This document shows positions 1 through 64,000 of a DNA stretch of 64,000 nt, piece by piece; the stretch's first letter is position 1; the number at the start of each line of letters is the position of its first letter. The notes beneath the pieces were generated by a model. It was given only the letters and a program-made list of their open reading frames with translations, did not search any database and was not told where the DNA came from. Position numbers and translations under genes: made by a program. This DNA comes from Rugalucina vietnamica (lineage: Eukaryota; Mollusca; Bivalvia; Lucinida; Lucinidae), in contig OZ024880.1 in NCBI GenBank assembly GCA_964017185.1, positions 36,112,329-36,176,328 on the forward strand, read 5' to 3'.

Positions 1-91
1 AATACGCTCTTCGTTTCGATCATATGCAGATTTATCTATAGAGTATATCATTGCCGCGACTATTCTAATGAAAGCAGCTTAACCCAGGTTA

Positions 92-449
92 GCCTGATGT
101 CCCCTTCGTGGGACATAGGCAAACAGTAACGTCCCAGATGGGATGAAAATAAAAGTCACCCCTGATGTTCCTAAAATGACAGTGGACTCGCTCAAATGAT
201 AACGATGGGCAAGTCCATTCGTCACGTCACAAATGGGTTAACCCATATTTGACGAATTGATTCGCAATCATTATCATTTGGGTGAGTTCATTTTCATTTT
301 AAGGGGCTTGAGGTGTGATTTTAAAGTTTTCAAATTGTCGATGAAATTTCTCTAAGCAAACAGAATAGCCCTAGATGGGACGCCGCGTTCTGCGGCGTCC
401 CATCTGGGCCTATGCTGTTTGCCTATGTCTCACAAAAGGGACGCCAGGC
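92..449. mobile_element. Harbinger-like foldback MITE, 358 bp
   Basis: The ends are inverted copies: the left begins GCCTGATGTCCCC and the right, read in reverse complement, begins GCCTGGCGTCCC. Both continue into a shared GACATAGGCAAACAG. A direct TTA lies on each side (89-91 and 450-452), the three-base target duplication expected of PIF/Harbinger elements. The inside is also palindromic, folding around TGGGTTAACCCA near 236-247, with a second hairpin at 375-410. There is no coding capacity, so it is non-autonomous. A diverged partial copy lies at 9698-9790. Confidence 0.7.
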
Positions 450-1212
450 TTATACGTATCACACAATTTCAGGGCGCTTGGGGAGGTGGAGTACTATTCT
501 CAAAGTCACACAGATATATGCTGAGGGGAATTCAGAGGTAGGAAATGTTTGATAATAACATCTATAGGATCATATCGAGCATTATTGATCTCAGTACATT
601 GATTCGAATTATTTGAAAACAAAAATCTGTAGGCCTTTACTTATTCCAGACCTACTGTAGACCAGACTTCAACGCGATTGTGTACATATACCACCTTGCA
701 CTGTTTAGTGGGCTTATTGTATATGCCATTGATTTGATTATGTTCTTGGATCAGTCAGTTTGCGAGTATAACGTATCCCAGTTTGGTTTCAAAGACCGCG
801 CTTTTTTAATTTTGGACCAGTTTCTAAAGGGTCACTGACGAGGCTATAGCAGCCGAAACCGCGTTATGGCCCGTCCCCGTCCTCATTTATATGTTTACTG
901 CTCTAAAAGGATCTCAGTTTTGTTTTTACTCTTATGTGATGATATCTCGAGACTGTTCATACTGGATTTTGCGAAAAGTGGACGTTGTTCGTTACTTAGT
1001 ATTACGTTTCAGAAGTTCAAAAATTGTGACAATATATGATAAAATCTAAAATTTTTCGGCTGTTGAATAAAAGTTAGAATAAAACATAATGGAAATCAAA
1101 TAGCTGACACGCAGTAAGGTTGGCTGCCCTTTTTATTTAACCTTATTAGGCCATGTAACTAGCCTTCAAATAGTAAAAAATATCAACATTTATTTGGCCA
1201 AACGTTGTTAAA
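450..1212. other. Non-coding stretch with one dispersed-repeat fragment
   Basis: No reading frame of note. About 775-935 holds a diverged copy of the repeat (GAGGCTATAGCAGCCGAAAC and a nearby AAAGGATCTCAGTTTT) that recurs at 7365-7530 and 7700-7895. The rest is unremarkable AT-rich sequence. No upstream exon or endonuclease domain for the downstream reverse transcriptase is visible here. Confidence 0.5.
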
Positions 1213-2898
1213 ATGTGTTTCACGCGCGATGTTTTTTTTTCTAATCATAAACTTACCTGTATGTTTGTTTCTCAACCTCCTAAACCCAAATCGTCATTTA
1301 GGCATTTGAAGCAGGGTATCCAAGAATTTCATAGAAAGTATGTCTTGGTTCTGGCAGATAAAGCCGCAAACAATGTTGTTGTCGTTTGTAGACTTCACTA
1401 CGTTAACACCTTAAAACAGGAGCTTGATGGTACCAGGGCTTATCTGGAGACAGATACTGATGAGGTGTCTGTAGTAAATGCCCACTTAAACGATTTACCT
1501 GTTAAGTTTTCTGTTTGTGTCAATGAAGGCCAAGACAAACTTCCTACGATGTATTGGTTACCTAAGCTTCACAAAAGACCATACAAAGCTAGATTTATTG
1601 CAAATTCTAGCTCTTGTACTACCACTGAACTTTCTAAATTATTAACTTCTTGTCTTACTGCTATCAAATCTCATGTTATAAGATACTGTGAGACAGTGTA
1701 TGAAACTTCAAATAAAAATTGGTTTTGGTCAATAAAAAATTCTGGTGAGGTGCTCAGTAAATTGAAGTGTAGAGGGTTCCGTGCGACAAGCTTGTCCACA
1801 TATGATTTTTCTACTCTGTATACAACATTACCACATAATCTAATTAAAGACAAACTTCTGGATTTGATAGAGTGGACCTTCAAAAGGGCATTAAAAAACT
1901 ATGGTTCACTTTATTTGGCATGTAATGACAGAAAGGCTTTTTTCACTTCCTCTGACCAAAGTCGGTATACCCTTTGGTCATGTCAGAATGTGTGCGACGC
2001 CTTATCCTATCTCCTTGATAATATTTATATTAGATTTGGGACCAAGTTATACAGACAAATTGTTGGAATTCCGATGGGTACAAATTGCGCACCTCTCGTA
2101 GCTGATTTATTTTTATACTGCTACGAAAGAGATTTCATGGATTCTCTTAACCATGATAATCAAGCTGATGTTATCGAGGCTTTTAATTCCACATCTAGGT
2201 ACCTCGATGACCTTTTGAACATTGACAACCCTTATTTTGAAGGTATGGTCAATCAAATTTATCCACCTGAACTTCAGTTGAACAAAGCTAATATCTCAGA
2301 TACCGAAGCCCCCTTTTTAGATCTACATCTTTCTGTTGCAAATGGATTTGTTTCTTCTAAAATTTATGATAAGCGCGATGACTTTGATTTTGATATAGTA
2401 AATTTTCCTTTTTTGGATGGTGACGTTCCTCGTCGTGCTTCTTATGGTGTATACATTTCGCAACTTATTAGGTTTGCTAGAGTCTGCAATCATGTTACAG
2501 ACTTCAACGCTCGAAATAAATGTTTAACGGCAAAACTTCTCCAACAGGGCTATCGGTATCATAAACTTCGAAAAACCTTTTCTAAATTTTATCTTAGACA
2601 CTATGAATTGATTTCCAAATATAATGTTGGGTTAAAGACACTTTTAAGTGAGGGCCTTTCGGAACCTGAATTTTATGGTGACTTGGTTTACAAATTAAAG
2701 AAACTTAAAGGAATAAATGATTTTTCTCTTCAGTTCGGAAAAATCATATCACGTTACAGACGTATAGGTTATAACTTGAATGTTATGCGACAGTCTGCAT
2801 GCTTAGTTTTTAACCCAATCATGGTTGATAACTATGCTGCCTTCTTTAATTGCACGCCGGTGGGTCGGGCGTCAGACTCTATGATGGCCCCGACTTAA
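1213..2898 (+). CDS. Penelope-like retroelement reverse transcriptase, 5'-truncated
   Basis: The 561-residue open frame encodes a reverse transcriptase. Visible landmarks are LPKLHKRPYKARFIA (about residues 115-130), the motif A aspartate in TYDFSTLYTTLP (D198), GIPMGTNCAP (285-294), the catalytic YLDD (330-333) and a long basic thumb region. These fit the Penelope-like group common in marine invertebrates and not LINE, LTR or DIRS enzymes. No GIY-YIG endonuclease is visible on either side of the RT. The frame opens directly into a conserved core, so the 5' end is probably lost and the ATG at 1213 is only the first available. The last roughly eight codons overlap the start of a tandem repeat (2877 onward). 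The core frame is unbroken, suggesting a fairly recent copy. Penelope placement is by motif reading; the exact clade is open. Confidence 0.75.
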   Translation: MCFTRDVFFSNHKLTCMFVSQPPKPKSSFRHLKQGIQEFHRKYVLVLADKAANNVVVVCRLHYVNTLKQELDGTRAYLETDTDEVSVVNAHLNDLPVKFSVCVNEGQDKLPTMYWLPKLHKRPYKARFIANSSSCTTTELSKLLTSCLTAIKSHVIRYCETVYETSNKNWFWSIKNSGEVLSKLKCRGFRATSLSTYDFSTLYTTLPHNLIKDKLLDLIEWTFKRALKNYGSLYLACNDRKAFFTSSDQSRYTLWSCQNVCDALSYLLDNIYIRFGTKLYRQIVGIPMGTNCAPLVADLFLYCYERDFMDSLNHDNQADVIEAFNSTSRYLDDLLNIDNPYFEGMVNQIYPPELQLNKANISDTEAPFLDLHLSVANGFVSSKIYDKRDDFDFDIVNFPFLDGDVPRRASYGVYISQLIRFARVCNHVTDFNARNKCLTAKLLQQGYRYHKLRKTFSKFYLRHYELISKYNVGLKTLLSEGLSEPEFYGDLVYKLKKLKGINDFSLQFGKIISRYRRIGYNLNVMRQSACLVFNPIMVDNYAAFFNCTPVGRASDSMMAPT

Positions 2899-4167
2899 AG
2901 CTATTCATTTTAGTTGGTTGGAGCCGGAGCTTCTTGTCTGTTGCTTGGCCCACCGGGGTCCAACTGGTGTTTTTCTTTTGCTCCGGAGTTAGTAGGTTAT
3001 TCGGCGCCCAGGGATCTCCATCGTCGGGCAGCTTACTCAATCTGTGAGTCCTGGTTTTTGATTCATCGGGATGTTTATCATGATTTATTTGTTTGTTCTT
3101 GATGATTCATTGACTAGTTAGAGATTCACCACGAGGACCGAAGAACTACCTAAATGTTGTGAACCACTGCAGAAGCTGAGGGTGAGGTTAGGTACCTGTA
3201 AAACCGGTTTAAGCCCGCCAGTAACTTTGTGTTACTGATCGTTCCAAGTCGATACTTCTGTAGTGGTTCTTTTTGTTTTATGTCTTGGTGTTTAAAATTT
3301 TTTGTGCTGTTGGCGCCTTATGTATGTTTTCATATTTTTAGTTAAGTTAAGGTAACTGAGTGGCCACCTATTGGGAAAATAGCTGCTCATTCGGCTTACG
3401 ATATGTTTCATGGTATAAGTACCTGATTGTTAGTTTGGTTTTTTCCCACCTCGGTTTTTGGAGTGGGAATCTTTTTCTGATTGCGCCTTTTCCTGATCTT
3501 TGCCTACTTGTACCTTTCTATGATGGCCCCCACTTAAAGCTATTCATTTTAGTTGGTTTGGGCCGGAGCTTCTTGTCTGTTGCTTGGCCCACCGGGGTTC
3601 AACTGGTGTATTTCTTTTGCTCCGGAGTAAGCATGTTGAGTAAGTTATTAGGCGCCCATGGATCTCCATCGTCGGGCAGCTTACTCAATCTGTGAGTCCT
3701 CGTTTTAGATTCATTGCGGTGATTATCATGATATATTTGTTTGTCCTTGATGATTCATTGACTAGTTAGAGATTCACCACGAAGACCGAACAACTAACTT
3801 ACTAAATGTTGTGAACCACTGCAGAAGCTGAGGGTGAGATTAGGTACCTGTAAAATCGATTTAAGCCCTCCAGTAATTTTATATTACTGATCGTTCCAAT
3901 GCGATACTTCTGTGGTGGTTCTTGGTGTTTTGGTTCTTGGTGTTAAAATTTTCAAGCTGTTTGCACCTTACATATGTTTTCATAGTTTTAGTTGAGTTTA
4001 GATAACTGAGTGGCCACCTATTGGGGAAAAAAGCTGCTCATTCGCCTTACGATATGTTTTCATGGTATAAGTACTTGATTGATAATTTAGTTTTTCCCAC
4101 CTCGGCTTTTGGAATGGGAATCTCTTTCTGATTGCGCCTTTTCCTGATCGATGCCTACTTGTACCTT
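2877..4167 (+). repeat. Tandemly duplicated Penelope-like element 3' region (2 x about 645 bp)
   Basis: Unit 1 (about 2877-3517) and unit 2 (about 3518-4167) both start CTATGATGGCCCC and end GCCTACTTGTACCTTT. They share the stretch from TTAAAGCTATTCATTTTAG through GGTACCTGTAAAA to the end with roughly 90% identity. Penelope-like elements are known for tandem or pseudo-LTR arrangements, and this direct doubling downstream of the RT fits that. A further copy of the same 3' region, reversed and interrupted, lies at 54337-55581. The small frames in this stretch shadow the repeat and are not genes. Confidence 0.75.
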
Positions 4168-4819
4168 TTGACCGCGCTGTTTTACCTTACATGATAAAAC
4201 CTTGTAAACATTAGAAAAGGGGTACACACTTGCTATAGACATGTTTCCAGTGCCATGTGAAGCACTTGGGCATGTCTGGTTTACCATAATAGAATCGCAT
4301 GATTGAAAACGTTCTCATTTGAAGAAGTCTAATGAACAGATGTACTGTATATAATTGTCAAAGGTAAACCGGCAAGGACAAAGAAATTGCTCGACCTTCT
4401 ACTGCATATTTAATATTATCAGAGCATGACAATACGAAAATAAAAAAAAAAAAAAGAAAACAAATATCAAAACTAACTTGTGTTCCCCACAAAATTCATT
4501 AAACTGCATTTACCACCTTGTTTATCATGTTTATCACTCAAATTAAAATTTACAGAATCAAACTCAAACAATGCAGACTACGTTGTGGTATTTCAAAAGC
4601 TCACTTAAAAGAAGTTGTAGGTACCGTACTGAGAAAAAAAAACAATCAATTCCCTTTTTCATAACGCAACCTCATTCATGTATTCGTGTAAATTTGATAC
4701 TAGCAATTTAACAGATATATTAAGTAGGTGAAATATTGATTACTGAAATCCATTTTTTACTTGATTTTTAGCAAATTTTATACGATACAGGCAACATCAA
4801 AGTGCAGCAGCTTACTATA
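4168..4819. other. Intergenic, AT-rich
   Basis: No gene or clear repeat. There is an A-rich run at about 4438-4456. A pyrimidine-rich tract ending TTTTTAG at about 4770 could be a 3' splice site for an untranslated leader exon of the following dehydrogenase gene; this is a guess from sequence alone. Confidence 0.35.
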
Positions 4820-5560
4820 ATGGCACATAATTTTCAAGGCAGGAACATTTTGGTCACAGGCGGTTGTCGTGGCACAGGGCGTGCTATAGCAATAAGTCTT
4901 GCCAGAAAAGGAGCTAACGTTTATGCGCTCGCGAAAACAAGAGAAAACCTGGACAAATTAGCGAAAGAAGAACCGTCAATACGACTTATACAACAAGATT
5001 TGGGTGATTGGGAGGGAACAAGGCACGCGGTGGAGAAAATCGATTGTCTTGATGGTTTAGTTAATTGTGCTGCAGTAATGTTGCCGATATCACCGGCTAC
5101 AGATGTGCTAAAAGACGACATCGATTTGGCTCTCGACGTGAACCTGAAAGCTACTATAAACGTTATGCAGGTGGTTTCGAAGAAAATGATCGACGGTGGA
5201 AATGGCGGTTCGATTGTGAACGTTTCTACCAATATCAGCAATCGCGCGGTGAAAGGTGTACTGGCTTACACTGTGTCCAAAGCAGGAGTAGATATGGCGA
5301 CAAAGGTTTTCGCGCTCGAAATGGGACCGCATAAGATCCGTGTCAACACCGTGAACCCGACGCTCATAAACACAGAAATGGCTCAGTCATTTGGAAAAGA
5401 ATTCCTGGAGCATGAAATAGCACAAATTCCTGCTGGTCGTATGTGTGAAGTTGAAGATGTTGCAGATGCAGTGTTATTCCTTCTGAGCGATAATTCAAAG
5501 ATGGTTTCGGGGACATCATTGACAGTTGATGGTGCACATTCCTGCTATTTACCAGTATAA
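4820..5560 (+). CDS. DCXR-like: Short-chain dehydrogenase, L-xylulose/carbonyl reductase type
   Basis: 246 residues from ATG at 4820; an in-frame GTG at 4802 lacks support, and family members start close to the first beta strand. The Rossmann nucleotide motif is TGGCRGTG (TGxxxGxG with the usual Ile replaced by Thr). The QDLGDWEGTRHAVEKI stretch and the C-terminal IRVNTVNPT...FLLSD...GTSLTVDG closely track animal L-xylulose reductase (about 244 residues). The catalytic set is present: Ser in NVSTN, then YTVSK giving Tyr and Lys. One oddity is LVNCAAV where the family normally has NNA(A/G), so a structural Asn is Cys. Expected role: NADPH-dependent reduction of L-xylulose or dicarbonyls in the cytosol or at membranes. 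The coding region has no intron although vertebrate DCXR is split, so this may be a retrocopy or a lineage intron loss. No clear AATAAA follows closely. Confidence 0.85.
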   Translation: MAHNFQGRNILVTGGCRGTGRAIAISLARKGANVYALAKTRENLDKLAKEEPSIRLIQQDLGDWEGTRHAVEKIDCLDGLVNCAAVMLPISPATDVLKDDIDLALDVNLKATINVMQVVSKKMIDGGNGGSIVNVSTNISNRAVKGVLAYTVSKAGVDMATKVFALEMGPHKIRVNTVNPTLINTEMAQSFGKEFLEHEIAQIPAGRMCEVEDVADAVLFLLSDNSKMVSGTSLTVDGAHSCYLPV

Positions 5561-5749
5561 CTATATACAAATGACGGGTCATGACGGAGTACTTAGCAGA
5601 TTATAAAAATGGATTTTGGTTATTTGGGAATCGTAAATCTTCGAATGTATTCAGGATATAACATGAATTGAATTTAATTACTTGTTTAATGTGATGAAAA
5701 TATAAGTCATTCTAATACACTCTTTCATTTAAGTCGGTAGTTAAAAGTT

Positions 5750-5977
5750 TTATTGGGTCCCCGCCCATTGGGGCCTTGGAGAAATAGATGGACTGCTGGT
5801 GCTTCCAGGAAAGCTTCTTAACTACTGACTGACCATCTGATTACTGGTTAACCGCTCAAGTCTGAACCTCTGAACCTGTCCGGGAAAAATGCTTTAGTCA
5901 AACCATCCATACAAATAAGGCTTCTTGGTTTGCTTGTGTGGTTATATTTATGAAGCACATTTTGAGTGTCATGACAT
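5750..5977 (-). repeat. Unclassified dispersed repeat, reversed copy
   Basis: Its reverse complement aligns over about 220 bp with 55865-56080: shared blocks include AGGATGTCATGACA, AATATAACCAC, AGATGGTCAGTCA/AGGTGGTCAGTCA and CCATCTATTTCT. The two copies are moderately diverged. No reading frame or terminal repeat shows what class it belongs to. Confidence 0.5.
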
Positions 5978-6060
5978 CCTAATGTTGGGTAAAAATTCCA
6001 TAAAATCGATATCACCATGGCCGTTGACTGGGATGTAAAGCATCCGTTCAAACAAACAAA

Positions 6061-7364
6061 AAAGTTTTATTCGAGTTCACTTTAATCCACATAAAGCTCT
6101 GTTTAGTTTACGATTGGCTTGTACATGTACGATGCTAAATTTCCGAGCGGGCGTTCTATTCTAGGGTATTCCATGGGCGCCGTTGACTCAGTACCTTGGT
6201 AAGTTAAAATTGTAACTCCGTAGCCTGTAGACATGTCGTAGAATGTGTCTAACGGTCGTCGTAAGGAGACCGTGCGGTCACAGCATGATGTTTGATGGTT
6301 ATTTTGGGATAAATCATCTGAAGGTAATGATTCGCCCTTAAGATGATCGTACGGCCTCCGTACGAATATTGCACGGTTGTTGCATGGCGACCATGCGATA
6401 CTGGTAAAGTCTCAAGGTTATTGTACGGAAATCCAATTGCGACAATCGCGCGATGGCTGAGCGTTTTAGATGTCATACGGGGTTGTCCAGAAAAGTTCGT
6501 GGACACCATCAATATTTTCAACAGATTGAAAAACAAACACAGTTTAAACGATTTTTATCTGTTTCATGAGCGAATATGTGGAATTTTATAAAGATCTGAA
6601 CAAAACCCTATCTTCTATAGCCTTAACCGTGCGCCTTCCAGACTAGGTGCTGGGCGTCGCAGTGACGTTACTTGAGGTTTTATGCGTTTTATTTGTCACA
6701 ATATCATGCGATGTTTCAGATTTTTCCACTTAAGAATCGCTGATATTAAACACATTTTGATTTCTATGTAGCCAGCTGTCAAATACAGATATTCACCAAA
6801 ATTCGGCGAATTATTAGAACACTTGTTGAGCATGTGAAGCCAATCCTAGCGGTAACCATGTGGGACGGGAACCATTCCGCTCTTTTATCAACGCAGGTGT
6901 TCTTTCGAGCATCAGAATAGCGTCAAGCCTAGTGTAAACTAGTGATCGACAAGCTATTGGCTTCCCTGTTGCTGTTAGTGGCATTTCCATCGTGTCAGTT
7001 TGTGATTTGTCCGTTGTTCTCGGACGTCAAATTACGCAGTCTTTTCAAACAAGAATATTCTTTGGACTGCTTCTGAACTTTTATTCACAGAATTCAAAGT
7101 ACACTGCAGCCAATGCCTACATTTCAAAAAATTACGTCGATGCTACATGATTTCAGGATGGAAAAGTGATCGTCGTAGCGCTTTGGGCGCCGTTTCGCAA
7201 ACAAAAGAAAATTAATGTGAAAACATCACATTTCATCATGTTTTAACACGCGCAGCTTTACCGTTAAGTGGAAAACTGGTGATATCAAGTGTGTTTTAAT
7301 TTAATATTGAATCATATTTAAAAACCATTCTCATATCATAAAGCTGCTAGTATCAATACGAAAG
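6061..7364. other. Intergenic; 6240-6500 rich in small GTACGG palindromes
   Basis: No gene is supported. From about 6240 to 6500 there is a cluster of short dyads such as CGTACGGCCTCCGTACG (6350-6366) and GCATGGCGACCATGC (6382-6396), with related GACCGTGCGGTC and TGTACGG words, suggesting a decayed inverted-repeat element. The rest (6500-7364) shows nothing recognisable. Confidence 0.35.
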
Positions 7365-8884
7365 TCTTTGTATCGACTACCCTGTTGAAAGATGCAAAAT
7401 TGGCTCCGTTCTGCCAGATCTATAGGGTCACTTAAGAGGCTTTAAAAGTAGCCGAAACCGCTTAATGGTTTATCCCCTTTCTCATTAATGTTCACTGCTC
7501 TTAAAGGATCTCAGTTTTATTTTTATTTGCTATTACTGCAGCTGGTGATGTGCCGTGTGGCGGCTCTAAAAAGTCTCCCCGTACATCATCCATAGTGCGA
7601 ATTCAAGATTTTTCCCGCTTGGTCCGAGGGTATTCTGAGAAAACAGAAAATCATTATCGATTTAGATTCATTTTCTAACCATCTTTTAATATATTTGGTC
7701 CAATTTGGATTATTTTAGTCTTTGTATCGACTGCCCTGTTGAAAGATGCAAAATTACAGTAATTTTCCCTTTGGCTCCTTTTTGCCAGATCTATAGGGTT
7801 ACCGAAGAGGCTTAAGTAGGCGAAACCGCGGTATGGCCCATACCCTTTCTCATTAATGTGTTCACTGCTCTTAAAGGATCTCAGTATTATTTTTAGTATC
7901 AATACGAAAAAGAATCTCTAGAAAAACCTTTACTTTTTTTGGTTAGCAGAAGTGTTTAAGAACTTTTCTTTAAAATCCTCGTATATTCATCATCTCCAGC
8001 TGTTATGTTTACTACGTTGACAATGACACGGATGCTGCCACTCATGCATAGTGCGGCTCAAAAACACTCACGTTTAGAAACATACTTCTAAGCAATGTTA
8101 AAATTATTTGACCCCGTTTTGGAATGTGTCTTTGATTTAGACTTCTCATGTAAATTTTCGAAATTACAGTACAATAGTCTGGCTTTCGTTGCCGGTTTTA
8201 AAAGGGCTACTGATGAGGGTTCATTACCCGAAATTGTGCAATATAGTCCATATTATCTCTCTTTGAATGTTTTTACTGCTTTTAAAGGATCAAACCTTTA
8301 TATTTTATTTGTTATTACTGCAGCTGGTGTTGTGCCGTGTGGCGGCCCTAAAAGGTCTCCTCGTACATCACCCATAGTGCAGATTATATCTTTATTTAGG
8401 TCCTTAGAAATCAGTAGAGATATTCAGTGTTCAAAACACTCACGTTTAGTAACATACTTCTAAGCAATGTTTAAATTATTTGACCCTGTTTTGGAATGTG
8501 TCTTTGATTTAGACTTCTCATGTAATTTTTCGAAATTACAGTACAATAGTCTGGCTTTCGTTGCCGGTTTTAAAAAGGACTACCGATGAGGGTTCATTAC
8601 CCGAAATTGTGCAATATAGTCCATACTATCTCCCTTTGAATGTTTTTAGTGCTTTTAAAGGATCAAACCTTTATATTTTATCACCTAAACCTGTAAAGAA
8701 ATTTTAGATCGACGAAGACGTTTTTTATATAAATAATGTATATATGCTTTTAAGCAATTATCGTGTCTCATAACTCTGTCTAGAGTAGCTTGTGTAATTC
8801 TTTATATTTTATGTCTATGTATTTGTATTTCATGTATTACATGAGGTGACACGTTAATAAATCATTGAATTGAATTGAATTGAA
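7365..8884 (+). repeat. Decayed retroelement cluster ending in a LINE-type (TTGAA)n tail
   Basis: Two related blocks (7365-7530 and 7700-7895) share GTTGAAAGATGCAAAATT, CCAGATCTATAGGGT and AAAGGATCTCAG. Then a roughly 373-bp direct repeat starts at about 8059 and again at about 8432 (AACACTCACGTTTAG, CATACTTCTAAGCAATG, GAGGGTTCATTACCCGAAAT). The cluster ends with an AATAAA-bearing 3' tail and TTGAATTGAATTGAATTGAA at about 8860-8884, a simple-repeat tail typical of CR1-like non-LTR elements. A reversed fragment of the 8432-8620 part occurs at about 50925-51090. The small frame at 8095-8463 lies in this repeat and is not taken as a gene. Confidence 0.55.
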
Positions 8885-9697
8885 TACGTTTGCAGGTTGC
8901 TGGTACTTTTTGGACCGCTTTCTTTTCTCTTTTTTTTTGTCGCAGATCAAAAACTCGTACGAAGCCTGGGACAAAAGTGATTTAGACATTAGAGACGTCA
9001 GGGGCATTTGTGCTTGATTCGGTCATGTCTTTTGAAACATCAGTTGCCTTCAATTTATCATTGCTAATGTTTGGCTTCTGTACTCAATGCCAATCATGTT
9101 ATTTTTCAATAATGATGCTTTCCCGTTCTGCAATGTGTCTGACTGAATACAGATGAGCCTTCAAGAAAGCATATTGGGAAATTGTAATGTCGGTAAATTT
9201 GCTATTGTCAGATGTCTGTCAATAGCACATTTACCGAAAATATTTGCTATTGGTAGACGTCTGTCAATTGACTCTCCGATAAAAAATCAAATTAAGTATT
9301 ATTTTTGACGAAGAACGAAATTCTTTGAAGCTGTCTATTCATTGGACAGAAATCGCAGTACGGAAAATATAAATAAGTTGAATATCACCATGAGTGTTTC
9401 AATCAGTGCATTATGTAATATATGAAACAGAAGTGTGACGCATCTTATGTCATTGTTCATGCCTTTAAATCCTAGCTTCAATGTGTCCCCATTCGCCATC
9501 TATTATTAAGATTACTAACCTTTGTAAGGTGATATTTTATCATCGGGGCAATTAAAGTAGTTGATGATCTTATCACATAATACTTTCGTCAAATGATAAT
9601 CATGTAACATACACATGCGGCTTTAAATATCAGAATTGAATATCAAGAACTAGAGGTTTAGTGCTCCGTTGAAAAAATGTCTTTCAAACTCAATAAA
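8885..9697. other. Intergenic, nothing recognised
   Basis: AT-rich sequence without a supported frame. A pyrimidine tract ending in CGCAG near 8945 looks splice-acceptor-like, but the following bases do not extend a recognisable protein. A short direct echo (GCTATTGTCAGATGTCTGTC / GCTATTGGTAGACGTCTGTC) occurs at about 9202 and 9245. Confidence 0.3.
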
Positions 9698-9788
9698 GCC
9701 TGGCGTGAAGGCATACAGTAGAGCCCCAGATTTGACGCCGCAAAACGCACCGTCTCATCTGGGGCTATTCTATTGCTTAGAGGAATTT

Positions 9789-9831
<43 letters not shown>
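9698..9831 (-). mobile_element. Partial copy of the 92-449 MITE followed by poly-A
   Basis: From GCCTGGCGTGAAGGC the sequence matches one end of the MITE at 92-449 in reverse orientation, including GCCCCAGATTTGACGCCGC and TTGCTTAGAGGAATTTC. It breaks off into an uninterrupted run of about 41 A (9790-9830). The run may be a simple-repeat expansion or an assembly artefact. Confidence 0.5.
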
Positions 9832-9833
<2 letters not shown>

Positions 9834-9870
9834 CTGATACTCCTCAAAATGAAAGTGGGCTTTTCTAGTC

Positions 9871-10392
9871 TAAACTGTACCACGCGGGTGCGCGTTTAAT
9901 GTATTTGCCCCCCTTTGGATAATACTAGTCTTTGTGTTGATTACCCTCTTGAAAGTTATTCGTTCGCGCACTTCTGCTTAATCAAGAAGAGCTTTTGTAA
10001 GTTACTGTTGAAATAAGTATGCAATAAGCACTGGTCATCAGAAACGGTGTGAACGCCCCGAAATGACGTTAGCTATTGGCTATGATGTTATGCATTAAGT
10101 AAAACAAATGCCGTATAGTATAAACGAACAGTTTACATACAATAAAGTTTAGGTCAATTTTGCCAAACAGCGACTTTCAAATTGGTCGCTGTAATAGTCA
10201 AAACAAACAACAAAGTCAACGAGAAACATATGTGTACAAATACAGTTATAAGATAAAAATAAAACAAAGTATTACATCACCGAGATCAAGCGCGGTGAGT
10301 ACAAATGATGTATCCTAAAGGCCCCAATTCCCGAAGAAAACATGTCTAGGTCTATGTTATTAAGAGACGTGCGCACCCGCGTGGTACAGTTT
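9871..10392. mobile_element. Inverted-repeat-bounded segment, 522 bp
   Basis: TAAACTGTACCACGCGGGTG at 9871 is repeated in reverse complement at the right end (10373-10392), giving terminal inverted repeats of about 24 bp. The interior is non-coding. Likely a small non-autonomous DNA transposon; its superfamily is undetermined. It ends about 60 bp from the 3' end of the TRIM gene. Confidence 0.45.
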
Positions 10393-10450
10393 ACTGAATA
10401 CATTGACTTCAATACGCATACGCTGTACATAAGCACTAATGGCATTGTCA

Positions 10451-12289
10451 TTAGTTGTAACGAAATATCTTGATTGTATCGGAATCTTCACTCGAAACCA
10501 GGAATTTGCTACAGTCTCGATTGAATGAGATATGCAATGGTTTCTTTACGCCATTTGTTTCTGTAACGAATCTCCTCAGTACCTCACCCTCTTTGTTTAA
10601 CTGAATAACTTCGTTTGCCCGAGATGAGCAGATATAGATATTCCCGTCGTTGTCGATGTTCACTCCCAATGGTCCGAGGAGGTCCGTAAACGTAAAAATA
10701 ACTTCGTCATTCTCATCTATGGCGTACATCTTGTTTTCGTCTCGGCATGAAACGTACATGACATTTCTAAATTTGTCGAACGCCAAACCAAGTGGTGCTG
10801 CAAACGTCAGTTTCGATTGAGACACCGTCTTTCCGTCCATGTTTATCATTTCAAGCCTCGATCTTCCGCTGTTCGATAGGCCGGCAAACTCTTTGTCGTT
10901 AGTGATTACCAACGGACAGAGTGAGTAGTTGGTGGATATATACTTGATAAGATAGATACTATTCCCATCTATCTCCATCATGGCTATTCTGTTGTTGTTC
11001 AGGCTGACCGCAATTGTCATTCCCTCCATCTGGACCACGCTCCACGGCATCTCCTCGAAATGTTCTTCCCCAACCATCGTGAAGGAAGGGTCGAACAATT
11101 TCAGTTGGCGATTTTTCCGATCGATGATAACTACTCTCGAATCAGGAAGGAAGAGCGACCCTGTTATTCTCGGCTGTCGCAGATTGTGTTTCGTCTTAAC
11201 GTTTACTTCCATTTCGAACTTGATTTCTTTTTCTTTGTTTTCTGGCTCTGGTTTTGGTTTTGACTTCGGAGCAGGTTTCGGAGCTTCAAATGGTAGCTTT
11301 TCAATGTTTGCCTCTGTTAGGCTTAGCTTTACTGCAAAGCATCGTTCCATTTCCTTCAACGTTTCGTCAAACCGGGCTTCGAAGAAGTTGGCTTCAATGT
11401 CGACATCATTTGCCTGCTCGTGTAGGATAGCTACTTCTTTTTCCCGTGCTCTCAGTTCAACGGTGACTCTCTGAATAGCTACAAATATCTGGATTGGGGT
11501 CCCTGCATCACGTACATTTGTGAGTGTTTTTAATGCGTCTTTCATAGCTGATTCTATTTCATCACAATTTTCGTTGTGTTTCTTTACTTTCTGACTTTCT
11601 TCCTTTCTGATACGATTCGAATCTTCTTGAATATTTGCTTCGATATTGTCGAATAGTTCCATTACCTTTTCACGTTGCAGTTGCACCCACTTTTGCGCTT
11701 TATTGATATCCAGGGATTTCATTAGTTTCTTGTCGTGTGCCTTTAGTTCTTTGACATGCTTTAGCAGTACATCAATTTCTTGCCTCAACTTTGATACGCC
11801 GCCATTCACCTCCATGTCCTTTACCCTGTCCTCGATTGCGTCGAGAACAGTGCATGTCCTGTGTTTAACAATGGCACAGTTACTGCAGAAAATCGCATCA
11901 TCATCGATACAGTAATATTTTACCTTCTTATCAGGATGCACGACACACCTGTCAATTTCTCTCAGCATTTCTTCATTTTGTTCATTTACTTTATCAATAT
12001 CAGTTATATTGTGCTTCCGTAGCTGAGTGTTCTTATCATGAACATCGCGGCATTCCACACAAAGCTTTTCATTGCAGTCAAAACAAAAGCATACAGATTC
12101 AACAATTTTCGATTCTCTTCCACAAAAATCGCATGGTTTATTAACAGGTTGCGCTAAGTTCTTATTGTCGTTTTCTCTCTCCATTTGCGATACTTCTTTC
12201 TTCGCGGCAGGCTTTTTCTTTTTCTTCACAGTCGCTTTCGGTTTCGCGTCATTTGGTTTAGACACCTTTATAGTTCCTTTGGTAGACAT
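10451..12289 (-). CDS. TRIM-like B-box / coiled-coil / beta-propeller protein
   Basis: 612 residues in a single exon. The N-terminus is strongly basic (KPKATVKKKKKPAAKKE), possibly a nuclear-localisation signal. Two zinc B-boxes follow: box 1 (C53, C56, C69, C72, C77, C80, H84, H93) and box 2 (C115, H118, C127, C135, C138, H143, C146, the last Cys where His is usual). About residues 160-350 are charged and helical, as in a coiled coil. After a Pro/Lys/Glu linker, about 365-612 show repeated blade-like strands (SRVVIIDRKNRQLKLFD, GVNIDNDGNIYICS, NKMYAIDENDEVI) like the six-bladed propeller of NHL-type TRIMs. There is no RING domain, so intrinsic ubiquitin ligase activity is doubtful. Intronless TRIM genes of this layout are heavily expanded in bivalves and often linked to innate responses; that role is inferred. 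Confidence 0.85.
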   Translation of the reverse strand: MSTKGTIKVSKPNDAKPKATVKKKKKPAAKKEVSQMERENDNKNLAQPVNKPCDFCGRESKIVESVCFCFDCNEKLCVECRDVHDKNTQLRKHNITDIDKVNEQNEEMLREIDRCVVHPDKKVKYYCIDDDAIFCSNCAIVKHRTCTVLDAIEDRVKDMEVNGGVSKLRQEIDVLLKHVKELKAHDKKLMKSLDINKAQKWVQLQREKVMELFDNIEANIQEDSNRIRKEESQKVKKHNENCDEIESAMKDALKTLTNVRDAGTPIQIFVAIQRVTVELRAREKEVAILHEQANDVDIEANFFEARFDETLKEMERCFAVKLSLTEANIEKLPFEAPKPAPKSKPKPEPENKEKEIKFEMEVNVKTKHNLRQPRITGSLFLPDSRVVIIDRKNRQLKLFDPSFTMVGEEHFEEMPWSVVQMEGMTIAVSLNNNRIAMMEIDGNSIYLIKYISTNYSLCPLVITNDKEFAGLSNSGRSRLEMINMDGKTVSQSKLTFAAPLGLAFDKFRNVMYVSCRDENKMYAIDENDEVIFTFTDLLGPLGVNIDNDGNIYICSSRANEVIQLNKEGEVLRRFVTETNGVKKPLHISFNRDCSKFLVSSEDSDTIKIFRYN

Positions 12290-12947
12290 TAGCTTTTGAC
12301 GCTTTCTACATTATTGACTAACGCATAAAAAGCTTTTTAGCTGAATTTTTGTCGTTAGAACGTCCATGATGATAACGACTAAGAAGAGAACCTTGCGTTA
12401 GTGTTTATTATTTTAAATTAATTATAAGTGTGAAATAAACATGTTTAAAATTCCAGTTTAAAGCATGCTCTAAAATGTATCAGTTTCAATGTGACAATAG
12501 TTTATAGAGAATGCTCTGTAATCACTTTTCGTTTTCACTGCACATGAAAGGAGTATAATAATCATAATAAGCTAGCGTTAAAATACTGGTCACTGCGTTT
12601 TCATTTTTCGTAATTCGATATCGTAACCAAAAGTAATTCCATTTGCATAATTTATTTCAACGCCCCAATCAACATTACATTTTTCAGTCAGTTCGGGAAC
12701 GAAATTTACAACTAAGAAGTATTAAAATAAGAATAAGAAAATGAAGAAGCAGACATTATCATCGTATTATGAAAATGGGGGTCAAGAGCATCCTCCATTC
12801 GCCTAACAATAATGACAGATATTATTTGCAAAAGGTCATGCACGATCCTCCTGCATGACATCGGTGCTATAACACGAAATGTAATTACATGTACTATCAA
12901 GGGATGTTGTTTTCCAAGAAGCCAATAAATAATTATTGTATTTTCAG
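12290..12947. other. Non-coding: TRIM upstream region and decarboxylase intron
   Basis: No repeat or frame recognised. Probable TRIM promoter sequence on the right of 12289 and intron sequence ending in the acceptor ATTTTCAG at 12940-12947. No earlier decarboxylase exon was found between 5.6 and 12.9 kb by eye, so the upstream exons may lie outside the window. Confidence 0.4.
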
Positions 12948-13026
12948 GGCCAACTCTATGACTTGGAATCCTCACAAGATGATGGGCGCCCCTCTACAGT
13001 GTTCTGCTATCTTTCTGAGAGAAAAA
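12948..13026 (+). CDS. Decarboxylase exon with PLP-lysine
   Basis: 79 bp between acceptor TTTTCAG and donor GTGCGT. One base completes a split codon, then 26 codons. NPHK holds the Schiff-base lysine of group II decarboxylases. It ends in phase 0 and matches the next exon. Confidence 0.85.
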
Positions 13027-16000
13027 GTGCGTGGTTACTGTAACTTTACCATGAGATATTGTGTATATTTTTTTCGTGCAGGCATTTTAACATATACTCC
13101 TCCTAAAAAATCCGGTCACCTATTTATGTTGCAACCACTCAACAAATAAATGAAACTTCTTTTCCATTTTTATACCCCGCCACTTCAAAAAGTGCGGGGT
13201 ATTATGTTATACCCTCCGCAAAAAATTTGTGCTCGAGTGTCCGTCCGTCCGTCTGTCCGTCCGTCTGTCCGTCCGTCCGTCCGTCAGCGCTTCGTTTCCG
13301 TGCTCTAACTTGAGCATTTATTGACCATTTTTCTTCAAACTTTGTATAGGAGTTTATATCAGGAAGGAGTGGTTTGGGATTGAAGATGGGCAAATTTCGT
13401 CAAATAAGTACAGAGTTATAGCCCTTGATTTACTTTAAAATTTCGTTTCCGTGCTCTATCTTGAGCATTTATTGACCAATTTTCTTCAAACTTTGTATAG
13501 GAGTTCATATTAAGAAGGAGTGGTTTTGGATTATAGATGGGTAAATTTCGTCAAATAAGTACAGAGTTATGGCCCTTGATTTACGTTAAAATTTCGTTTC
13601 CGGGCTCTATCTTGAGCATTTATTGACCAATTTTCTTTAAACTTTGTATAGGAGCTAATATTAAGAAGGAGTGGTTTGGGATTGAAGATGGGTAAATTTT
13701 GTTGAATACGTACAGAGTTATGGCCCTTGACTTATATTAAAATTTCGTTTCCGGCCTATATCTTGGGCATTTATAGACCAATTTTCTTCAAACTTTGTAT
13801 AGGAGTTCATATTAGGAAGGAGTGGTTTGGGATTGAAGATGGGAAAATTTCGTCAAATAAGTACAGAGTTATTGCCCTTGATTTACGTTAAAATTTCATT
13901 TTCGGGCTCTATCTGGAGCATTTATTGACCAATTTTCTTCAAATTATGTATAGGAGTTCATATCAGGAAGGAGTGGTTTGGGATTGAAGATGGGTAATTT
14001 TCGTCAAATAAATACAGAGTAATGGCCCTTGATTTATGTTACAATATTGTCTTGAGCATCTGTAGACCAATTTACTTCAGACTTTGTTAAGGAGTTCATA
14101 TCTGGAAGATGGGGTTTGGTATTGTAGATTGATGTCGTCAAGATATTATGTGCATTTGTACTAAATTAAATTTGCATGGCGGGGTATCATGCATGCCTGC
14201 AGCGCTTTTATTGTCAATTTGAAAGTACTTGACAAAATCAATTATTTTAACAGCCTTTTTGCATGCAGTGTATGTATATTGCGCATGCTCAGTTTTAAAC
14301 GCATAAAAAAGTGTAATATGGTAGTTAGGGTACAAATGGGTGGGGTAACTGGAAGGGCAGTCCAGTCTAATGACTCGCCCATGTTTGCTTCCTCTGGATA
14401 CAAATGCAACGTAGATGCCGCCGTGGTATATGGGTAAAGCTTCCCTCTTTGTATTTTGGATCAAGGGTTCGAACCAGGGCTTTTACAGCGTTCCGGGTAA
14501 AGATTCAGCATGTCCTACATATGTATGACACAATCTGTTAGTAGGACGTAAATGCCTGCCACAGCAATATTATTTTTCAATTTTGTGTTGGAAATAGAGT
14601 AATAAATGGCCTGAGCATATCAAGTAAATTTTTACAAAATAAAACAAGCTTTACAAATCGCTCAACTTTGGATGACCGGATTTTTTAGGAGGAGTATATA
14701 GTAATGTCATATTTTATTACTTCAGCCACTATGATAATTAGCTACAAATTTCAAATGCTAATGAAAAACTAATGTATCTGTTCGGTAAAACATTTATTTG
14801 ATAGAGAAATGCTCAGTTTTGAGTATTTTTTCCATGCTTGTAGGGTTTACTGGCTAGTGCCAACCAACTCGGGGCGGACTACCTCTTCCAGAAGGACAAG
14901 CTGTATGATACGCAGTACGATACTGGGGACAAGGCGATACAGTGTGGCCGACATAATGACATCTTTAAACTCTGGTTGATGTGGAGGTCAAAGGGAGATA
15001 TAGGCTTCGAGAGACAGATTGATAATAACTTCTTCCTGGCTAAGTATGTTCCCTTTGAGAGACAGATTGATAATAACTTCTTCCTGGCTAAGTATGTTCC
15101 TGATTCGCATTGCAGAGAGTTCTTTTAAAGACTTTAACGTTAATGATGGTAATGATAATTATTATTTTACTGCCGATCTTGTATGGGTTATAGATGAACC
15201 CATTTGAAAAAAAAAACAACAAACACATGATTGTCGAGAAAAATTACCTTGGTCACACATAAATGCAAACCGCCATTTTCGTCAAACGGCATTTGATCCT
15301 TCCTCACACTTTCTTGATGCATGTAGTCTCCTAAAGATGGTTGGTTGATTTGGGTCTAACGTCCCACCAACAGCTCATGTTATATGGAAACTCGGTTTTA
15401 AAGTCTCATCTCATCTTTTTGAACTTGATGATGTTTACTTTTTGCATTCTCATCGCTGAAAGCTGACGTGTAAACTAACAGTTTGATGATGAATGGTGCT
15501 TCAAAAATTGAAAGTAGTTCAACAGAACGAACGCGCGTGAATTTTGTTTTTAAAATCCACCGCCAGGTCCACTTATATACCCGCTTCTGTCTTACAGACT
15601 GGGTAACTGCCATCCGTTGTTTAAAAGGCGAGTGTCGTTACCACTGCGCCAGATAAGAGTAGTCCGTTTCCAGTGTGTATAAAATCACTTTTGAATGTAA
15701 TTTGTTTGAAAGGAGCTTACCAGCTTTATTGCACAAAAATGACGGTTGCAAATTTTAAAATGGGGAGCGCGGTGGCGTGTTGGTAGGGCACAGGACACTG
15801 CATCGAAGGGTAATGAGTCCAAGCCTGCCCTTAACTGGGAAAAGTAGATTAAAACATACTTTCGTAATAAATGTTTTTGCTACTGTACTTAAAAAAGCTA
15901 TCTAGTGGAGAAACTAAAACGACGACCGGACTTCAAACTAGTTCTGGAACAGGTAAAGCAAACTGTAGTACAGGGTGTCCCAAAAAAACGTAGCCGCTAC

Positions 16001-19000
16001 AATATAAACTTTCTAATTATTTCATTTTTACAGATAACTCAATCAAACTTTACAGGAGTATGCTTCAAAACAACGTCTTTAGATACATATAAATTGCAAT
16101 TATGTACTAAGCCTAATATCCAAACTGACCACCATTATTGTACATGGCCACTTTTGGAGTAACGAAAATTTTACACAACACATTTGATGGTCGTTCACTC
16201 CCAATTTGGGAATAAAATTTCAATTTTTCACCACATTTTGTCAAGTTTTTAATACACACTTTTATTTTCTGATAATTATCAGTACTTCATCCTCTTAATA
16301 ACCTTTTTTAGGGATAATAAAGGCTTGAAAATGCTTCGATATTGCATTTTGTTGATGCTTTTCATTTCCATGAATGCGAGTTCCAGCTGTTAACAGGAAG
16401 TGACATCACAAATTCGTTATGACGTCACTTGCTAATGAAGCACCAGCTAGCAAACTGGATGTCATATTTTGAATCAAGTATAATAGCATTACCACTGTGT
16501 AAAATATCTTGCTTATATCTGTTTTATTTACAAAGTTTTGCTCTTTTTGTAGCGGCTACGTTTTTTGGGACACCCATGCATCACGAAAACTTGCCTATGC
16601 TATATACAGGGATTTTTTCAGAAGCAAAAATTGAAAATTTCATTGGAAAATCATTGATATTTTTAATATTTTAGCTCAAAACATTGATTGTGGGTACACG
16701 TTAGAACTCCTCGCCGAGGCGGTTCTAACGAGTACCCACAATCTATGTTTTGGATTAAAAATAAGAAAATTAGGTATACCCTTGCAAACCCCATTTTTCT
16801 CTATGAAAGTGGGGTTCAAGGGGGTATACTTTTCATGGACATGTTTTCCTGATGGTATGTCGTCTACTGTTGTTGTAGATAATAGTGCTTGTTGAAAATC
16901 GTTGTTGGAAATCAATGTTCGGAAGACCGTGACAAGAGACATGGTGGAACTGTTATGATATTGTACATGTAATGAACTTTATTTGTATGTTGCTTTGGCT
17001 GAAAAGAGTACTAAAATGCATTTTGCGTTGTTGTTTTTTGTTTGTATTGATTTTTGTTTGTTTCTTTTGTTTTTGCTTTTGTTTAGGTCAAGTTGTCAGT
17101 AAAACACACGTATAGCCATGTGATTTGAGGTGCGGTCGTTGCTAATGAATGAATTTAAGAAATTCCTCAAAATATTACAAAACAAACTCTTGCACATATA
17201 AAGCTACAGATAAAAGAAAGACAGAGCCCATCACTAAATTAGTATTTCTAGGTCAGGTCAGTTTAACTGCTACTGTAACATGTAATCAGTACTACCTGTT
17301 GTCATGCGGTGCAGATGGGGCTCGTTAGCCTTGGAAGGCAACTCATCTAAGAGTTAAGCTAGTTCTCTACACAAAAATCTAGCTGGGCAGGGGGAACTCA
17401 TTAGTCTTGGTTGACAGTCCTCCTAGGAGTTTACAGGTCTCTAAACAAAACCTAAGGAAGGGTAGATGGAGCTCTTCAGCTGTGGCCAGCAATTCATCTA
17501 GGAGAAGGAAACTCCAAAATCAAACCTGTGTGTCTGGATATGCCTAGTCCAGATATGCAAAGACTGTTTCGGTAGATGGAGCGGAAGAAAACCTGATTCA
17601 ACGGTTCAGAAAGCGATACAGCAACATGTTGTGGAACATGCAGAGCGTGACAAGGCACTAAAGATGTTACGGTCATCCACTGCATCCAAACCCAACTCCA
17701 GACGTCTTGACCTGTGTCTTGCCTCTGGGCGCAGCTGGGCGAGGACTAGAGAGTGAGGTTGACGTTGCGCACCTCTTCCTCACTATAATCCAATTTCATA
17801 GCGCATGTCATCTTATTTTTCAACACACAAGCACTTGCATACACAACAATTTCATCACACTTGCACCCACATACCTACAAAGTCCTGTGGCGATGGGCGA
17901 GTGGCGAAGCAGCAGGTGTATGACACACTGGGAGCTGTAGTTGCAGACCTGCACACAGGCGGCTCAGTTCTAATGGTCGCTTTCTGTGAGGAGAAGCAGT
18001 AAGCAGAATTCGGCAGTCGGCTGAGCGACTGAGCAGACCTATTTAGGACCGCACTGCTCACCCCGTAGCATGGGGAAGGGGCTAGAAAAGGTGCCCTAAA
18101 CAATTGCCTGCTTCAAACCCCCTGGCTGGTTAACCGCGATCAGCGGGGATCCCCTTAAGCGGTCGAAATACAAAGAAAAAAGCTAGAGTAATTCTTTTAT
18201 GGATTGGCGCATGGAATGTACTTTAACTTTAATGGACAATGGACTTTAATGGACAATGCTGGGTCAGATAGACCACAGCGTAGAACGGCCCTTGTGGGCA
18301 GAGAACTTGGGAGGTATGATATACAGATAGCTGCATTGAGTGAGACTCGGTTCGCAGATGTTGGGGAGATCAAAGAAGTTGGTGCTGGATACACCTTCTT
18401 CTGGAGTGGACGCAAAAGTGAAGAGAGGCGTGAAGCAGGAGTTGGCTTTGCCATCAAAACAGAACTTGTTGGTAAGCTGTCAGGATTGCCAAAAGGCATT
18501 AATGACCGTCTAATGACATTGAGACTTCCTCTGTCAGGCAATAAACATGCAACTATTGTCAGTGCTTATGCACCCACAATGACCAATCCAAATGAGGTCA
18601 AGGACAAGTTCTATGATGACCTAGACAATGTTATTTCTGCAACACCCCGCACAGACAAGCTTATCCTTCTTGGCGACTTTAATGCCAGAGTGGGTACAGA
18701 CAACCAGACCTGGGAAGGAGTTATAGGTCCAGAAGGGGTTGGAAAGTGCAACAGCAATGGTGTCTTGCTTCTCAGGAAGTGTGCTGAACATGACCTTCTA
18801 ATCACCAACACAGTCTTCCGTCTACCTAATAGGAACAAAACATCCTGGATGCATCCCCGTTCCAAACACTGGCATCTCATAGACTATGTCATAGTGCGGA
18901 GAACAGACAGGCAGGATGTTAAAGTGACAAAGACTATGTGTGGTGCAGACTGCTGGACAGATCATAGACTGGTTGTCAGCAAACTCAACCTAAGAATACA

Positions 19001-22000
19001 GCCTGCGAGGCGACCTCAAGGCAAGAAAGCTCCTAAGAGACTGGATGTCTCAAAGCTGAACAATGACAGCATGAGACAAGATTTCTTAACAGACATTTGC
19101 GACCAACTGGATGCAATGAATCTCAGTTCAGAGGACCCCGAAGAAAATTGGACAGTTTTCCATAAAACAGTTCTTTCTTCAGCTGCAAGCACCTTAGGCC
19201 ATCCATCTCGCAAACATCAAGACTGGTTTGATGAGAATGATGACGAAATTCAGAGGCTTCTTGAAGAAAAGCACCGATTGCACAAGGCACATCAAGATGA
19301 TACTAGCTCAGTATCAAAGAAAGCAGCCTACAGCAACATTTGTAAGACAGTCCAGACCAAGCTTAGGGACACGCAAGATTCCTGGCTGAGGAAGAAAACA
19401 GAAGAAATTCAGTCTTTTGCGGATAGAAAGGACATGAAGAAATTTCATGATGCACTGAAAACCATTTATGGTCCAAAGAGTTCTGGAGCCACCACATTGC
19501 TCAGTGCAGATGGAAACACTCTTCTCACAGATAAAGAAGCTATCTTGGAAAGGTGGGCAGAACACTTCAATAGTGTGCTTAATCGACCATCAAGCATCAA
19601 TGAGGATGCAATCGACAGACTTCCACAGATAGAGTGCAATGTTCTGTCAGATGAATTTCCTACCGTTACGGAAACAAGAAAAGCAGTTCAACAACTATCA
19701 TCTGGCAAAGCCCCAGGTGCAGATGCAATTCCTGCCGAAGTTTACAAGGCTGGAGGTATACCCATGGCAGAGAAACTGACAGAGTTGTTTCACTGTATGT
19801 GGAGAAAGGAGGCTATCCCACAAGAATTTAAGGATGCATCCATAATCCACCTATACAAGCGGAAAGGAAATCCTCAAGTCTGTGACAATCACAGAGGCAT
19901 CTCCCTCCTATCAATTGCTGGGAAGATACTTGCAAAAATTCTGTTGAATCGTCTGAATGTTCATCTTGATCAGACGGGACTTATCCCAGAAAGTCAATGT
20001 GGATTCAGAAAAGACAGAGGGACAATAGACATGATATTCATAGCAAGACAGCTTCAGGAGAAATGCCAAGAACAGAATGTAGATCTTTACATGACGTTTG
20101 TTGACCTCACCAAAGCTTTTGACACTGTTAGTCGTGATGGACTCTGGAAAATCATGGCCAAGTTTGGCTGTTCACCCAGATTCATAGCAATGGTGCGGCA
20201 GTTTCATGATGGCATGCAGGCACGTGTGCAAAATGATGGAGAGTTCTCTGAACCATTTGAAGTAACAAATGGGGTCAAACAAGGCTGTGTTCTGGCACCA
20301 ACACTGTTCAGCATGATGTTTTCTGCCATGCTTATGGATGCTTTTCAGGACAGTGACACTGGTTTTCCAATCAGGTACCGTTTTGATGGCAACATATTCA
20401 ACCTCAGAAGGTTGCAAGCCAAAACTAAGGTCCAGACTGATGTGCTAGATGAGCTCCTCTATGCAGATGATATGGATAAGAATGCCAGCACAGAGGCAAA
20501 AATGCAAAGAGCCATGGATCAAGTCTCACAGTCATGTGATAACTATGATATCACAATCAGCACAAAAAAGACAGAGGTTGTACACCAACCAGCGCCCGGA
20601 AAGCCATATAATGAACCAACCATCACTGTGAATGGGCAAAAACTGAAAGTTGTTGACAAGTTCACCTACCTGGGAAGCACTCTCTCCAGAGCAGTGCATA
20701 TTGATGATGAGATCACTGCCAGAATTGCAAAGGCTAGTGTGGCATTCGGACGACTCCGTGCAAATGTCTGGGAGCGAAATGGAATCAAGCTTGACACCAA
20801 GCTGAAAGTCTACAAGGCTGTGGTACTGCCAACCCTCTTGTATGCATGTGAGACCTGGACAGTATACCAACGCCATGCAAAGAGACTTAACCATTTCCAC
20901 TTAAGCTGTTTGAGAAAGTTGTTAAAAATCAAGTGGCAGGACAAGATTCCAGACACAGAGGTCCTGACGAAAGCAGGGATGCAAAGCATGCATACAGTCT
21001 TAAAGCTAGCACAGCTAAGATGGACTGGCCATGTTATAAGAATGCCTGATGCGCGACTTCCAAAGAAAGTTTTCTATGGAGAACTACAGGAGGGAAAGCG
21101 CTCTCAAGGTGGCCAGAAGAAACGCTACAAAGACACCCTCAAAGCCTCTCTGAAGGATTTCGAAATACCAATGGGGTCCTGGGAACAGACTGCACAGGAG
21201 CGATCAAAGTGGCGAGGTCTCATCAACAAAGGAGCAGCTCTTTATGAAAAGAAGAGAATCTGTGAAGCTGAAAGAAAGCGAAGAGAGCGCAAAGCCAAAA
21301 CAAATGTGCCACCATCAGACTCTATGACATTGACTTGCTCTACTTGCAACCGACAGTTTAGAGCCAGAATTGGCCTAGTCAGCCATCAAAGAACTCACCG
21401 ACACACATCAGCACTATTCAAGAAATAATGATGGTCTTTCTCATTAGTGAGAGACGAACTATCAGTATTTAAAGTAAGTTTCCTAGTATCTGATAATGTT
21501 TTTTTTCCAGATCTGTTTAATCTGCATCTGTTTAAATGAAATCTTTTCTGGGCACAATTAAGCATTTAGTTTGTCGCAAAATGCGCAGCACAAGTTTTGA
21601 AAATCGGTTGACAAATAAAAAAGTTCTGACCCAAAACATTTTTGAGTAGGGATTTTCTGCACAAAAATCTCATGAAAGGGAGGTTAATGTTTTCCTGCAA
21701 AACTTCCTGGTATTTCATTATGATTGCTCAAAATCATTATAAAGTGACACAGATCACTTACATGAGACAAAATCTTCATGATCAAGTAATAATTTTCGAA
21801 AATTACCCATTTTCATGATCATGGATTATCTCCCATGCCAATGCAAAATCCTTATTCAAAATGCATGTTGGCCATTAAAACTTTATCTGCTGGCCGATTT
21901 TCATTTTTACAGGTCCTATTAGGACAAACTAATATCAAGATTTTGATATAAAAATAAATTTCCTGTCTTCCTCAAAACAAAATTTTCTGCGAAAAACCGA

Positions 22001-24615
22001 TTTTATGATTTAGATTTTTTTTTTCAGATTGAAGGTCCTAATGTTTGTTTCTGGTTTTTACCAGAGGATATTCGAAAAATGGAAGATGGGGAAAGAAAAA
22101 ATAAAGAGTTGCATAAGGTAGGTCCTCAGATGGAGAAGGGATCCATGATGCTACAGTATCAGCCCCTTCCTGGCCTGCCTAACTTTTTAGCTTAAATCTC
22201 AATAAATTTGTCCCCACCCCCTTTATCTCAGGTTGCCTCCCGGCTAAAGTCTATGATGATGGAGAAGGGTATCATGACAATATACTACTTGCCCCTAGTA
22301 GGGGTCCTGTCCATGTTCTTACGAATAGCCTACCCCAATACTAACACCCATGTATGTCTGTTACAAATATTTTTTTTTTAGCTCACCTGAGCCGAAGGCT
22401 CACAGGTGAGCTTATAGGATAGGCAGGCATCCGTCGTCCGTCGTCGTCGTCCGTCGTCGTCGTCCGTCCACAATTTCAAAGAAGAATATTTCTGAAGCTA
22501 GTGGGCCGATCTTGATCAAATTTAATGTGAACCATAATTGGGTTGGGGGATTGATGGCATTAGGTTTCGGAGCAGATTGTATCAAAATTGTGGTTTCCAT
22601 GGCAACAGATAGGTCCCATAGACTTACAATGGGAAAAACTAAAAAAATCTTTTTCTCTCAAACCACTAGGCCCACAGCTTTGATATTTGGTATGTAGCAA
22701 TGGCTAATGGTCCTCTACATAAATTGTGCCATTCATGCCCCTGGGGTCAAATTTGGCCACGCCCCGGGGGTCGATAGTCTCCATAGACTTACTATGGGAA
22801 AAAATTCAAAAATCTTCTTCTCTGAAACCACTAGGCCCACGGCTTTGATATTTGGTATGTAGCAATGGCTAATGGTCCTCTACATAAATTGTGCCAGCCA
22901 TGTCCCTTGGGTCAAATTTGGCCACGCCCCGGGGGTCGATAGTCTCCATAGACTTACAATTGGAAAAACTAAAAAAATCTTCTTCTCTGAAACCACTAGG
23001 CCCACAGCTTTGATATTTGGTATGTAGCAATGGCTAATGGTCCTCTACATAAATTGTGCCATTCATGCCCCTGGGGTCAAATTTGGCCAGGCCCCGGGGG
23101 TTGATAGTCTCCATAGACTTACTATGGGAAAAAATAAAAAATCTTCTTCTCTGAAACCACAGGGCCCACAGCTTTGATATTTTGTAGGTGGCAATGGCTA
23201 ATGGTCCTCTACATAAATTGTGCCAATCATGCCCCTGGGGTCAAATTTGGCCACGCCCCGGGGGTCGATAGTCTCCATAGACCTACAATAGGAAAAAAAC
23301 TAAAAAAATCTTCTTCTCTGAAACCACTAGGCCAACAGCTTTGATATTTGATATGTAGCAATGGCTAATGGTCCTCTACATAAATTGTGCCATTCATGCC
23401 CCTGGGGTCAAATTTGGCCACGCCCCGGGGGTTTATAGTCTCCATAGACTTACTATGGGAAAAAAATTCAAAAATCTTCTTCTCTGAAACCACAGGGCCC
23501 ACAGCTTTGATATTTTGTATGTGGCAATGGCTAATGGTCCTCTACATAAATTGTGCCAATCATGTCCCCGGGGTCAAATTTGGCCACGCCCCAGGGGTCG
23601 ATAGACCTACAGTAGGAAAAACTAAAAAAATCTTCTTCTCTGAAACCACTAGGCCCACAGCTTTGATATTTGGTATGTAGCAATGGCTAATGGTCCTCTA
23701 CATAAATTGTGCCATTCATGCCCCTGGGGTCAAATTTGGCCAGGCCCCGGAGGTTGATAGTCTCAATAGACTTGCTATGGGAAAAAAATTCAAAAATCTT
23801 CTTCTCTGAAACCACAGGGCACACAGCTTTGATATTTTGTATGTGGCAATGGCTAATGGTCCTCTACATAAATTGTGCCAGCCATGCCCCTGGTGTCAAA
23901 TTTGGCCACGCCCCGGGGGTAGATAGTCTCCATAGACTTACAATGGGAAAAACTAACAAAAATCTTCTTCTCTGAAACCAAAAGGCCCAGAGCTTCTATA
24001 TTTTGTATGTAGCAATGTTTGGTAGTCCCCATTATAAATTGTGCCAGTCATGCCCCTGGGTCAAATTTGGCCATGCCCCGGGGGCAATAGTGTCCATGCA
24101 TAGACTTTCATTGGTCGATTCTCAATTAATTTAAATCTCATGAGCTTACAATGTGATAATCTCTCAGGTGAGCTACAGGACCAATGGTCCTCTAGTTACT
24201 ATAACTAGTATCATTTCTTAAAAATATGTCCCTTCTTTTATGCTTCCTTTAACTGAGATTGCTTCACGACTGAAGGCCATGTTGATGAAGGGGTCCATGA
24301 TGATACAGTACCAGACCCCAGGGGACTTAGCCAACTTCGGAACCAGACCCCAGGGGACTTAGCCAACTTTTTTCCGTACTAGCTTAAAATCTAATTTTTA
24401 TCATGTTTTTAAGTTCGTCCCCACTCTTTTTATTTCAGGTTGCATCCCGGCTGAAGGCTATGATGATGGAGAAGGGGTCCATGATGATCCAGTACCAGCC
24501 CCTGGGGGACTTACCCAATTTCTTCCGCATAGCGTTCTCTAACCCAGCCATCACTACAGGGGACATAGATTACGTGGTGGAGGAAATAGCCAGGCTGGGG
24601 AAACAGCTGGAGTGA
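12948..24615 (+). CDS. PLP-dependent acidic amino-acid decarboxylase (GAD/CSAD group), 3' part, 5 exons
   Basis: Exons 12948-13026, 14844-15043, 15899-15953, 22028-22117 and 24439-24615 join with matching phases (2/0, 0/2, 2/0, 0/0, 0/stop) into 199 codons plus stop. All have GT-AG borders. Exon 1 carries the pyridoxal-phosphate lysine motif [16 protein letters not shown]. Exon 2 reads [15 protein letters not shown]...[22 protein letters not shown], a signature of glutamate, cysteine-sulfinate and GADL1 decarboxylases. The end reads [15 protein letters not shown]...NFFR...[11 protein letters not shown]. The enzyme should make GABA, hypotaurine or beta-alanine in the cytosol; substrate cannot be chosen from this half. 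The N-terminal half is not visible. Introns hold a LINE, MITEs and a satellite-bearing element, and the last exon and the exon 2 donor are duplicated. Confidence 0.85.
13095..14696. mobile_element. TA-flanked TIR element, 1602 bp, hosting a pearl-like insertion
   Basis: A perfect inverted repeat beginning TACTCCTCCTAAAAAATCCG and extending through GTCA (about 24-27 bp) marks both ends, with TA directly outside each (13093-13094 and 14697-14698). This is the pattern of a Tc1/mariner-type non-autonomous element. The 13173-14186 satellite-bearing element sits inside it, so the outer element is older. Confidence 0.55.
13173..14186. mobile_element. Pearl-like element: microsatellite plus about six 147-bp tandem units
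   Basis: It opens TACCCCGCCACTTC and closes with the inverted GGCGGGGTA. After a hairpin come a (CCGT/CTGT)n microsatellite (13238-13285) and about six tandem units marked by GACCAATTTTCTTCAAACTT at roughly 13321, 13468, 13617, 13764, 13912 and 14060. The last unit is the most diverged. The order terminus, microsatellite, tandem core, terminus is that of bivalve pearl-type elements. Confidence 0.6.
14844..15043 (+). CDS. Decarboxylase exon 2, with duplicated donor
   Basis: Opens after CTTGTAG in phase 0 and reads 66 codons plus two bases to GCTAA before donor GTATGT. The last 48 bp, including that donor, are repeated in tandem directly downstream (15044-15091), so a second identical donor follows. 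Using the second one lengthens the exon by exactly 16 codons with no stop. Confidence 0.85.
15350..15665 (-). repeat. tRNA-derived SINE, decayed, minus strand
   Basis: Read on the minus strand from about 15660, GGCGCAGTGGTAACGACACT resembles the pol III A box of a tRNA and GATGGCAGTTACCC is a degraded B box. The remainder runs down to about 15350. The tRNA cloverleaf cannot be closed, so it is SINE-derived and not a tRNA gene. Confidence 0.4.
15765..15840 (+). repeat. tRNA-like SINE head, plus strand
   Basis: GCGCGGTGGCGTGTTGGTAG followed about 45 bp later by GAGTCCAAGCCTGCCC resembles degraded A and B boxes. It lies about 60 bp before a decarboxylase exon. Too decayed to be a functional tRNA. 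Confidence 0.35.
15899..15953 (+). CDS. Decarboxylase exon 3 (55 bp micro-exon)
   Basis: After acceptor TTAAAAAAG, one base completes the codon and 18 codons read [18 protein letters not shown] to donor GTAAAG. This matches the YLVEEMKKREGFELVME stretch typical of the family. The acceptor tract is purine-rich and weak, but frame and similarity on both sides fix the exon. Confidence 0.8.
15973..16575. mobile_element. 603-bp TIR element, mariner-like termini
   Basis: GGGTGTCCCAAAAAAACGTA at the left end and its reverse complement at 16548-16575 form about 27-bp inverted repeats ending in GTAGCCGCTAC. GGGTGTCCC-type ends are common in mariner-like elements. It starts 20 bp after the donor of the 55-bp decarboxylase exon. 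No transposase is visible. Confidence 0.55.
16581..16855 (-). mobile_element. Palindromic MITE, AACATAGATTG family, copy 1
   Basis: About 275 bp with GAAAACatG-type ends inverted (CGAAAACTTGCC left, GGACATGTTTTC right) and a long central palindrome: AACATTGATTGTGGGTACAC mirrored around CTCGCCGAGG. Other copies lie at 25036, 25690, 26222, 27139, 38450, 38733 and 39848. Confidence 0.6.
16856..17312. other. Intron sequence without recognised features
   Basis: AT-rich, with a T/G-rich run near 17025-17085. No frame or inverted repeat stands out. Confidence 0.3.
17313..21480 (+). mobile_element. APE-type non-LTR retrotransposon (LINE), near full length
   Basis: The element holds one long frame (18204-21428) and a roughly 0.9 kb 5' leader. 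The leader starts with three imperfect repeats of about 70 bp (from about 17313, 17389 and 17461), each with a CTAGGAG/CTAAGAG block and an ACAAAA tail. It lies in the decarboxylase intron between the 55-bp and 90-bp exons in the same orientation. The exact 5' and 3' borders and any target duplication could not be fixed. The 3' side carries a small CTCATTAGTGAG hairpin just after the stop. Confidence 0.7.
18204..21428 (+). CDS. LINE polyprotein: APE endonuclease, reverse transcriptase, C2H2 finger
   Basis: 1074 residues. The endonuclease shows [24 protein letters not shown] and CWTDHRLV. The RT shows [31 protein letters not shown], the motif A aspartate in [20 protein letters not shown], the catalytic LLYADD and [12 protein letters not shown]-terminal [17 protein letters not shown] region is followed by a CCHH finger, [21 protein letters not shown]. 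The frame is unbroken, but its first codons are abnormal: the start is TTG, and the usual WNV...MDN opening of the endonuclease is split between frames by small duplications at 18221-18260, including a 17-bp direct repeat. The copy is probably catalytically damaged at its N-terminus. Clade is not assigned. Confidence 0.85.
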   Translation: MAHGMYFNFNGQWTLMDNAGSDRPQRRTALVGRELGRYDIQIAALSETRFADVGEIKEVGAGYTFFWSGRKSEERREAGVGFAIKTELVGKLSGLPKGINDRLMTLRLPLSGNKHATIVSAYAPTMTNPNEVKDKFYDDLDNVISATPRTDKLILLGDFNARVGTDNQTWEGVIGPEGVGKCNSNGVLLLRKCAEHDLLITNTVFRLPNRNKTSWMHPRSKHWHLIDYVIVRRTDRQDVKVTKTMCGADCWTDHRLVVSKLNLRIQPARRPQGKKAPKRLDVSKLNNDSMRQDFLTDICDQLDAMNLSSEDPEENWTVFHKTVLSSAASTLGHPSRKHQDWFDENDDEIQRLLEEKHRLHKAHQDDTSSVSKKAAYSNICKTVQTKLRDTQDSWLRKKTEEIQSFADRKDMKKFHDALKTIYGPKSSGATTLLSADGNTLLTDKEAILERWAEHFNSVLNRPSSINEDAIDRLPQIECNVLSDEFPTVTETRKAVQQLSSGKAPGADAIPAEVYKAGGIPMAEKLTELFHCMWRKEAIPQEFKDASIIHLYKRKGNPQVCDNHRGISLLSIAGKILAKILLNRLNVHLDQTGLIPESQCGFRKDRGTIDMIFIARQLQEKCQEQNVDLYMTFVDLTKAFDTVSRDGLWKIMAKFGCSPRFIAMVRQFHDGMQARVQNDGEFSEPFEVTNGVKQGCVLAPTLFSMMFSAMLMDAFQDSDTGFPIRYRFDGNIFNLRRLQAKTKVQTDVLDELLYADDMDKNASTEAKMQRAMDQVSQSCDNYDITISTKKTEVVHQPAPGKPYNEPTITVNGQKLKVVDKFTYLGSTLSRAVHIDDEITARIAKASVAFGRLRANVWERNGIKLDTKLKVYKAVVLPTLLYACETWTVYQRHAKRLNHFHLSCLRKLLKIKWQDKIPDTEVLTKAGMQSMHTVLKLAQLRWTGHVIRMPDARLPKKVFYGELQEGKRSQGGQKKRYKDTLKASLKDFEIPMGSWEQTAQERSKWRGLINKGAALYEKKRICEAERKRRERKAKTNVPPSDSMTLTCSTCNRQFRARIGLVSHQRTHRHTSALFKK
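21429..22027. other. Intron; contains a 50-bp tract shared with 44043
   Basis: No gene. AGGTCCTATTAGGACAAACT (21912 onward) plus GATTTTGATATAAAAATAA recurs almost unchanged at 44043-44092. A long pyrimidine tract (22013-22025) forms the acceptor of the next decarboxylase exon. Confidence 0.45.
22028..22117 (+). CDS. Decarboxylase exon 4
   Basis: Exactly 30 codons between TTTTTTTCAG and donor GTAGGT, phase 0 on both sides, reading [19 protein letters not shown] and ending ELHK. It matches the NVCFW...P segment of GAD/CSAD. The intron that should follow is reduced here: 8 bp after the exon a partial terminal-exon copy begins, still in frame. Confidence 0.85.
22126..22195 (+). pseudogene. Terminal-exon copy 1 (partial, fused to exon 4)
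   Basis: Reads [19 protein letters not shown] then LA and TAA, clearly a copy of the middle of the real last exon. Reading through the exon 4 donor enters it in frame via four codons (VGPQ). Unspliced transcripts would therefore end with a shortened but homologous C-terminus. Confidence 0.65.
22232..22356 (+). pseudogene. Terminal-exon copy 2 (open, divergent)
   Basis: Starts after a good acceptor (TTATCTCAG) in the correct phase 0: [20 protein letters not shown], then a drifted stretch to [19 protein letters not shown] donor-like site follows. No stop inside, but the conserved YQPLGD and the DIDYVVEEI tail are gone. Either a decaying exon or a rarely used alternative exon. Confidence 0.6.
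22357..24195 (-). mobile_element. Helentron-like / pearl-type element A with nine 163-168 bp tandem units
   Basis: Read on the minus strand it ends with a hairpin (GAGCC loop GGCTC) and AGGTGAGCTAA. The other end carries the inverted GCTCACCTGAG and the palindrome AGGACCATTGGTCCT. A (CGTCGTCC)n microsatellite lies at 22430-22470. The core is nine tandem units marked by CCACTAGGCCCACAGCTTTG near 22664, 22827, 22994, 23157, 23325, 23489, 23645, 23810 and 23977. Related copies B, C and D are at 32053-33566, 52405-54335 and 29643-30361. The hairpin plus CTAA end and subterminal inverted repeats are as in non-autonomous Helentrons; this is an inference. Confidence 0.6.
24259..24372 (+). pseudogene. 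Terminal-exon copy 3 (broken)
   Basis: Begins [19 protein letters not shown], with one codon pair lost relative to the intact exon, then PGDLANF. A 35-bp internal direct repeat (GACCCCAGGGGACTTAGCCA twice) shifts it into a stop. Only about 65 bp before the functional exon. Confidence 0.65.
24439..24615 (+). CDS. Decarboxylase terminal exon (intact)
   Basis: 58 codons and TGA after acceptor TATTTCAG, phase 0. It reads [20 protein letters not shown] and ends [13 protein letters not shown], the standard GAD/CSAD ending. Chosen as the functional copy because it alone keeps the whole segment in frame. A candidate AATAAA lies in the A-rich run near 24740. Confidence 0.85.
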   Translation, partial: VASRLKAMMMEKGSMMIQYQPLGDLPNFFRIAFSNPAITTGDIDYVVEEIARLGKQLE

Positions 24616-24967
24616 AGAAACTGACTGATAGATAGCCTGGCTAGGTTAATAGATGGACTGATGCCAATTAGTATAGAAACTATGAGACTATAGCTTTTAT
24701 ATATTTTGGCCAGGCTGGGAAAACAACTGTGTAAAAAAAAAAATAAAATAGCATAATAATAACAACTGGACAGATGCCATTAGAGATTATGAAGTGTAAA
24801 ATATATTTAGTGATGAATTTGGTACAGAAACAAATGGACTGAAGACATGAGATGATAAAAAATATACGATTAAGTTATGAAAATATGAATTTACTAGCTA
24901 TAACTTTTCTGAATCTTTCTGTTACATGTCCTAAAATCTGTGTAAGCAATCTAAACAATCTTAAATG

Positions 24968-25424
24968 GATACCCTAAAATCCAGTACCAGCCACTATTGG
25001 ACCTGTTCACCTTTTCCTTTATGGCGTTCTGGACATCAGGAAAACATGTCCGTGAAATCTCGAAGCAATATGTGATCTTCCTTCGAGGTGAAATGTATAC
25101 CCCCTTGAACCCCACTTTTAGATAGAAAAACTGGGGTTTGCAGGGGTATACCTATTTTTCTTATTTTTGCTCCAAAACATAGATTGTGGGTACTCGTTAG
25201 AACCGCCTCGGCGAGGCGTTAACGTGTACCCACAATCTATGTTTTGAGCAAAAAATATGAAAAATATCAAATTTTTTCCTCTGAAAATTATCGATCTTTG
25301 ACCTGAAAAAATTACTGTATATCATATGGGCATGTTTTCGTAATGGAACCCAGCTATCACTACAGGGGACATAGATTATGTGGTGGTGGAAATAGCCAGG
25401 CTGGGGAAACAGCTGGAGTGAGGA
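24968..25424 (+). pseudogene. Terminal-exon copy 5, split by a MITE
   Basis: The left part (24968-25035) reads IQYQPLLDLFTFSFMAFW and the right part (25347-25424) [20 protein letters not shown] to TGA. Between them sits a palindromic MITE (25036-25346). The right part is nearly identical to the intact exon and continues into a copy of its 3' UTR (GGGTTAATAGATGGACTGAT), so the duplication included UTR. Confidence 0.65.
25036..25346 (+). mobile_element. Palindromic MITE, AACATAGATTG family, copy 2
   Basis: Opens GGAAAACATGTCCGTG and closes GGGCATGTTTTCGTAATG. The central palindrome is AACATAGATTGTGGGTACTC with CCTCGGCGAGG at the axis. It interrupts a decarboxylase terminal-exon copy. Confidence 0.65.
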
Positions 25425-25689
25425 AACTGGGAGATTGCCTGGATGGGTTAATAGATGGACTGATGCCATCAGAAGATACATACATGTATATTGAATAATA
25501 TATCTATTGATATTTCTACAAAAACAAACAGACTGATCCTGATAATTAGCAAAGTTGAAAAATATAAATTGTGACAGTACTGGATCTATAAGTATAACTT
25601 TCCTAAATTCTAGCTTAGCCAGGGTGAAGAAACTTTGTCATGAAAAATAGATGAATTCAGAAAATAATAGATGACTGCAATTTGTTTCA

Positions 25690-25945
25690 CATCAGGATAA
25701 TTGTCTGTGTAATGTAAAGCCCCTTACACCCCACTTTTCTGTAGAAAAACTAGGGTATACAATCTTTCTTACTTTTGATCCAAAACATAAATTATAGGTA
25801 CTTAATAGAACCACCTAGAGGTGGTTCTAAATCGTACCCACAATCTGTGTTATGAGATAAAACTTAGAAAATATCAAACTTTTTCAATCAAAAAGTATCA
25901 GCTGAAAAAATACTGTGTATTGCATGGGGGTATTTTGTAATCTGG
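25690..25945 (+). mobile_element. Palindromic MITE, AACATAGATTG family, copy 3 (decayed)
   Basis: Recognisable from CCCCTTACACCCCACTTTTC, the palindrome arms AACATAAATTATAGGTACTT and CGTACCCACAATCTGTGTT, and the closing CATGGGGGTATTTTG. More diverged than the other copies. Confidence 0.5.
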
Positions 25946-26221
25946 TAGTTAGGACAGAGCCATTTCCTTTACAACTTAAATGTACTTTTTGGTTATAAAA
26001 TGGATCAATAAAACATTTATTATTCCAACAAATTTATTTTGTATCCATAAAAAGATAACTCGTTTATTAACAAACAGTAAGTTTAATTTTTTAACATGTC
26101 AAAACAAATCTGATTAAAATAATGAAAACAATGTACAGTAAATATAGAAACTTACACATCATAAACCCTCTGACTATGAACTTTGGTTTTTGAGAAAATG
26201 AGAAAATCACAACTTCATTAG

Positions 26222-26488
26222 GCAAACATGTCCGTGAAATGAATACCCCCTTATACCCATTTTTATATAGAAAAACTTGGGTATGGAGTGGTATTCATAT
26301 TTTTTCTAATTTTTGCTCCAAAACATAAATTGTGAGTACTTGTTAGAACCGCCTCGTCTGACGTCAAGGCGGTTCATCTATGTTTTGAGCAAAAATAAGA
26401 AAAATATCAAAAATGTTCTACTGAAAATTTTCGATTTTTACAACTTAAATTTTTTTTTTATATTACATGGGTGTGTTTTCGTAATGTC
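26222..26488 (+). mobile_element. Palindromic MITE, AACATAGATTG family, copy 4
   Basis: Opens GCAAACATGTCCGTG and closes GGTGTGTTTTCGTAATG. The second palindrome arm is shortened (AAGGCGGTTCATCTATG). Its right half is part of the 792-bp tandem duplication. Confidence 0.6.
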
Positions 26489-26671
26489 ATATATATAATC
26501 TGATCTGTCTCCCTCATTCATTACCTATACATTAACCCACCATGCCATGAATAAACATGATTTTGCATGACCAACTAGAAAAAAAACTGTTAATTAATGT
26601 TTGAATAATCAAACTGTAAGTTTAATTTTTGAAATAACATCAAAATCTGATTAAAACAATGAAACAATATT

Positions 26672-26952
26672 GCACAAGTCATTTGTAACCACTGCTCTCC
26701 CACCTACGGGGAAGGGCGGCGATTATGAACTTTTCAGCTTTCAGTGCCCTGCTATGAGCCCCACCCTCAGGGGGCAAGCTGGAGGTCAAAACATTGCTCT
26801 TTGCCCCACCCTTTGCAATAGAAAATCTCCCTGGGGTAAGGATCCTAATGTCAAAAACTGCAATGAGCGGACAGCCCTAAACTTTAGCCCAGCCATCCCC
26901 CACCCTTCCCCGTAAGGTAAGGGGGCAGTGGTTACAAATGACTGGTGCATAA
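26672..26952. mobile_element. TIR MITE (CATTTGTAACCACTGC ends), in duplication unit 1
   Basis: Left GCACAAGTCATTTGTAACCA and right TGGTTACAAATGACTGGTGC are inverted and extend into CTACGGGGAAGGG / CCCTTCCCCGTAAG, giving about 45-bp terminal repeats. GC-rich against its surroundings. The small frame at 26670-26915 lies within it and is not a gene. An almost identical copy lies at about 27473-27745. Confidence 0.6.
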
Positions 26953-27472
26953 AGAATATGTGCGCAAATTCAATAACAAAAATATAAACCCTCTATGAAC
27001 TTCTGTTTTGAGAAACTAACTAATTTACAATCTGTCTCATAGCTGTCATTTTGTCAAAAATTATTTTTTGGCAATAATATTTCTTCATGCACATGTCCAA
27101 TGCGTCAACATCATGTAGACATAATATCAAAAAGAGGCAAGGCAGTTCTAACATGTACCCACAATCTATGTTTTGAGCAAAAATAAGAAAAAAAAAATAT
27201 CAAAAATGTTCTACTGAAAATTTTCAATTTTTACAACTTAAAAAAATCTTAATATTACATGGGTGTGTTTTCGTAATGTCATGTATATAATCTGATCTGT
27301 CTCCCTCATTCATTAACTATACATAATAACCAACCATGCCATGAATAAACATGATTTTGCATGACCATCTAGAAAAAAAACAACTGTTAATTAATGTTTG
27401 AATATTAATCAAACTGTAAGTTTAAATTTTGAAATAACATCAAAACCTGAATAAAACAATGAAACAATAATG

Positions 27473-27745
27473 CACCAGTTTGTAACCACTGCTCTCCCAC
27501 CTACGGGGAAGGGCGGCGATTATGACTTTTCAGCTTTCAGTGCCCTGCTATGAGCCCCACCCCCAGGGGGCAAGCTGGAGGTCAAAACATTGCTCTTTGC
27601 CCCACCCTTTGCAATAGAAAATCTCCCTGGGGTAAGGATCCTAATGTCAAAAACTGCAATTAGCGGATAGCCCTAAACTTTAGCCCAGCCATCCCCCACC
27701 CTTCCCCGTAGGTAAGGGGGCAGTGGTTTCAAATGACTGGTGCAT
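27473..27745. mobile_element. TIR MITE (CATTTGTAACCACTGC ends), in duplication unit 2
   Basis: Second copy produced by the 792-bp duplication, with a short deletion in the left terminus (CACCAGTTTGTAACCACTGC). Confidence 0.6.
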
Positions 27746-27927
27746 AAAGAATATGTGCGCAAATTCAACAACAAAAATATAAACCCTCTATGAACTTCTG
27801 TTTTGAGAAACTAACTAATTTACAATCTGTCTCATAGCTGTCATTTTGTCAAAAATATTTTTTGGCAATAATATTTCTTCATGCAAATGTCCAATGTGTC
27901 TACATCATATAGACATAATATCAAAAA

Positions 27928-28375
27928 GATCCAACAAAAACTGTGATAGGAGTTGATTGGCCCATAGATGCACTATCTTCAGTGTATACAAAAGCTATCA
28001 AGAACTATAAAGGGAAGTAACTCAAAATGGACTGGTCCCTAGCCCTTTATTTTTGCATGTACTTATTTGCCCCATAGATATGCAAATGCCTGCAAAGTTT
28101 AATATAAATGGTAAAAGAGATCAAACTCCAAGACTGAATTATTTGATTTTCTTTATTTCCCGACTAGTTTCGGTGCATTACCTTTGTCAAGGGACATCAA
28201 TAAAGTTTAATGAAATTCCATCAATATGGGTCTCCAAGATATTATAGAAACAAAATCATTTTAATTGTTATGGACAGATGGGCGCATGTGCGCTGCCATG
28301 CACGGACAACGTGAAAACAGTATACCCCCCTTAAAACTTCGTTTTGACGGGGGCTATAACTATGAACATAATGAT
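27928..28375. repeat. Fragment resembling the 40.2 kb tandem element
   Basis: Contains AAGGGAAGTAACTC, TGGTCCCTAGCCC and a terminal CCCCTTAAAACTTCGTTTTG / GGGGCTATAA, echoing the 3' part of the element at 40198-41416. The resemblance is partial. Confidence 0.35.
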
Positions 28376-29142
28376 GTTTACATGTTTCAATGAATGATGT
28401 ATAAATAAATGGTGTGAAGATAATGCTTTTAATGAGCACTAAAAATATAAAATGCTGAAAATAAGTAGTAAAATACTGATTATTAGTCAAAGCAAAGAAA
28501 ACGTACAATTCATTTTTTCACTGAAGAATCTTAAAAAAGAACATTTATTGAGACTGTCCCTTTTAACTAACCAAATCACTTAATAACACATATACACAAT
28601 CATATAAATAAATAGCTTGCAAAAATTAATTGGTGTACAGTATATTTCAATCAATAGTACAATCTCTGACATACTGCATCAGAGGCTTAATTCTTTGATT
28701 TTGAGTCAATCCAGGGAGTCTTGAGTTTGGTTCCCATCAGGGACAGGGGAGTTTTTCAAATGACATATCATCTTTTAGTTAGAATTTCATATTTGTACAA
28801 GATGTGTGAATTCTTTCACAATAAATTTTCATCTGGTTCCAGTAACAGATCAGAGATACATATTAACTGCCATAAAAAATGTCATGCTCATGGTGCAAAA
28901 TGTCAGATTTTTTCATGCTCGAGTGCACAATCTGAACACATTCCTGAGTGAGTAAGTTGCTATTTATATAAATATCAACAAAATTCTGACAGTAAAATCA
29001 TACCTACTTCTATCATAAATAAACTTTCTCATCTTTAAAGTCCAACCAACCAAAATAGTTTAAAGATACCCAATTGAGATGCTATTTGATTACTTCTTAT
29101 ATCCTCCAAGCAAAAACCAACCTCCTTCTTATACATCTGATA
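28376..29142. other. Non-coding, nothing recognised
   Basis: AT-rich. A weak tRNA-like stretch (GGTTCCCATCAGGGACAGG, 28730) may be a decayed SINE head. No other feature. Confidence 0.3.
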
Positions 29143-29393
29143 AGAGCTATGGCATGAGAACAAAATGCATATGCAAAAACAAAGGCACAGATCAGTTTGG
29201 CAGTGACTGCACATCTGATCAGCATCTTTGTTTTCGCAGCATATCTTTTTCGCTGCAGGCACAGATAGTGCAACCCCTCTTCTTCCTAAACCCGAAATTT
29301 CAAGCTTCTAGCCTGCTTCTGTGCCTATGCAGGCAAATTTTTGTTGAACTTGGTCGAAATCCCAAATTGTTGCTTTTCTGATGGGAGGGTTCA
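29143..29393 (+). mobile_element. GGCTCA-TIR palindromic MITE, copy a (decayed)
   Basis: Recognised by AAAAACAAAGGCACAGATCA, the mirrored TGATCAGCATCTTTGTTTTC and the CTTCCTAAACCCGAAATTTC block. Ends are diverged. Confidence 0.55.
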
Positions 29394-29642
29394 ATTATCA
29401 AATCAAACTAAGACCGGTTACCAGGCTCTGCCTTCAGCAAACTTGTCAAGGTAACAAATCAAAGACATAAATTCAATCACTTCCCATTTGCTTCAGCCCC
29501 TTTTTTTACTGTTTCTTTTTACTCTAGGTAATTAATGGACAAACCTGTTCCTCAAAGTAATACAATCATATTTAATGTACTTCATTCAAACGAATCTAAG
29601 CCCACAATAAACTGAAGACAAGTAACCCAAGGGCAATGATCA

Positions 29643-30361
29643 CTCACCTGAGAATCAGGCAGTACTGGACAAAAGATATTTTAAAAGAGTTGTTTTTTTT
29701 TTACATTTTACATTGTATGCCCATGGTGGCCATCTTGGTCATGTGACTTGGATTTTTTATACACACATTGGTTCCACCTTCCTATAGGTGCTTCATATAA
29801 AATTTGGCTGCAACAGGCCAAACAGTTTCAGAGGAGATGCTTGAACATTTTGATAATATACATGTATATTGCCTGGGGGTGGGAGCAGATGAGCCCCTGG
29901 TGTCCTTTTTTTTCAAAATTATTAATATTCAGTCCTACTGCCGATTTTCTGCAAGACTTTTTCTTTAAATTACATTTTAACAGCTTTTCCTATTATAATG
30001 CATAGGTGACCTATGTTGACCTTGCTGTAAAATAACAGCGTCATGATTTATATACACATTGTAGTACTTTTAGTCATCAATGCTACATGCCAAGTTTCAT
30101 TGAAATCGGTCCACGGGTTCCTACGAAGATTTTTGAAGGGTTTTTACCATATATTGACTTGGCTACCATCTTGGTCAGGTGACCTAAATTATTCATACAG
30201 TATATATATTGGTTCCCCCTTCCGATTGATGCTGTATATAAAATTTGGCTTTTGAAACCAAGCGGTTTCAGAGAAAAAGCTCTTTGAAAATGTGAATGCA
30301 CGGACACAGGCATGACTACCATCATATAAGCTCCCCATGAGCCTTCGGCTCAGGTGAGCTA
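29643..30361 (+). mobile_element. Helentron-like element D (short)
   Basis: From CACTCACCTGAGAATCAG to the hairpin GAGCCTTCGGCTC followed by AGGTGAGCTAA. The interior has GGTTTCAGAGGAGATGCTTG, GGTGACCTATGTTGACCTTG and related blocks also found in copies B and C. Confidence 0.6.
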
Positions 30362-30499
30362 AAAATATGAATAGAATTATGCAAAAATCATGAGAGGTAT
30401 AAATGTTAATTTTGTAGATCACTGCCTTTACAGATAAAACAATATAAAACATGAATATTAATAAGAAAATAGAGAACAATAAAAAGAAACTGGTGAAAC

Positions 30500-30683
30500 T
30501 ATTATGTGCTCATTTTAGACAAGGCACTTGAAGTTACGACCATAAATCATTAAAATATGCCCTAAAACAATAGTGTCTTCATGGCAATACCGTATTGCCA
30601 TGTAGACACTGATTTGAAGCATTATTTTTTCTGATTTATGGTCGTAACTTCTAGCACCTGTGTTTTAGATGAGCATAAAATTT
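30500..30683. mobile_element. Hairpin MITE, 184 bp
   Basis: Near-complete palindrome: TATGTGCTCATTTTAGACA and GAAGTTACGACCATAAATCA on the left mirror TGATTTATGGTCGTAACTTC and TTTTAGATGAGCATAAAAT on the right. The axis lies in GGCAATACCGTATTGCC (30578-30594). No coding. Confidence 0.6.
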
Positions 30684-30804
30684 AAGCTTTAGAAATCAAA
30701 ATAGTAAAGCTGACTTTAGTTGAATTTAATAAATATGATGTTAAAACAGGCAGAACCAATCAAAAGCATTCAAAATGGTGATCAAAGTTTTTTGCTCATA
30801 GATG

Positions 30805-30885
30805 TTGGAATGAGAGATTTTCAAGTTGGTATTTTAATGTTAAATGTTAAAGTACCAACTAAAAAATCTCGCATTCTATAAATTA
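30805..30885. repeat. Small inverted repeat
   Basis: TGGAATGAGAGATTTTCAAGTTGG mirrors CCAACTAAAAAATCTCGCATTCT around a TTTTAATGTTAAA centre. Possibly an end-to-end fragment of a small MITE. Confidence 0.45.
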
Positions 30886-31016
30886 TATAAGAAAGATGAA
30901 ATTCATGCTTTGGTCTTAAAACCACATGGTCTGCTTTTATGATTGTCATTGGTGGGCTATACAGCTCTTGATCAACGACCCTAAGTCACAATAGCACTCT
31001 AAAATACAACATAATT

Positions 31017-31213
31017 TGAGCCTCGATGCGAGAAAACCGGGCTTTGGGGTTTCCCAACAGGTCCGACACAAGCCGGCCTGTACAGTCACAGAAGCAGGCT
31101 AGAGGCTTGAAATTTTGGCTATAAGTAGAAGAGGAATTGTACTATATGATTAGCGAAAACAATGGCGCTGATTTGGCATAGGCACAAATCAGGTTTTCTC
31201 ACAATGCGGCTCA
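31017..31213 (-). mobile_element. GGCTCA-TIR palindromic MITE, copy b (internal deletion)
   Basis: TGAGCCTCGATGCGAGAAAA to TTTTCTCACAATGCGGCTCA. The usual AAGGCGCAGATCAGC palindrome is deleted. Confidence 0.65.
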
Positions 31214-31378
31214 CTTGGCAACTCTTTGAATTATCTCTAAATAACTAATCTTACATAAAATTAGATCTTAACAGTCACTAACTACAGGTCAACATCATTA
31301 TAACGCTATCTTTGCGTCCATGGAAACAGGCCATGTTATAAGTGAAACTCTATTATAATGAGGTTATTTACATACAGC

Positions 31379-31705
31379 CGCAGTGGTGAAATGGATAGCA
31401 TATTCGCTTAGCAATCTAGAGGTTGTGGGTTCGAATACCGGCCCCGATAGCTCAAGTGGTAGAGCGTCCGCTTCGGGATCGGGAGATCGCAGGTTCGATC
31501 CTCGGCCGCGCCATACCAAAGGCGTAAAAAATGGTACTGGTAGCTCCCTTGCTGACGCTCGCAATAAAAGGGTAGTTCCAGGAAGATACAAGAAGGCAGG
31601 TAAGTATCTGTTAACGATATTTGTTATGTCGCATAATAGCTCATGAGCTAATGTTGTCTGTTGAAAACGCGACGTTAAATAAAGCTTCTTTATCTTTATC
31701 TTTAC
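31379..31705 (+). repeat. tRNA-derived SINE (with a second tRNA-like module upstream)
   Basis: 31441-31515 resembles a tRNA: GCTCAAGTGGTAGAGC D-arm, a TTCGGGA loop (anticodon position CGG) and B box GCAGGTTCGATCC, but acceptor and T stems have mismatches. A body with GCTCGCAATAAAAGGGTAG and a tail GCGACGTTAAATAAAGC ending in (TTTATC)n follows, as in mollusc SINEs. Just upstream, 31379-31440 is another tRNA-like unit (GGGTTCGAATACCGG). The frames here on both strands are by-products. Confidence 0.65.
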
Positions 31706-32052
31706 CTGGCACATATGCCTGTCATGTTGGTGACAAATGTTCACCCTGACGTAATTAAGGAAACCGCCCATAGGGTGTAACATTTTTTTAACATTAGACA
31801 TACATGTATAGCAAAAAATCATTTGGGGAGCCATAACATCGATGCGTTATATTAAAAACCACCCTTTAATGTGGGGCATTATAATGAAGTTGAACTTGAA
31901 GTTGAAATGGAAAATGTGGAGTAAAAACATCATAATTTGTGAGATGTGAATTATCATTTCTGCAAAATGCGGATAGATTTGTTTCTTGTCAAGCTGAAGT
32001 AACTTAAATGGGAGATTTAGAGCATTTAATGAGGTGTAAAGAATTCTAAACC
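31706..32052. other. Non-coding, nothing recognised
   Basis: AT-rich spacer between the SINE and the Helentron-like copy B. Confidence 0.3.
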
Positions 32053-33566
32053 AGAGGACCAATGGTCCTGTAAACGCTCACCTGAGATCAGCTGCATATA
32101 CCAATAAACATGTTTGAATATTATGGTATTTAACTCCAGTGCAGGGGCAGATAAGCCCTTGGGCCATTTTCTTTTTTCAGAATCTTCAATATTCTGTCCA
32201 TTTGCCAATTTCCTGTTGGCTTTTTCCTTCAAATGACATTTTAACAGTTTTCCCAATTCAGATGCACAGGCAACCCATGTTGACCTTGCCATAAACTTGG
32301 TCAAGGTCATCACAGGGTCATGATTTATATATACATTGAAGTACTTTAGCCATCGATGCCTCACGCCAAGTTTCCTTGATATCAGTCTATTGGTTTCAGA
32401 GAAGATGATTTTTGATGGGTTTTTACCATATATGGGCATGGCGGCCATCTTGGTCATGTGACCTAGATTATTTATATACACATTGATTCCCCCATTCTAT
32501 AGATGCTTCACTTAAAATTTGGCTTTGTTTGGCCAAGCGGTTTCAGAGGAGAAGACGTTTGAATATTATGGAAATATACATGTATATTGCCCCGGGGTGG
32601 GGGCACATGAGCCCCTGGGGTCCAATTTTTTTCAGAATCATTAATATCCAGTCCTACTGCCCATTTCCTGCAAGACTTTCACTTTAAATGACATTTTAAA
32701 AGTTTTCCTCATTCAAATGCATTGGTGACCTATGTTGACCTTCCCGTAATATAGGTCAAGGTCATCACAGGGTAATGATTTATATACACATAGTAGTGCT
32801 TGAGCCATCGATGCTTCGTGCCAAGTTTCGTTGAAATCGGTCAACCGGTTCTGGAGAAGAAGTTTTTTGAACAGTTTTTACCATATATGGGCATGGCGGC
32901 CATCTTGGTCATGTGACCTGGATTTTTTATATACATATTTGTTACCCCTTCCTATTGATGCTTCACATAAAATTTCGCTTTGATTGGCCAAGCGGTTTCA
33001 GAGGAGAAGATGTTTGAATATTATGGAGATATACATGTATATTGCCCCGGGGTGGGGGCGGATGAGCCCCTGGTGCCCAATTTTTTTCAGAATCATTAAT
33101 ATTCAGTCCTACTGCTCATTTTCTGCAAGATTTTTCCTTTAAATGACAATTTAACAATTTTTCCCATTCAAATGCATTCGCGACCTATGTTGACCTTGCC
33201 GTAAAATAGGTCAAGGTCATCATAGGGTCATGATTTATATACACATTGTAGTGCTTGAGCCATTAATGCTTCATGCCAAGTTTGGTTGAAATCGGTCCAG
33301 TGGTTCCGGAGAAGAAGATTTTTGAAGGGTTTTTACCATATATGGGCATGGCGGCCATCTTGGTCATGTGACCTGGATTATTTATATATACATTGATTCC
33401 CCCTTCCCATAGATGCTTCATTTAAAATTTGGCTTTGATTGGCCAAGCGGTTTCAGAGGAGAAGATCTTTGAAAATGGTGGACGACGGACGACGGACGGA
33501 CGGACGGACGACGGAGCATGGGTATACTATAAGCTCACCTTGTGAGCCTAACGGCTCAGGTGAGCT
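32053..33566 (+). mobile_element. Helentron-like element B with about 457-bp internal repeats
   Basis: Begins CAGAGGACCAATGGTCCTGT then GCTCACCTGAG. Ends with a (GACGGACG)n run, a GAGCC/GGCTC hairpin and AGGTGAGCTAA. The body repeats a roughly 457-bp unit (GCCCCGGGGTGGGGGC near 32590 and 33047) with TGTTGACCTTG and GGTCAAGGTCATCA in each unit. No coding capacity. Confidence 0.65.
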
Positions 33567-33858
33567 AATCAAAGGAAAATTTTAAAACTCTTTGATCAAG
33601 CTTCTTTTGTGAAGATTTAATTATAAACAAAATAATACGGAACATGTAATTCTTTTTCTTCCACTTATTCTTTTTGGCAAGAATGAGCGCACAGATTAGG
33701 TAATCTGCCTTTGGTGGGCTTGATAAGGAACACTGAGCAATTATTGTACCTGTTTAGCTTTAACATTCAGTAACAAAACAAAGATTCATTATCGTAGGAG
33801 GATCTGTTATACTCGTAAAGCACTCTTAAAGCATATAACACAATCCCCCAGAATCATG

Positions 33859-34092
33859 TGAGCCACATCATGAGAAAACCAACATTTTGCATATGCGAAA
33901 ACAAAGACGCAGATCAGCTTTGCGGTAACCATGAAGGTGGTCACGCCTTTGTTTTCACTACAGGAATAGTACAATTCTTCTACTTTCTAAATCCCAAATT
34001 TCCAGCCTCTTGTCAAATTCTGCACATGTACAGCTCAGTTTGTGTTGGACCTGATAGAAAACCACATTGTTTGTTTTCTCATGATTCAGCTG
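33859..34092 (+). mobile_element. GGCTCA-TIR palindromic MITE, copy c
   Basis: TGAGCCACATCATGAGAAAA opens it; the right end has drifted (TTTTCTCATGATTCAGCTGA). The palindrome half GAAAACAAAGACGCAGATCA is present, the other half partly replaced. Confidence 0.55.
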
Positions 34093-34146
34093 AAAGTGTA
34101 TGGGCAATGATGCCTCTTTTGGGACTCACTGAAACTATGAATAATA

Positions 34147-34383
34147 TGAGCTGAGACGCGAGAAAACCGGTCTTCGGGGTTTCCAACCAGGTCTGACACA
34201 AACCAACATGTACAGTCACAGAAGCAGGCTTGAAGCTTGAAATTTCGGATTAAAGAAGAAGAGAAATTGTACTGTCCGTGTAGAGAGAACAAAGGCGCTG
34301 ATCAGCTTCGCAGTTACTGCGAAGCTGATCTGCGCCTTTGTTTTCGCATAGGCAAAAATCCGGTTTTCTCACGATGCGGCTCA
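34147..34383 (-). mobile_element. GGCTCA-TIR palindromic MITE, copy d
   Basis: Complete, about 237 bp, flanked by TA on both sides. Central palindrome ACAAAGGCGCTGATCAGC mirrored around CGCAGTTACTGCG. It lies directly downstream of the zinc-transporter stop codon and may supply 3' UTR sequence. Confidence 0.7.
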
Positions 34384-34416
34384 TATAATAACAATCAATA
34401 ACTACATCACAGACAA

Positions 34417-34568
34417 CTATAACTTTTGTAGACCTTGACAGTCATTGCAGCTTGACATTATATCACTTTTGTAGTCTTCAACTTGTATGGTTGTCGTTAC
34501 GAAGTCAAATCTTTTACGCAAAGCTTCGGAGGCATCTAACAGCACCATCTTATGGTTAACCTGAGGAT
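34417..34568 (-). CDS. SLC30A2-like: ZnT terminal exon
   Basis: Acceptor CTTTCTTTCCAG, then one split codon and DPQVNHKMVLLDASEALRKR to TAG. The cytosolic C-terminal domain with the CxxC tail. A SINE begins 32 bp upstream of the acceptor on the opposite strand. Confidence 0.85.
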
Positions 34569-37500
34569 CTGGAAAGAAAGAGCATTTTTCAAATAGGACA
34601 GTGCCCATGGCCAAGCAGTTAAGGGCACTGTTTCTAAATCACTCGATCATCTCACCGCTGTGTCTGGTGTGGGATCAAGCCCTGCTCTGGCCACAAGTGA
34701 GACAAGCCAAGTTCTGCTTGTGGGTGTGCCAGGTGGTTTTTCTCGGGGTTCTCCCGTTTTCACCCCACCTACTAGTTGGCCCCGTCTCATATGAGCTGAC
34801 ATTATCTTGAAAGGGATGTTAAACTGAATCGATAAAAAAAAAAAAAAAAATCAAATCAATTTAACGTCTTAGCTATAGAACAAAGGCAAATTGTATAGCT
34901 ACAGAATGTTGTGCCTACATGAGGCTAAACTGTTTGCTTATAATTGTAATTTGCATATAATTATAAATGAAACACATACCAACTTTTTTCAAAAGTCACA
35001 GTCAACATTTTTTCAGTAATGACTGGACTTGACCACCACTTCCTAGGTACTAGATGAGCCACGTCCTGAGGAAACCGGGTTTTTGCCTATGCGTAAACAA
35101 CGGTGCAGATCAGCTGTGCAGTTACTGCACAGCTGATCAGCGCATTTGTTTTCACTACACGAATAATACAATCCCTCTTCTTCCTAAATCCGAAATCTCA
35201 AGCATCTAGCCTAATTCTGTATCTGTACAGGCCGGTTTGTGTCCCACCTGGTCTGAAACCCCAAAGACCGATTTTCTCGCATCGCGAGTATGGGTAGCTT
35301 TATTTGTCCTTCTGAAAGGCATAATATAATCACCTGCAGCAAGATGTACTGCTAAGGCATTTTTCTCCAGGGTAAGGCACCAGACTGTGAGGCCATGGAC
35401 AGCCTTAACTCCCTTTATATTCTGTAGACAATCTTTTATACTGTGGTAATCTATATCTCTGGGAACACCTATAAGACAAAGAACAATATGAGCCTCGACG
35501 CGAGAAAACCGGTCTTCGGGGTTTCCGACCAGGTCTGACACAAACCGACCTGTACTGTCACAGAAGCAGTCTAGAAGCTTGAAATTTCCGATTTAAGAAG
35601 AAGAGAAATTTTACTATCCGTGTAGCGAAAACAAAGGCGCTGATCAGCTTCGCAGTTACTGCGAAGCTGATCTGCGCCTTTGTTTTCGCATAGGCAAAAA
35701 TCAGGTTTTCTCACGATGTGGCTCATATGAGCCTGTACCTGAGAAAACCAACAATTGGATTTCCGACCAGGTCCAACACAAACCCGACTGTACAGTCACA
35801 GAAGATGGATAGAGCCTGGAAATTTTGGATTTAGGGAGTAGAGGAATTGTACTATCCGTGTAGAGAAAACAAAGGCACTGATCAGCTTCCCAGTTACTGC
35901 GAAGCTGATCTGTGCCTTTGTTTTCGCCTATGCAGATTGTTGTTTTTCCCATGCGGTGGCTCATATTGTTATAAAATATTATTGAATTATAAATAGTAGT
36001 TAACTACCCCTTGACCAACAATAAACCGTTTTATCACATGAGGATTAGTTAACAGATGAAATGGCGAGCTTTCAGCGAGCCATTTCATCTGTTTATGGTC
36101 CGGGCCTGGTAAATCTGTTTATTTTTTGTCACAGGGTAGTTATTCACTTTATAATGCAATGAAAGCTGACAAATTTCGCAAAAAAAAAAAATCACCCGAT
36201 GTGAGAAGATTTGCTTTCCGCTATTTTGTTTATTTAGTCAACAGCTCAGCAATCACTCCGCATAACAACTCCTTAAAGTTTGCCACCATAGCAGTACATT
36301 TTGTTGATAATTTATGGTTTTCTTGTTCATTGTTTCATCTATATAACATTGCATAACAATGGCGGAGATTGACGTCACAAAATGTGACTTAATTTGACTT
36401 CACTGGCATGCTTCTTTTTGGTGCGTTATAAAAAATCACAACATGGTCTTTATTTAGTCAGTAGAGATGGCCTTTATTAGGTCAGTAGCTAAATAAAGCT
36501 TACATTTATGAACCCCCTTTATTAGGCCGATATGTACGGTTGTTGCATTATAAAATTTATTATTTCCAAGAGTGAAAAAAATACTTAGAGAAGATACCAA
36601 TTTTAAAACCTACATGTATATGCAAAACAACAAAACAAAACTGTAGATCAGCTGCACCATAACTTTGCAGCAGTGCAATACCTTTAATTTCACTTTAGTC
36701 CATACAATTGCTCTAAAATATCAGTAACTTCAAGAGACCTGGTCCCAAAGACAGTTTTGTTTTTACATCACAACTTTATTAATGCCAATCTGATTATAAG
36801 AGAACTATGTATGATATGAGCCGCCTCATGGAAAAACCAACAATCTGCATAGGCGAAAACAAAGACGCAGATCAGCTTCGCGGTAACCGCGAAGCTGATC
36901 AGCGCCTTTGTTTTCGCTACTCGGATAGTACAGTTCCTCTTCTACTTAAATCAGAAATTTCGAGCTTCTAGCTCTTTTCTGTGCTTGTACAGCCCGGTTG
37001 GTGTCGGACCTGTTCGAAAACCACATTGTTGGTTTTCCCACGAGGTGGCTCATATCTTGCCAAGGAGTTTTAAACAAACTACAACTCTCACCTTCCATTA
37101 TCACATGCAGGGTATCTCGTAAAACACTTATAGTTGTAAATAACACTAACACAGAGAACAGGAATGTACAAATTGGATCAGCCAGCCGATACTTCTCTTC
37201 TGGCTAAAAATAGAACAAATGGTACATTTCAACTCATTATAAAGGCATCTCGCTACAATGCAATTTTCGATATAGCATGACCACCTCAGGGCTCCCAAAC
37301 TGATTATTTTTCATGGTGTCTGTTACCAGTTACCTAGTGTTCAGTAGTATAAAGTTACCTTATTATTGGACCCAAAGATTATAATGAGGTTGACCTGTAT
37401 ATCACTGCCACATTGGAGGCTTTGGTTAAGTTAAATCAACATTTTTTCAATAATATTTACCGGTACTATGGGGAGTTAATGTGAGCCTGTGCATGAGAAA

Positions 37501-40500
37501 ACCAACAATTTGGGTTCCGACCAGGTCTGACACAAACCAGCTTGTACAGTCACAGAAGATGGTTAGAGGCTGGAAATTTTGGATTTAGAAAGTAGAGGAA
37601 TTGTACTATCCATTTAGCGAAAACAAAGGCGCTGATCAGCTTCGCGGTTACCGCGAAGCTGATCTGCGCCTTTGTTTTCGCCCAAACATTTTGTTGTTTT
37701 TCTTATGCAGTGGCTCAATGTGTTTTGCTCAAGGGCACAATCTGGTGCCACAGGGGGTTTAAACCTAATGTAAACATCTTCATTCAGAATCAGATGCTCT
37801 ACCACAAGATCATTGCAAAATTGGAGGTTCTTTATCTGCTAAATTTTATTATATCAAGGTTCCAAAATAATATTCTTTTTAATAACTTTAATGGTATCAA
37901 TCTCAATCATCTGAATCAATGCTTGGTTTCTGGAGTCAAGTCAAATACTTTATTTGTCATCTAATGTGCAAAACACAATAAAACATATAATACATATAAG
38001 TAAAAGTGTATGAGCCACTCTGAATAGAGACATGGAACACAATATAGACTTGACTGCATGCACTGAAGGCTTATTCCACACTTACTTTTTCCTACACGGA
38101 TCAGTTTGGTGTCAAACAGAATTTTAAATCTGCACCTTATCAGCATTTCTTATATAGTCAACAAATAAGTTAAGAGAATTACCTTTAATTTAATTATCAA
38201 AGAAGCTATAAGCACCCCTAAACTTTGTATTATATCCCCTATCACATGTATAAAAGCTGCTCGCACATTTATATTTTTATGGTGGGGTAAGTGTGGCCCC
38301 TTTGGCGGCCCCTCCTCACCCCCTTCCTCTATACTGTCTTCCAGAAGAGGGACCTCCGAGTCATCTGCTATCTGTAGATGGGCACTGAAATACAGGAGAG
38401 CCATAAAGGTGTAAAAAAATTGGTACTTACTTGGTACTTTTGATCATGGGCGTGAAATGTATACCCACTTAAACCCAACTTTTATATATAAAGTAAAACT
38501 GGGGTTTACAAGGGTATACATTTTTCTTACAATTGATCCAAAATGTAGATTGTGGGTACTCATTGCAACCGCCTTTAACATACCTCAAGCCTTTAATCAA
38601 TGTTTTGAGCAAAAATATTCAAAATATCAAACTTTATCCATTGAAATTTTCAATTTTTTACAACTTGAAAAAATAAAAAAAATCTGTGTATATTGCATAG
38701 GCAAGTTTTTGTGATGACAATTGTTAAAATATCAGGAAAACATGTCCGTGTAATGTATCCAACTTGAACCCCACTTTTATATAGCAAAACTGGGGTATGC
38801 AGGGGTTTACCTATTCTTCTTATTTTTGCTCCAAAACATAGATTGTGAGTACTCGTTAGAACCTCCTCGGCGAGGCAGTTCTAACGCGTACCCACAAGCC
38901 ATGTTTTGAGCAAAAATAAGAAAAATATCAAAATTTATCTACAGAAAATTTTCATTTTTTACAACTCTAAAAATCTCTGTATATTGCTCGGGCAAGTTTT
39001 CGTAATGGTTACAGTAGATGCAGTTGCAATAAACAGTTTTACTGCTAGAAAGACACATAAAGCCTCAGAAAATACTGAAAATCTAGAAATTTTTGTGTGA
39101 CTTTTATTTCACGAGTTTTTAATTTCCGAATAATTGGAGAGTTCTTGAATTCGCAAGCATATACTCATGCAGCTTATAAGCTAATAGCAAGTCTTTATTA
39201 GCAAGAATTTAAAATTTGCAAGACAACAACTTTGCAAAAATTTGCGACAGTCAATTTCTTGCAACTATTTCTGAACTTAAAGTAACATTCCTTCATAATT
39301 TTCTATGTAAACTTACCTGTGATTTTGTGTATGGTTTCTATCACTGTGATGACTATGATTTGCTGATGAGCCATGGGAATGATTGTGACCAAATGATCTG
39401 TGTTTGGAGCGACAACACATCTCAGAGTGTAACACAAAACCCATTCTGAAATGTAGAAAATAAATTTAGCCACGCCACATTGAGAAAACATTATTTGAGC
39501 CGCCGTATAGGAAAACCAACAATCTGCATAGGCCAAAACAAAGGCGCAGATCAGCTTTGCAGTAAACTGCGAAGCTGATCATGCCTTTGATTTTGCTCCA
39601 TAGATATGTGCAATACCTCTTCTACTTAAATCCAAAATTTCAAGGTACTAGCCTGCTCCTGAGATTGTACAGGCCGGTTTGTGTCTGACCTGGTCGGAAC
39701 CCAAATTGTTGGTTTTCTCACGCACAGGCTCAGTTTCGTAGATGTGAAAACAGAGGCTCATATTAGCCTGAGTGTCTCTGCAGCTGATCAGTGCCTTTGT
39801 TTCCACCACATACATTACCAAAACATGCTCATGCAATATATAGAGATTTTTAAAGTTTTAAAAATTCAAAATTTTCAGTAGAATTTTTTTTTTTTTTTTT
39901 TTTCTTATTTTTGCTCAAAACATAGATTGTAGGTACACGTTAGAACCGCCTTGTCGAGGCAGCTCTAACGAGTACCCACAATCTATGTTTTGGAGCAAAA
40001 ATAAGAAAAATAGGTATACCCCTGCAAACCCCAGTTTTACTAAATATAAAAGTGGGGTTTAAGGGGGTATCCATTGCACGGACATATTTTCGTGATGGAA
40101 AGTTCAGCACCTCTATATTTTCTGAATTCAAAACTTTTTGGCACCAGTTTATCTTTTGTGGCTGTATACAGACTAGAAAATGTGTTTATGAAACACTATG
40201 CCCCCAACTGGTAAGTCACTTTCAAGATGTAAAAATGTCCAAAAAATGACTAAGTTCAAATTGTAAAAAAAAAAGACAAAAATTAATCTGAGGAGTATAT
40301 CCCAACCACATGCATATCTTCAAAGCATGGTCACAATGTCTGCAAAGTTTCAAAAGTATCGGTATAAAATTGTAGGAGGAGTTGCGCACACAAGGTACCC
40401 TCTATCCATTCACTAAAATGCCCAAAAAAATGACTAAGTTCAAATTGTGAAAAAAATGACAAAAATAATCAAAGGATTATATCCAAACCACATGCATATC

Positions 40501-43500
40501 TTCAGACCATGCCCATAACACATGTAAAGTTTTAAATGAATTGGCATGAAACTGTAGGAGTTGTTGCGCACACAAGGTACCCACTGCCCATTCACTTTCA
40601 TTGTCAAAATGCCCGAAAAATGGCTAAGTTCAAATTGCGAAAAAAGTGACAAAAATTTATCTGAGGATTATATCCAAACCACATGCATATACATGTATCT
40701 TGAAAGCATGGTCACAACATCTGTAAAGTTTCAAGAGAATCGGAATAAAACTGTAGGAGGAGTTGCGCACACAAGGTATCCACTATCTATTCACTTTATC
40801 AAGAATTAAAAAGGGAAATAACTCTCACAGAATTGGCCCCTAGCCCCTTGAATTTACCTGAAAGAAAAAATATGGGTCCTCTTAATTTTCATATACAACC
40901 TACATACCAAATTTCAAGATCCTAGCTCTAACGGTTCCTGACCGAGTGCTCACGCATCACAGACAGACAGACTGACTGACTGCACGGACAGACCCAAACC
41001 AATATGCCTCCTCAACTTCTTCGAAGTTGGGGGCATAAAAAATAATCTGAGGATTATATCCAAACCACATGCATATTTTCAAAGCATGGTCACAACATCT
41101 GTAAAGTTTCAAGAGAATCGGAATAAGACTGTAGGAGGAGTTGCGCACACAAGGTACCCACTATCTATTCACTTTATCAAGAATTAAAAAGGGAAATAAC
41201 TCTCACAGAATGGGCCCCTAGCCCCTTGAATTTACCTGAAAGAAAAAATACAGGTCCTCTACCAAATTTACCAAATTTCAAGATCCTAGCTCTAACGGTT
41301 CATGGCCGAGTGCTCACGCATCACAGACAGACAGACAGACTGCACACCACTCAACTCACTGCACGGACAGACCCAAACCAATATGCCCCCTCAACTTCTT
41401 CGAAGTTGGGGGCACAAAAACCCTGAATATATCGATATGTACCAGTTTTTGCAAAATTGGGCTCATTAATGAAAATACGATTCTGACACACCTAACCTAT
41501 ATAGCCAATGGTTAAAAATGCTGTGCAACAAAGCACTTGGCCGATTAACTTGACATAACTTTGGCCCCTTCAAAGGCATTTTTAATTTTTGTGACATCAA
41601 CTATCCCATCATATCAAGCATTGAAAGCTTGACATTAGATGACATAACATTAAAATTTCTTGTTTCTCGTGAAATGTTTTTTTTAAATTAAATGAATGCA
41701 TATATAGTGTAAGATATTTGGAAAATTCTTATCTAAGGCCATGTACTTGTTATCGTCCTTTATTTGTAGAATATGCTCTGTCAGTTTCCTCATATTATGA
41801 AGCTTGCACAATTTCAGTCTTATAAACAAACAGATTGATCAGCTGCAGGGCTACATCTGATCTGTAAAGTCCATAAATTCATACATGGTACTATACCTGT
41901 GCATGAGAAAACCAACATTTTGGGTTCTGACCAGATCTGACACGAACCAGCCTGTACAGACATAGAAGCAGTCTAGAAGCTTGAAATTTTTTATTTAAGA
42001 AGAAGAGAAATTGTACTATCCGAGTGGTGAAAACAAAGGCGCTGATCAGCTTCGCGGTTACCGCGAAGCTGGTCTGCGCCTTTGTTTTCACGTATGCAGA
42101 AAGATTTTCTTATGCAGCGGCTCAGATTATTACTTTGTTTTTGAACCATGATGCAGAGTGTGATGTTTACCAGTGTGAAAGTGACGTAAAACTATGCTTT
42201 ATTGGTCAGTAATATTTAATATTTGACTTCCGATGCTAAGCCTAAACATACAGTGATATGACTGATATCAATTAAGCTTTCTCACAATTCAATATGCTGT
42301 TCTGTCAAAACAGAAGCTAGTTAACTACATGTAAGCCACCTCATGGGAAAACCAACAATCTGCATAGGCGAAAACAAAGACACAGATCAGCTTCGCGGTA
42401 ACCGCGAAGCTGATCAGCGCCTTTGTTTTCGCCACTCGGATAGTATAATTCCTCTTCTACTTAAATCCAAAACTTCAAGCTTCTAGCTCTTTTCTGTGCT
42501 TGTACAGGCCGGTTTGTGTCGGACCTGTTCGGAAACCACATTGTTGGTTTTCCCACGAGGCGGCTCATGTATTGCCATTCTCAGATACAGATAAGAATGC
42601 CTGCACTGTGTGTGTGGTAATTTTTATGGCAAACACATTTTCTACAATGTAGAGGCACACAAAATGATGCAAATAATGACCACAGCATTGTATCAAACAT
42701 GCTTTAACTTAATTAGAAAACCTGCTATGCTTCTGGCTTTGAACATTATTTTATTATAGATTCCTGAATCCTGATGTTAAGCATCCATCCAATTATGACA
42801 TCAATTTATTACTCTATTGCAGAGAAATGAAGCTTGAAGCTATAAACAAGATTGTAAATCATTTTTGTTCCATGATTAAAGAGACAGAAATGGAATCTTT
42901 CAAGGAAATTGACAGAAATACCTCAATAAAACATCTTTAAAGTGAATGTCACAGGTAGACATGCTGTTCACAGGAATCAATATGAAAATATGCCTACACA
43001 ATCCGGTGTAATTTTTTTCAGCTATCCCGTACGAAGAATTCAACAGGATTCCACTGGTAGTCCAGTTGGACAAAGACAGGAGTCAGTGTGGAATCTGATT
43101 TTCAGCCTGATTCCTAACAGGACAGTGAGATGCTTGCATTTTCCACGTGGAATTTTTCTCTTTTCCACTTGGAAAATGGACAAAATTCCTGGTAGGATTC
43201 CTGCTTGACAAAAATACTGCCAACCTAAATCTGTCTTTGATAAATGTGTAAACAATTTGGTGGTATAACTTTGCAACACACAGGAAGCCATGAGGTTGGG
43301 CTTTTTTAAACAAGATAGTCATTATTCAATTTGTTTGATATTGACACTTATGTTTTCTATCAAATTTTGGTGAAAATAAATGAGGAACACTTTTTAGTAA
43401 AAGTAAGGTATGACATATGTTTTTCTTCCATTTTATTCATGCATTGATCTTTGTAAGCATTAACTAAATTCTTTATGCTTTTTGTTTTCAAAATATTCCC

Positions 43501-46049
43501 CACCCACCTCTGATCATCTACAATTTTAATCAGTCTATTTAAGGAAGTTTCTAAGAATTCCATTTATCATTACTGCTCATTGATACAAGCATTGAAACAA
43601 AATATAATGGCTGCATCTATGGATATATATGATACACTAGCCCCTCACATTTTCTTTGTTCAAAAAACTTTCATATGCATGTGTTTCCAAAGAGGTCATT
43701 TCTATGCAGATATATAACAGGAATTGGCTCCATATTCCTAACAGGATTCCTGCCAGGAATCTGCTCTAAATTCCTGGCAGGATTCCTGCCAAAATTTCTG
43801 GTTCATATTCCTGGCAGGATTCCTGCCTGGAATCTGGTTCAGATTCCTGGCAGGATTCCTGCTAATTTAAATATTTCGCGCCAGATTCCACAGGGAGTCC
43901 ACACTGACTCCTGTCGTAATCTTTATATGAAAAATCAAATAGTCAAAGGGATTCCTGCCAGGAATCTGGTCTCATTTTCCTGTGGTAATACTGCTGTGTT
44001 CCTGTTGGACAATTTCGTACGGGATGTTTTCAAAATTTTTGCAGGTCCTATTAGGACAAACTAAGATGAAGATTTTGATATAAAAATAATGTTCTTATCA
44101 TTTTCCAAACATATTTAAGAGGTGCTATTAATTAAATCTTCACAAAACCATTATCAGAGGCAAGGTTTTAAACATAGGGCTAATAACTTCATATGAGCCA
44201 CCTCGTGGGAAAACCAACAATGTAGTTTCCGAACAGGCCCGACACAAACCGGCCTGTACAGTCACAGAAGATGGCTAGAGGCTGGAAATTTGGTATGTAG
44301 AAAGTAGAGGAATTGTACTATCCGTGTTGCGAAAACAAAGACGCTGATCAGCTTCGCAGTTACTGCGAAGCTGATCTGCACCTTTGTTTTCGCATATGCA
44401 GATTGTTGGTTTTCCCATGGGGCTGCTCATATTATACTTACATTAAATTGAAACAGACACCAAGTGAAGCAGTTATCAACATTTCATCAGGTTTCACATC
44501 CTTGTAGTGTCCATGGACTATCCTCTCTACAGCCATATACACCAGGATACCCGTCACTGACCAAATTATGAACACACTGAATAAAGCACCAAGTACCTCT
44601 AAAATACAAAAAAGGCAAATAAAAAAAAATGAGTGTTTATTGTTTGATTGTTATCATAGTTACTTATAGTGCGATTTCACGCAGTGAGCCGTAAATGTAC
44701 TTTTAAGGGTTAGTCCATTCCTTGATCAAGGTAAATCATCTTAACGGTAATTACTTGATAACGTATTATATTTACCACTCCTAAATACAAGTCTCAATGG
44801 CCATGGTTGTTAGGCTTCTGCCTAGAAACCCAAATGATGCGGGTTCGAATCCAAGCGTCGACACTTTTTTAATTATTTTTTTCACAAATTATATTTTTAA
44901 TTTATAAATCATACAACTCATAACAAGGCCCGATAATTTCATTGCCATGCGAAACTTTCACTCTAGAATTCAAAACATCAGAAATCTGATCAGCGAATGC
45001 ATGCAGTCTATAACAGCAGCCGAGTGGGAATACTGCATGTGTCATGTCCTTGGCATTGAACAGCAATACTGGCAAATCGACATTGCCATCGACGAAGTAC
45101 AGAAGCCAGCTGACCTTTGCCCAGGACCTCAACCCAGGATAGACCGACCCCGAGGCCGAATCCAGCGATTCAGCCACTGCAAAGGACAGATTTGTATCTG
45201 CCGAAATGAAATGAATACAATATTGCAAAATGAATAAAATATAGAAATGAAATAAATAAAACAATAATGATATAATCCTAAACTAAATAATAATTTAGAA
45301 AAATCGAAAGCGAAAGTGTGTTTCAAAGAATGGGTTTCTTTGACCGAAAAAGAAACTTGGTTTCATGGGATTCGAACCCGCGACCTTCGTCTTTGCAATC
45401 CAGTATCACATCCACTGGGCTACGGCTGCATGTATTTGAGGACAGATTAATTAAAGTTTTAGCGATATTCTGTTACAAAGGTAGGTAACTACTTTCGTAA
45501 AAACGAACTTTTAACGCGCTTTACCGATTACAGTGGACTCGTCCTGGAGGTCATGGCTCAGGGGTCAAAATCAGACTATAGTGTCCATGGACTATCCTCT
45601 CCACAATTATATACATGTATACCAGAATAACTGTCACTGACCAGATAATGAACACGCTCACATGACTGAATAAAGCAAATGAAACCTCTGAAAATTTTAT
45701 GAAATTACGAAAATGCCTGACATACAAGTTGCACTAAAAAGTTGATATAAAAGACAAATTTGAAGGCATCAGAGAGTTTACGCCAATCTGTCAGTCACTT
45801 AAGTGAGACTTGGAACAGAATTGTCCATTCATAAAAGTTTCTGACTGTCTCATATGTCGTATTCTTGCAACAGAGCTAACATAGGTACTAAAGAATACTA
45901 ACCTGCCCTATGATATCCAAAAGACATTCTCTTTGTAGCAGGCTTGCGGGCGAGGTAGATAGCCAGCAGACTGATCAGGAAACTGATGAGGTCACTACCA
46001 AGGTGAAGGACATCGGTAAACAATGCTAGACTGTTGGATATTGCACCTC
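34417..46049 (-). CDS. SLC30A2-like: Vesicular zinc transporter, ZnT2/3/4/8 group, 7 exons (lacks start)
   Basis: Minus-strand exons 46049-45903, 44598-44442, 39445-39317, 38384-38183, 37203-37092, 35468-35334 and 34568-34417 join with consistent phases (1, 1, 2, 2, 0, 1, 1) into 343 codons plus TAG. Exon order gives the cation-diffusion-facilitator fold. Helix 2 has the zinc-site TDVLHLGSD (HxxxD). Helices 3-4 read EVLGALFSVFIIW and IVHGHYKDVKPDEM. A His-rich cytosolic loop follows (GHNHSHGSSANHSHHSD). Helix 5 has AFIHVIGD (second HxxxD), helix 6 ADPICTFLFSVLVL. The C-terminal domain ends SSCNDCQGLQKL, recalling the CQACQG end of ZnT2. Expected to move zinc into vesicles in exchange for protons. 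Helix 1 and the start codon were not found upstream in the window. Confidence 0.9.
34601..34852 (+). repeat. tRNA-derived SINE with poly-A tail
   Basis: GCCCATGGCCAAGCAGTTAAGG resembles a tRNA A box and GTGGGATCAAGCCC a B box about 60 bp later. The body (TTTTTCTCGGGGTTCTCCCG) and the end GGGATGTTAAACTGAATCGA plus an A run match a SINE. Intronic to the zinc transporter, opposite orientation. Confidence 0.6.
35055..35290 (+). mobile_element. GGCTCA-TIR palindromic MITE, copy e
   Basis: Begins TGAGCCACGTCCTGAGGAAA. The core GCAGATCAGCTGTGCAGTTA is mirrored. The right terminus is degraded (TTTTCTCGCATCGCGAG). It ends about 45 bp from a ZnT donor. Confidence 0.6.
35334..35468 (-). CDS. SLC30A2-like: ZnT exon (start of C-terminal domain)
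   Basis: 135 bp, phase 1 at both ends, reading GVPRDIDYHSIKDCLQNIKG then VKAVHGLTVWCLTLEKNALA. Acceptor GTCTTATAG and donor GTGATT. Confidence 0.85.
35489..35725 (-). mobile_element. GGCTCA-TIR palindromic MITE, copy f
   Basis: Complete, TA on both sides. Right terminus GATGTGGCTCA followed by TA and immediately by copy g. Starts about 20 bp beyond a ZnT acceptor. Confidence 0.7.
35728..35963 (-). mobile_element. GGCTCA-TIR palindromic MITE, copy g
   Basis: Complete, TA on both sides, head-to-tail with copy f and sharing the TA between them. Diverged from f, so this is a second insertion next to the first and not a simple duplication. Confidence 0.7.
36002..36150. mobile_element. Short hairpin element
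   Basis: GTTAACTACCCCTTGACC on the left is mirrored by GTCACAGGGTAGTTAT on the right. The middle is a strong hairpin, AACAGATGAAATGGC...GCCATTTCATCTGTT (36052-36094). No coding. Confidence 0.45.
36817..37052 (+). mobile_element. GGCTCA-TIR palindromic MITE, copy h
   Basis: Complete, TA on each side, palindrome GCTTCGCGGTAACCGCGAAGC perfect. It lies 39 bp downstream of a ZnT donor (exon 37092-37203). Confidence 0.75.
37092..37203 (-). CDS. SLC30A2-like: ZnT exon (helix 6)
   Basis: 112 bp, phase 0 to 1: PEEKYRLADPICTFLFSVLV then LRDTLHVIMEG. Acceptor CTATTTTTAG was preferred over a second AG four bases on because only it keeps frame with the previous exon. Confidence 0.85.
37482..37717 (-). 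mobile_element. GGCTCA-TIR palindromic MITE, copy i
   Basis: TGAGCCTGTGCATGAGAAAA to GCAGTGGCTCA, with perfect core GCTTCGCGGTTACCGCGAAGC. Confidence 0.7.
38183..38384 (-). CDS. SLC30A2-like: ZnT exon (loop end and helix 5)
   Basis: 202 bp, phase 2 to 0. An acidic stretch (DDSEVPLLEDSIEEGGEEG) leads into NINVRAAFIHVIGDIIQSLG with the second HxxxD zinc site. Acceptor CTGTATTTCAG, donor GTAATT. Confidence 0.85.
38450..38722 (+). mobile_element. Palindromic MITE, AACATAGATTG family, copy 6
   Basis: GGGCGTGAAATGTATACCC to GGCAAGTTTTTGTGATG. The palindrome is partly decayed (GTAGATTGTGGGTACTC present, mirror arm reduced). Directly followed by copy 7. Confidence 0.55.
38733..39009 (+). mobile_element. 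Palindromic MITE, AACATAGATTG family, copy 7
   Basis: GGAAAACATGTCCGTG to GGGCAAGTTTTCGTAATG, with AACATAGATTGTGAGTACTC mirrored around TCCTCGGCGAGG. Head-to-tail with copy 6. Confidence 0.6.
39317..39445 (-). CDS. SLC30A2-like: ZnT exon (His-rich loop)
   Basis: 129 bp, phase 2 to 2, reading MGFVLHSEMCCRSKHRSFGH then NHSHGSSANHSHHSDRNHTQ. The His cluster between helices 4 and 5 is the usual cytosolic zinc-sensing or delivery loop of ZnTs. Acceptor CTACATTTCAG, donor GTAAGT. Confidence 0.85.
39496..39732 (+). mobile_element. GGCTCA-TIR palindromic MITE, copy j
   Basis: TGAGCCGCCGTATAGGAAAA to TTTTCTCACGCACAGGCTCA. Followed at 39750-39815 by a short scrap of the same family (GCTGATCAGTGCCTTTGTTT). 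Confidence 0.65.
39848..40100 (-). mobile_element. Palindromic MITE, AACATAGATTG family, copy 8
   Basis: Reverse orientation: a 24-T run, then the palindrome AACATAGATTGTAGGTACAC mirrored by GAGTACCCACAATCTATG, then CACGGACATATTTTCGTGATG. Confidence 0.6.
40198..41416 (+). mobile_element. Pearl-like tandem element with duplicated right end
   Basis: Left end TATGCCCCCAACT; inverted right ends AGTTGGGGGCATA (about 41023-41036) and again AGTTGGGGGCACA (about 41403-41416). The core has about 175-bp units marked by TTGCGCACACAAGGTACCC at roughly 40382, 40563, 40755 and 41137. An (ACAG)n microsatellite precedes each right end. The last 380 bp duplicate the right half, so the element carries two 3' ends. 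Confidence 0.6.
41417..41894. other. Intron, nothing recognised
   Basis: AT-rich zinc-transporter intron sequence without repeats or frames of note. Confidence 0.3.
41895..42124 (-). mobile_element. GGCTCA-TIR palindromic MITE, copy k
   Basis: Left terminus degraded (CCTGTGCATGAGAAAACC), right end ATGCAGCGGCTCA intact, core AAAGGCGCTGATCAGCTTCG mirrored. Confidence 0.6.
42332..42567 (+). mobile_element. GGCTCA-TIR palindromic MITE, copy l
   Basis: Complete: TAAGCCACCTCATGGGAAAA to TTTTCCCACGAGGCGGCTCA, core palindrome GCTTCGCGGTAACCGCGAAGC perfect. Very similar to copy h. Confidence 0.7.
42568..43023. other. Intron, nothing recognised
   Basis: AT-rich; no frame or repeat identified. Confidence 0.3.
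43024..44025. mobile_element. TIR element built of AGGATTCCTGCCAGGAATC repeats, 1 kb
   Basis: Ends ATCCCGTACGAA and TTCGTACGGGAT are inverted. Subterminal inverted blocks (CAGGAGTCAGTGTGGA at 43077; TCCACACTGACTCCTG at 43899) lie inside. Between 43730 and 43870 the self-complementary word ATTCCTGGCAGGATTCCTGC is repeated several times, giving many alternative hairpins. No transposase. Superfamily unknown. Confidence 0.6.
44194..44429 (-). mobile_element. GGCTCA-TIR palindromic MITE, copy m
   Basis: Complete, TA on each side. Its right end lies only 12 bp from a ZnT exon, so the minus-strand donor GTAAGTATAA runs straight into the element. Confidence 0.75.
44442..44598 (-). CDS. SLC30A2-like: ZnT exon (helices 3-4)
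   Basis: 157 bp, phase 1 to 2: EVLGALFSVFIIWSVTGILV then YMAVERIVHGHYKDVKPDEM. Acceptor TTGTATTTTAG, donor GTAAGT. A partial, decayed duplicate lies about 1 kb upstream (45578-45687). Confidence 0.9.
44800..44875 (+). repeat. tRNA-like sequence with pol III-type T-run
   Basis: GCCATGGTTGTTAGGCTTCT resembles an A box and TGCGGGTTCGAATCC is a perfect B box, followed by a TTTTTT run. The acceptor ends do not pair, so it is more likely a SINE head than a working tRNA. Confidence 0.45.
44947..45237 (+). pseudogene. Possible transposase C-terminal remnant
   Basis: A 96-codon frame reads RNFHSRIQNIRNLISECMQS then ITAAEWEYCMCHVLGIEQQY W, resembling the C-terminal EW..C.RHV..IE..YW..D region of DDE transposases common in invertebrates. 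No catalytic residues remain. It sits between two oppositely oriented tRNA-like sequences. Family assignment is tentative. Confidence 0.4.
45358..45432 (-). repeat. tRNA-like sequence, minus strand
   Basis: On the minus strand GCAGCCGTAGCCCAGTGGAT (A box region) and GGTCGCGGGTTCGAATCCC (B box). Stems do not close properly at the acceptor, so a SINE head is more likely than a tRNA gene. Confidence 0.45.
45578..45687 (-). pseudogene. Decayed duplicate of the ZnT helix 3-4 exon
   Basis: Behind an intact acceptor (AAATTTTCAG) in the right phase, the frame reads EVSFALFSHVSVFIIWSVTV then ILVYMYIIVERIVHGHY. Two insertions of 9 and 6 bp keep the frame. Homology stops after HGHY and neither the donor nor the KPDEM part is present. 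It lies between the helix 2 exon and the real helix 3-4 exon, so it arose by local duplication. Confidence 0.7.
45903..46049 (-). CDS. SLC30A2-like: ZnT exon (helix 2)
   Basis: 147 bp, phase 1 to 1: GAISNSLALFTDVLHLGSDL then ARKPATKRMSFGYHRA, with the first HxxxD zinc site. Acceptor CTATATTTCAG, donor GTTAGT. The acceptor and first roughly 30 exon bases are iterated upstream (46050-46343). Confidence 0.9.
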
Positions 46050-46343
46050 CTGAAATATAGGTCAAAGTCATCATTAAACAATGCTAGACTGTTGGATATT
46101 GCACCTCCTGAAATATAGGTCAAAGTCATCATTAAATAATGCTAGACTATTGGATATTGCACCCCCTGAAATATAGGTCAAAGTCATTGGTAAACAATGC
46201 TAGACTATTGAATATTGCACCCCCTGAAATATAGGTCAAGGTCATTGGTAAACAATGCTTATCTGTTGGATATTGCACCTTATGAAATGTAGGTCAAAGT
46301 CATATTGGTAAGCAATGCTGGACCATTTGATACTGCACCCTTT
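46021..46343 (-). repeat. 58-bp tandem array copying a ZnT 3' splice site
   Basis: The word CAATGCTAGAC (or close variants) recurs every 58 bp at 46021, 46079, 46137, 46195, 46253 and about 46312. Each unit on the minus strand gives CTATATTTCAG plus about 30 bases of the helix 2 exon. The array stops abruptly at about 46343, where a long inverted repeat begins; one more diverged unit occurs beyond its far end (60832-60885). Confidence 0.8.
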
Positions 46344-46689
46344 AGTGAGGGTCGAGATGTAAGAAATATTGCTTCCATGCGATTTTTGTGCTAAAATTGA
46401 TATTTTTGCTTTAAAAGATTGTTTATGGAATATATTGTTGAAAAATTATGGGGTTCAATTTTTTCGACACCTTGACCCAATTTTGTGGGCTTTTTCTTAA
46501 GACCACGCCCATTTTATGATTTTTCTACACTGCAGACAATAATAAAGCTGTTTCTGAATGAAAACTTTACTTTTGTGTGGTATGTTGCATCGAATGTATC
46601 AATTTCTGGCTTATGTTATGCCATAGAACCAATTTATTACAGCTATTGTTATTTTTTCTTCATTTTCTTCTAATTGAAAGTGGGTGGGG

Positions 46690-47640
46690 TAATTTAATGG
46701 AGAAATTCAATGGAATAATTCGTCCTGTTCGCTTACATATGCTGGCAGAGTAAAAACCGACATTTTCCCAGTTTTTCATTACTATTTATGAAGTTTTCAT
46801 TAAAATTCGTGAAATTAAAAATCAGATCATTCTTATATGTGACTTAAGTGTCATAGTACACTGCAATAGCATTCAATTGATACTTCTTTCAGCATACTGG
46901 GTATGTAAACAGCTATGGCACAAGTGATTTTGTGCGTATACCCCATATTTTTCCAAGATTTTTTCTCCAATTTTTGTGTGTTTTATTAATTTTCATGAAT
47001 ATGCAAATTCAATAATTTGTATAATAGGTATGAAGGTTAAACTGCTAAGTCCATGCTTCATTATCAGACCAATTTAAGTATTGTAGAGCATGCTATTATT
47101 GGTATTTGAATATTTTTGTAAGCACAACCTGGTCTTTAGAATCACACTAGGGGTGGGTGTGCATCATGCAAATGTGTTCATTGTTAAGGACAACCTTTAT
47201 GGCATTAAGGTGGTCCCTCTGACCACACTGGCAGCCATGAAAATTGGTTTCAGGGATATAATTATGGATATTATAACTCACCCCAAACCTTGCAATGGCT
47301 ATAGTTTTCCCTCGTTTATCCTCGATTTTCGATTTTTGTTAATATTCATGAATATGTAAATGATATTGTTTTCATTTTGGGCCCACAACATCAATAAATA
47401 TATCATATGGTATGGTTCTATAATAAAGTGTCACAATGATAATTTGATGGGTTTTGCCTGAAATTAGTTTATTTATGGATTGTTAACGATTTTATTTCTG
47501 TCATTTATTAATGTTTTCATTAAAATTCATGAATATGTAAATTAGATAACTTGCATTACTTACAATAAGTTCAAAAGGGCAATGTCTTAGTATTAGTATT
47601 TACTACCATATAACGATATATACATTGAATTGTAGCCGCA
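46690..47640. repeat. Degenerate array of about 180-bp period
   Basis: TTAATTTTCATGAATATGCAA-like words recur at about 46808 (degenerate), 46994, 47347 and 47528, spacings near 186, 353 (two periods) and 181. The units are very diverged. No coding evidence. Confidence 0.35.
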
Positions 47641-48839
47641 TGATAACCAATGATATAAAACGCTGGTATAATATTTTGAGGTTGTGACCCCTTTGATCAG
47701 TTATCTTGACCTATAGTGATCAAAGCTAAATAGACAGAAATCATTTTTGAAACACTTATTTTGTAGTACCTTAGTCATGCTTGTAAAAAGTCCATCGAAT
47801 TCGACTAAAATCTTGTCGAAATATTTATTCAAAACCCATATTGTTTTGTTAATAAAAGTCTTGGTTGCTATGGCAACACAATTAGAATAAAGGTAAAAGT
47901 GAGATTTTTATTACAGCCATCAAAATACAAAACATAATTGGTGGCTGTAAAGTATCTTATCTTGCTCTGGCTATGTAATCACGTTGTAAAATGAGATTCT
48001 TGCGTATATTTTCGACATATGTGAGCGAAAAGACCTTGACCTTTCAAATAAATAGTTCAAGGTCATATGAGAGTGACATAAGAATAACGATCAGGTATGT
48101 GCTAAGGATTTTACCTAGTTAAAGGGCAGTTTCAAAATAATGGCCCCAAAGTGTGACATAGGGTTAAAACACTGAAAGTGTTATTTTGCAGACAAATCTG
48201 GCCTTATTTGTACCGTTATACCACTAATTTAAAACTTTGAATAGAATCAATAAAATATGAAGAATGGTTCTTAAAAATGATGGCGTTTCTTCGAATTTTT
48301 ATCTGTAAAGTGGAAAAAAATCTTACACTCCTTACTTTCTAAACAAACACTCAAAAAATGTAAAGAAGTGACAGAGCTAAACCAATTGTTATTTAAACTG
48401 AATTGGGGCCCCTGAGCTTAGTATAAACAGTAAGAAAATAAATGACAACCACAAGTATTAAACATTTGCTGACCAATAATTATGAAATCTTACACTCCTT
48501 ATGTTTAGACCCCCTGTGGATTTCCGTGCGGTGATATAAAAATCCGAAACTACTATCACGCTGTTCTTTATTTTTATCTATATATTCATATGTTTCATAT
48601 TTTGTATCTCTTCAATTTCTATGCTTTAATTTGATGCAGTATGGTAGCTTTCAAATTTGACTTCATTGAAAAATGTCACACTAAAATCTTAAATACCTTA
48701 CATCAAATATCTGCATAACTTTTTTATTTATAAAGTTACATAGTAGGAATTTTGTCAGATCAAGCCTGTCTGAGCGCTTGTTATTTTGGCATATCACTTG
48801 ATCATTTCCATGCATACAGTACGGTCTCACTGGGGTCTA
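47641..48839. other. Non-coding, nothing recognised
   Basis: AT-rich. Contains a GACCTTGACC motif at about 48030 and CAAGGTCATATGA at about 48058, otherwise featureless. Confidence 0.3.
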
Positions 48840-50175
48840 AAGCCTCAAAATGGACCGGGGCCATTTTTTTAAACTGTCCTAATATCAAAATGGACCAGGG
48901 CGATTTTTTTAAACTGTCCTAATATCAAATATACGCAGAGAAGCAACCACGAATGATAATATTTTTGTTGGTCCCATAAATTCTAGAACCATGACATTTG
49001 ACCTTGACCTTAAAATGTGTGCAGAAAAATGGCAGGAACCATTTCTGAAATCTAAGTGATAAAACAAACATTTTGGTATATTACAATCATGGTTGTCTTA
49101 AAGTTCATTAAACACGATAAGCAACTCGAAAACTTAACCATTTTCCTTAATTATGCATAGCATTCAAAGGTCATACCATGTCCTGTCATTAACCTTCGTT
49201 GCTATGGCAACTCATTTGGTGGATCGCTGCAACTTACACATATATAGAACCCTACAAGAATACCTACCATATAAAAGGTCTTGAATTCAACCTCCCTCAT
49301 GCTGTCATAGCACGCGCGTAGTTATTTTGCGAATTTTGCGTTCTTTTTGGGCAAATTTTGGATAAATGACCTTGACCTTTCAAATGGAGGGGTCAAGGTC
49401 ATTTGGAAATTGCACTCGGTAATTGCTAAAATGTATTTACTTTCGATATTTTCCAGTTTGCAGCAGATTCACATGGAAGATCAGCCATAAATTTAGCGAT
49501 AGTCATATGCCCTATGTATGTAATAGCCGTGACCTTTGACCTCTGACCTTGACCTTGAAAGTCAACCGAAAAAATGGCAGGACACATTTTTGAAATCTAA
49601 AAAATAAAAGAAACACTTTGGTATATTACAATCATGATTGTCTTAAAATTCATTTAACAATATAAGCAACTCGAAAACTTAACCATTTTCCTTAAATATG
49701 TACAGCACTCAAAGGTCATGCCATGTCCTGTCATTAACCTTCGTTGCTATGGCAACTCATTTGGTGGATCGCTGCAACTTACATATATATCGAACCCTAC
49801 AAGAATACCTACCATATTAAAGGTCTTGAATTCAACCTCCCTCATGCCTATTGTAGCACGCGCGCAGTTATTTTGCGTATTTTGCGTTCTTTTGGGGCAA
49901 ATTTTGGGTAAATGACCTTGACCTTTCAAATGGAGGGGTCAAGGTCATTTGGAAATTGCACTCGCCAATTGCTAAAATGTATTTACTTTCGATATTTTCC
50001 AGTTTGCAGCAGATTCACATGGAAGATCGGTCATAAATTAAGATATAGTCATATGCCCTATATATTTAATAGCCGTGACCTTTGACCTTTGACCTTGACC
50101 TTGAAAGTCAACAGAAAAAATGGCAGGAAACATTTTTGAAATCTACTCATCAAACCGAACATTTTGGTATATAGA
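48840..50175 (+). repeat. 545-bp tandem repeat (2.2 units) plus a short direct repeat
   Basis: AAAATGGACCGGGGCCATTT / AAAATGGACCAGGGCGATTT form a short direct repeat at 48847-48930. Then landmarks repeat 545 bp apart (GTTGCTATGGCAACTCATTT at 49198 and 49743; GACCTTGACCTTTCAAATGG at 49369 and 49915), with a third truncated start near 50088. Each unit has several TGACCTTGACC words and a TCAAGGTCA palindrome. Confidence 0.7.
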
Positions 50176-50549
50176 AACCCTGATTAACAAAAAGTGGCCA
50201 CGGGATTACATAAGCAACTCTACTAATTGAATCAGATGAACAAATATAAAGAAAAGTTGCATGTGTTATTGTTTAAGAAGAAACCTACTATTTCATTTTT
50301 ATACGAGGGGCATTTAATAAGTAGTGCGAACTCACAAGCATTTTTTCAATAACGTGTCGGAGAATATTCTTATATCTTGATTAACAACGCTATAAATAAA
50401 TGTTTAAGAGAAAAGCAGGCGTGTATGCGCAGTGCTATATTAGCTGTACTTATACAGATAATGCACGAGGGTCGTTTAATAAGTAATGCAAATGCATATG
50501 AAGGAAAGTGTAACAGACCGAAAGAGAACAAGCGCTTAACCGTTGAAAA

Positions 50550-51118
50550 CACGATCCTAAGTCCAGTTGCTTTAAGTATTAAGTTACTTGTTTCGTTCTT
50601 TTGAGTCATCATCACGGTCAATGTTAAACGAATAAATCACAATTTAAGGTCTAGGTGAAGCACAAATTAACAGGCATGGACCTAAATTACCTGAATGGAC
50701 TTCCGAAATGGACATTTCGTACATGTTTATGTGTCCTGGGGTACTTTTCATTTCTTTTGGGAAGACAAGGTGATCTCGAATATGACACCGAGAATAAATG
50801 GTTAAACCTACATTCCTTGCTGTAGCAGAATTCTTGGTGATCTCTACGTATTTATCACGAACCATGAATAAAATATAAAGGTTTGATACTTTGGAAGCAG
50901 TAAAATATCAAAGGGAGATAGTATATTGCGCAATTTCGGGTAATAAACCCTCATCAGCAGCCCTTTTTAAACCTGCAACAAAAGCCAGACTATTCGCGGT
51001 ACTGCAATTACGAAACTTACATATTCCTTAACGGGGTCGAATAATTTAAACATTGCTTAGAAGTATGTCTCGGGGTCGAATAATTTAAATTGTTTCTTAA
51101 GAAATGAATTCCATTTTT
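50550..51118. other. Non-coding with a reversed LINE-tail fragment
   Basis: 50925-51090 in reverse complement matches 8432-8620 (CATACTTCTAAGCAATGTTT, GAGGGTTTATTACCCGAAAT). The rest shows nothing. Confidence 0.45.
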
Positions 51119-51251
51119 CTGGTGTTCATGGAGCTATGAACCGCAGTGGGTCGCATGCAAAGTGAATGAACCCCGAAAGTGAATGAACCCCGAAGGGGTT
51201 CAGGTAAGCTTTGCTAGCGACCCACTGCGGTTCATAGCTCCATGAACAACA
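51119..51251. mobile_element. Small palindromic element
   Basis: TGTTCATGGAGCTATGAACC and GCAGTGGGTCGC on the left are mirrored by GCGACCCACTGCGGTTCATAGCTCCATGAACA on the right. The middle has a TGAATGAACCCCGAA direct repeat. Another half-copy of the terminus lies at 51467 (TTGTTCATGGAAGTATGAAC). Confidence 0.55.
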
Positions 51252-52251
51252 GAAAAATTAAACTCATTGCTTATATTTACATTCATTTCTCTCTATCGCT
51301 TGTTGAAAAATCACCAAGGCGGTCACATTTACCAGCAAACGGAGAATCTACACACAGTGTGTGTTCTAACAGCGGAACGGCGTCGACGTTTACAACGCCC
51401 AATCAGATTGGCGAGATTCATGTTTTTTGACGTCAAGTTTGGATTACGTCACGTCGCGTGACAAAATGTTGTTCATGGAAGTATGAACACAGATGGACAT
51501 CCAATGGTTCATCTAAGGAGGTTTTAGAACAATGTAAATATAGAGTAATAACTCCCACCCAATAGTGTACTATCGTAATCGCAGCAAAATACGTTTCGGT
51601 CAACTTCGGAGAACAATACCAGTAAGTTATTTCGGTGTTGAATTCTGACTGGTCAGTATCAGCGTCCAAATGAGGGTGTTGTATGAGAACAAAGAGGAAC
51701 ACTTGATGACGACTTTGCTTCTTAATCGCCTTAATTTCAAAGTAATAAGTTGATAAATACAATTGGCAATACAGTACATCAATAATGTAGTTTGCTTTGT
51801 TTGATTCGATGGTTAGCATCACATTTACAGCTATGGTCATGCCTGGAGGTTGTTTGCGACTGAATGGGTATATTTGGATTGCCTTCCAGCATCAGGGCCT
51901 TAAGAAATTAATGGGTCACAAGATGTCTCCCGCACAGAGCTGGTAAATACCGGACCACATGAGCAATTGTTAACCGCTTAGCGGGTCTATATGCCATGGT
52001 CCAATAAAATTGGTCATGTAATACCAATCGGTATTGAAGGGAAATGGTGTGCCATTTCATCCAAATGTCGAAAGGAAGTTTCGTGAAAACTGCGACAAAG
52101 ACCACCGACGCCTGTCACATGCCCCGGATTGGAACTGGACCGCGGCGGTGACAAGTACATTAAACTTTGTTATCGAATACGCTATCCAGGCCCCGACATA
52201 TTTCTGCCAGTGATCTAGACATAACACTTTAATGCAATAGTTAGGCGTTGT
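51252..52251. other. Non-coding, nothing recognised
   Basis: No supported gene. The longest frame (51433-51840, minus) has no recognisable motif and was not accepted. Confidence 0.3.
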
Positions 52252-52398
52252 AGAAATCAACACTCTTTGGCTTTTCAGATACCTTCAGCTAGCAAAGAAG
52301 CGTACAAAAGTAGTTTCTTTCCACAGACTATCAGGGACTGGAATGACCTCCCTGATTCACTTATCTCCTCTGCTGAAATGTCTGATGACTGTGTGTCC
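52252..52398 (+). pseudogene. LINE RT C-terminal fragment 1
   Basis: Reads FQIPSASKEAYKSSFFPQTI then RDWNDLPDSLISSAE, the F.R.IRDWN.LP region common at the C-terminus of CR1/jockey-type reverse transcriptases. It ends where Helentron-like copy C begins. Confidence 0.55.
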
Positions 52399-53019
52399 AA
52401 AAAACCAGAGGACCAATGGTCCTGTAAACGCTCACCTGAGATCTGCTTCATATACCAATAAACATATTTGAATATTATGGTATTTAACCTCAGTGCAGGG
52501 GCAGATGAAGCCCTTGGGCCATTTTCTTTTTTCAGAATAATCAATATTCCGTCCATTTGTCAATTTCCTGCTGATTTTCCCCTTCAAATAACATTTTAAA
52601 AGCAGATGAGCCCCTGGATTCCATTTTTTTTCAGGATCATTAAAATTCAGTCCTACTGCCCATTTCCTGCAAGACTTTCACTTAAAATGACATTTTAAAA
52701 GTTTTCCCCATTCAAATGCATTGACGACCTATGTTGACCTTGCCATAAAATAGGTCAAGGTCACCACAGGGTCATGATTTATATATACATTGTGGTACTT
52801 GAGTCATCCATACTTCATGCAAAGTTTCGTTGAAATCGGTTCACCGGTTCTGGAGAAGAAGATATTTTAAGGGTTTTTACCATATATGGGCATGGCGGCC
52901 ATCTTCGTCATGTGACCTGGATTATTTATATACACATTCGTTCCCACTTCCTATAGATGCTTCATATAAAATTTGGCTTTGATTAGCCAAGTGGTTTCAG
53001 AGAAAATAATCTTTGAAAA

Positions 53020-53222
53020 GATCCAACAGTTTCAGTCTAAGAGTGATAGACTCTTGGAACGCTTTACCCGAACATGTAGTCATGGCACCCTCCCTGAACT
53101 GCTTCAAATCACGGTTAAATGTGTTATGGAAAAACCACCCGTATAAGTTTAATCCCTGGTGCTACAGTCCCGGACCAAAACCAAGAGACTACTACAAGAA
53201 TGCACCTACAGAGGCTGTCTAG
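53020..53222 (+). pseudogene. LINE RT C-terminal fragment 2
   Basis: Reads NSFSLRVIDSWNALPEHVVM then APSLNCFKSRLNVLWKNHPY, a textbook non-LTR RT C-terminus (R..D.WN.LP..VV.A.S...FK..L). Nested in Helentron-like copy C. The ATG call for this frame is incidental. Confidence 0.6.
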
Positions 53223-53389
53223 CCTGATATTGGTGTCGAGGATATGTGAGTTATGTGAGTGTATGGATGACAGACCGGCCAAGGTCAAGAGATGACCTTG
53301 ACCTAAATTAATCATATACCTTCATCTAATCCATTAGTTGTTTGCATCTACCACTTTTCAGATCTTAGGCTGCAATAGTTTTCAAAAAA

Positions 53390-54190
53390 TAGCTAATTTC
53401 CACTTTTCCCATTATAAGTCTATGGAAACTTTAAAGTTACCATAGCAACCAGAGTTCTTATCCGACTGGAATAAAAAACACAAATTATGTAGAGGCTACT
53501 GTCAGGAACATGTATACAAAGTACAGGATTCATCCACTTGACAGTTTCTGAGGAGAAGATTTTTGAATGTTTTTTTTTCAAAATTTTGCCCTTTATGGGG
53601 CCCCAGCAACCGATCAAAATATAGGATTACGACAAAACTCGCAAGAAACATCAAACACTACTCAATAAACATTTCTGAAAAAACAAAATTCAAATGTCTG
53701 CAATTTTAGCGGAAAAATAGCCGATTTCCACTTTTCCCATTATAAGTCTATGGAAACTTTAAGTTGCCATAGCAACCAGAGTTCTTATCCGCCTGGAATA
53801 AAAAACACAAATTATGTAGAGGCCACTGCCAGGAACATGTATACAAAGTACAGGCTTCATCCCCTTGACAGTTTCTGAGGAGAAGATTTTTGAATGTTTT
53901 TCGAAATTTTGCCCTATATGGGGCCCCTGCAACCAATCAAAATGAAGGAATAGGACAAAAGTCACATGAAACGTAGAGGACTACTCAATAAACATTTCTG
54001 CAAAAACAAAATTCAAATATCTCCAACTAGACAGCAAAAACTGGCAATTTTCACTTTTTTCCATTATAAGTCTATGGGAAGCATAAGTTGCCATAGCAAC
54101 CAGAGTCCTTATCCGATCAAAACAAAAAACACAATTATTCTTTCCCCTTACCTGTAGATGGTGTATGTGTAATATGAGAACAATCGGCCC
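53390..54190. repeat. 318-333 bp tandem satellite, about 2.5 units
   Basis: TTTCCACTTTTCCCATTATA recurs at about 53397, 53726 and 54046, each followed by GTCTATGG, a CATAGCAACCAGAG block and, in the first two, TTTCTGAGGAGAAGATTTTTG. It is the core repeat of Helentron-like copy C, unlike the core of copy A. Confidence 0.65.
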
Positions 54191-54336
54191 AGCGGTTTCA
54201 GAGAAGAAGATCTTTGAAATTGTGGACGACGGACGACGGACGGACGACGGACGGACGACGGACGGACGGACGGACGGACGCCGGAGCATGGGTATACTAT
54301 AAGCTCACCTATGAGCCTTCGGCTCAGGTGAGCTAA

Positions 54337-55581
54337 AAAAGTACAAGTAGGCAAAGATCAGGAAAAGGCGCAATCAGAAAAAGACTCCCACTCCAAAAAC
54401 CAAGATGGGAAAAAAAAACAAACCAACAATCAGGTACTTATACCATGAAAACATTTAGTAAGCCGAATGAGCAGCTATTTTCCCAATAGGTGGCCACTCA
54501 GTTACCTTAACTTAACTAAAAATATGCAAACATACAGCTCCGTTTCATAAGTTTAGTACGTACCGATTTGTTTCATAAGTAATGGCATAGTAGAACCCGT
54601 ACTTGAAGCTTGGCCAAATTTTATTGGGTGAATGCATATTTGAGCGGATTTCGCTAAGTCAATCCTAATACATATAACTATTCACTGATTGTAAAAAATT
54701 AGATTTTGATTGATTTATAAATAGATAATGGCACATTTAATATGATAAGCGAAATAACATAACTTCTGTGACACTTATATCAATGTTAACACTGATTTCT
54801 CACATTACAGGATAGTTTGAACTAGAAATTTATTATTCCAATAAAATGACAGAGCGTCCAGGAGACTACACCTTTCATAATATTTGGTCTACCCTATGTA
54901 CAGTCGAGGTTATTGAAGCTTGGAATCTTTCATCCTACTAGACTGTCTTACCTTGTTTGGACTGTCGCTTCGCCATTTTTGTGTCCCAGTACATTTTCGA
55001 GCGGCTTTCCTTAGATAAATATTTATATTCAACTGTTTGACTAGTGTTATTTGTAAAACAAACGGTTCTGTGTGTAATTATGTATCAAACGCTGAATGAT
55101 TGTGTGCCACGGCTATTTGGGTGTAATGTTTCAAGCTTCAATAAACTTGAATATACAGAGGGTAGACCAAATATTATGTTATGTAGTATGCCGGGTAATA
55201 TGCCAATTTAACGATATAATTTGTTTTTGGTTAAAACTTTCTTGAAGTGTATGAAATCAATGTTAAAGTTGATATTTGTATTCCTGAAGATATGATATTT
55301 TGCTTGTCATTTTAATGTTTTACTATTGATAAATCAATCGATTAAAATTCAAAATGTTACAATCAGTGAATAGTTTTATGTATTAAGTTCGACATAACGA
55401 AATCCGTTCAAATCTGTAAACACCCAATAACATTTGGCCAAGCTTCAAGTACGGGTACTGCTATGCCAATACTTATGAAACAAATCAGTATGTACTAAAC
55501 TTATGAAACGGAGCTGTACATAAGGCGCCAACAGCACAAAAATATTTTAAACACCAAGACATAAAACAAAAACAAGTTCGC
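54337..55581 (-). mobile_element. Penelope-like element 3' fragment, interrupted
   Basis: In reverse complement it matches about 3270-3510 of the Penelope-like 3' region: AAAAGTACAAGTAGGCAAAG (54339) through GGTGGCCACTCAGTTACCTT to AAATATGCAAACATA, then resuming after the insertion at CATAAGGCGCCAACAGCAC. Split by the TA-flanked element 54535-55516. Confidence 0.75.
54535..55516. mobile_element. 982-bp TA-flanked element with about 200-bp inverted repeats
   Basis: Begins CAGCTCCGTTTCATAAG and ends with its reverse complement. TA is duplicated on both sides (54533-54534, 55517-55518); the uninterrupted target is known from the intact Penelope copy (AAACATACATAAGG). The arms match for about 190-200 bp at roughly 80%. 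A second inner inverted pair, AATATTTGGTCTACCC with TTATTGAAGCTTG, lies nearer the centre. No coding. Confidence 0.8.
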
Positions 55582-55864
55582 TACACTCGTGCGTTCAAGG
55601 GACTAATTTCTCCCCCATCCGAACCCCCTGGTGAAATAATGTCATTTGGCGTGTCACCAGTAAACTATTCAGATTCAGATAGTACAATTCAAATGTTTGT
55701 AATAAAGCAAATGAGACAACAAAATGTGCAAATTGTGTGACCAAAGAAACACATAAAGGGCACTCCTCTTTGCATCAAAACGACACTATTTATGTGTTTT
55801 TGGAATATATATATTATGTTGTTTGTTTGAGTTGATGCTCATTGATGCTTCATTTTATGGGACT

Positions 55865-56105
55865 GAACTGAGGATGTCATGACAACCAAAAAGTGCTTTA
55901 AATATAACCACCCAACTCAGCCACTAAGGCTTATGTATGTATGATTCTACTTGAACCACTTTTTCAAGCAGCTTAGACCAGTAAGCAGGTGGTCAGTCAT
56001 TACCGTAGAAGCTTTATCTGGAGGCAAACGCAGCCCATCTATTTCTTTAGGCCCAAATAGGCTGGTGCCCACATCCAACCCGAGCACCCTTTGCATAGAT
56101 ATTTG
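55865..56105 (+). repeat. Unclassified dispersed repeat, forward copy
   Basis: Counterpart of the reversed copy at 5750-5977 (shared AGGATGTCATGACA, AATATAACCAC, GGTCAGTCA, CATCTATTTCTT). No terminal repeats seen. Confidence 0.5.
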
Positions 56106-56553
56106 TCCTTTCAGATGCATATTATGGAAAGTACAAAGGTGTTTGCAGAGTAATTAACGATGTTGATGTAAGTGGCTATACCCTGCAATACGCCTTTGCT
56201 GCTTTCAGCTAACAAGATGACTCTAATGCGTAGTCATTGCCTATTTTTCTTAACTTGTATGACTTTTAAAGCATTGTCGGATGTTATTAACCATAATACA
56301 TGGGCTTTCGGTTTTATCCATCATTTGAAACTATCATACAATTATTAAAATCACAACAATATCGCGTTTGCATGGCACTATTTAAATCACCAGAAGTGTG
56401 TAATCTTACATTATATTAGCCAAGATCGATTCTAGCACAATTGTATTGTAATAATGTTGTGTGTGCATTTTTATGCATTACATGTACAGTGCAATGCGCG
56501 AAATTACATATGTATCTATACTACTTTTTAACGACCCTCGTGTATAATATGTA

Positions 56554-57569
56554 CGAGGGGAAAGCAAAAAGTTCGTGGACTTTGTCAATAAAATCAAAAG
56601 TATATATGCGATTTCTCTGATATTACCGTATGTTTGCGATCAATTTAATACAAACAAGCATAGAAAGTTTCAGACAAATCGCTTGATAAACATCGTTTCT
56701 ATGGCAATTTGTTTGATGCGTGTTGGCGCTACCCGGAGCACACCAAGACGTTAACGTCATTTGCCAACGGGTTTTCTGTATACGCTGGCCGAGTCAAAAG
56801 TTCCTATAAAAACATTATTTCTCATTCGACTTCAAGCAAATTTTCATATATTTATTCCCCATCCGTGAAGGATTACAGTAGAGAGTTTAAGGCAAATCGC
56901 TAGAAAAATTTAGTTTTTATGACAATTTCTGCGACAGACGCTAGGATTATATGGGGCATGCCATGACGTTAAAGTTGTTCTCGTAGATTTTTGTGCTTAC
57001 TTGTTGTTTTTAACAGCTATTTCGTTGTGACTAACACTTTGCACATCATTGAACACTGTTGTATGCTTCAGTTCTGATGTGTCTCTAGCTGTTTGTAACA
57101 AATCAGACGTTTCTGTATTATTTATTCGGAAGTCTCGCACAAATGTTATCGATGTGCAAGTTTCCGCCATTTACCAGTAACGTCATTTTTACTAAATTTT
57201 TGCTTAGACTTGTCTTTCAAAACTGTCGCTGTAGCGTTGTCTTTCGAATGCGAGAACTGCAATTTCACATTTCAAGCCGAATTACATCATTATCAATATT
57301 TCCGTAATTTAAGGAGATTTAGAAATGACATTTTTAAAATAGTTTTATATTTATAAACACGTAAACAGAGATTTTACGGCGTGCTCCGGGGTAGCAAACC
57401 CCACGTGTTTGTCGATGTAATTTGACCAATCAAAAAGAAGATTCGACAAATAACATTTTACATGAATGTCGACAATAGACCATTATTACACTTATGAAAA
57501 TACGAAAACAATCGGACGTCAATTATAAAAGTTATTAAGAAAGTCCACGAACTTTTTGCTTTCCCCTCG
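56554..57569. mobile_element. 1016-bp mariner-like TIR element
   Basis: Termini CGAGGGGAAAGCAAAAAGTT plus CGTGGACTTT, perfect inverted repeats of about 30 bp, flanked by TA (56552-56553, 57570-57571). It is inserted in the right terminal repeat of the 7.4-kb unit. No transposase frame; the 64-codon frame at 56709 is not recognisable. Confidence 0.7.
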
Positions 57570-59017
57570 TATAGGCACTGCGTAGACAAAATCAAACATG
57601 CAATAGCTTTATCCTAACAAATTAAGCTTAATATATTTAGAAACAGAGTTAAGGGCATATAATTCTAATGTAGAAGAAATTGCATGCCAATTCGCATTAC
57701 TTATTGAATGGTCCTCGTATATAGTTAATTATGAGCAACTCAAAGACATTACAATGTTAACAACTGTTTATTACACAATATTCATCTGCTTGATGTGTTT
57801 AAGTTTTATTTCAGTGTCATTATACACCGGTGATAGAGTATGGTTAATTTTCATACTTATTTCCCCCATTAAATTACCCCACCCACTACCCAGCAGGCAC
57901 CTGACGTCTGTTCGACGTCAGATATTGGTTATATTTTGGTCGCGACGTCATATAACCAATTTCCAACGTCCATCAGACGTCATTTCCTGACGTCTTTTGG
58001 ACGTCTGGATTGGACGTTGTTTTGACGTCCAACTAGTTCGTCAGTTAGACGTCGTAATCAAGACGTGATTTAGACCTTGTGTTTTTCATACTTCTGACCA
58101 TGTGTGGTGTGCAAATTAATGAAACTTCACTTTGGGTAAAAATCAGATTATTCGTTTCGTGTGTTTCTTTTGCTTTCTTTCTTTCTTTTTTCTTTTTTTC
58201 TATGTTACTTCCAGCAGACATTTGACGTCCGTTGAACGTCAGTTTGACGTCAGACTCCACGTCATAATAACGTTGGAGTAAGGTTGATTTTGAAAGTTTG
58301 TTTGTTGTCAAAACTAGACGTCAATGTGACGTGCTAAAGCCAACGTCGGTTTAACGTCTGAAAGCTGACGTCAATCCGACGTCCTAAAAACGACGTTTGA
58401 ATTAATGTCATATAAATAGTTTAAGGTGTATATTCTTTCGCATTTTTGAATAACAGTGGATTCAGAAGAGCAGTGATGCACTTTTGATAGTCCCTTTCAC
58501 TCCTTTGATAGAGTTTTTCGGGACATACACAATGTTCAAGATATTAATTCAGCCTGATGTTGATACATCTTATTTAAGCAAAATTTTATTGCTTTATGGT
58601 GCTAAAACCAATAAGACATTAGTGTGAGAAATAAGATTATTCTGAACAAATAATTATTTAAAATGGTGAAATAAATATTAAAATGTACAAATTTTATTTT
58701 CATCTTAATTGAAAGTTTGATAATTTAGTGAAAGACTTTATTTTGATTAATAAATAATCATTTTTTCTACATTAATTAAGCATGAGGGCGAAATATGGGA
58801 TTTCCTATACGAGACTCAGATATGACTTTTAAGTGGCAAGATTGAAATTATTGTTTGAATTTGATATTTTTACATCATATGTGTAAGAAATTATGTCAGT
58901 TTAAGGGCAGCTAACTCTGACGACATATACGAAAAACACGTCCCCAGCAGGCATCTGACGTCAACTTGACGTCGGATATTGGTTGTATTTTGGTCACGAC
59001 GTCATACATACTCATTA

Positions 59018-59172
59018 TTACTTCAGTAACTTGATCTGATGGGTCGGATCACGTCGAGTAGCTGCGCCAGGAAAGACCAGATCACGCGAGTCGGAGACGA
59101 GCGTGATCCGGTCTTTCCTGGCGCAGCTACGAGACGTGATCCGACCCATCAGATCAAGTTACTGGAGTAATA
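59018..59172. repeat. 155-bp near-perfect hairpin inside the foldback element
   Basis: ATTACTTCAGTAACTTGATC, GGGTCGGATCACGTC and GCTGCGCCAGGAAAGACC on the left are mirrored on the right with only a few mismatches; the loop is about GAGTCGGAGACGA. Arms about 70 bp. Confidence 0.75.
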
Positions 59173-59595
59173 ACGCGTTTATTATATACCTACAAAAGTA
59201 ATCAGCCACAAGAATTCAAATCGTAAATTTGCGACGTTATGACAACGTACCATACGACGTTGCGTCAAATCTTTGATGACGTAACATTGTGCCAGTTCTT
59301 ACGTCAAAGCTAGAAAAGTCGTTAATTTTTTGTTAATTATGTTGCTTTGATGACAAGCGAACCTCTTTAACTTCTGAAACAGTTGTTGTTTTATAAATTA
59401 AAATAGAAATTACTCTGGTTGTCATTCAGATTTAGATGCCGGCTTTAGGTGCTGGATTTTATATTGTTGGGTAAAAAATGGAGGATGGTGATACGGAATC
59501 GTATCAGGACAGTGTGGTGATACAAGATTCTGTATTTTTGTCTCGGAAAATGGGTAGTATCAATGGTTATTTTTGGTAGGTATATAATAAAACCA
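59173..59595. mobile_element. Probable nested TIR insertion
   Basis: TTTATTATATACCTACAAAA on the left and TTTGGTAGGTATATAATAAA on the right are inverted. The pair sits at the axis of the foldback element, next to the hairpin. No coding. Confidence 0.45.
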
Positions 59596-60898
59596 ATAAT
59601 CAACGTCAACCTGACGTCCAGTCCTGACGTCAGTGGACGTATTGATATGACGTCGAAATGACGCCGGATTCAAACGTAAGTCTAACGTCATATGTCGACA
59701 GAGTTAGCTGCCCTTGAACTGACATAATTTCTTGCGCAAATTATGTAACAAAATCAAATTCAAATAATAATTTCAACATTGCCACTTTTAAAAAAGTCAT
59801 ATCTAGGTCTCGTATCGGAAATCACATATTTCGCCCACCATGCTTAATTTAGAAAAAATAATTATTTGTTAATCAAAATAAAGTCTTTCACTAAATTATT
59901 AAACCTTCTTTTAAGACGAAAATGAAATTTGTATATTTTAATACTTATTTCACCATTTTAAATTATTGATTGTTCACAATAGTCTTATTATTTACACTAA
60001 TGTCTTATTTGTTTTAGCACCATACAGCAATAAAATTTGACATAAATAAGATATACCATTGCAACATCAGAGCGATTTAACATCTTAAACATTTTGTATA
60101 TCCCGAATAACTCTATCAAAGGAGTGAAAGGGAAATAACAATAGTGCACAACCGCACTTCTGAATCCACTTCAGGATTTCAGAATGTTAATTATAATTAC
60201 ATTCACGATATCGGTTTTAGCACGTCAGATTTACGTCTGTTTTTGACGTCAAACAAACTTTCAAAATCAACCTAACCCCAACGTCATTATGACGTCACAT
60301 TTGAGACATCAAACCAACGTTGTTTTTCTGACGTCAGAATGACGTCTGTTTTTGACGTCAGACTGACGTCTGTTTTTTGACGTCAGAATAACGTCTGTTT
60401 TTGACGTCAAACAAACTTTCAAAATCAACCTAAATCCAACGTCATTATGACGTCGGAGTCTGACGTCTATCTGACGTCCAACCGACGTCAAATGTCTGCT
60501 GGGTATGTTTTACAGATATATTGTGCTTACATCGCCAATACCTATCATAAATGTGTTTTTATTGTTACATGTCCTTCATAAGGGGTTTCAGATGCAAAGT
60601 ACAAGGTAAAAAGCTAGTTTTAGTAGCAGAAACAACACAACAAGTGTCAACAGTGTAGTTATTACGCAAAAATGGGCGTGGCCTAGAAAAAGAGCCCATA
60701 GAATTGGCTCGAAGAGTCGGAAAAATTGAACCCCATCATTTTCCATAATAATAACACACAAACAGTCGTTTAAAGCAAAGAAATAAATTTTAGCACGAAA
60801 ATCGCACGGGAATACATCTCGACCCTCACTACTTGGTAAACAATGAAGATTACTGGATTTTGCATGAAATAATATAGGTCCGTCTTTGCCAATCTTAA

Positions 60899-62073
60899 CC
60901 TTTAGCATGCTGAGCAATATAGTGAAATCAATATGGCAGCCCACTGACGTTTTTTCCAATTTTTTTCCGTGTTTTCTTAATTTTTGAGCCATAAAAACAG
61001 CTGAATAAATTCAACAAACGCTGTAAACAAATCTACTTTCGGTTTCGGAAGTCTTTGTTACGCCGATTTCTAGCGTAAAAATTCATCATATGTACCGTTA
61101 CGATGTCATATTTCGGGTGTAAATGCACCCAATTTTCCATTTACCAGCGAAAAAAGCGCTGAAAATGCATTTCTAATGCAAAAATAACGAAAATCCGATC
61201 AAAATCGGCCGACAAATCGGTCCCAAAACCACAAGCCGCCATGTTGTTTTCGGCTGAGGCTATCCGCACGACGGTCGTGCCGATAAGCGGCGTTATCCGC
61301 ACAGGTATGCTACAGGTATTGGCTATCGGCACGACGGGAATATAAGATTTTCTAACAAGCTTACGTATGCATTAAACTTTTAATTTGTCATTAAATAAAT
61401 TAAAGATGTGTTTAGCTATTGAAATACATTCAAAATTGACATTTTTGTTAGTTATGAATAAGAAAACTAGTTTGACTTGATTAATCCAGCTGATGTAAAC
61501 TGAATCAAAGTAGATTTGTAACAGCGGATAAAAATATAATCATTGCATTTTTTTAATTGTGTTACTGAAATGTTTCCATACTCCATTGTTAAAATCAAAG
61601 GCTGTTTATTCTTTTGGATTACCACATTATTTCATTATTTAGGTAACGATAATTACTGTCTCACGACTGATTTTTACAGGTAAATTTACAGGTAAGTCAA
61701 TTTCAGCAAAATAACAATTTTGTTAATTAAAAAGTAAAAAATCCTGCATGTGTAATATTCTGTTTCAGTTTTGAAGCCAGTGTAATATATTTTTCAACTT
61801 AAAATGTATCAATTTCTAAACAAATTTAACATTTGGATATCGATTTCCCGGATATCGATAAGCGGCGTTATCGGCACGACCGTCGTGCGGATAGCCAGTG
61901 TCGTTGTTTTCATGCGCAACTGTCTGGGCATCGCTCATTAATATTCATAAGTAGGCAGTGGGCGAAAAGTGCGGGAAATTTGAAAGCGTTTTTTCTTGTC
62001 GACCGCAGTCGCCTCTAGTTGGCACAGATAGGTATTCCACGGGTGACCGCAGTCGCCTACAGCATGCTAAAGG
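60899..62073. mobile_element. piggyBac-like MITE, 1175 bp
   Basis: Ends CCTTTAGCATGCTG and CAGCATGCTAAAGG, each preceded or followed by TTAA (60895-60898, 62074-62077), the piggyBac target and end pattern. It lies just beyond the stray 58-bp unit. A direct repeat GACCGCAGTCGCCT occurs near the right end. Contains a nested element (61256-61902). Confidence 0.65.
61256..61902. mobile_element. Nested TIR element with CACGACGGTCGTG dyads
   Basis: GGCTATCCGCACGACGGTCG on the left is mirrored by CGACCGTCGTGCGGATAGCC on the right, each followed by GCCGATAA-type sequence. About 645 bp, no coding, inside the piggyBac-like element. Confidence 0.55.
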
Positions 62074-62796
62074 TTAACAAACTCCCTGTATTTCCCCTAC
62101 ACTTAAGAAAAAAAAAAATGGGTCGGTACCCTGTCCTTCTCCATGGTTACAGATGACTGATGTGTTGTGGTTTCAAGTCACACTTCTATATTTGTAATTC
62201 AGTAATCATAAATAAATTTCTTGATACTATGAACTTTACATTTGTTGTCTTCTTGAACTTTCAAAGGAGTCATTATGAAACAGTCTGAAGTATGAAGATA
62301 TTACACTGAGGTAATTATTGCTAGAAAACACCCACTGACTCGCAATGATATTTGGTTTATTAGAAGCTAGAGAACTTAATTAAATAACACTGCTTCTATT
62401 GTCACAGTCACACCTCAGCATATACAGTAAATCTCCTCCTCAGAAAGATCAATAAAAGATGATTATATTTTCCTTTTAATTGGAAAGAGCCAGACTACAA
62501 CCTTGACATCTAATTCTTGGTATTGAAACTGCGGAAACCTTCATTAAAGACGTAAATAGCGGTCTTAAATGCTTAAAAAGCAGCCTTAAGGCTTAAATAG
62601 CAGCATGCCAGAGACACATTACCAATTTCCAGCTTTACAACATTAAGGATGCATTCAACTTTATTATAATAGTGACAAAAGCTAACTTGCAGAATACACA
62701 GTTGATCCAGATCAGATAACTCATAATGATCTGCCTCAATACACTTATTGATAAAGTTTCAAAATTTTGCTAAATAGATAAGACAAACATATTTAA
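62074..62796. other. Non-coding, nothing recognised
   Basis: AT-rich. A repeated GGCTTAAATAGCAG / GGTCTTAAATGC echo at about 62560-62610 is the only structure noticed. Confidence 0.3.
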
Positions 62797-63495
62797 AGCC
62801 AGATGTACGTAATTGAAGGCGCTCAAAGGAACGTGCGTATCTAAGGGTCGAAACGTCATTTTTACGCCGCATTCGTAACGTCGGTTTTCGCTCGAAACGT
62901 CATTTCAAGCGTCAGTTTACGTTCGGAATACAAAACTATGTTCATACAATTATGCAGAGGACTTCAGGAATGTAAACATTTTGATATTATTTCTTATTTT
63001 TGCTCAAAATAATGATTTTGGACATGTTATCCCAAAGAAAACAGAATTTGCATGACAGTTAAAATATTGAATGCTAAAAAGCGTCGGAGATTTTGGCGCA
63101 AAATCGACGTCGCGCATAAAATGTACTGAATTCAGCAACGACTACCTCTCTTCGCACGCTTAATGCAGGAAAACAAATCCGGTAACTAAGGACTTTCTCG
63201 TTATCTACCTGTAGTTCAGGAATTTCTGTAACACATATCAGTTTTTTAAAAAATCCTACCGTGGATTTTTTTAAATAAATAAAAAAATCAACAAAAAAGG
63301 GGTCTAAAAATCGCATTTTACGTTGACGTCAATGTATTTTCGCTCTCAAATTTGACGATTTCGAAGGCCGATATCTCGGAAACAAGCTCGGAACGGTATC
63401 GATTTCTTTTCATTTTCGTATGCAGGACATCAAAATATACTCACATGCAAAAAATAAAAATTTTCTACCGTGAGGTCAATTACGTACATCTGGCT
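62797..63495. mobile_element. TTAA-flanked TIR element, 699 bp
   Basis: AGCCAGATGTACGTAATTGA at the left and its reverse complement at the right end, with TTAA directly outside both (62793-62796, 63496-63499). The interior is rich in CGTC/ACGT words (AAACGTCATTT twice). The first bases AGC are not the CCY usual for piggyBac, so the superfamily is uncertain. Confidence 0.6.
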
Positions 63496-63743
63496 TTAAG
63501 AGGTGCTATTAAGACTTTGTTTCATTGTCAAGTCAGATTATTTTTCTTTAATTAAGAGGCAAATTGTTTTTGGACTGACATAAATTCTTGATATTGCATT
63601 TTTTTTTATTTCTTTTTTTCAAAAAATGATCAAATGCATAAATTCAGTGCTAAAAATTTAAACGGTATCTATATTAAAGGTAATATTATACGGGTGCAGA
63701 CTTTCCTATATGTCTGCACTCAGAACAGTTGTTCACATATATT

Positions 63744-63953
63744 TGAGCCGTCGCATGCAAAAACTAAGACACAGATCAGCTTCGCAGAAACTGCAAAGCT
63801 GATCAGCGCCTTTGTTTTCGCCACAGGGATAGCACAATTCCTCTTCTTAAATCTGAAATTTCAAGCTTCTAACCTTCTTTTGTGGTAGAACAGCTCGGTT
63901 TGATTCGAACATGGTCGGAACCCAAATTGTTGGTTTTCTCAGGCACAGGCTCA
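63744..63953 (+). mobile_element. GGCTCA-TIR palindromic MITE, copy n
   Basis: TGAGCCGTCGCATGCAAAAA to TTCTCAGGCACAGGCTCA with the core CAGATCAGCTTCGCAGAAAC mirrored. Slightly shortened on the left. Confidence 0.6.
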
Positions 63954-64000
63954 TATTCTTCCACTGTTTCTTATGACATGACTCATAATTCGATAATAGA

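Follow-up and report, generated by a model that had tools for sequence, protein, structure and literature searches.

Alternative protein isoforms are known to arise through the tandem duplication of exons, and in tandem exon arrays, including terminal-exon clusters such as that of Drosophila pip, homologous exons lie in one orientation within one gene, as they do at the locus described here. To our knowledge, exon clusters in use keep their exons intact, whereas most of the copies in the present gene are broken, and it is our impression that the fate of failed exon copies is less often followed. Tandemly duplicated exons occur in about 10% of animal genes, by the figure cited in PMC9013439. 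The nearest precedent is the AOX gene of the oysters Crassostrea virginica and C. gigas, in which, according to the published account (PMC5589949), terminal exon 10 and part of the 3′ UTR are duplicated in tandem, as is the case here; the two exon copies have equal coding length, are both expressed and are 63.5 to 65.9% alike in DNA, and it is the later copy that is conserved. Our locus differs from AOX in encoding another enzyme, in having five copies of which one is full-length, and in being known from sequence alone. The open-access papers searched yielded no description of a terminal exon that is duplicated or used alternatively in this enzyme family.

The decarboxylase gene and the five copies of its last exon

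The gene encodes a PLP-dependent acidic amino-acid decarboxylase of the GAD/CSAD/GADL1 group, as judged by similarity over both the PLP and C-terminal domains. Six of its exons, when joined, can be aligned with human GAD67 and GAD65, CSAD and GADL1 (PDB 3vp6/2okj, 2okk, 2jis, 6enz); the N-terminal exons are beyond the window, that is, the whole 64-kb stretch of DNA analysed. Phmmer gave E-values of 4e-89 for GAD1 (an alignment of 219 residues), 2.6e-85 for GAD2, 4.1e-74 for CSAD and 3.5e-65 for GADL1, so that the best scores are those to GAD1, in a phmmer ranking that covers only the exons within the window. The Pfam family PF00282 matched residues 1-142 of the joined exons (8.9e-46), the match of the normal protein ending ahead of the last exon. 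A 15-residue stretch of one exon contains the motif NPHK, aligned with the NPHK of GAD1 and CSAD, the lysine of which binds PLP in this group of decarboxylases. Other small duplications were seen in the gene, one of 48 bp at 15005-15100 and others of pieces of the 3′ UTR, and a search of the window with Rfam returned nothing at gathering scores.

The earlier note had counted five versions of the terminal exon in 3.4 kb, and we found the same: blastn and tblastn located four further partial copies of the last exon (24439-24615) within that distance, the four best blastn hits scoring 53.6 to 123 bits, compared with a top score of 31.0 bits for the same exon against 50 random (Markov-1) windows. 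The features are as follows, all on the forward strand.

22028..22117, +, penultimate exon (ending ELHK), with donor GTAGGT in phase 0, matched by phmmer to GAD1/CSAD
22130..22195, +, copy 1, lacking its head, with a TAA stop at 22193 and AATAAA at 22201
22203..22231, +, spacer and acceptor ahead of copy 2, homologous to 24410-24438
22232..22381, +, copy 2, with a strong acceptor and 49 open codons, its stop at 22379 lying at the border with the inserted element
22380..24195, +, HINE/Helentron-like element between copies 2 and 3
24258..24376, +, copy 3, with a weak acceptor (GAG), a 3-nt deletion, an internal tandem duplication and a stop at 24360
24439..24615, +, copy 4, the intact terminal exon, of 58 codons and a stop, with AATAAA at 24742
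24977..25036, +, copy 5, first piece (IQYQPLLDL...), weak
25037..25346, +, MITE dividing copy 5
25347..25468, +, copy 5, second piece, of 24 residues, a stop and the start of the 3′ UTR

All five copies lie on the same strand of one gene, and copies 2, 3 and 4 start in phase 0 (copies 1 and 5 are partial), which is the arrangement of a tandemly duplicated exon array. Copy 4 combines an open frame with usable splice signals, and copy 2 largely does so; copy 1 has no usable acceptor, copy 3 has a weak acceptor and a stop, and copy 5 has no head. Copy 4, fourth in order as had been noted, is the sole complete one. The suggestion that all five encode variants of one 20-residue motif held in part, as copy 1 starts MEKGSMM and the first piece of copy 5 starts IQYQP, and the whole motif is not found in all five. 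With an ad hoc splice matrix, which was used for all splice scores here, the penultimate exon scored 8.94 (acceptor) and 10.01 (donor), and the acceptors of copies 2 and 4 scored 12.0 and 12.1, in agreement with the claim that both are good and in the same phase. The acceptor of copy 3 is indeed weak (0.47) and shares the phase of the others, its start being at 24258 and not at 24259.

The blastn seed of copy 1 (22129-22167; 39 nt, 89.7%) extends at the protein level to 22189. This copy has no usable acceptor, the AG ending just 12 nt past the end of exon 22028-22117, and that exon reads in frame across its own donor into copy 1 over a product segment of 33 residues. Both the open frame and the downstream AATAAA could be due to chance, because at 24% of positions the frame stays open for 25 codons, and an AATAAA begins within 20 nt of 57 of the 1534 TAA triplets. 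Copy 2 (blastn 22232-22329; 74.5% over 98 columns) has a donor-like GTATGT in phase 0 after 22351, which would delimit a possible 120-nt cassette, and near-universal residues (YQP, NFF) are replaced in it; when four random changes were simulated, its strong acceptor was retained in 7 to 14% of cases. Neither the product of copy 2 nor the read-through product of copy 1 matched a Pfam family at 1e-3. Copy 3 is 83.1% identical over 83 columns (24259-24338), and its second piece (24342-24376), a result of the internal tandem duplication, scores 33.7 bits, which taken alone barely exceeds the chance maximum. Within the aligned coding parts there is one gap in copy 2 and one in copy 3, each of 3 nt.

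The head of copy 5 is absent and its likeness to copy 4 is patchy: 40/62 aligned bases in the first piece (24977 to ~25036), 113/122 at 25347-25468 and 126/177 in the remaining UTR. The first piece is the weaker, with a 17-nt core containing 16 matches that was equalled by 0 of 1000 shuffles; the second (96% by blastn at 25347-25421) continues into the 3′ UTR as far as 25468, bearing out the idea that this copy had brought part of the UTR with it.

The spacer ahead of copy 2 is identical to that ahead of copy 4 at 23 of 29 bases, and 1 of 1000 shuffles was equally good. The spacers between copies 1 and 2 and between copies 3 and 4 thus resemble each other, and both are intron-like and not 3′ UTR, from which we conclude that intron and exon were copied jointly. 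The likeness of the spacer ahead of copy 3 to those ahead of copies 2 and 4 was not significant (equalled by 105 and 655 of 1000 shuffles), and the stretch ahead of copy 1 showed no likeness to that ahead of copy 4 (401 of 1000). An origin of copies 1 to 4 as retrocopies is disfavoured, as the homologous intron-like spacer precedes copies 2 and 4 and follows copies 1 and 3; copy 5, with no visible intron at its start, may be of retro-origin. An artefact of assembling two haplotypes is likewise disfavoured, copies 1 to 4 being just 65 to 85% alike.

Substitution pattern of the copies

Silent and replacement differences from copy 4 numbered 10 and 5 in copy 1 (11.7 silent and 48.3 replacement sites), 12 and 15 in copy 2 (23.3 and 81.7), 7 and 5 in copy 3 (17.0 and 64.0), and 2 and 1 in the second piece of copy 5 (17.7 and 54.3). 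The corresponding silent divergence ranges from 0.12 in the second piece of copy 5, where conversion may have reset it, through 0.60 in copy 3 and 0.87 in copy 2, to saturation in copy 1, making a single burst of duplication unlikely.

A codon model with a clock, in which copies neutral since birth were compared with a free omega, gave, for six branching orders, 2ΔL values between 12.4 and 14.9, and an omega of 0.31, for alignments to which copies 1 to 3 contribute just 20 to 35 codons each and which were selected in part by protein likeness. Under the best order, 1 of 162 parametric bootstraps reached 12.38. With copy 1 left out 2ΔL was 5.75 (6 of 200 bootstraps as extreme), and with copy 1 trimmed to its DNA seed it was still 10.15; a star tree without a clock gave 15.3. 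An omega below 1 was favoured in 15 of 15 combinations of three codon-frequency settings with five copy sets (0.15 to 0.46; 2ΔL 4.2 to 20.7), and of the six frames omega was significantly below 1 in the true frame only. In pairwise comparisons with copy 4, 2ΔL was 10.6 for copy 1, 4.5 for copy 2, 3.2 for copy 3 and 0.65 for copy 5, the pairwise fits for copies 2 and 3 being unable to distinguish which of the two branches was constrained. Setting copies 2 and 5 neutral on the star tree cost only about 2.9 in 2ΔL, and therefore copy 2 alone fits neutral decay acceptably. As modelled, the pattern rejects neutral decay from birth for the copies jointly, the signal being weak for copies 2, 3 and 5 singly, and suggests that selection on the protein once acted on some of them. 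The neutral pattern in all other copies that the earlier note had set against its own proposal was not what alignment and estimation of dN/dS revealed.

Origin and possible use of the extra copies

We favour, with a probability of about 0.55, a history in which serial tandem duplication gave rise to extra last exons that were coding during part of their existence and then decayed, leaving copy 4 working. In several rounds of tandem duplication the acceptor and flanking intron would have been copied along with the terminal exon, the round behind copy 5 also taking the 3′ UTR along. The extra copies would have been alternative last exons, or have alternated as the last exon, and so selection on the protein would have held them through much of their history. 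Later decay would have left copy 4 as the working exon, and we infer that it is the main one now and that the past constraint arose because the copies served this gene as alternative last exons. Most extra copies would now be dead, but copy 2, the one extra copy with a strong acceptor, may still be spliced. Low-level use is possible for copy 2, through its own acceptor and with either a 49-codon end or the 120-nt cassette, and for copy 1, by donor read-through and early polyadenylation. It is rather unlikely, in our judgment, that the extra copies were born dead through unequal crossover or replication slippage and have drifted neutrally since, copy 4 always being the sole working exon. Truncation, or the presence of stops and insertions, marks copies 1, 3 and 5, as such a history would predict, and the other small duplications in the gene indicate that the locus duplicates readily, but the bootstraps reject neutrality since birth, with or without copy 1, and the constraint is confined to the coding frame. 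The earlier note had offered two possibilities, decay after an unequal-crossover burst and a source of alternative C-termini; of the first, the structural decay of these three copies stands, pure decay from birth being rejected and a single burst improbable. The constraint could also have served in another gene before the copies arrived here, if they are the last exons of tandem paralogues that were complete at one time and have lost the rest of their exons by deletion. A chimaeric locus of this kind would account for the long constraint and for the 3′ UTR accompanying copy 5, but no remnant of other paralogue exons was seen in the window and the spacers within the pairs are intron-like, and we regard it as very doubtful.

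We also think it unlikely that the enzyme still makes several C-termini. In that case copy 4 would give the full-length form, copy 2 would add either an altered tail or an in-frame duplication of 40 residues, and copy 1 would end a truncated subunit. Copy 2 would serve either as the last exon or as a cassette in frame, and copy 1 would form, through read-through of the donor, a composite terminal exon with polyadenylation at the AATAAA at 22201. The acceptor of copy 2, nearly equal in score to that of copy 4, its 49 open codons and its donor-like GTATGT are compatible with this, as is the in-frame junction of copy 1 with the upstream exon followed by AATAAA; oyster AOX employs both members of such a pair (PMC5589949). 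Against it, near-universal residues are gone from copy 2, the end of which abuts a mobile element, neither predicted product has a Pfam match, and the arrangement of copy 1 could have arisen by chance. If short forms were made, they would be without the Arg567-type substrate contact and could be regulatory or poisoning dimer partners. The locus presents, in one gene, a graded series of last-exon copies from intact to nearly lost, in which the lost ones appear to bear traces of past selection, and may be an instance of birth and death among terminal exons.

Order of duplication and mobile elements

Duplication as a pair, uniting copy 1 with copy 3 and copy 2 with copy 4, is supported by the spacers. 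Across the 54 columns common to copies 1 to 4, no two-state site joins copies 1 and 3 against copies 2 and 4, and two join copies 1 and 2 against copies 3 and 4, so that spacers and two-state sites disagree on the order of duplication events. The HINE/Helentron-like element now parts copies 2 and 3, and the MITE divides copy 5, part of which was possibly re-homogenised with copy 4. The former element has about nine 165-bp core repeats (identified with TRF), and its ends are common to two further elements in the window. The splitting of copy 5 by a MITE, as earlier proposed, is confirmed by relatives of that element at 26234-26486, 16579-16835, 38748-39008 and 39813-40079, the inserted copy carrying some additional sequence at its left end.

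The decarboxylase gene and the copies of its last exon

Six exons of a single decarboxylase gene lie in the window, and when joined they form one open frame closed by a stop codon. With this split gene, its enzyme family and the types of mobile element present, the window has the look of animal DNA. The large intron, 538-12947, appears to contain two other frames, listed here with the exons.

Decarboxylase exons and intronic frames
473-537, +, decarboxylase exon
4772-5560, +, short-chain dehydrogenase frame, 262 aa, PF13561/PF00106
10451-12310, -, B-box protein frame, 619 aa
12948-13026, +, decarboxylase exon
14844-15043, +, decarboxylase exon
15898-15952, +, decarboxylase exon
22028-22117, +, decarboxylase exon (penultimate)
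24439-24615, +, decarboxylase exon (last, intact; c4)

The joined protein matches Pfam PF00282 and the human proteins GAD1 (4e-89), GAD2 (2.6e-85), CSAD (4.1e-74) and GADL1 (3.5e-65), so that "acidic amino-acid decarboxylase", as the earlier note had it, is correct as a group name. No N-terminal exons were seen within the window, and these presumably lie to its left. By general splice-site matrices, which underlie all the splice scores given here, some of the sites are not strong: the acceptors score -3.15 at 15898-15952 and 3.55 at 473-537, and the donor that follows 15043 scores 4.1. A 48-bp tandem duplication at 15005-15100 (47/48 identical), which TRF detected and which is absent from the blastn output, takes in the donor GTATGT of exon C and the exon sequence just before it. 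Two donors of equal score (4.1) thus lie at a distance of 48 nt, and the second, if used, would add 16 residues in frame.

When each exon was compared with the window by blastn (E up to 0.001), extra copies were found for the last exon only, the other five matching only themselves.

Further copies of the last exon
22129-22167, +, first copy (c1), 53.6 bits
22232-22329, +, second copy (c2), 63.5 bits
24259-24338, +, third copy (c3), 86.0 bits
24342-24376, +, small extra piece, 33.7 bits
25347-25421, +, second piece of the fifth copy (c5b), 123 bits

Against 50 Markov-1 windows this exon reached at most 31.0 bits, and the four best matches thereby confirm the several neighboring copies that had been noticed from the sequence. 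The first piece of the fifth copy, c5a (24977-25036), is weaker; 16 positions match in its 17-nt core, a result equalled by 0/1000 shuffles.

State and duplication history of the copies

The copies differ in condition. c1 is without a usable acceptor; however, the frame of exon 22028-22117 runs past that exon's own donor into c1, where it closes with TAA at 22193, and an AATAAA lies at 22201. This arrangement is only suggestive: by chance a frame stays open for 25 codons at 24% of positions, and for 57 of the 1534 TAA triplets an AATAAA begins no more than 20 nt away. The good acceptors reported for c2 and c4 were borne out (12.0 and 12.1, the top 0.24% and 0.21% of window AGs), as was the weaker AG of c3 (0.47). 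c3 has also lost 3 nt, carries a duplication within itself and meets a stop at 24360. c2 is open for 49 codons and stops at the edge of an inserted element; 22351 is followed by GTATGT, which resembles a donor (phase 0, 5.87 vs 5.99 for the exon B donor). When four random acceptor changes were simulated, 7 to 14% of outcomes scored as high as c2, and its strong acceptor alone is therefore no proof of selection.

The acceptor regions preceding c2 and c4 are alike (23/29 bases; 1/1000 shuffles as good) and TAGCTTAAA follows both c1 and c3, ahead of the c2/c4-type spacer, which indicates that intron and exon were duplicated together. The stretches preceding c1 and c3 had no significant likeness to other spacers in the shuffle test. 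Among the 54 columns common to c1-c4, two two-state columns group c1 and c2 against c3 and c4 and zero group c1 with c3. Either a c1-c2 pair may have been block-copied to c3-c4 or the array may have grown stepwise. The fifth copy carries the final part of the exon together with 3' UTR, split by a MITE as the earlier note described, and its likeness to c4 is uneven (40/62 ahead of the MITE, 113/122 in 25347-25468 and 126/177 beyond), a pattern suggestive of local conversion or of a more recent piece within an older copy. Degenerate repeats of the exon end also occur in the gene's own 3' UTR (24614-24860), one of them, 24709-24729, at 19/21 (0/1000 shuffles as good), so local duplication extended beyond the stop codon.

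Coding constraint and a probable birth and death of last exons

The copies were aligned, as had been proposed, and their silent/replacement differences from c4 are 10/5 (c1), 12/15 (c2), 7/5 (c3) and 2/1 (c5b). Codon models with a separate omega (dN/dS) for the c4 lineage and a single mutation clock compared copies neutral since birth with copies sharing one free omega. The samples were small (20 to 35 codons each for c1-c3). Neutrality from birth was rejected, the likelihood-ratio statistic 2dL being 12.38 on the branching order best for the null and 12.4 to 14.9 over six orders; only 1/162 neutral parametric bootstraps was as high as observed. A star tree without the clock gave 15.3, and as setting c2 and c5 alone neutral on it costs just ~2.9, c1 and c3 are the main source of the signal. 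Without c1 the clock statistic falls to 5.75 (6/200 bootstraps), and with c1 trimmed to its DNA seed it is 10.15; codon frequencies by position strengthen it (20.7) and window frequencies weaken it (9.3). Pairwise values against c4 were 10.6 (c1), 4.5 (c2), 3.2 (c3) and 0.65 (c5), but for c2 and c3 the fits make the copy the constrained branch and give c4 the higher omega, and pairs alone therefore cannot tell which branch was under constraint. None of five control frames had a significant omega below 1: four exceeded 1 (2dL 5.0, 5.5, 8.3 and 9.1), as expected because true-frame third positions fall elsewhere, and one gave 0.68 (2dL 1.0).

The earlier note had offered either decay or alternative C-termini. 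Decay holds for most copies, neutrality from birth was rejected, and the most likely history is one of birth and death among additional last exons, in which most copies had a coding function in the past and probably have none at present. On the assumption that selection at first held the copies fully and later ceased, an omega of 0.31 would put the constrained share of their history at roughly 70%. The constraint may have come from use as alternative last exons of the same gene or from a role in another. At present c2 may be in use, with c1 a less likely candidate.

Tandemly duplicated exons occur in ~10% of animal genes, a figure cited in PMC9013439. The nearest case found is in oyster AOX, where terminal exon 10 and a portion of the 3' UTR were duplicated together; both copies are used and the first is more diverged (PMC5589949). 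The decarboxylase array is of the same kind, larger and mostly decayed. No duplicated last exon in the GAD/CSAD/GADL1 family was reported in the open-access literature searched.

Enzyme endings and mobile elements

Arg567 of GAD67 we take to be the R of NFFR, counting back in the GAD1 alignment from the GAD67 end (594 residues). c4 (NFFR) and c2 (MFLR) retain the equivalent position, which c1 and c3 lack. As PMC12961736 names Arg567/Arg558 of GAD67/GAD65 in a substrate-contact role, a subunit ending in c1 or c3 would probably be inactive and one ending in c2 altered.

The insertion between c2 and c3 is one of three elements that share their ends.

HINE/Helentron-like elements
22380-24195, +, ~nine 165-bp core repeats (TRF)
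32049-33568, -
52403-54340, -

All three start with TTAGCTCACCTGAGCC and end with a GGACCAATGGTCC or GGACCATTGGTCC hairpin, with CTCTAG/CTCTGG ahead of TT, end signals of the kind expected for this class. They resemble oyster HINE/Helentron elements with satellite-like repeats (PMC7492417). By eye, a 573-aa open frame at 1177-2898 resembles a Penelope-type reverse transcriptase; it had no Pfam match at 1e-3. The intron preceding exon 22028 holds an intact 1074-aa open frame (18204-21428) whose domains (PF03372, PF14529, PF00078) are those of an endonuclease and a reverse transcriptase; it is probably a young non-LTR retrotransposon. The sole tRNA found in the window is a predicted tRNA-Pro (cgg) at 31440-31513, +.
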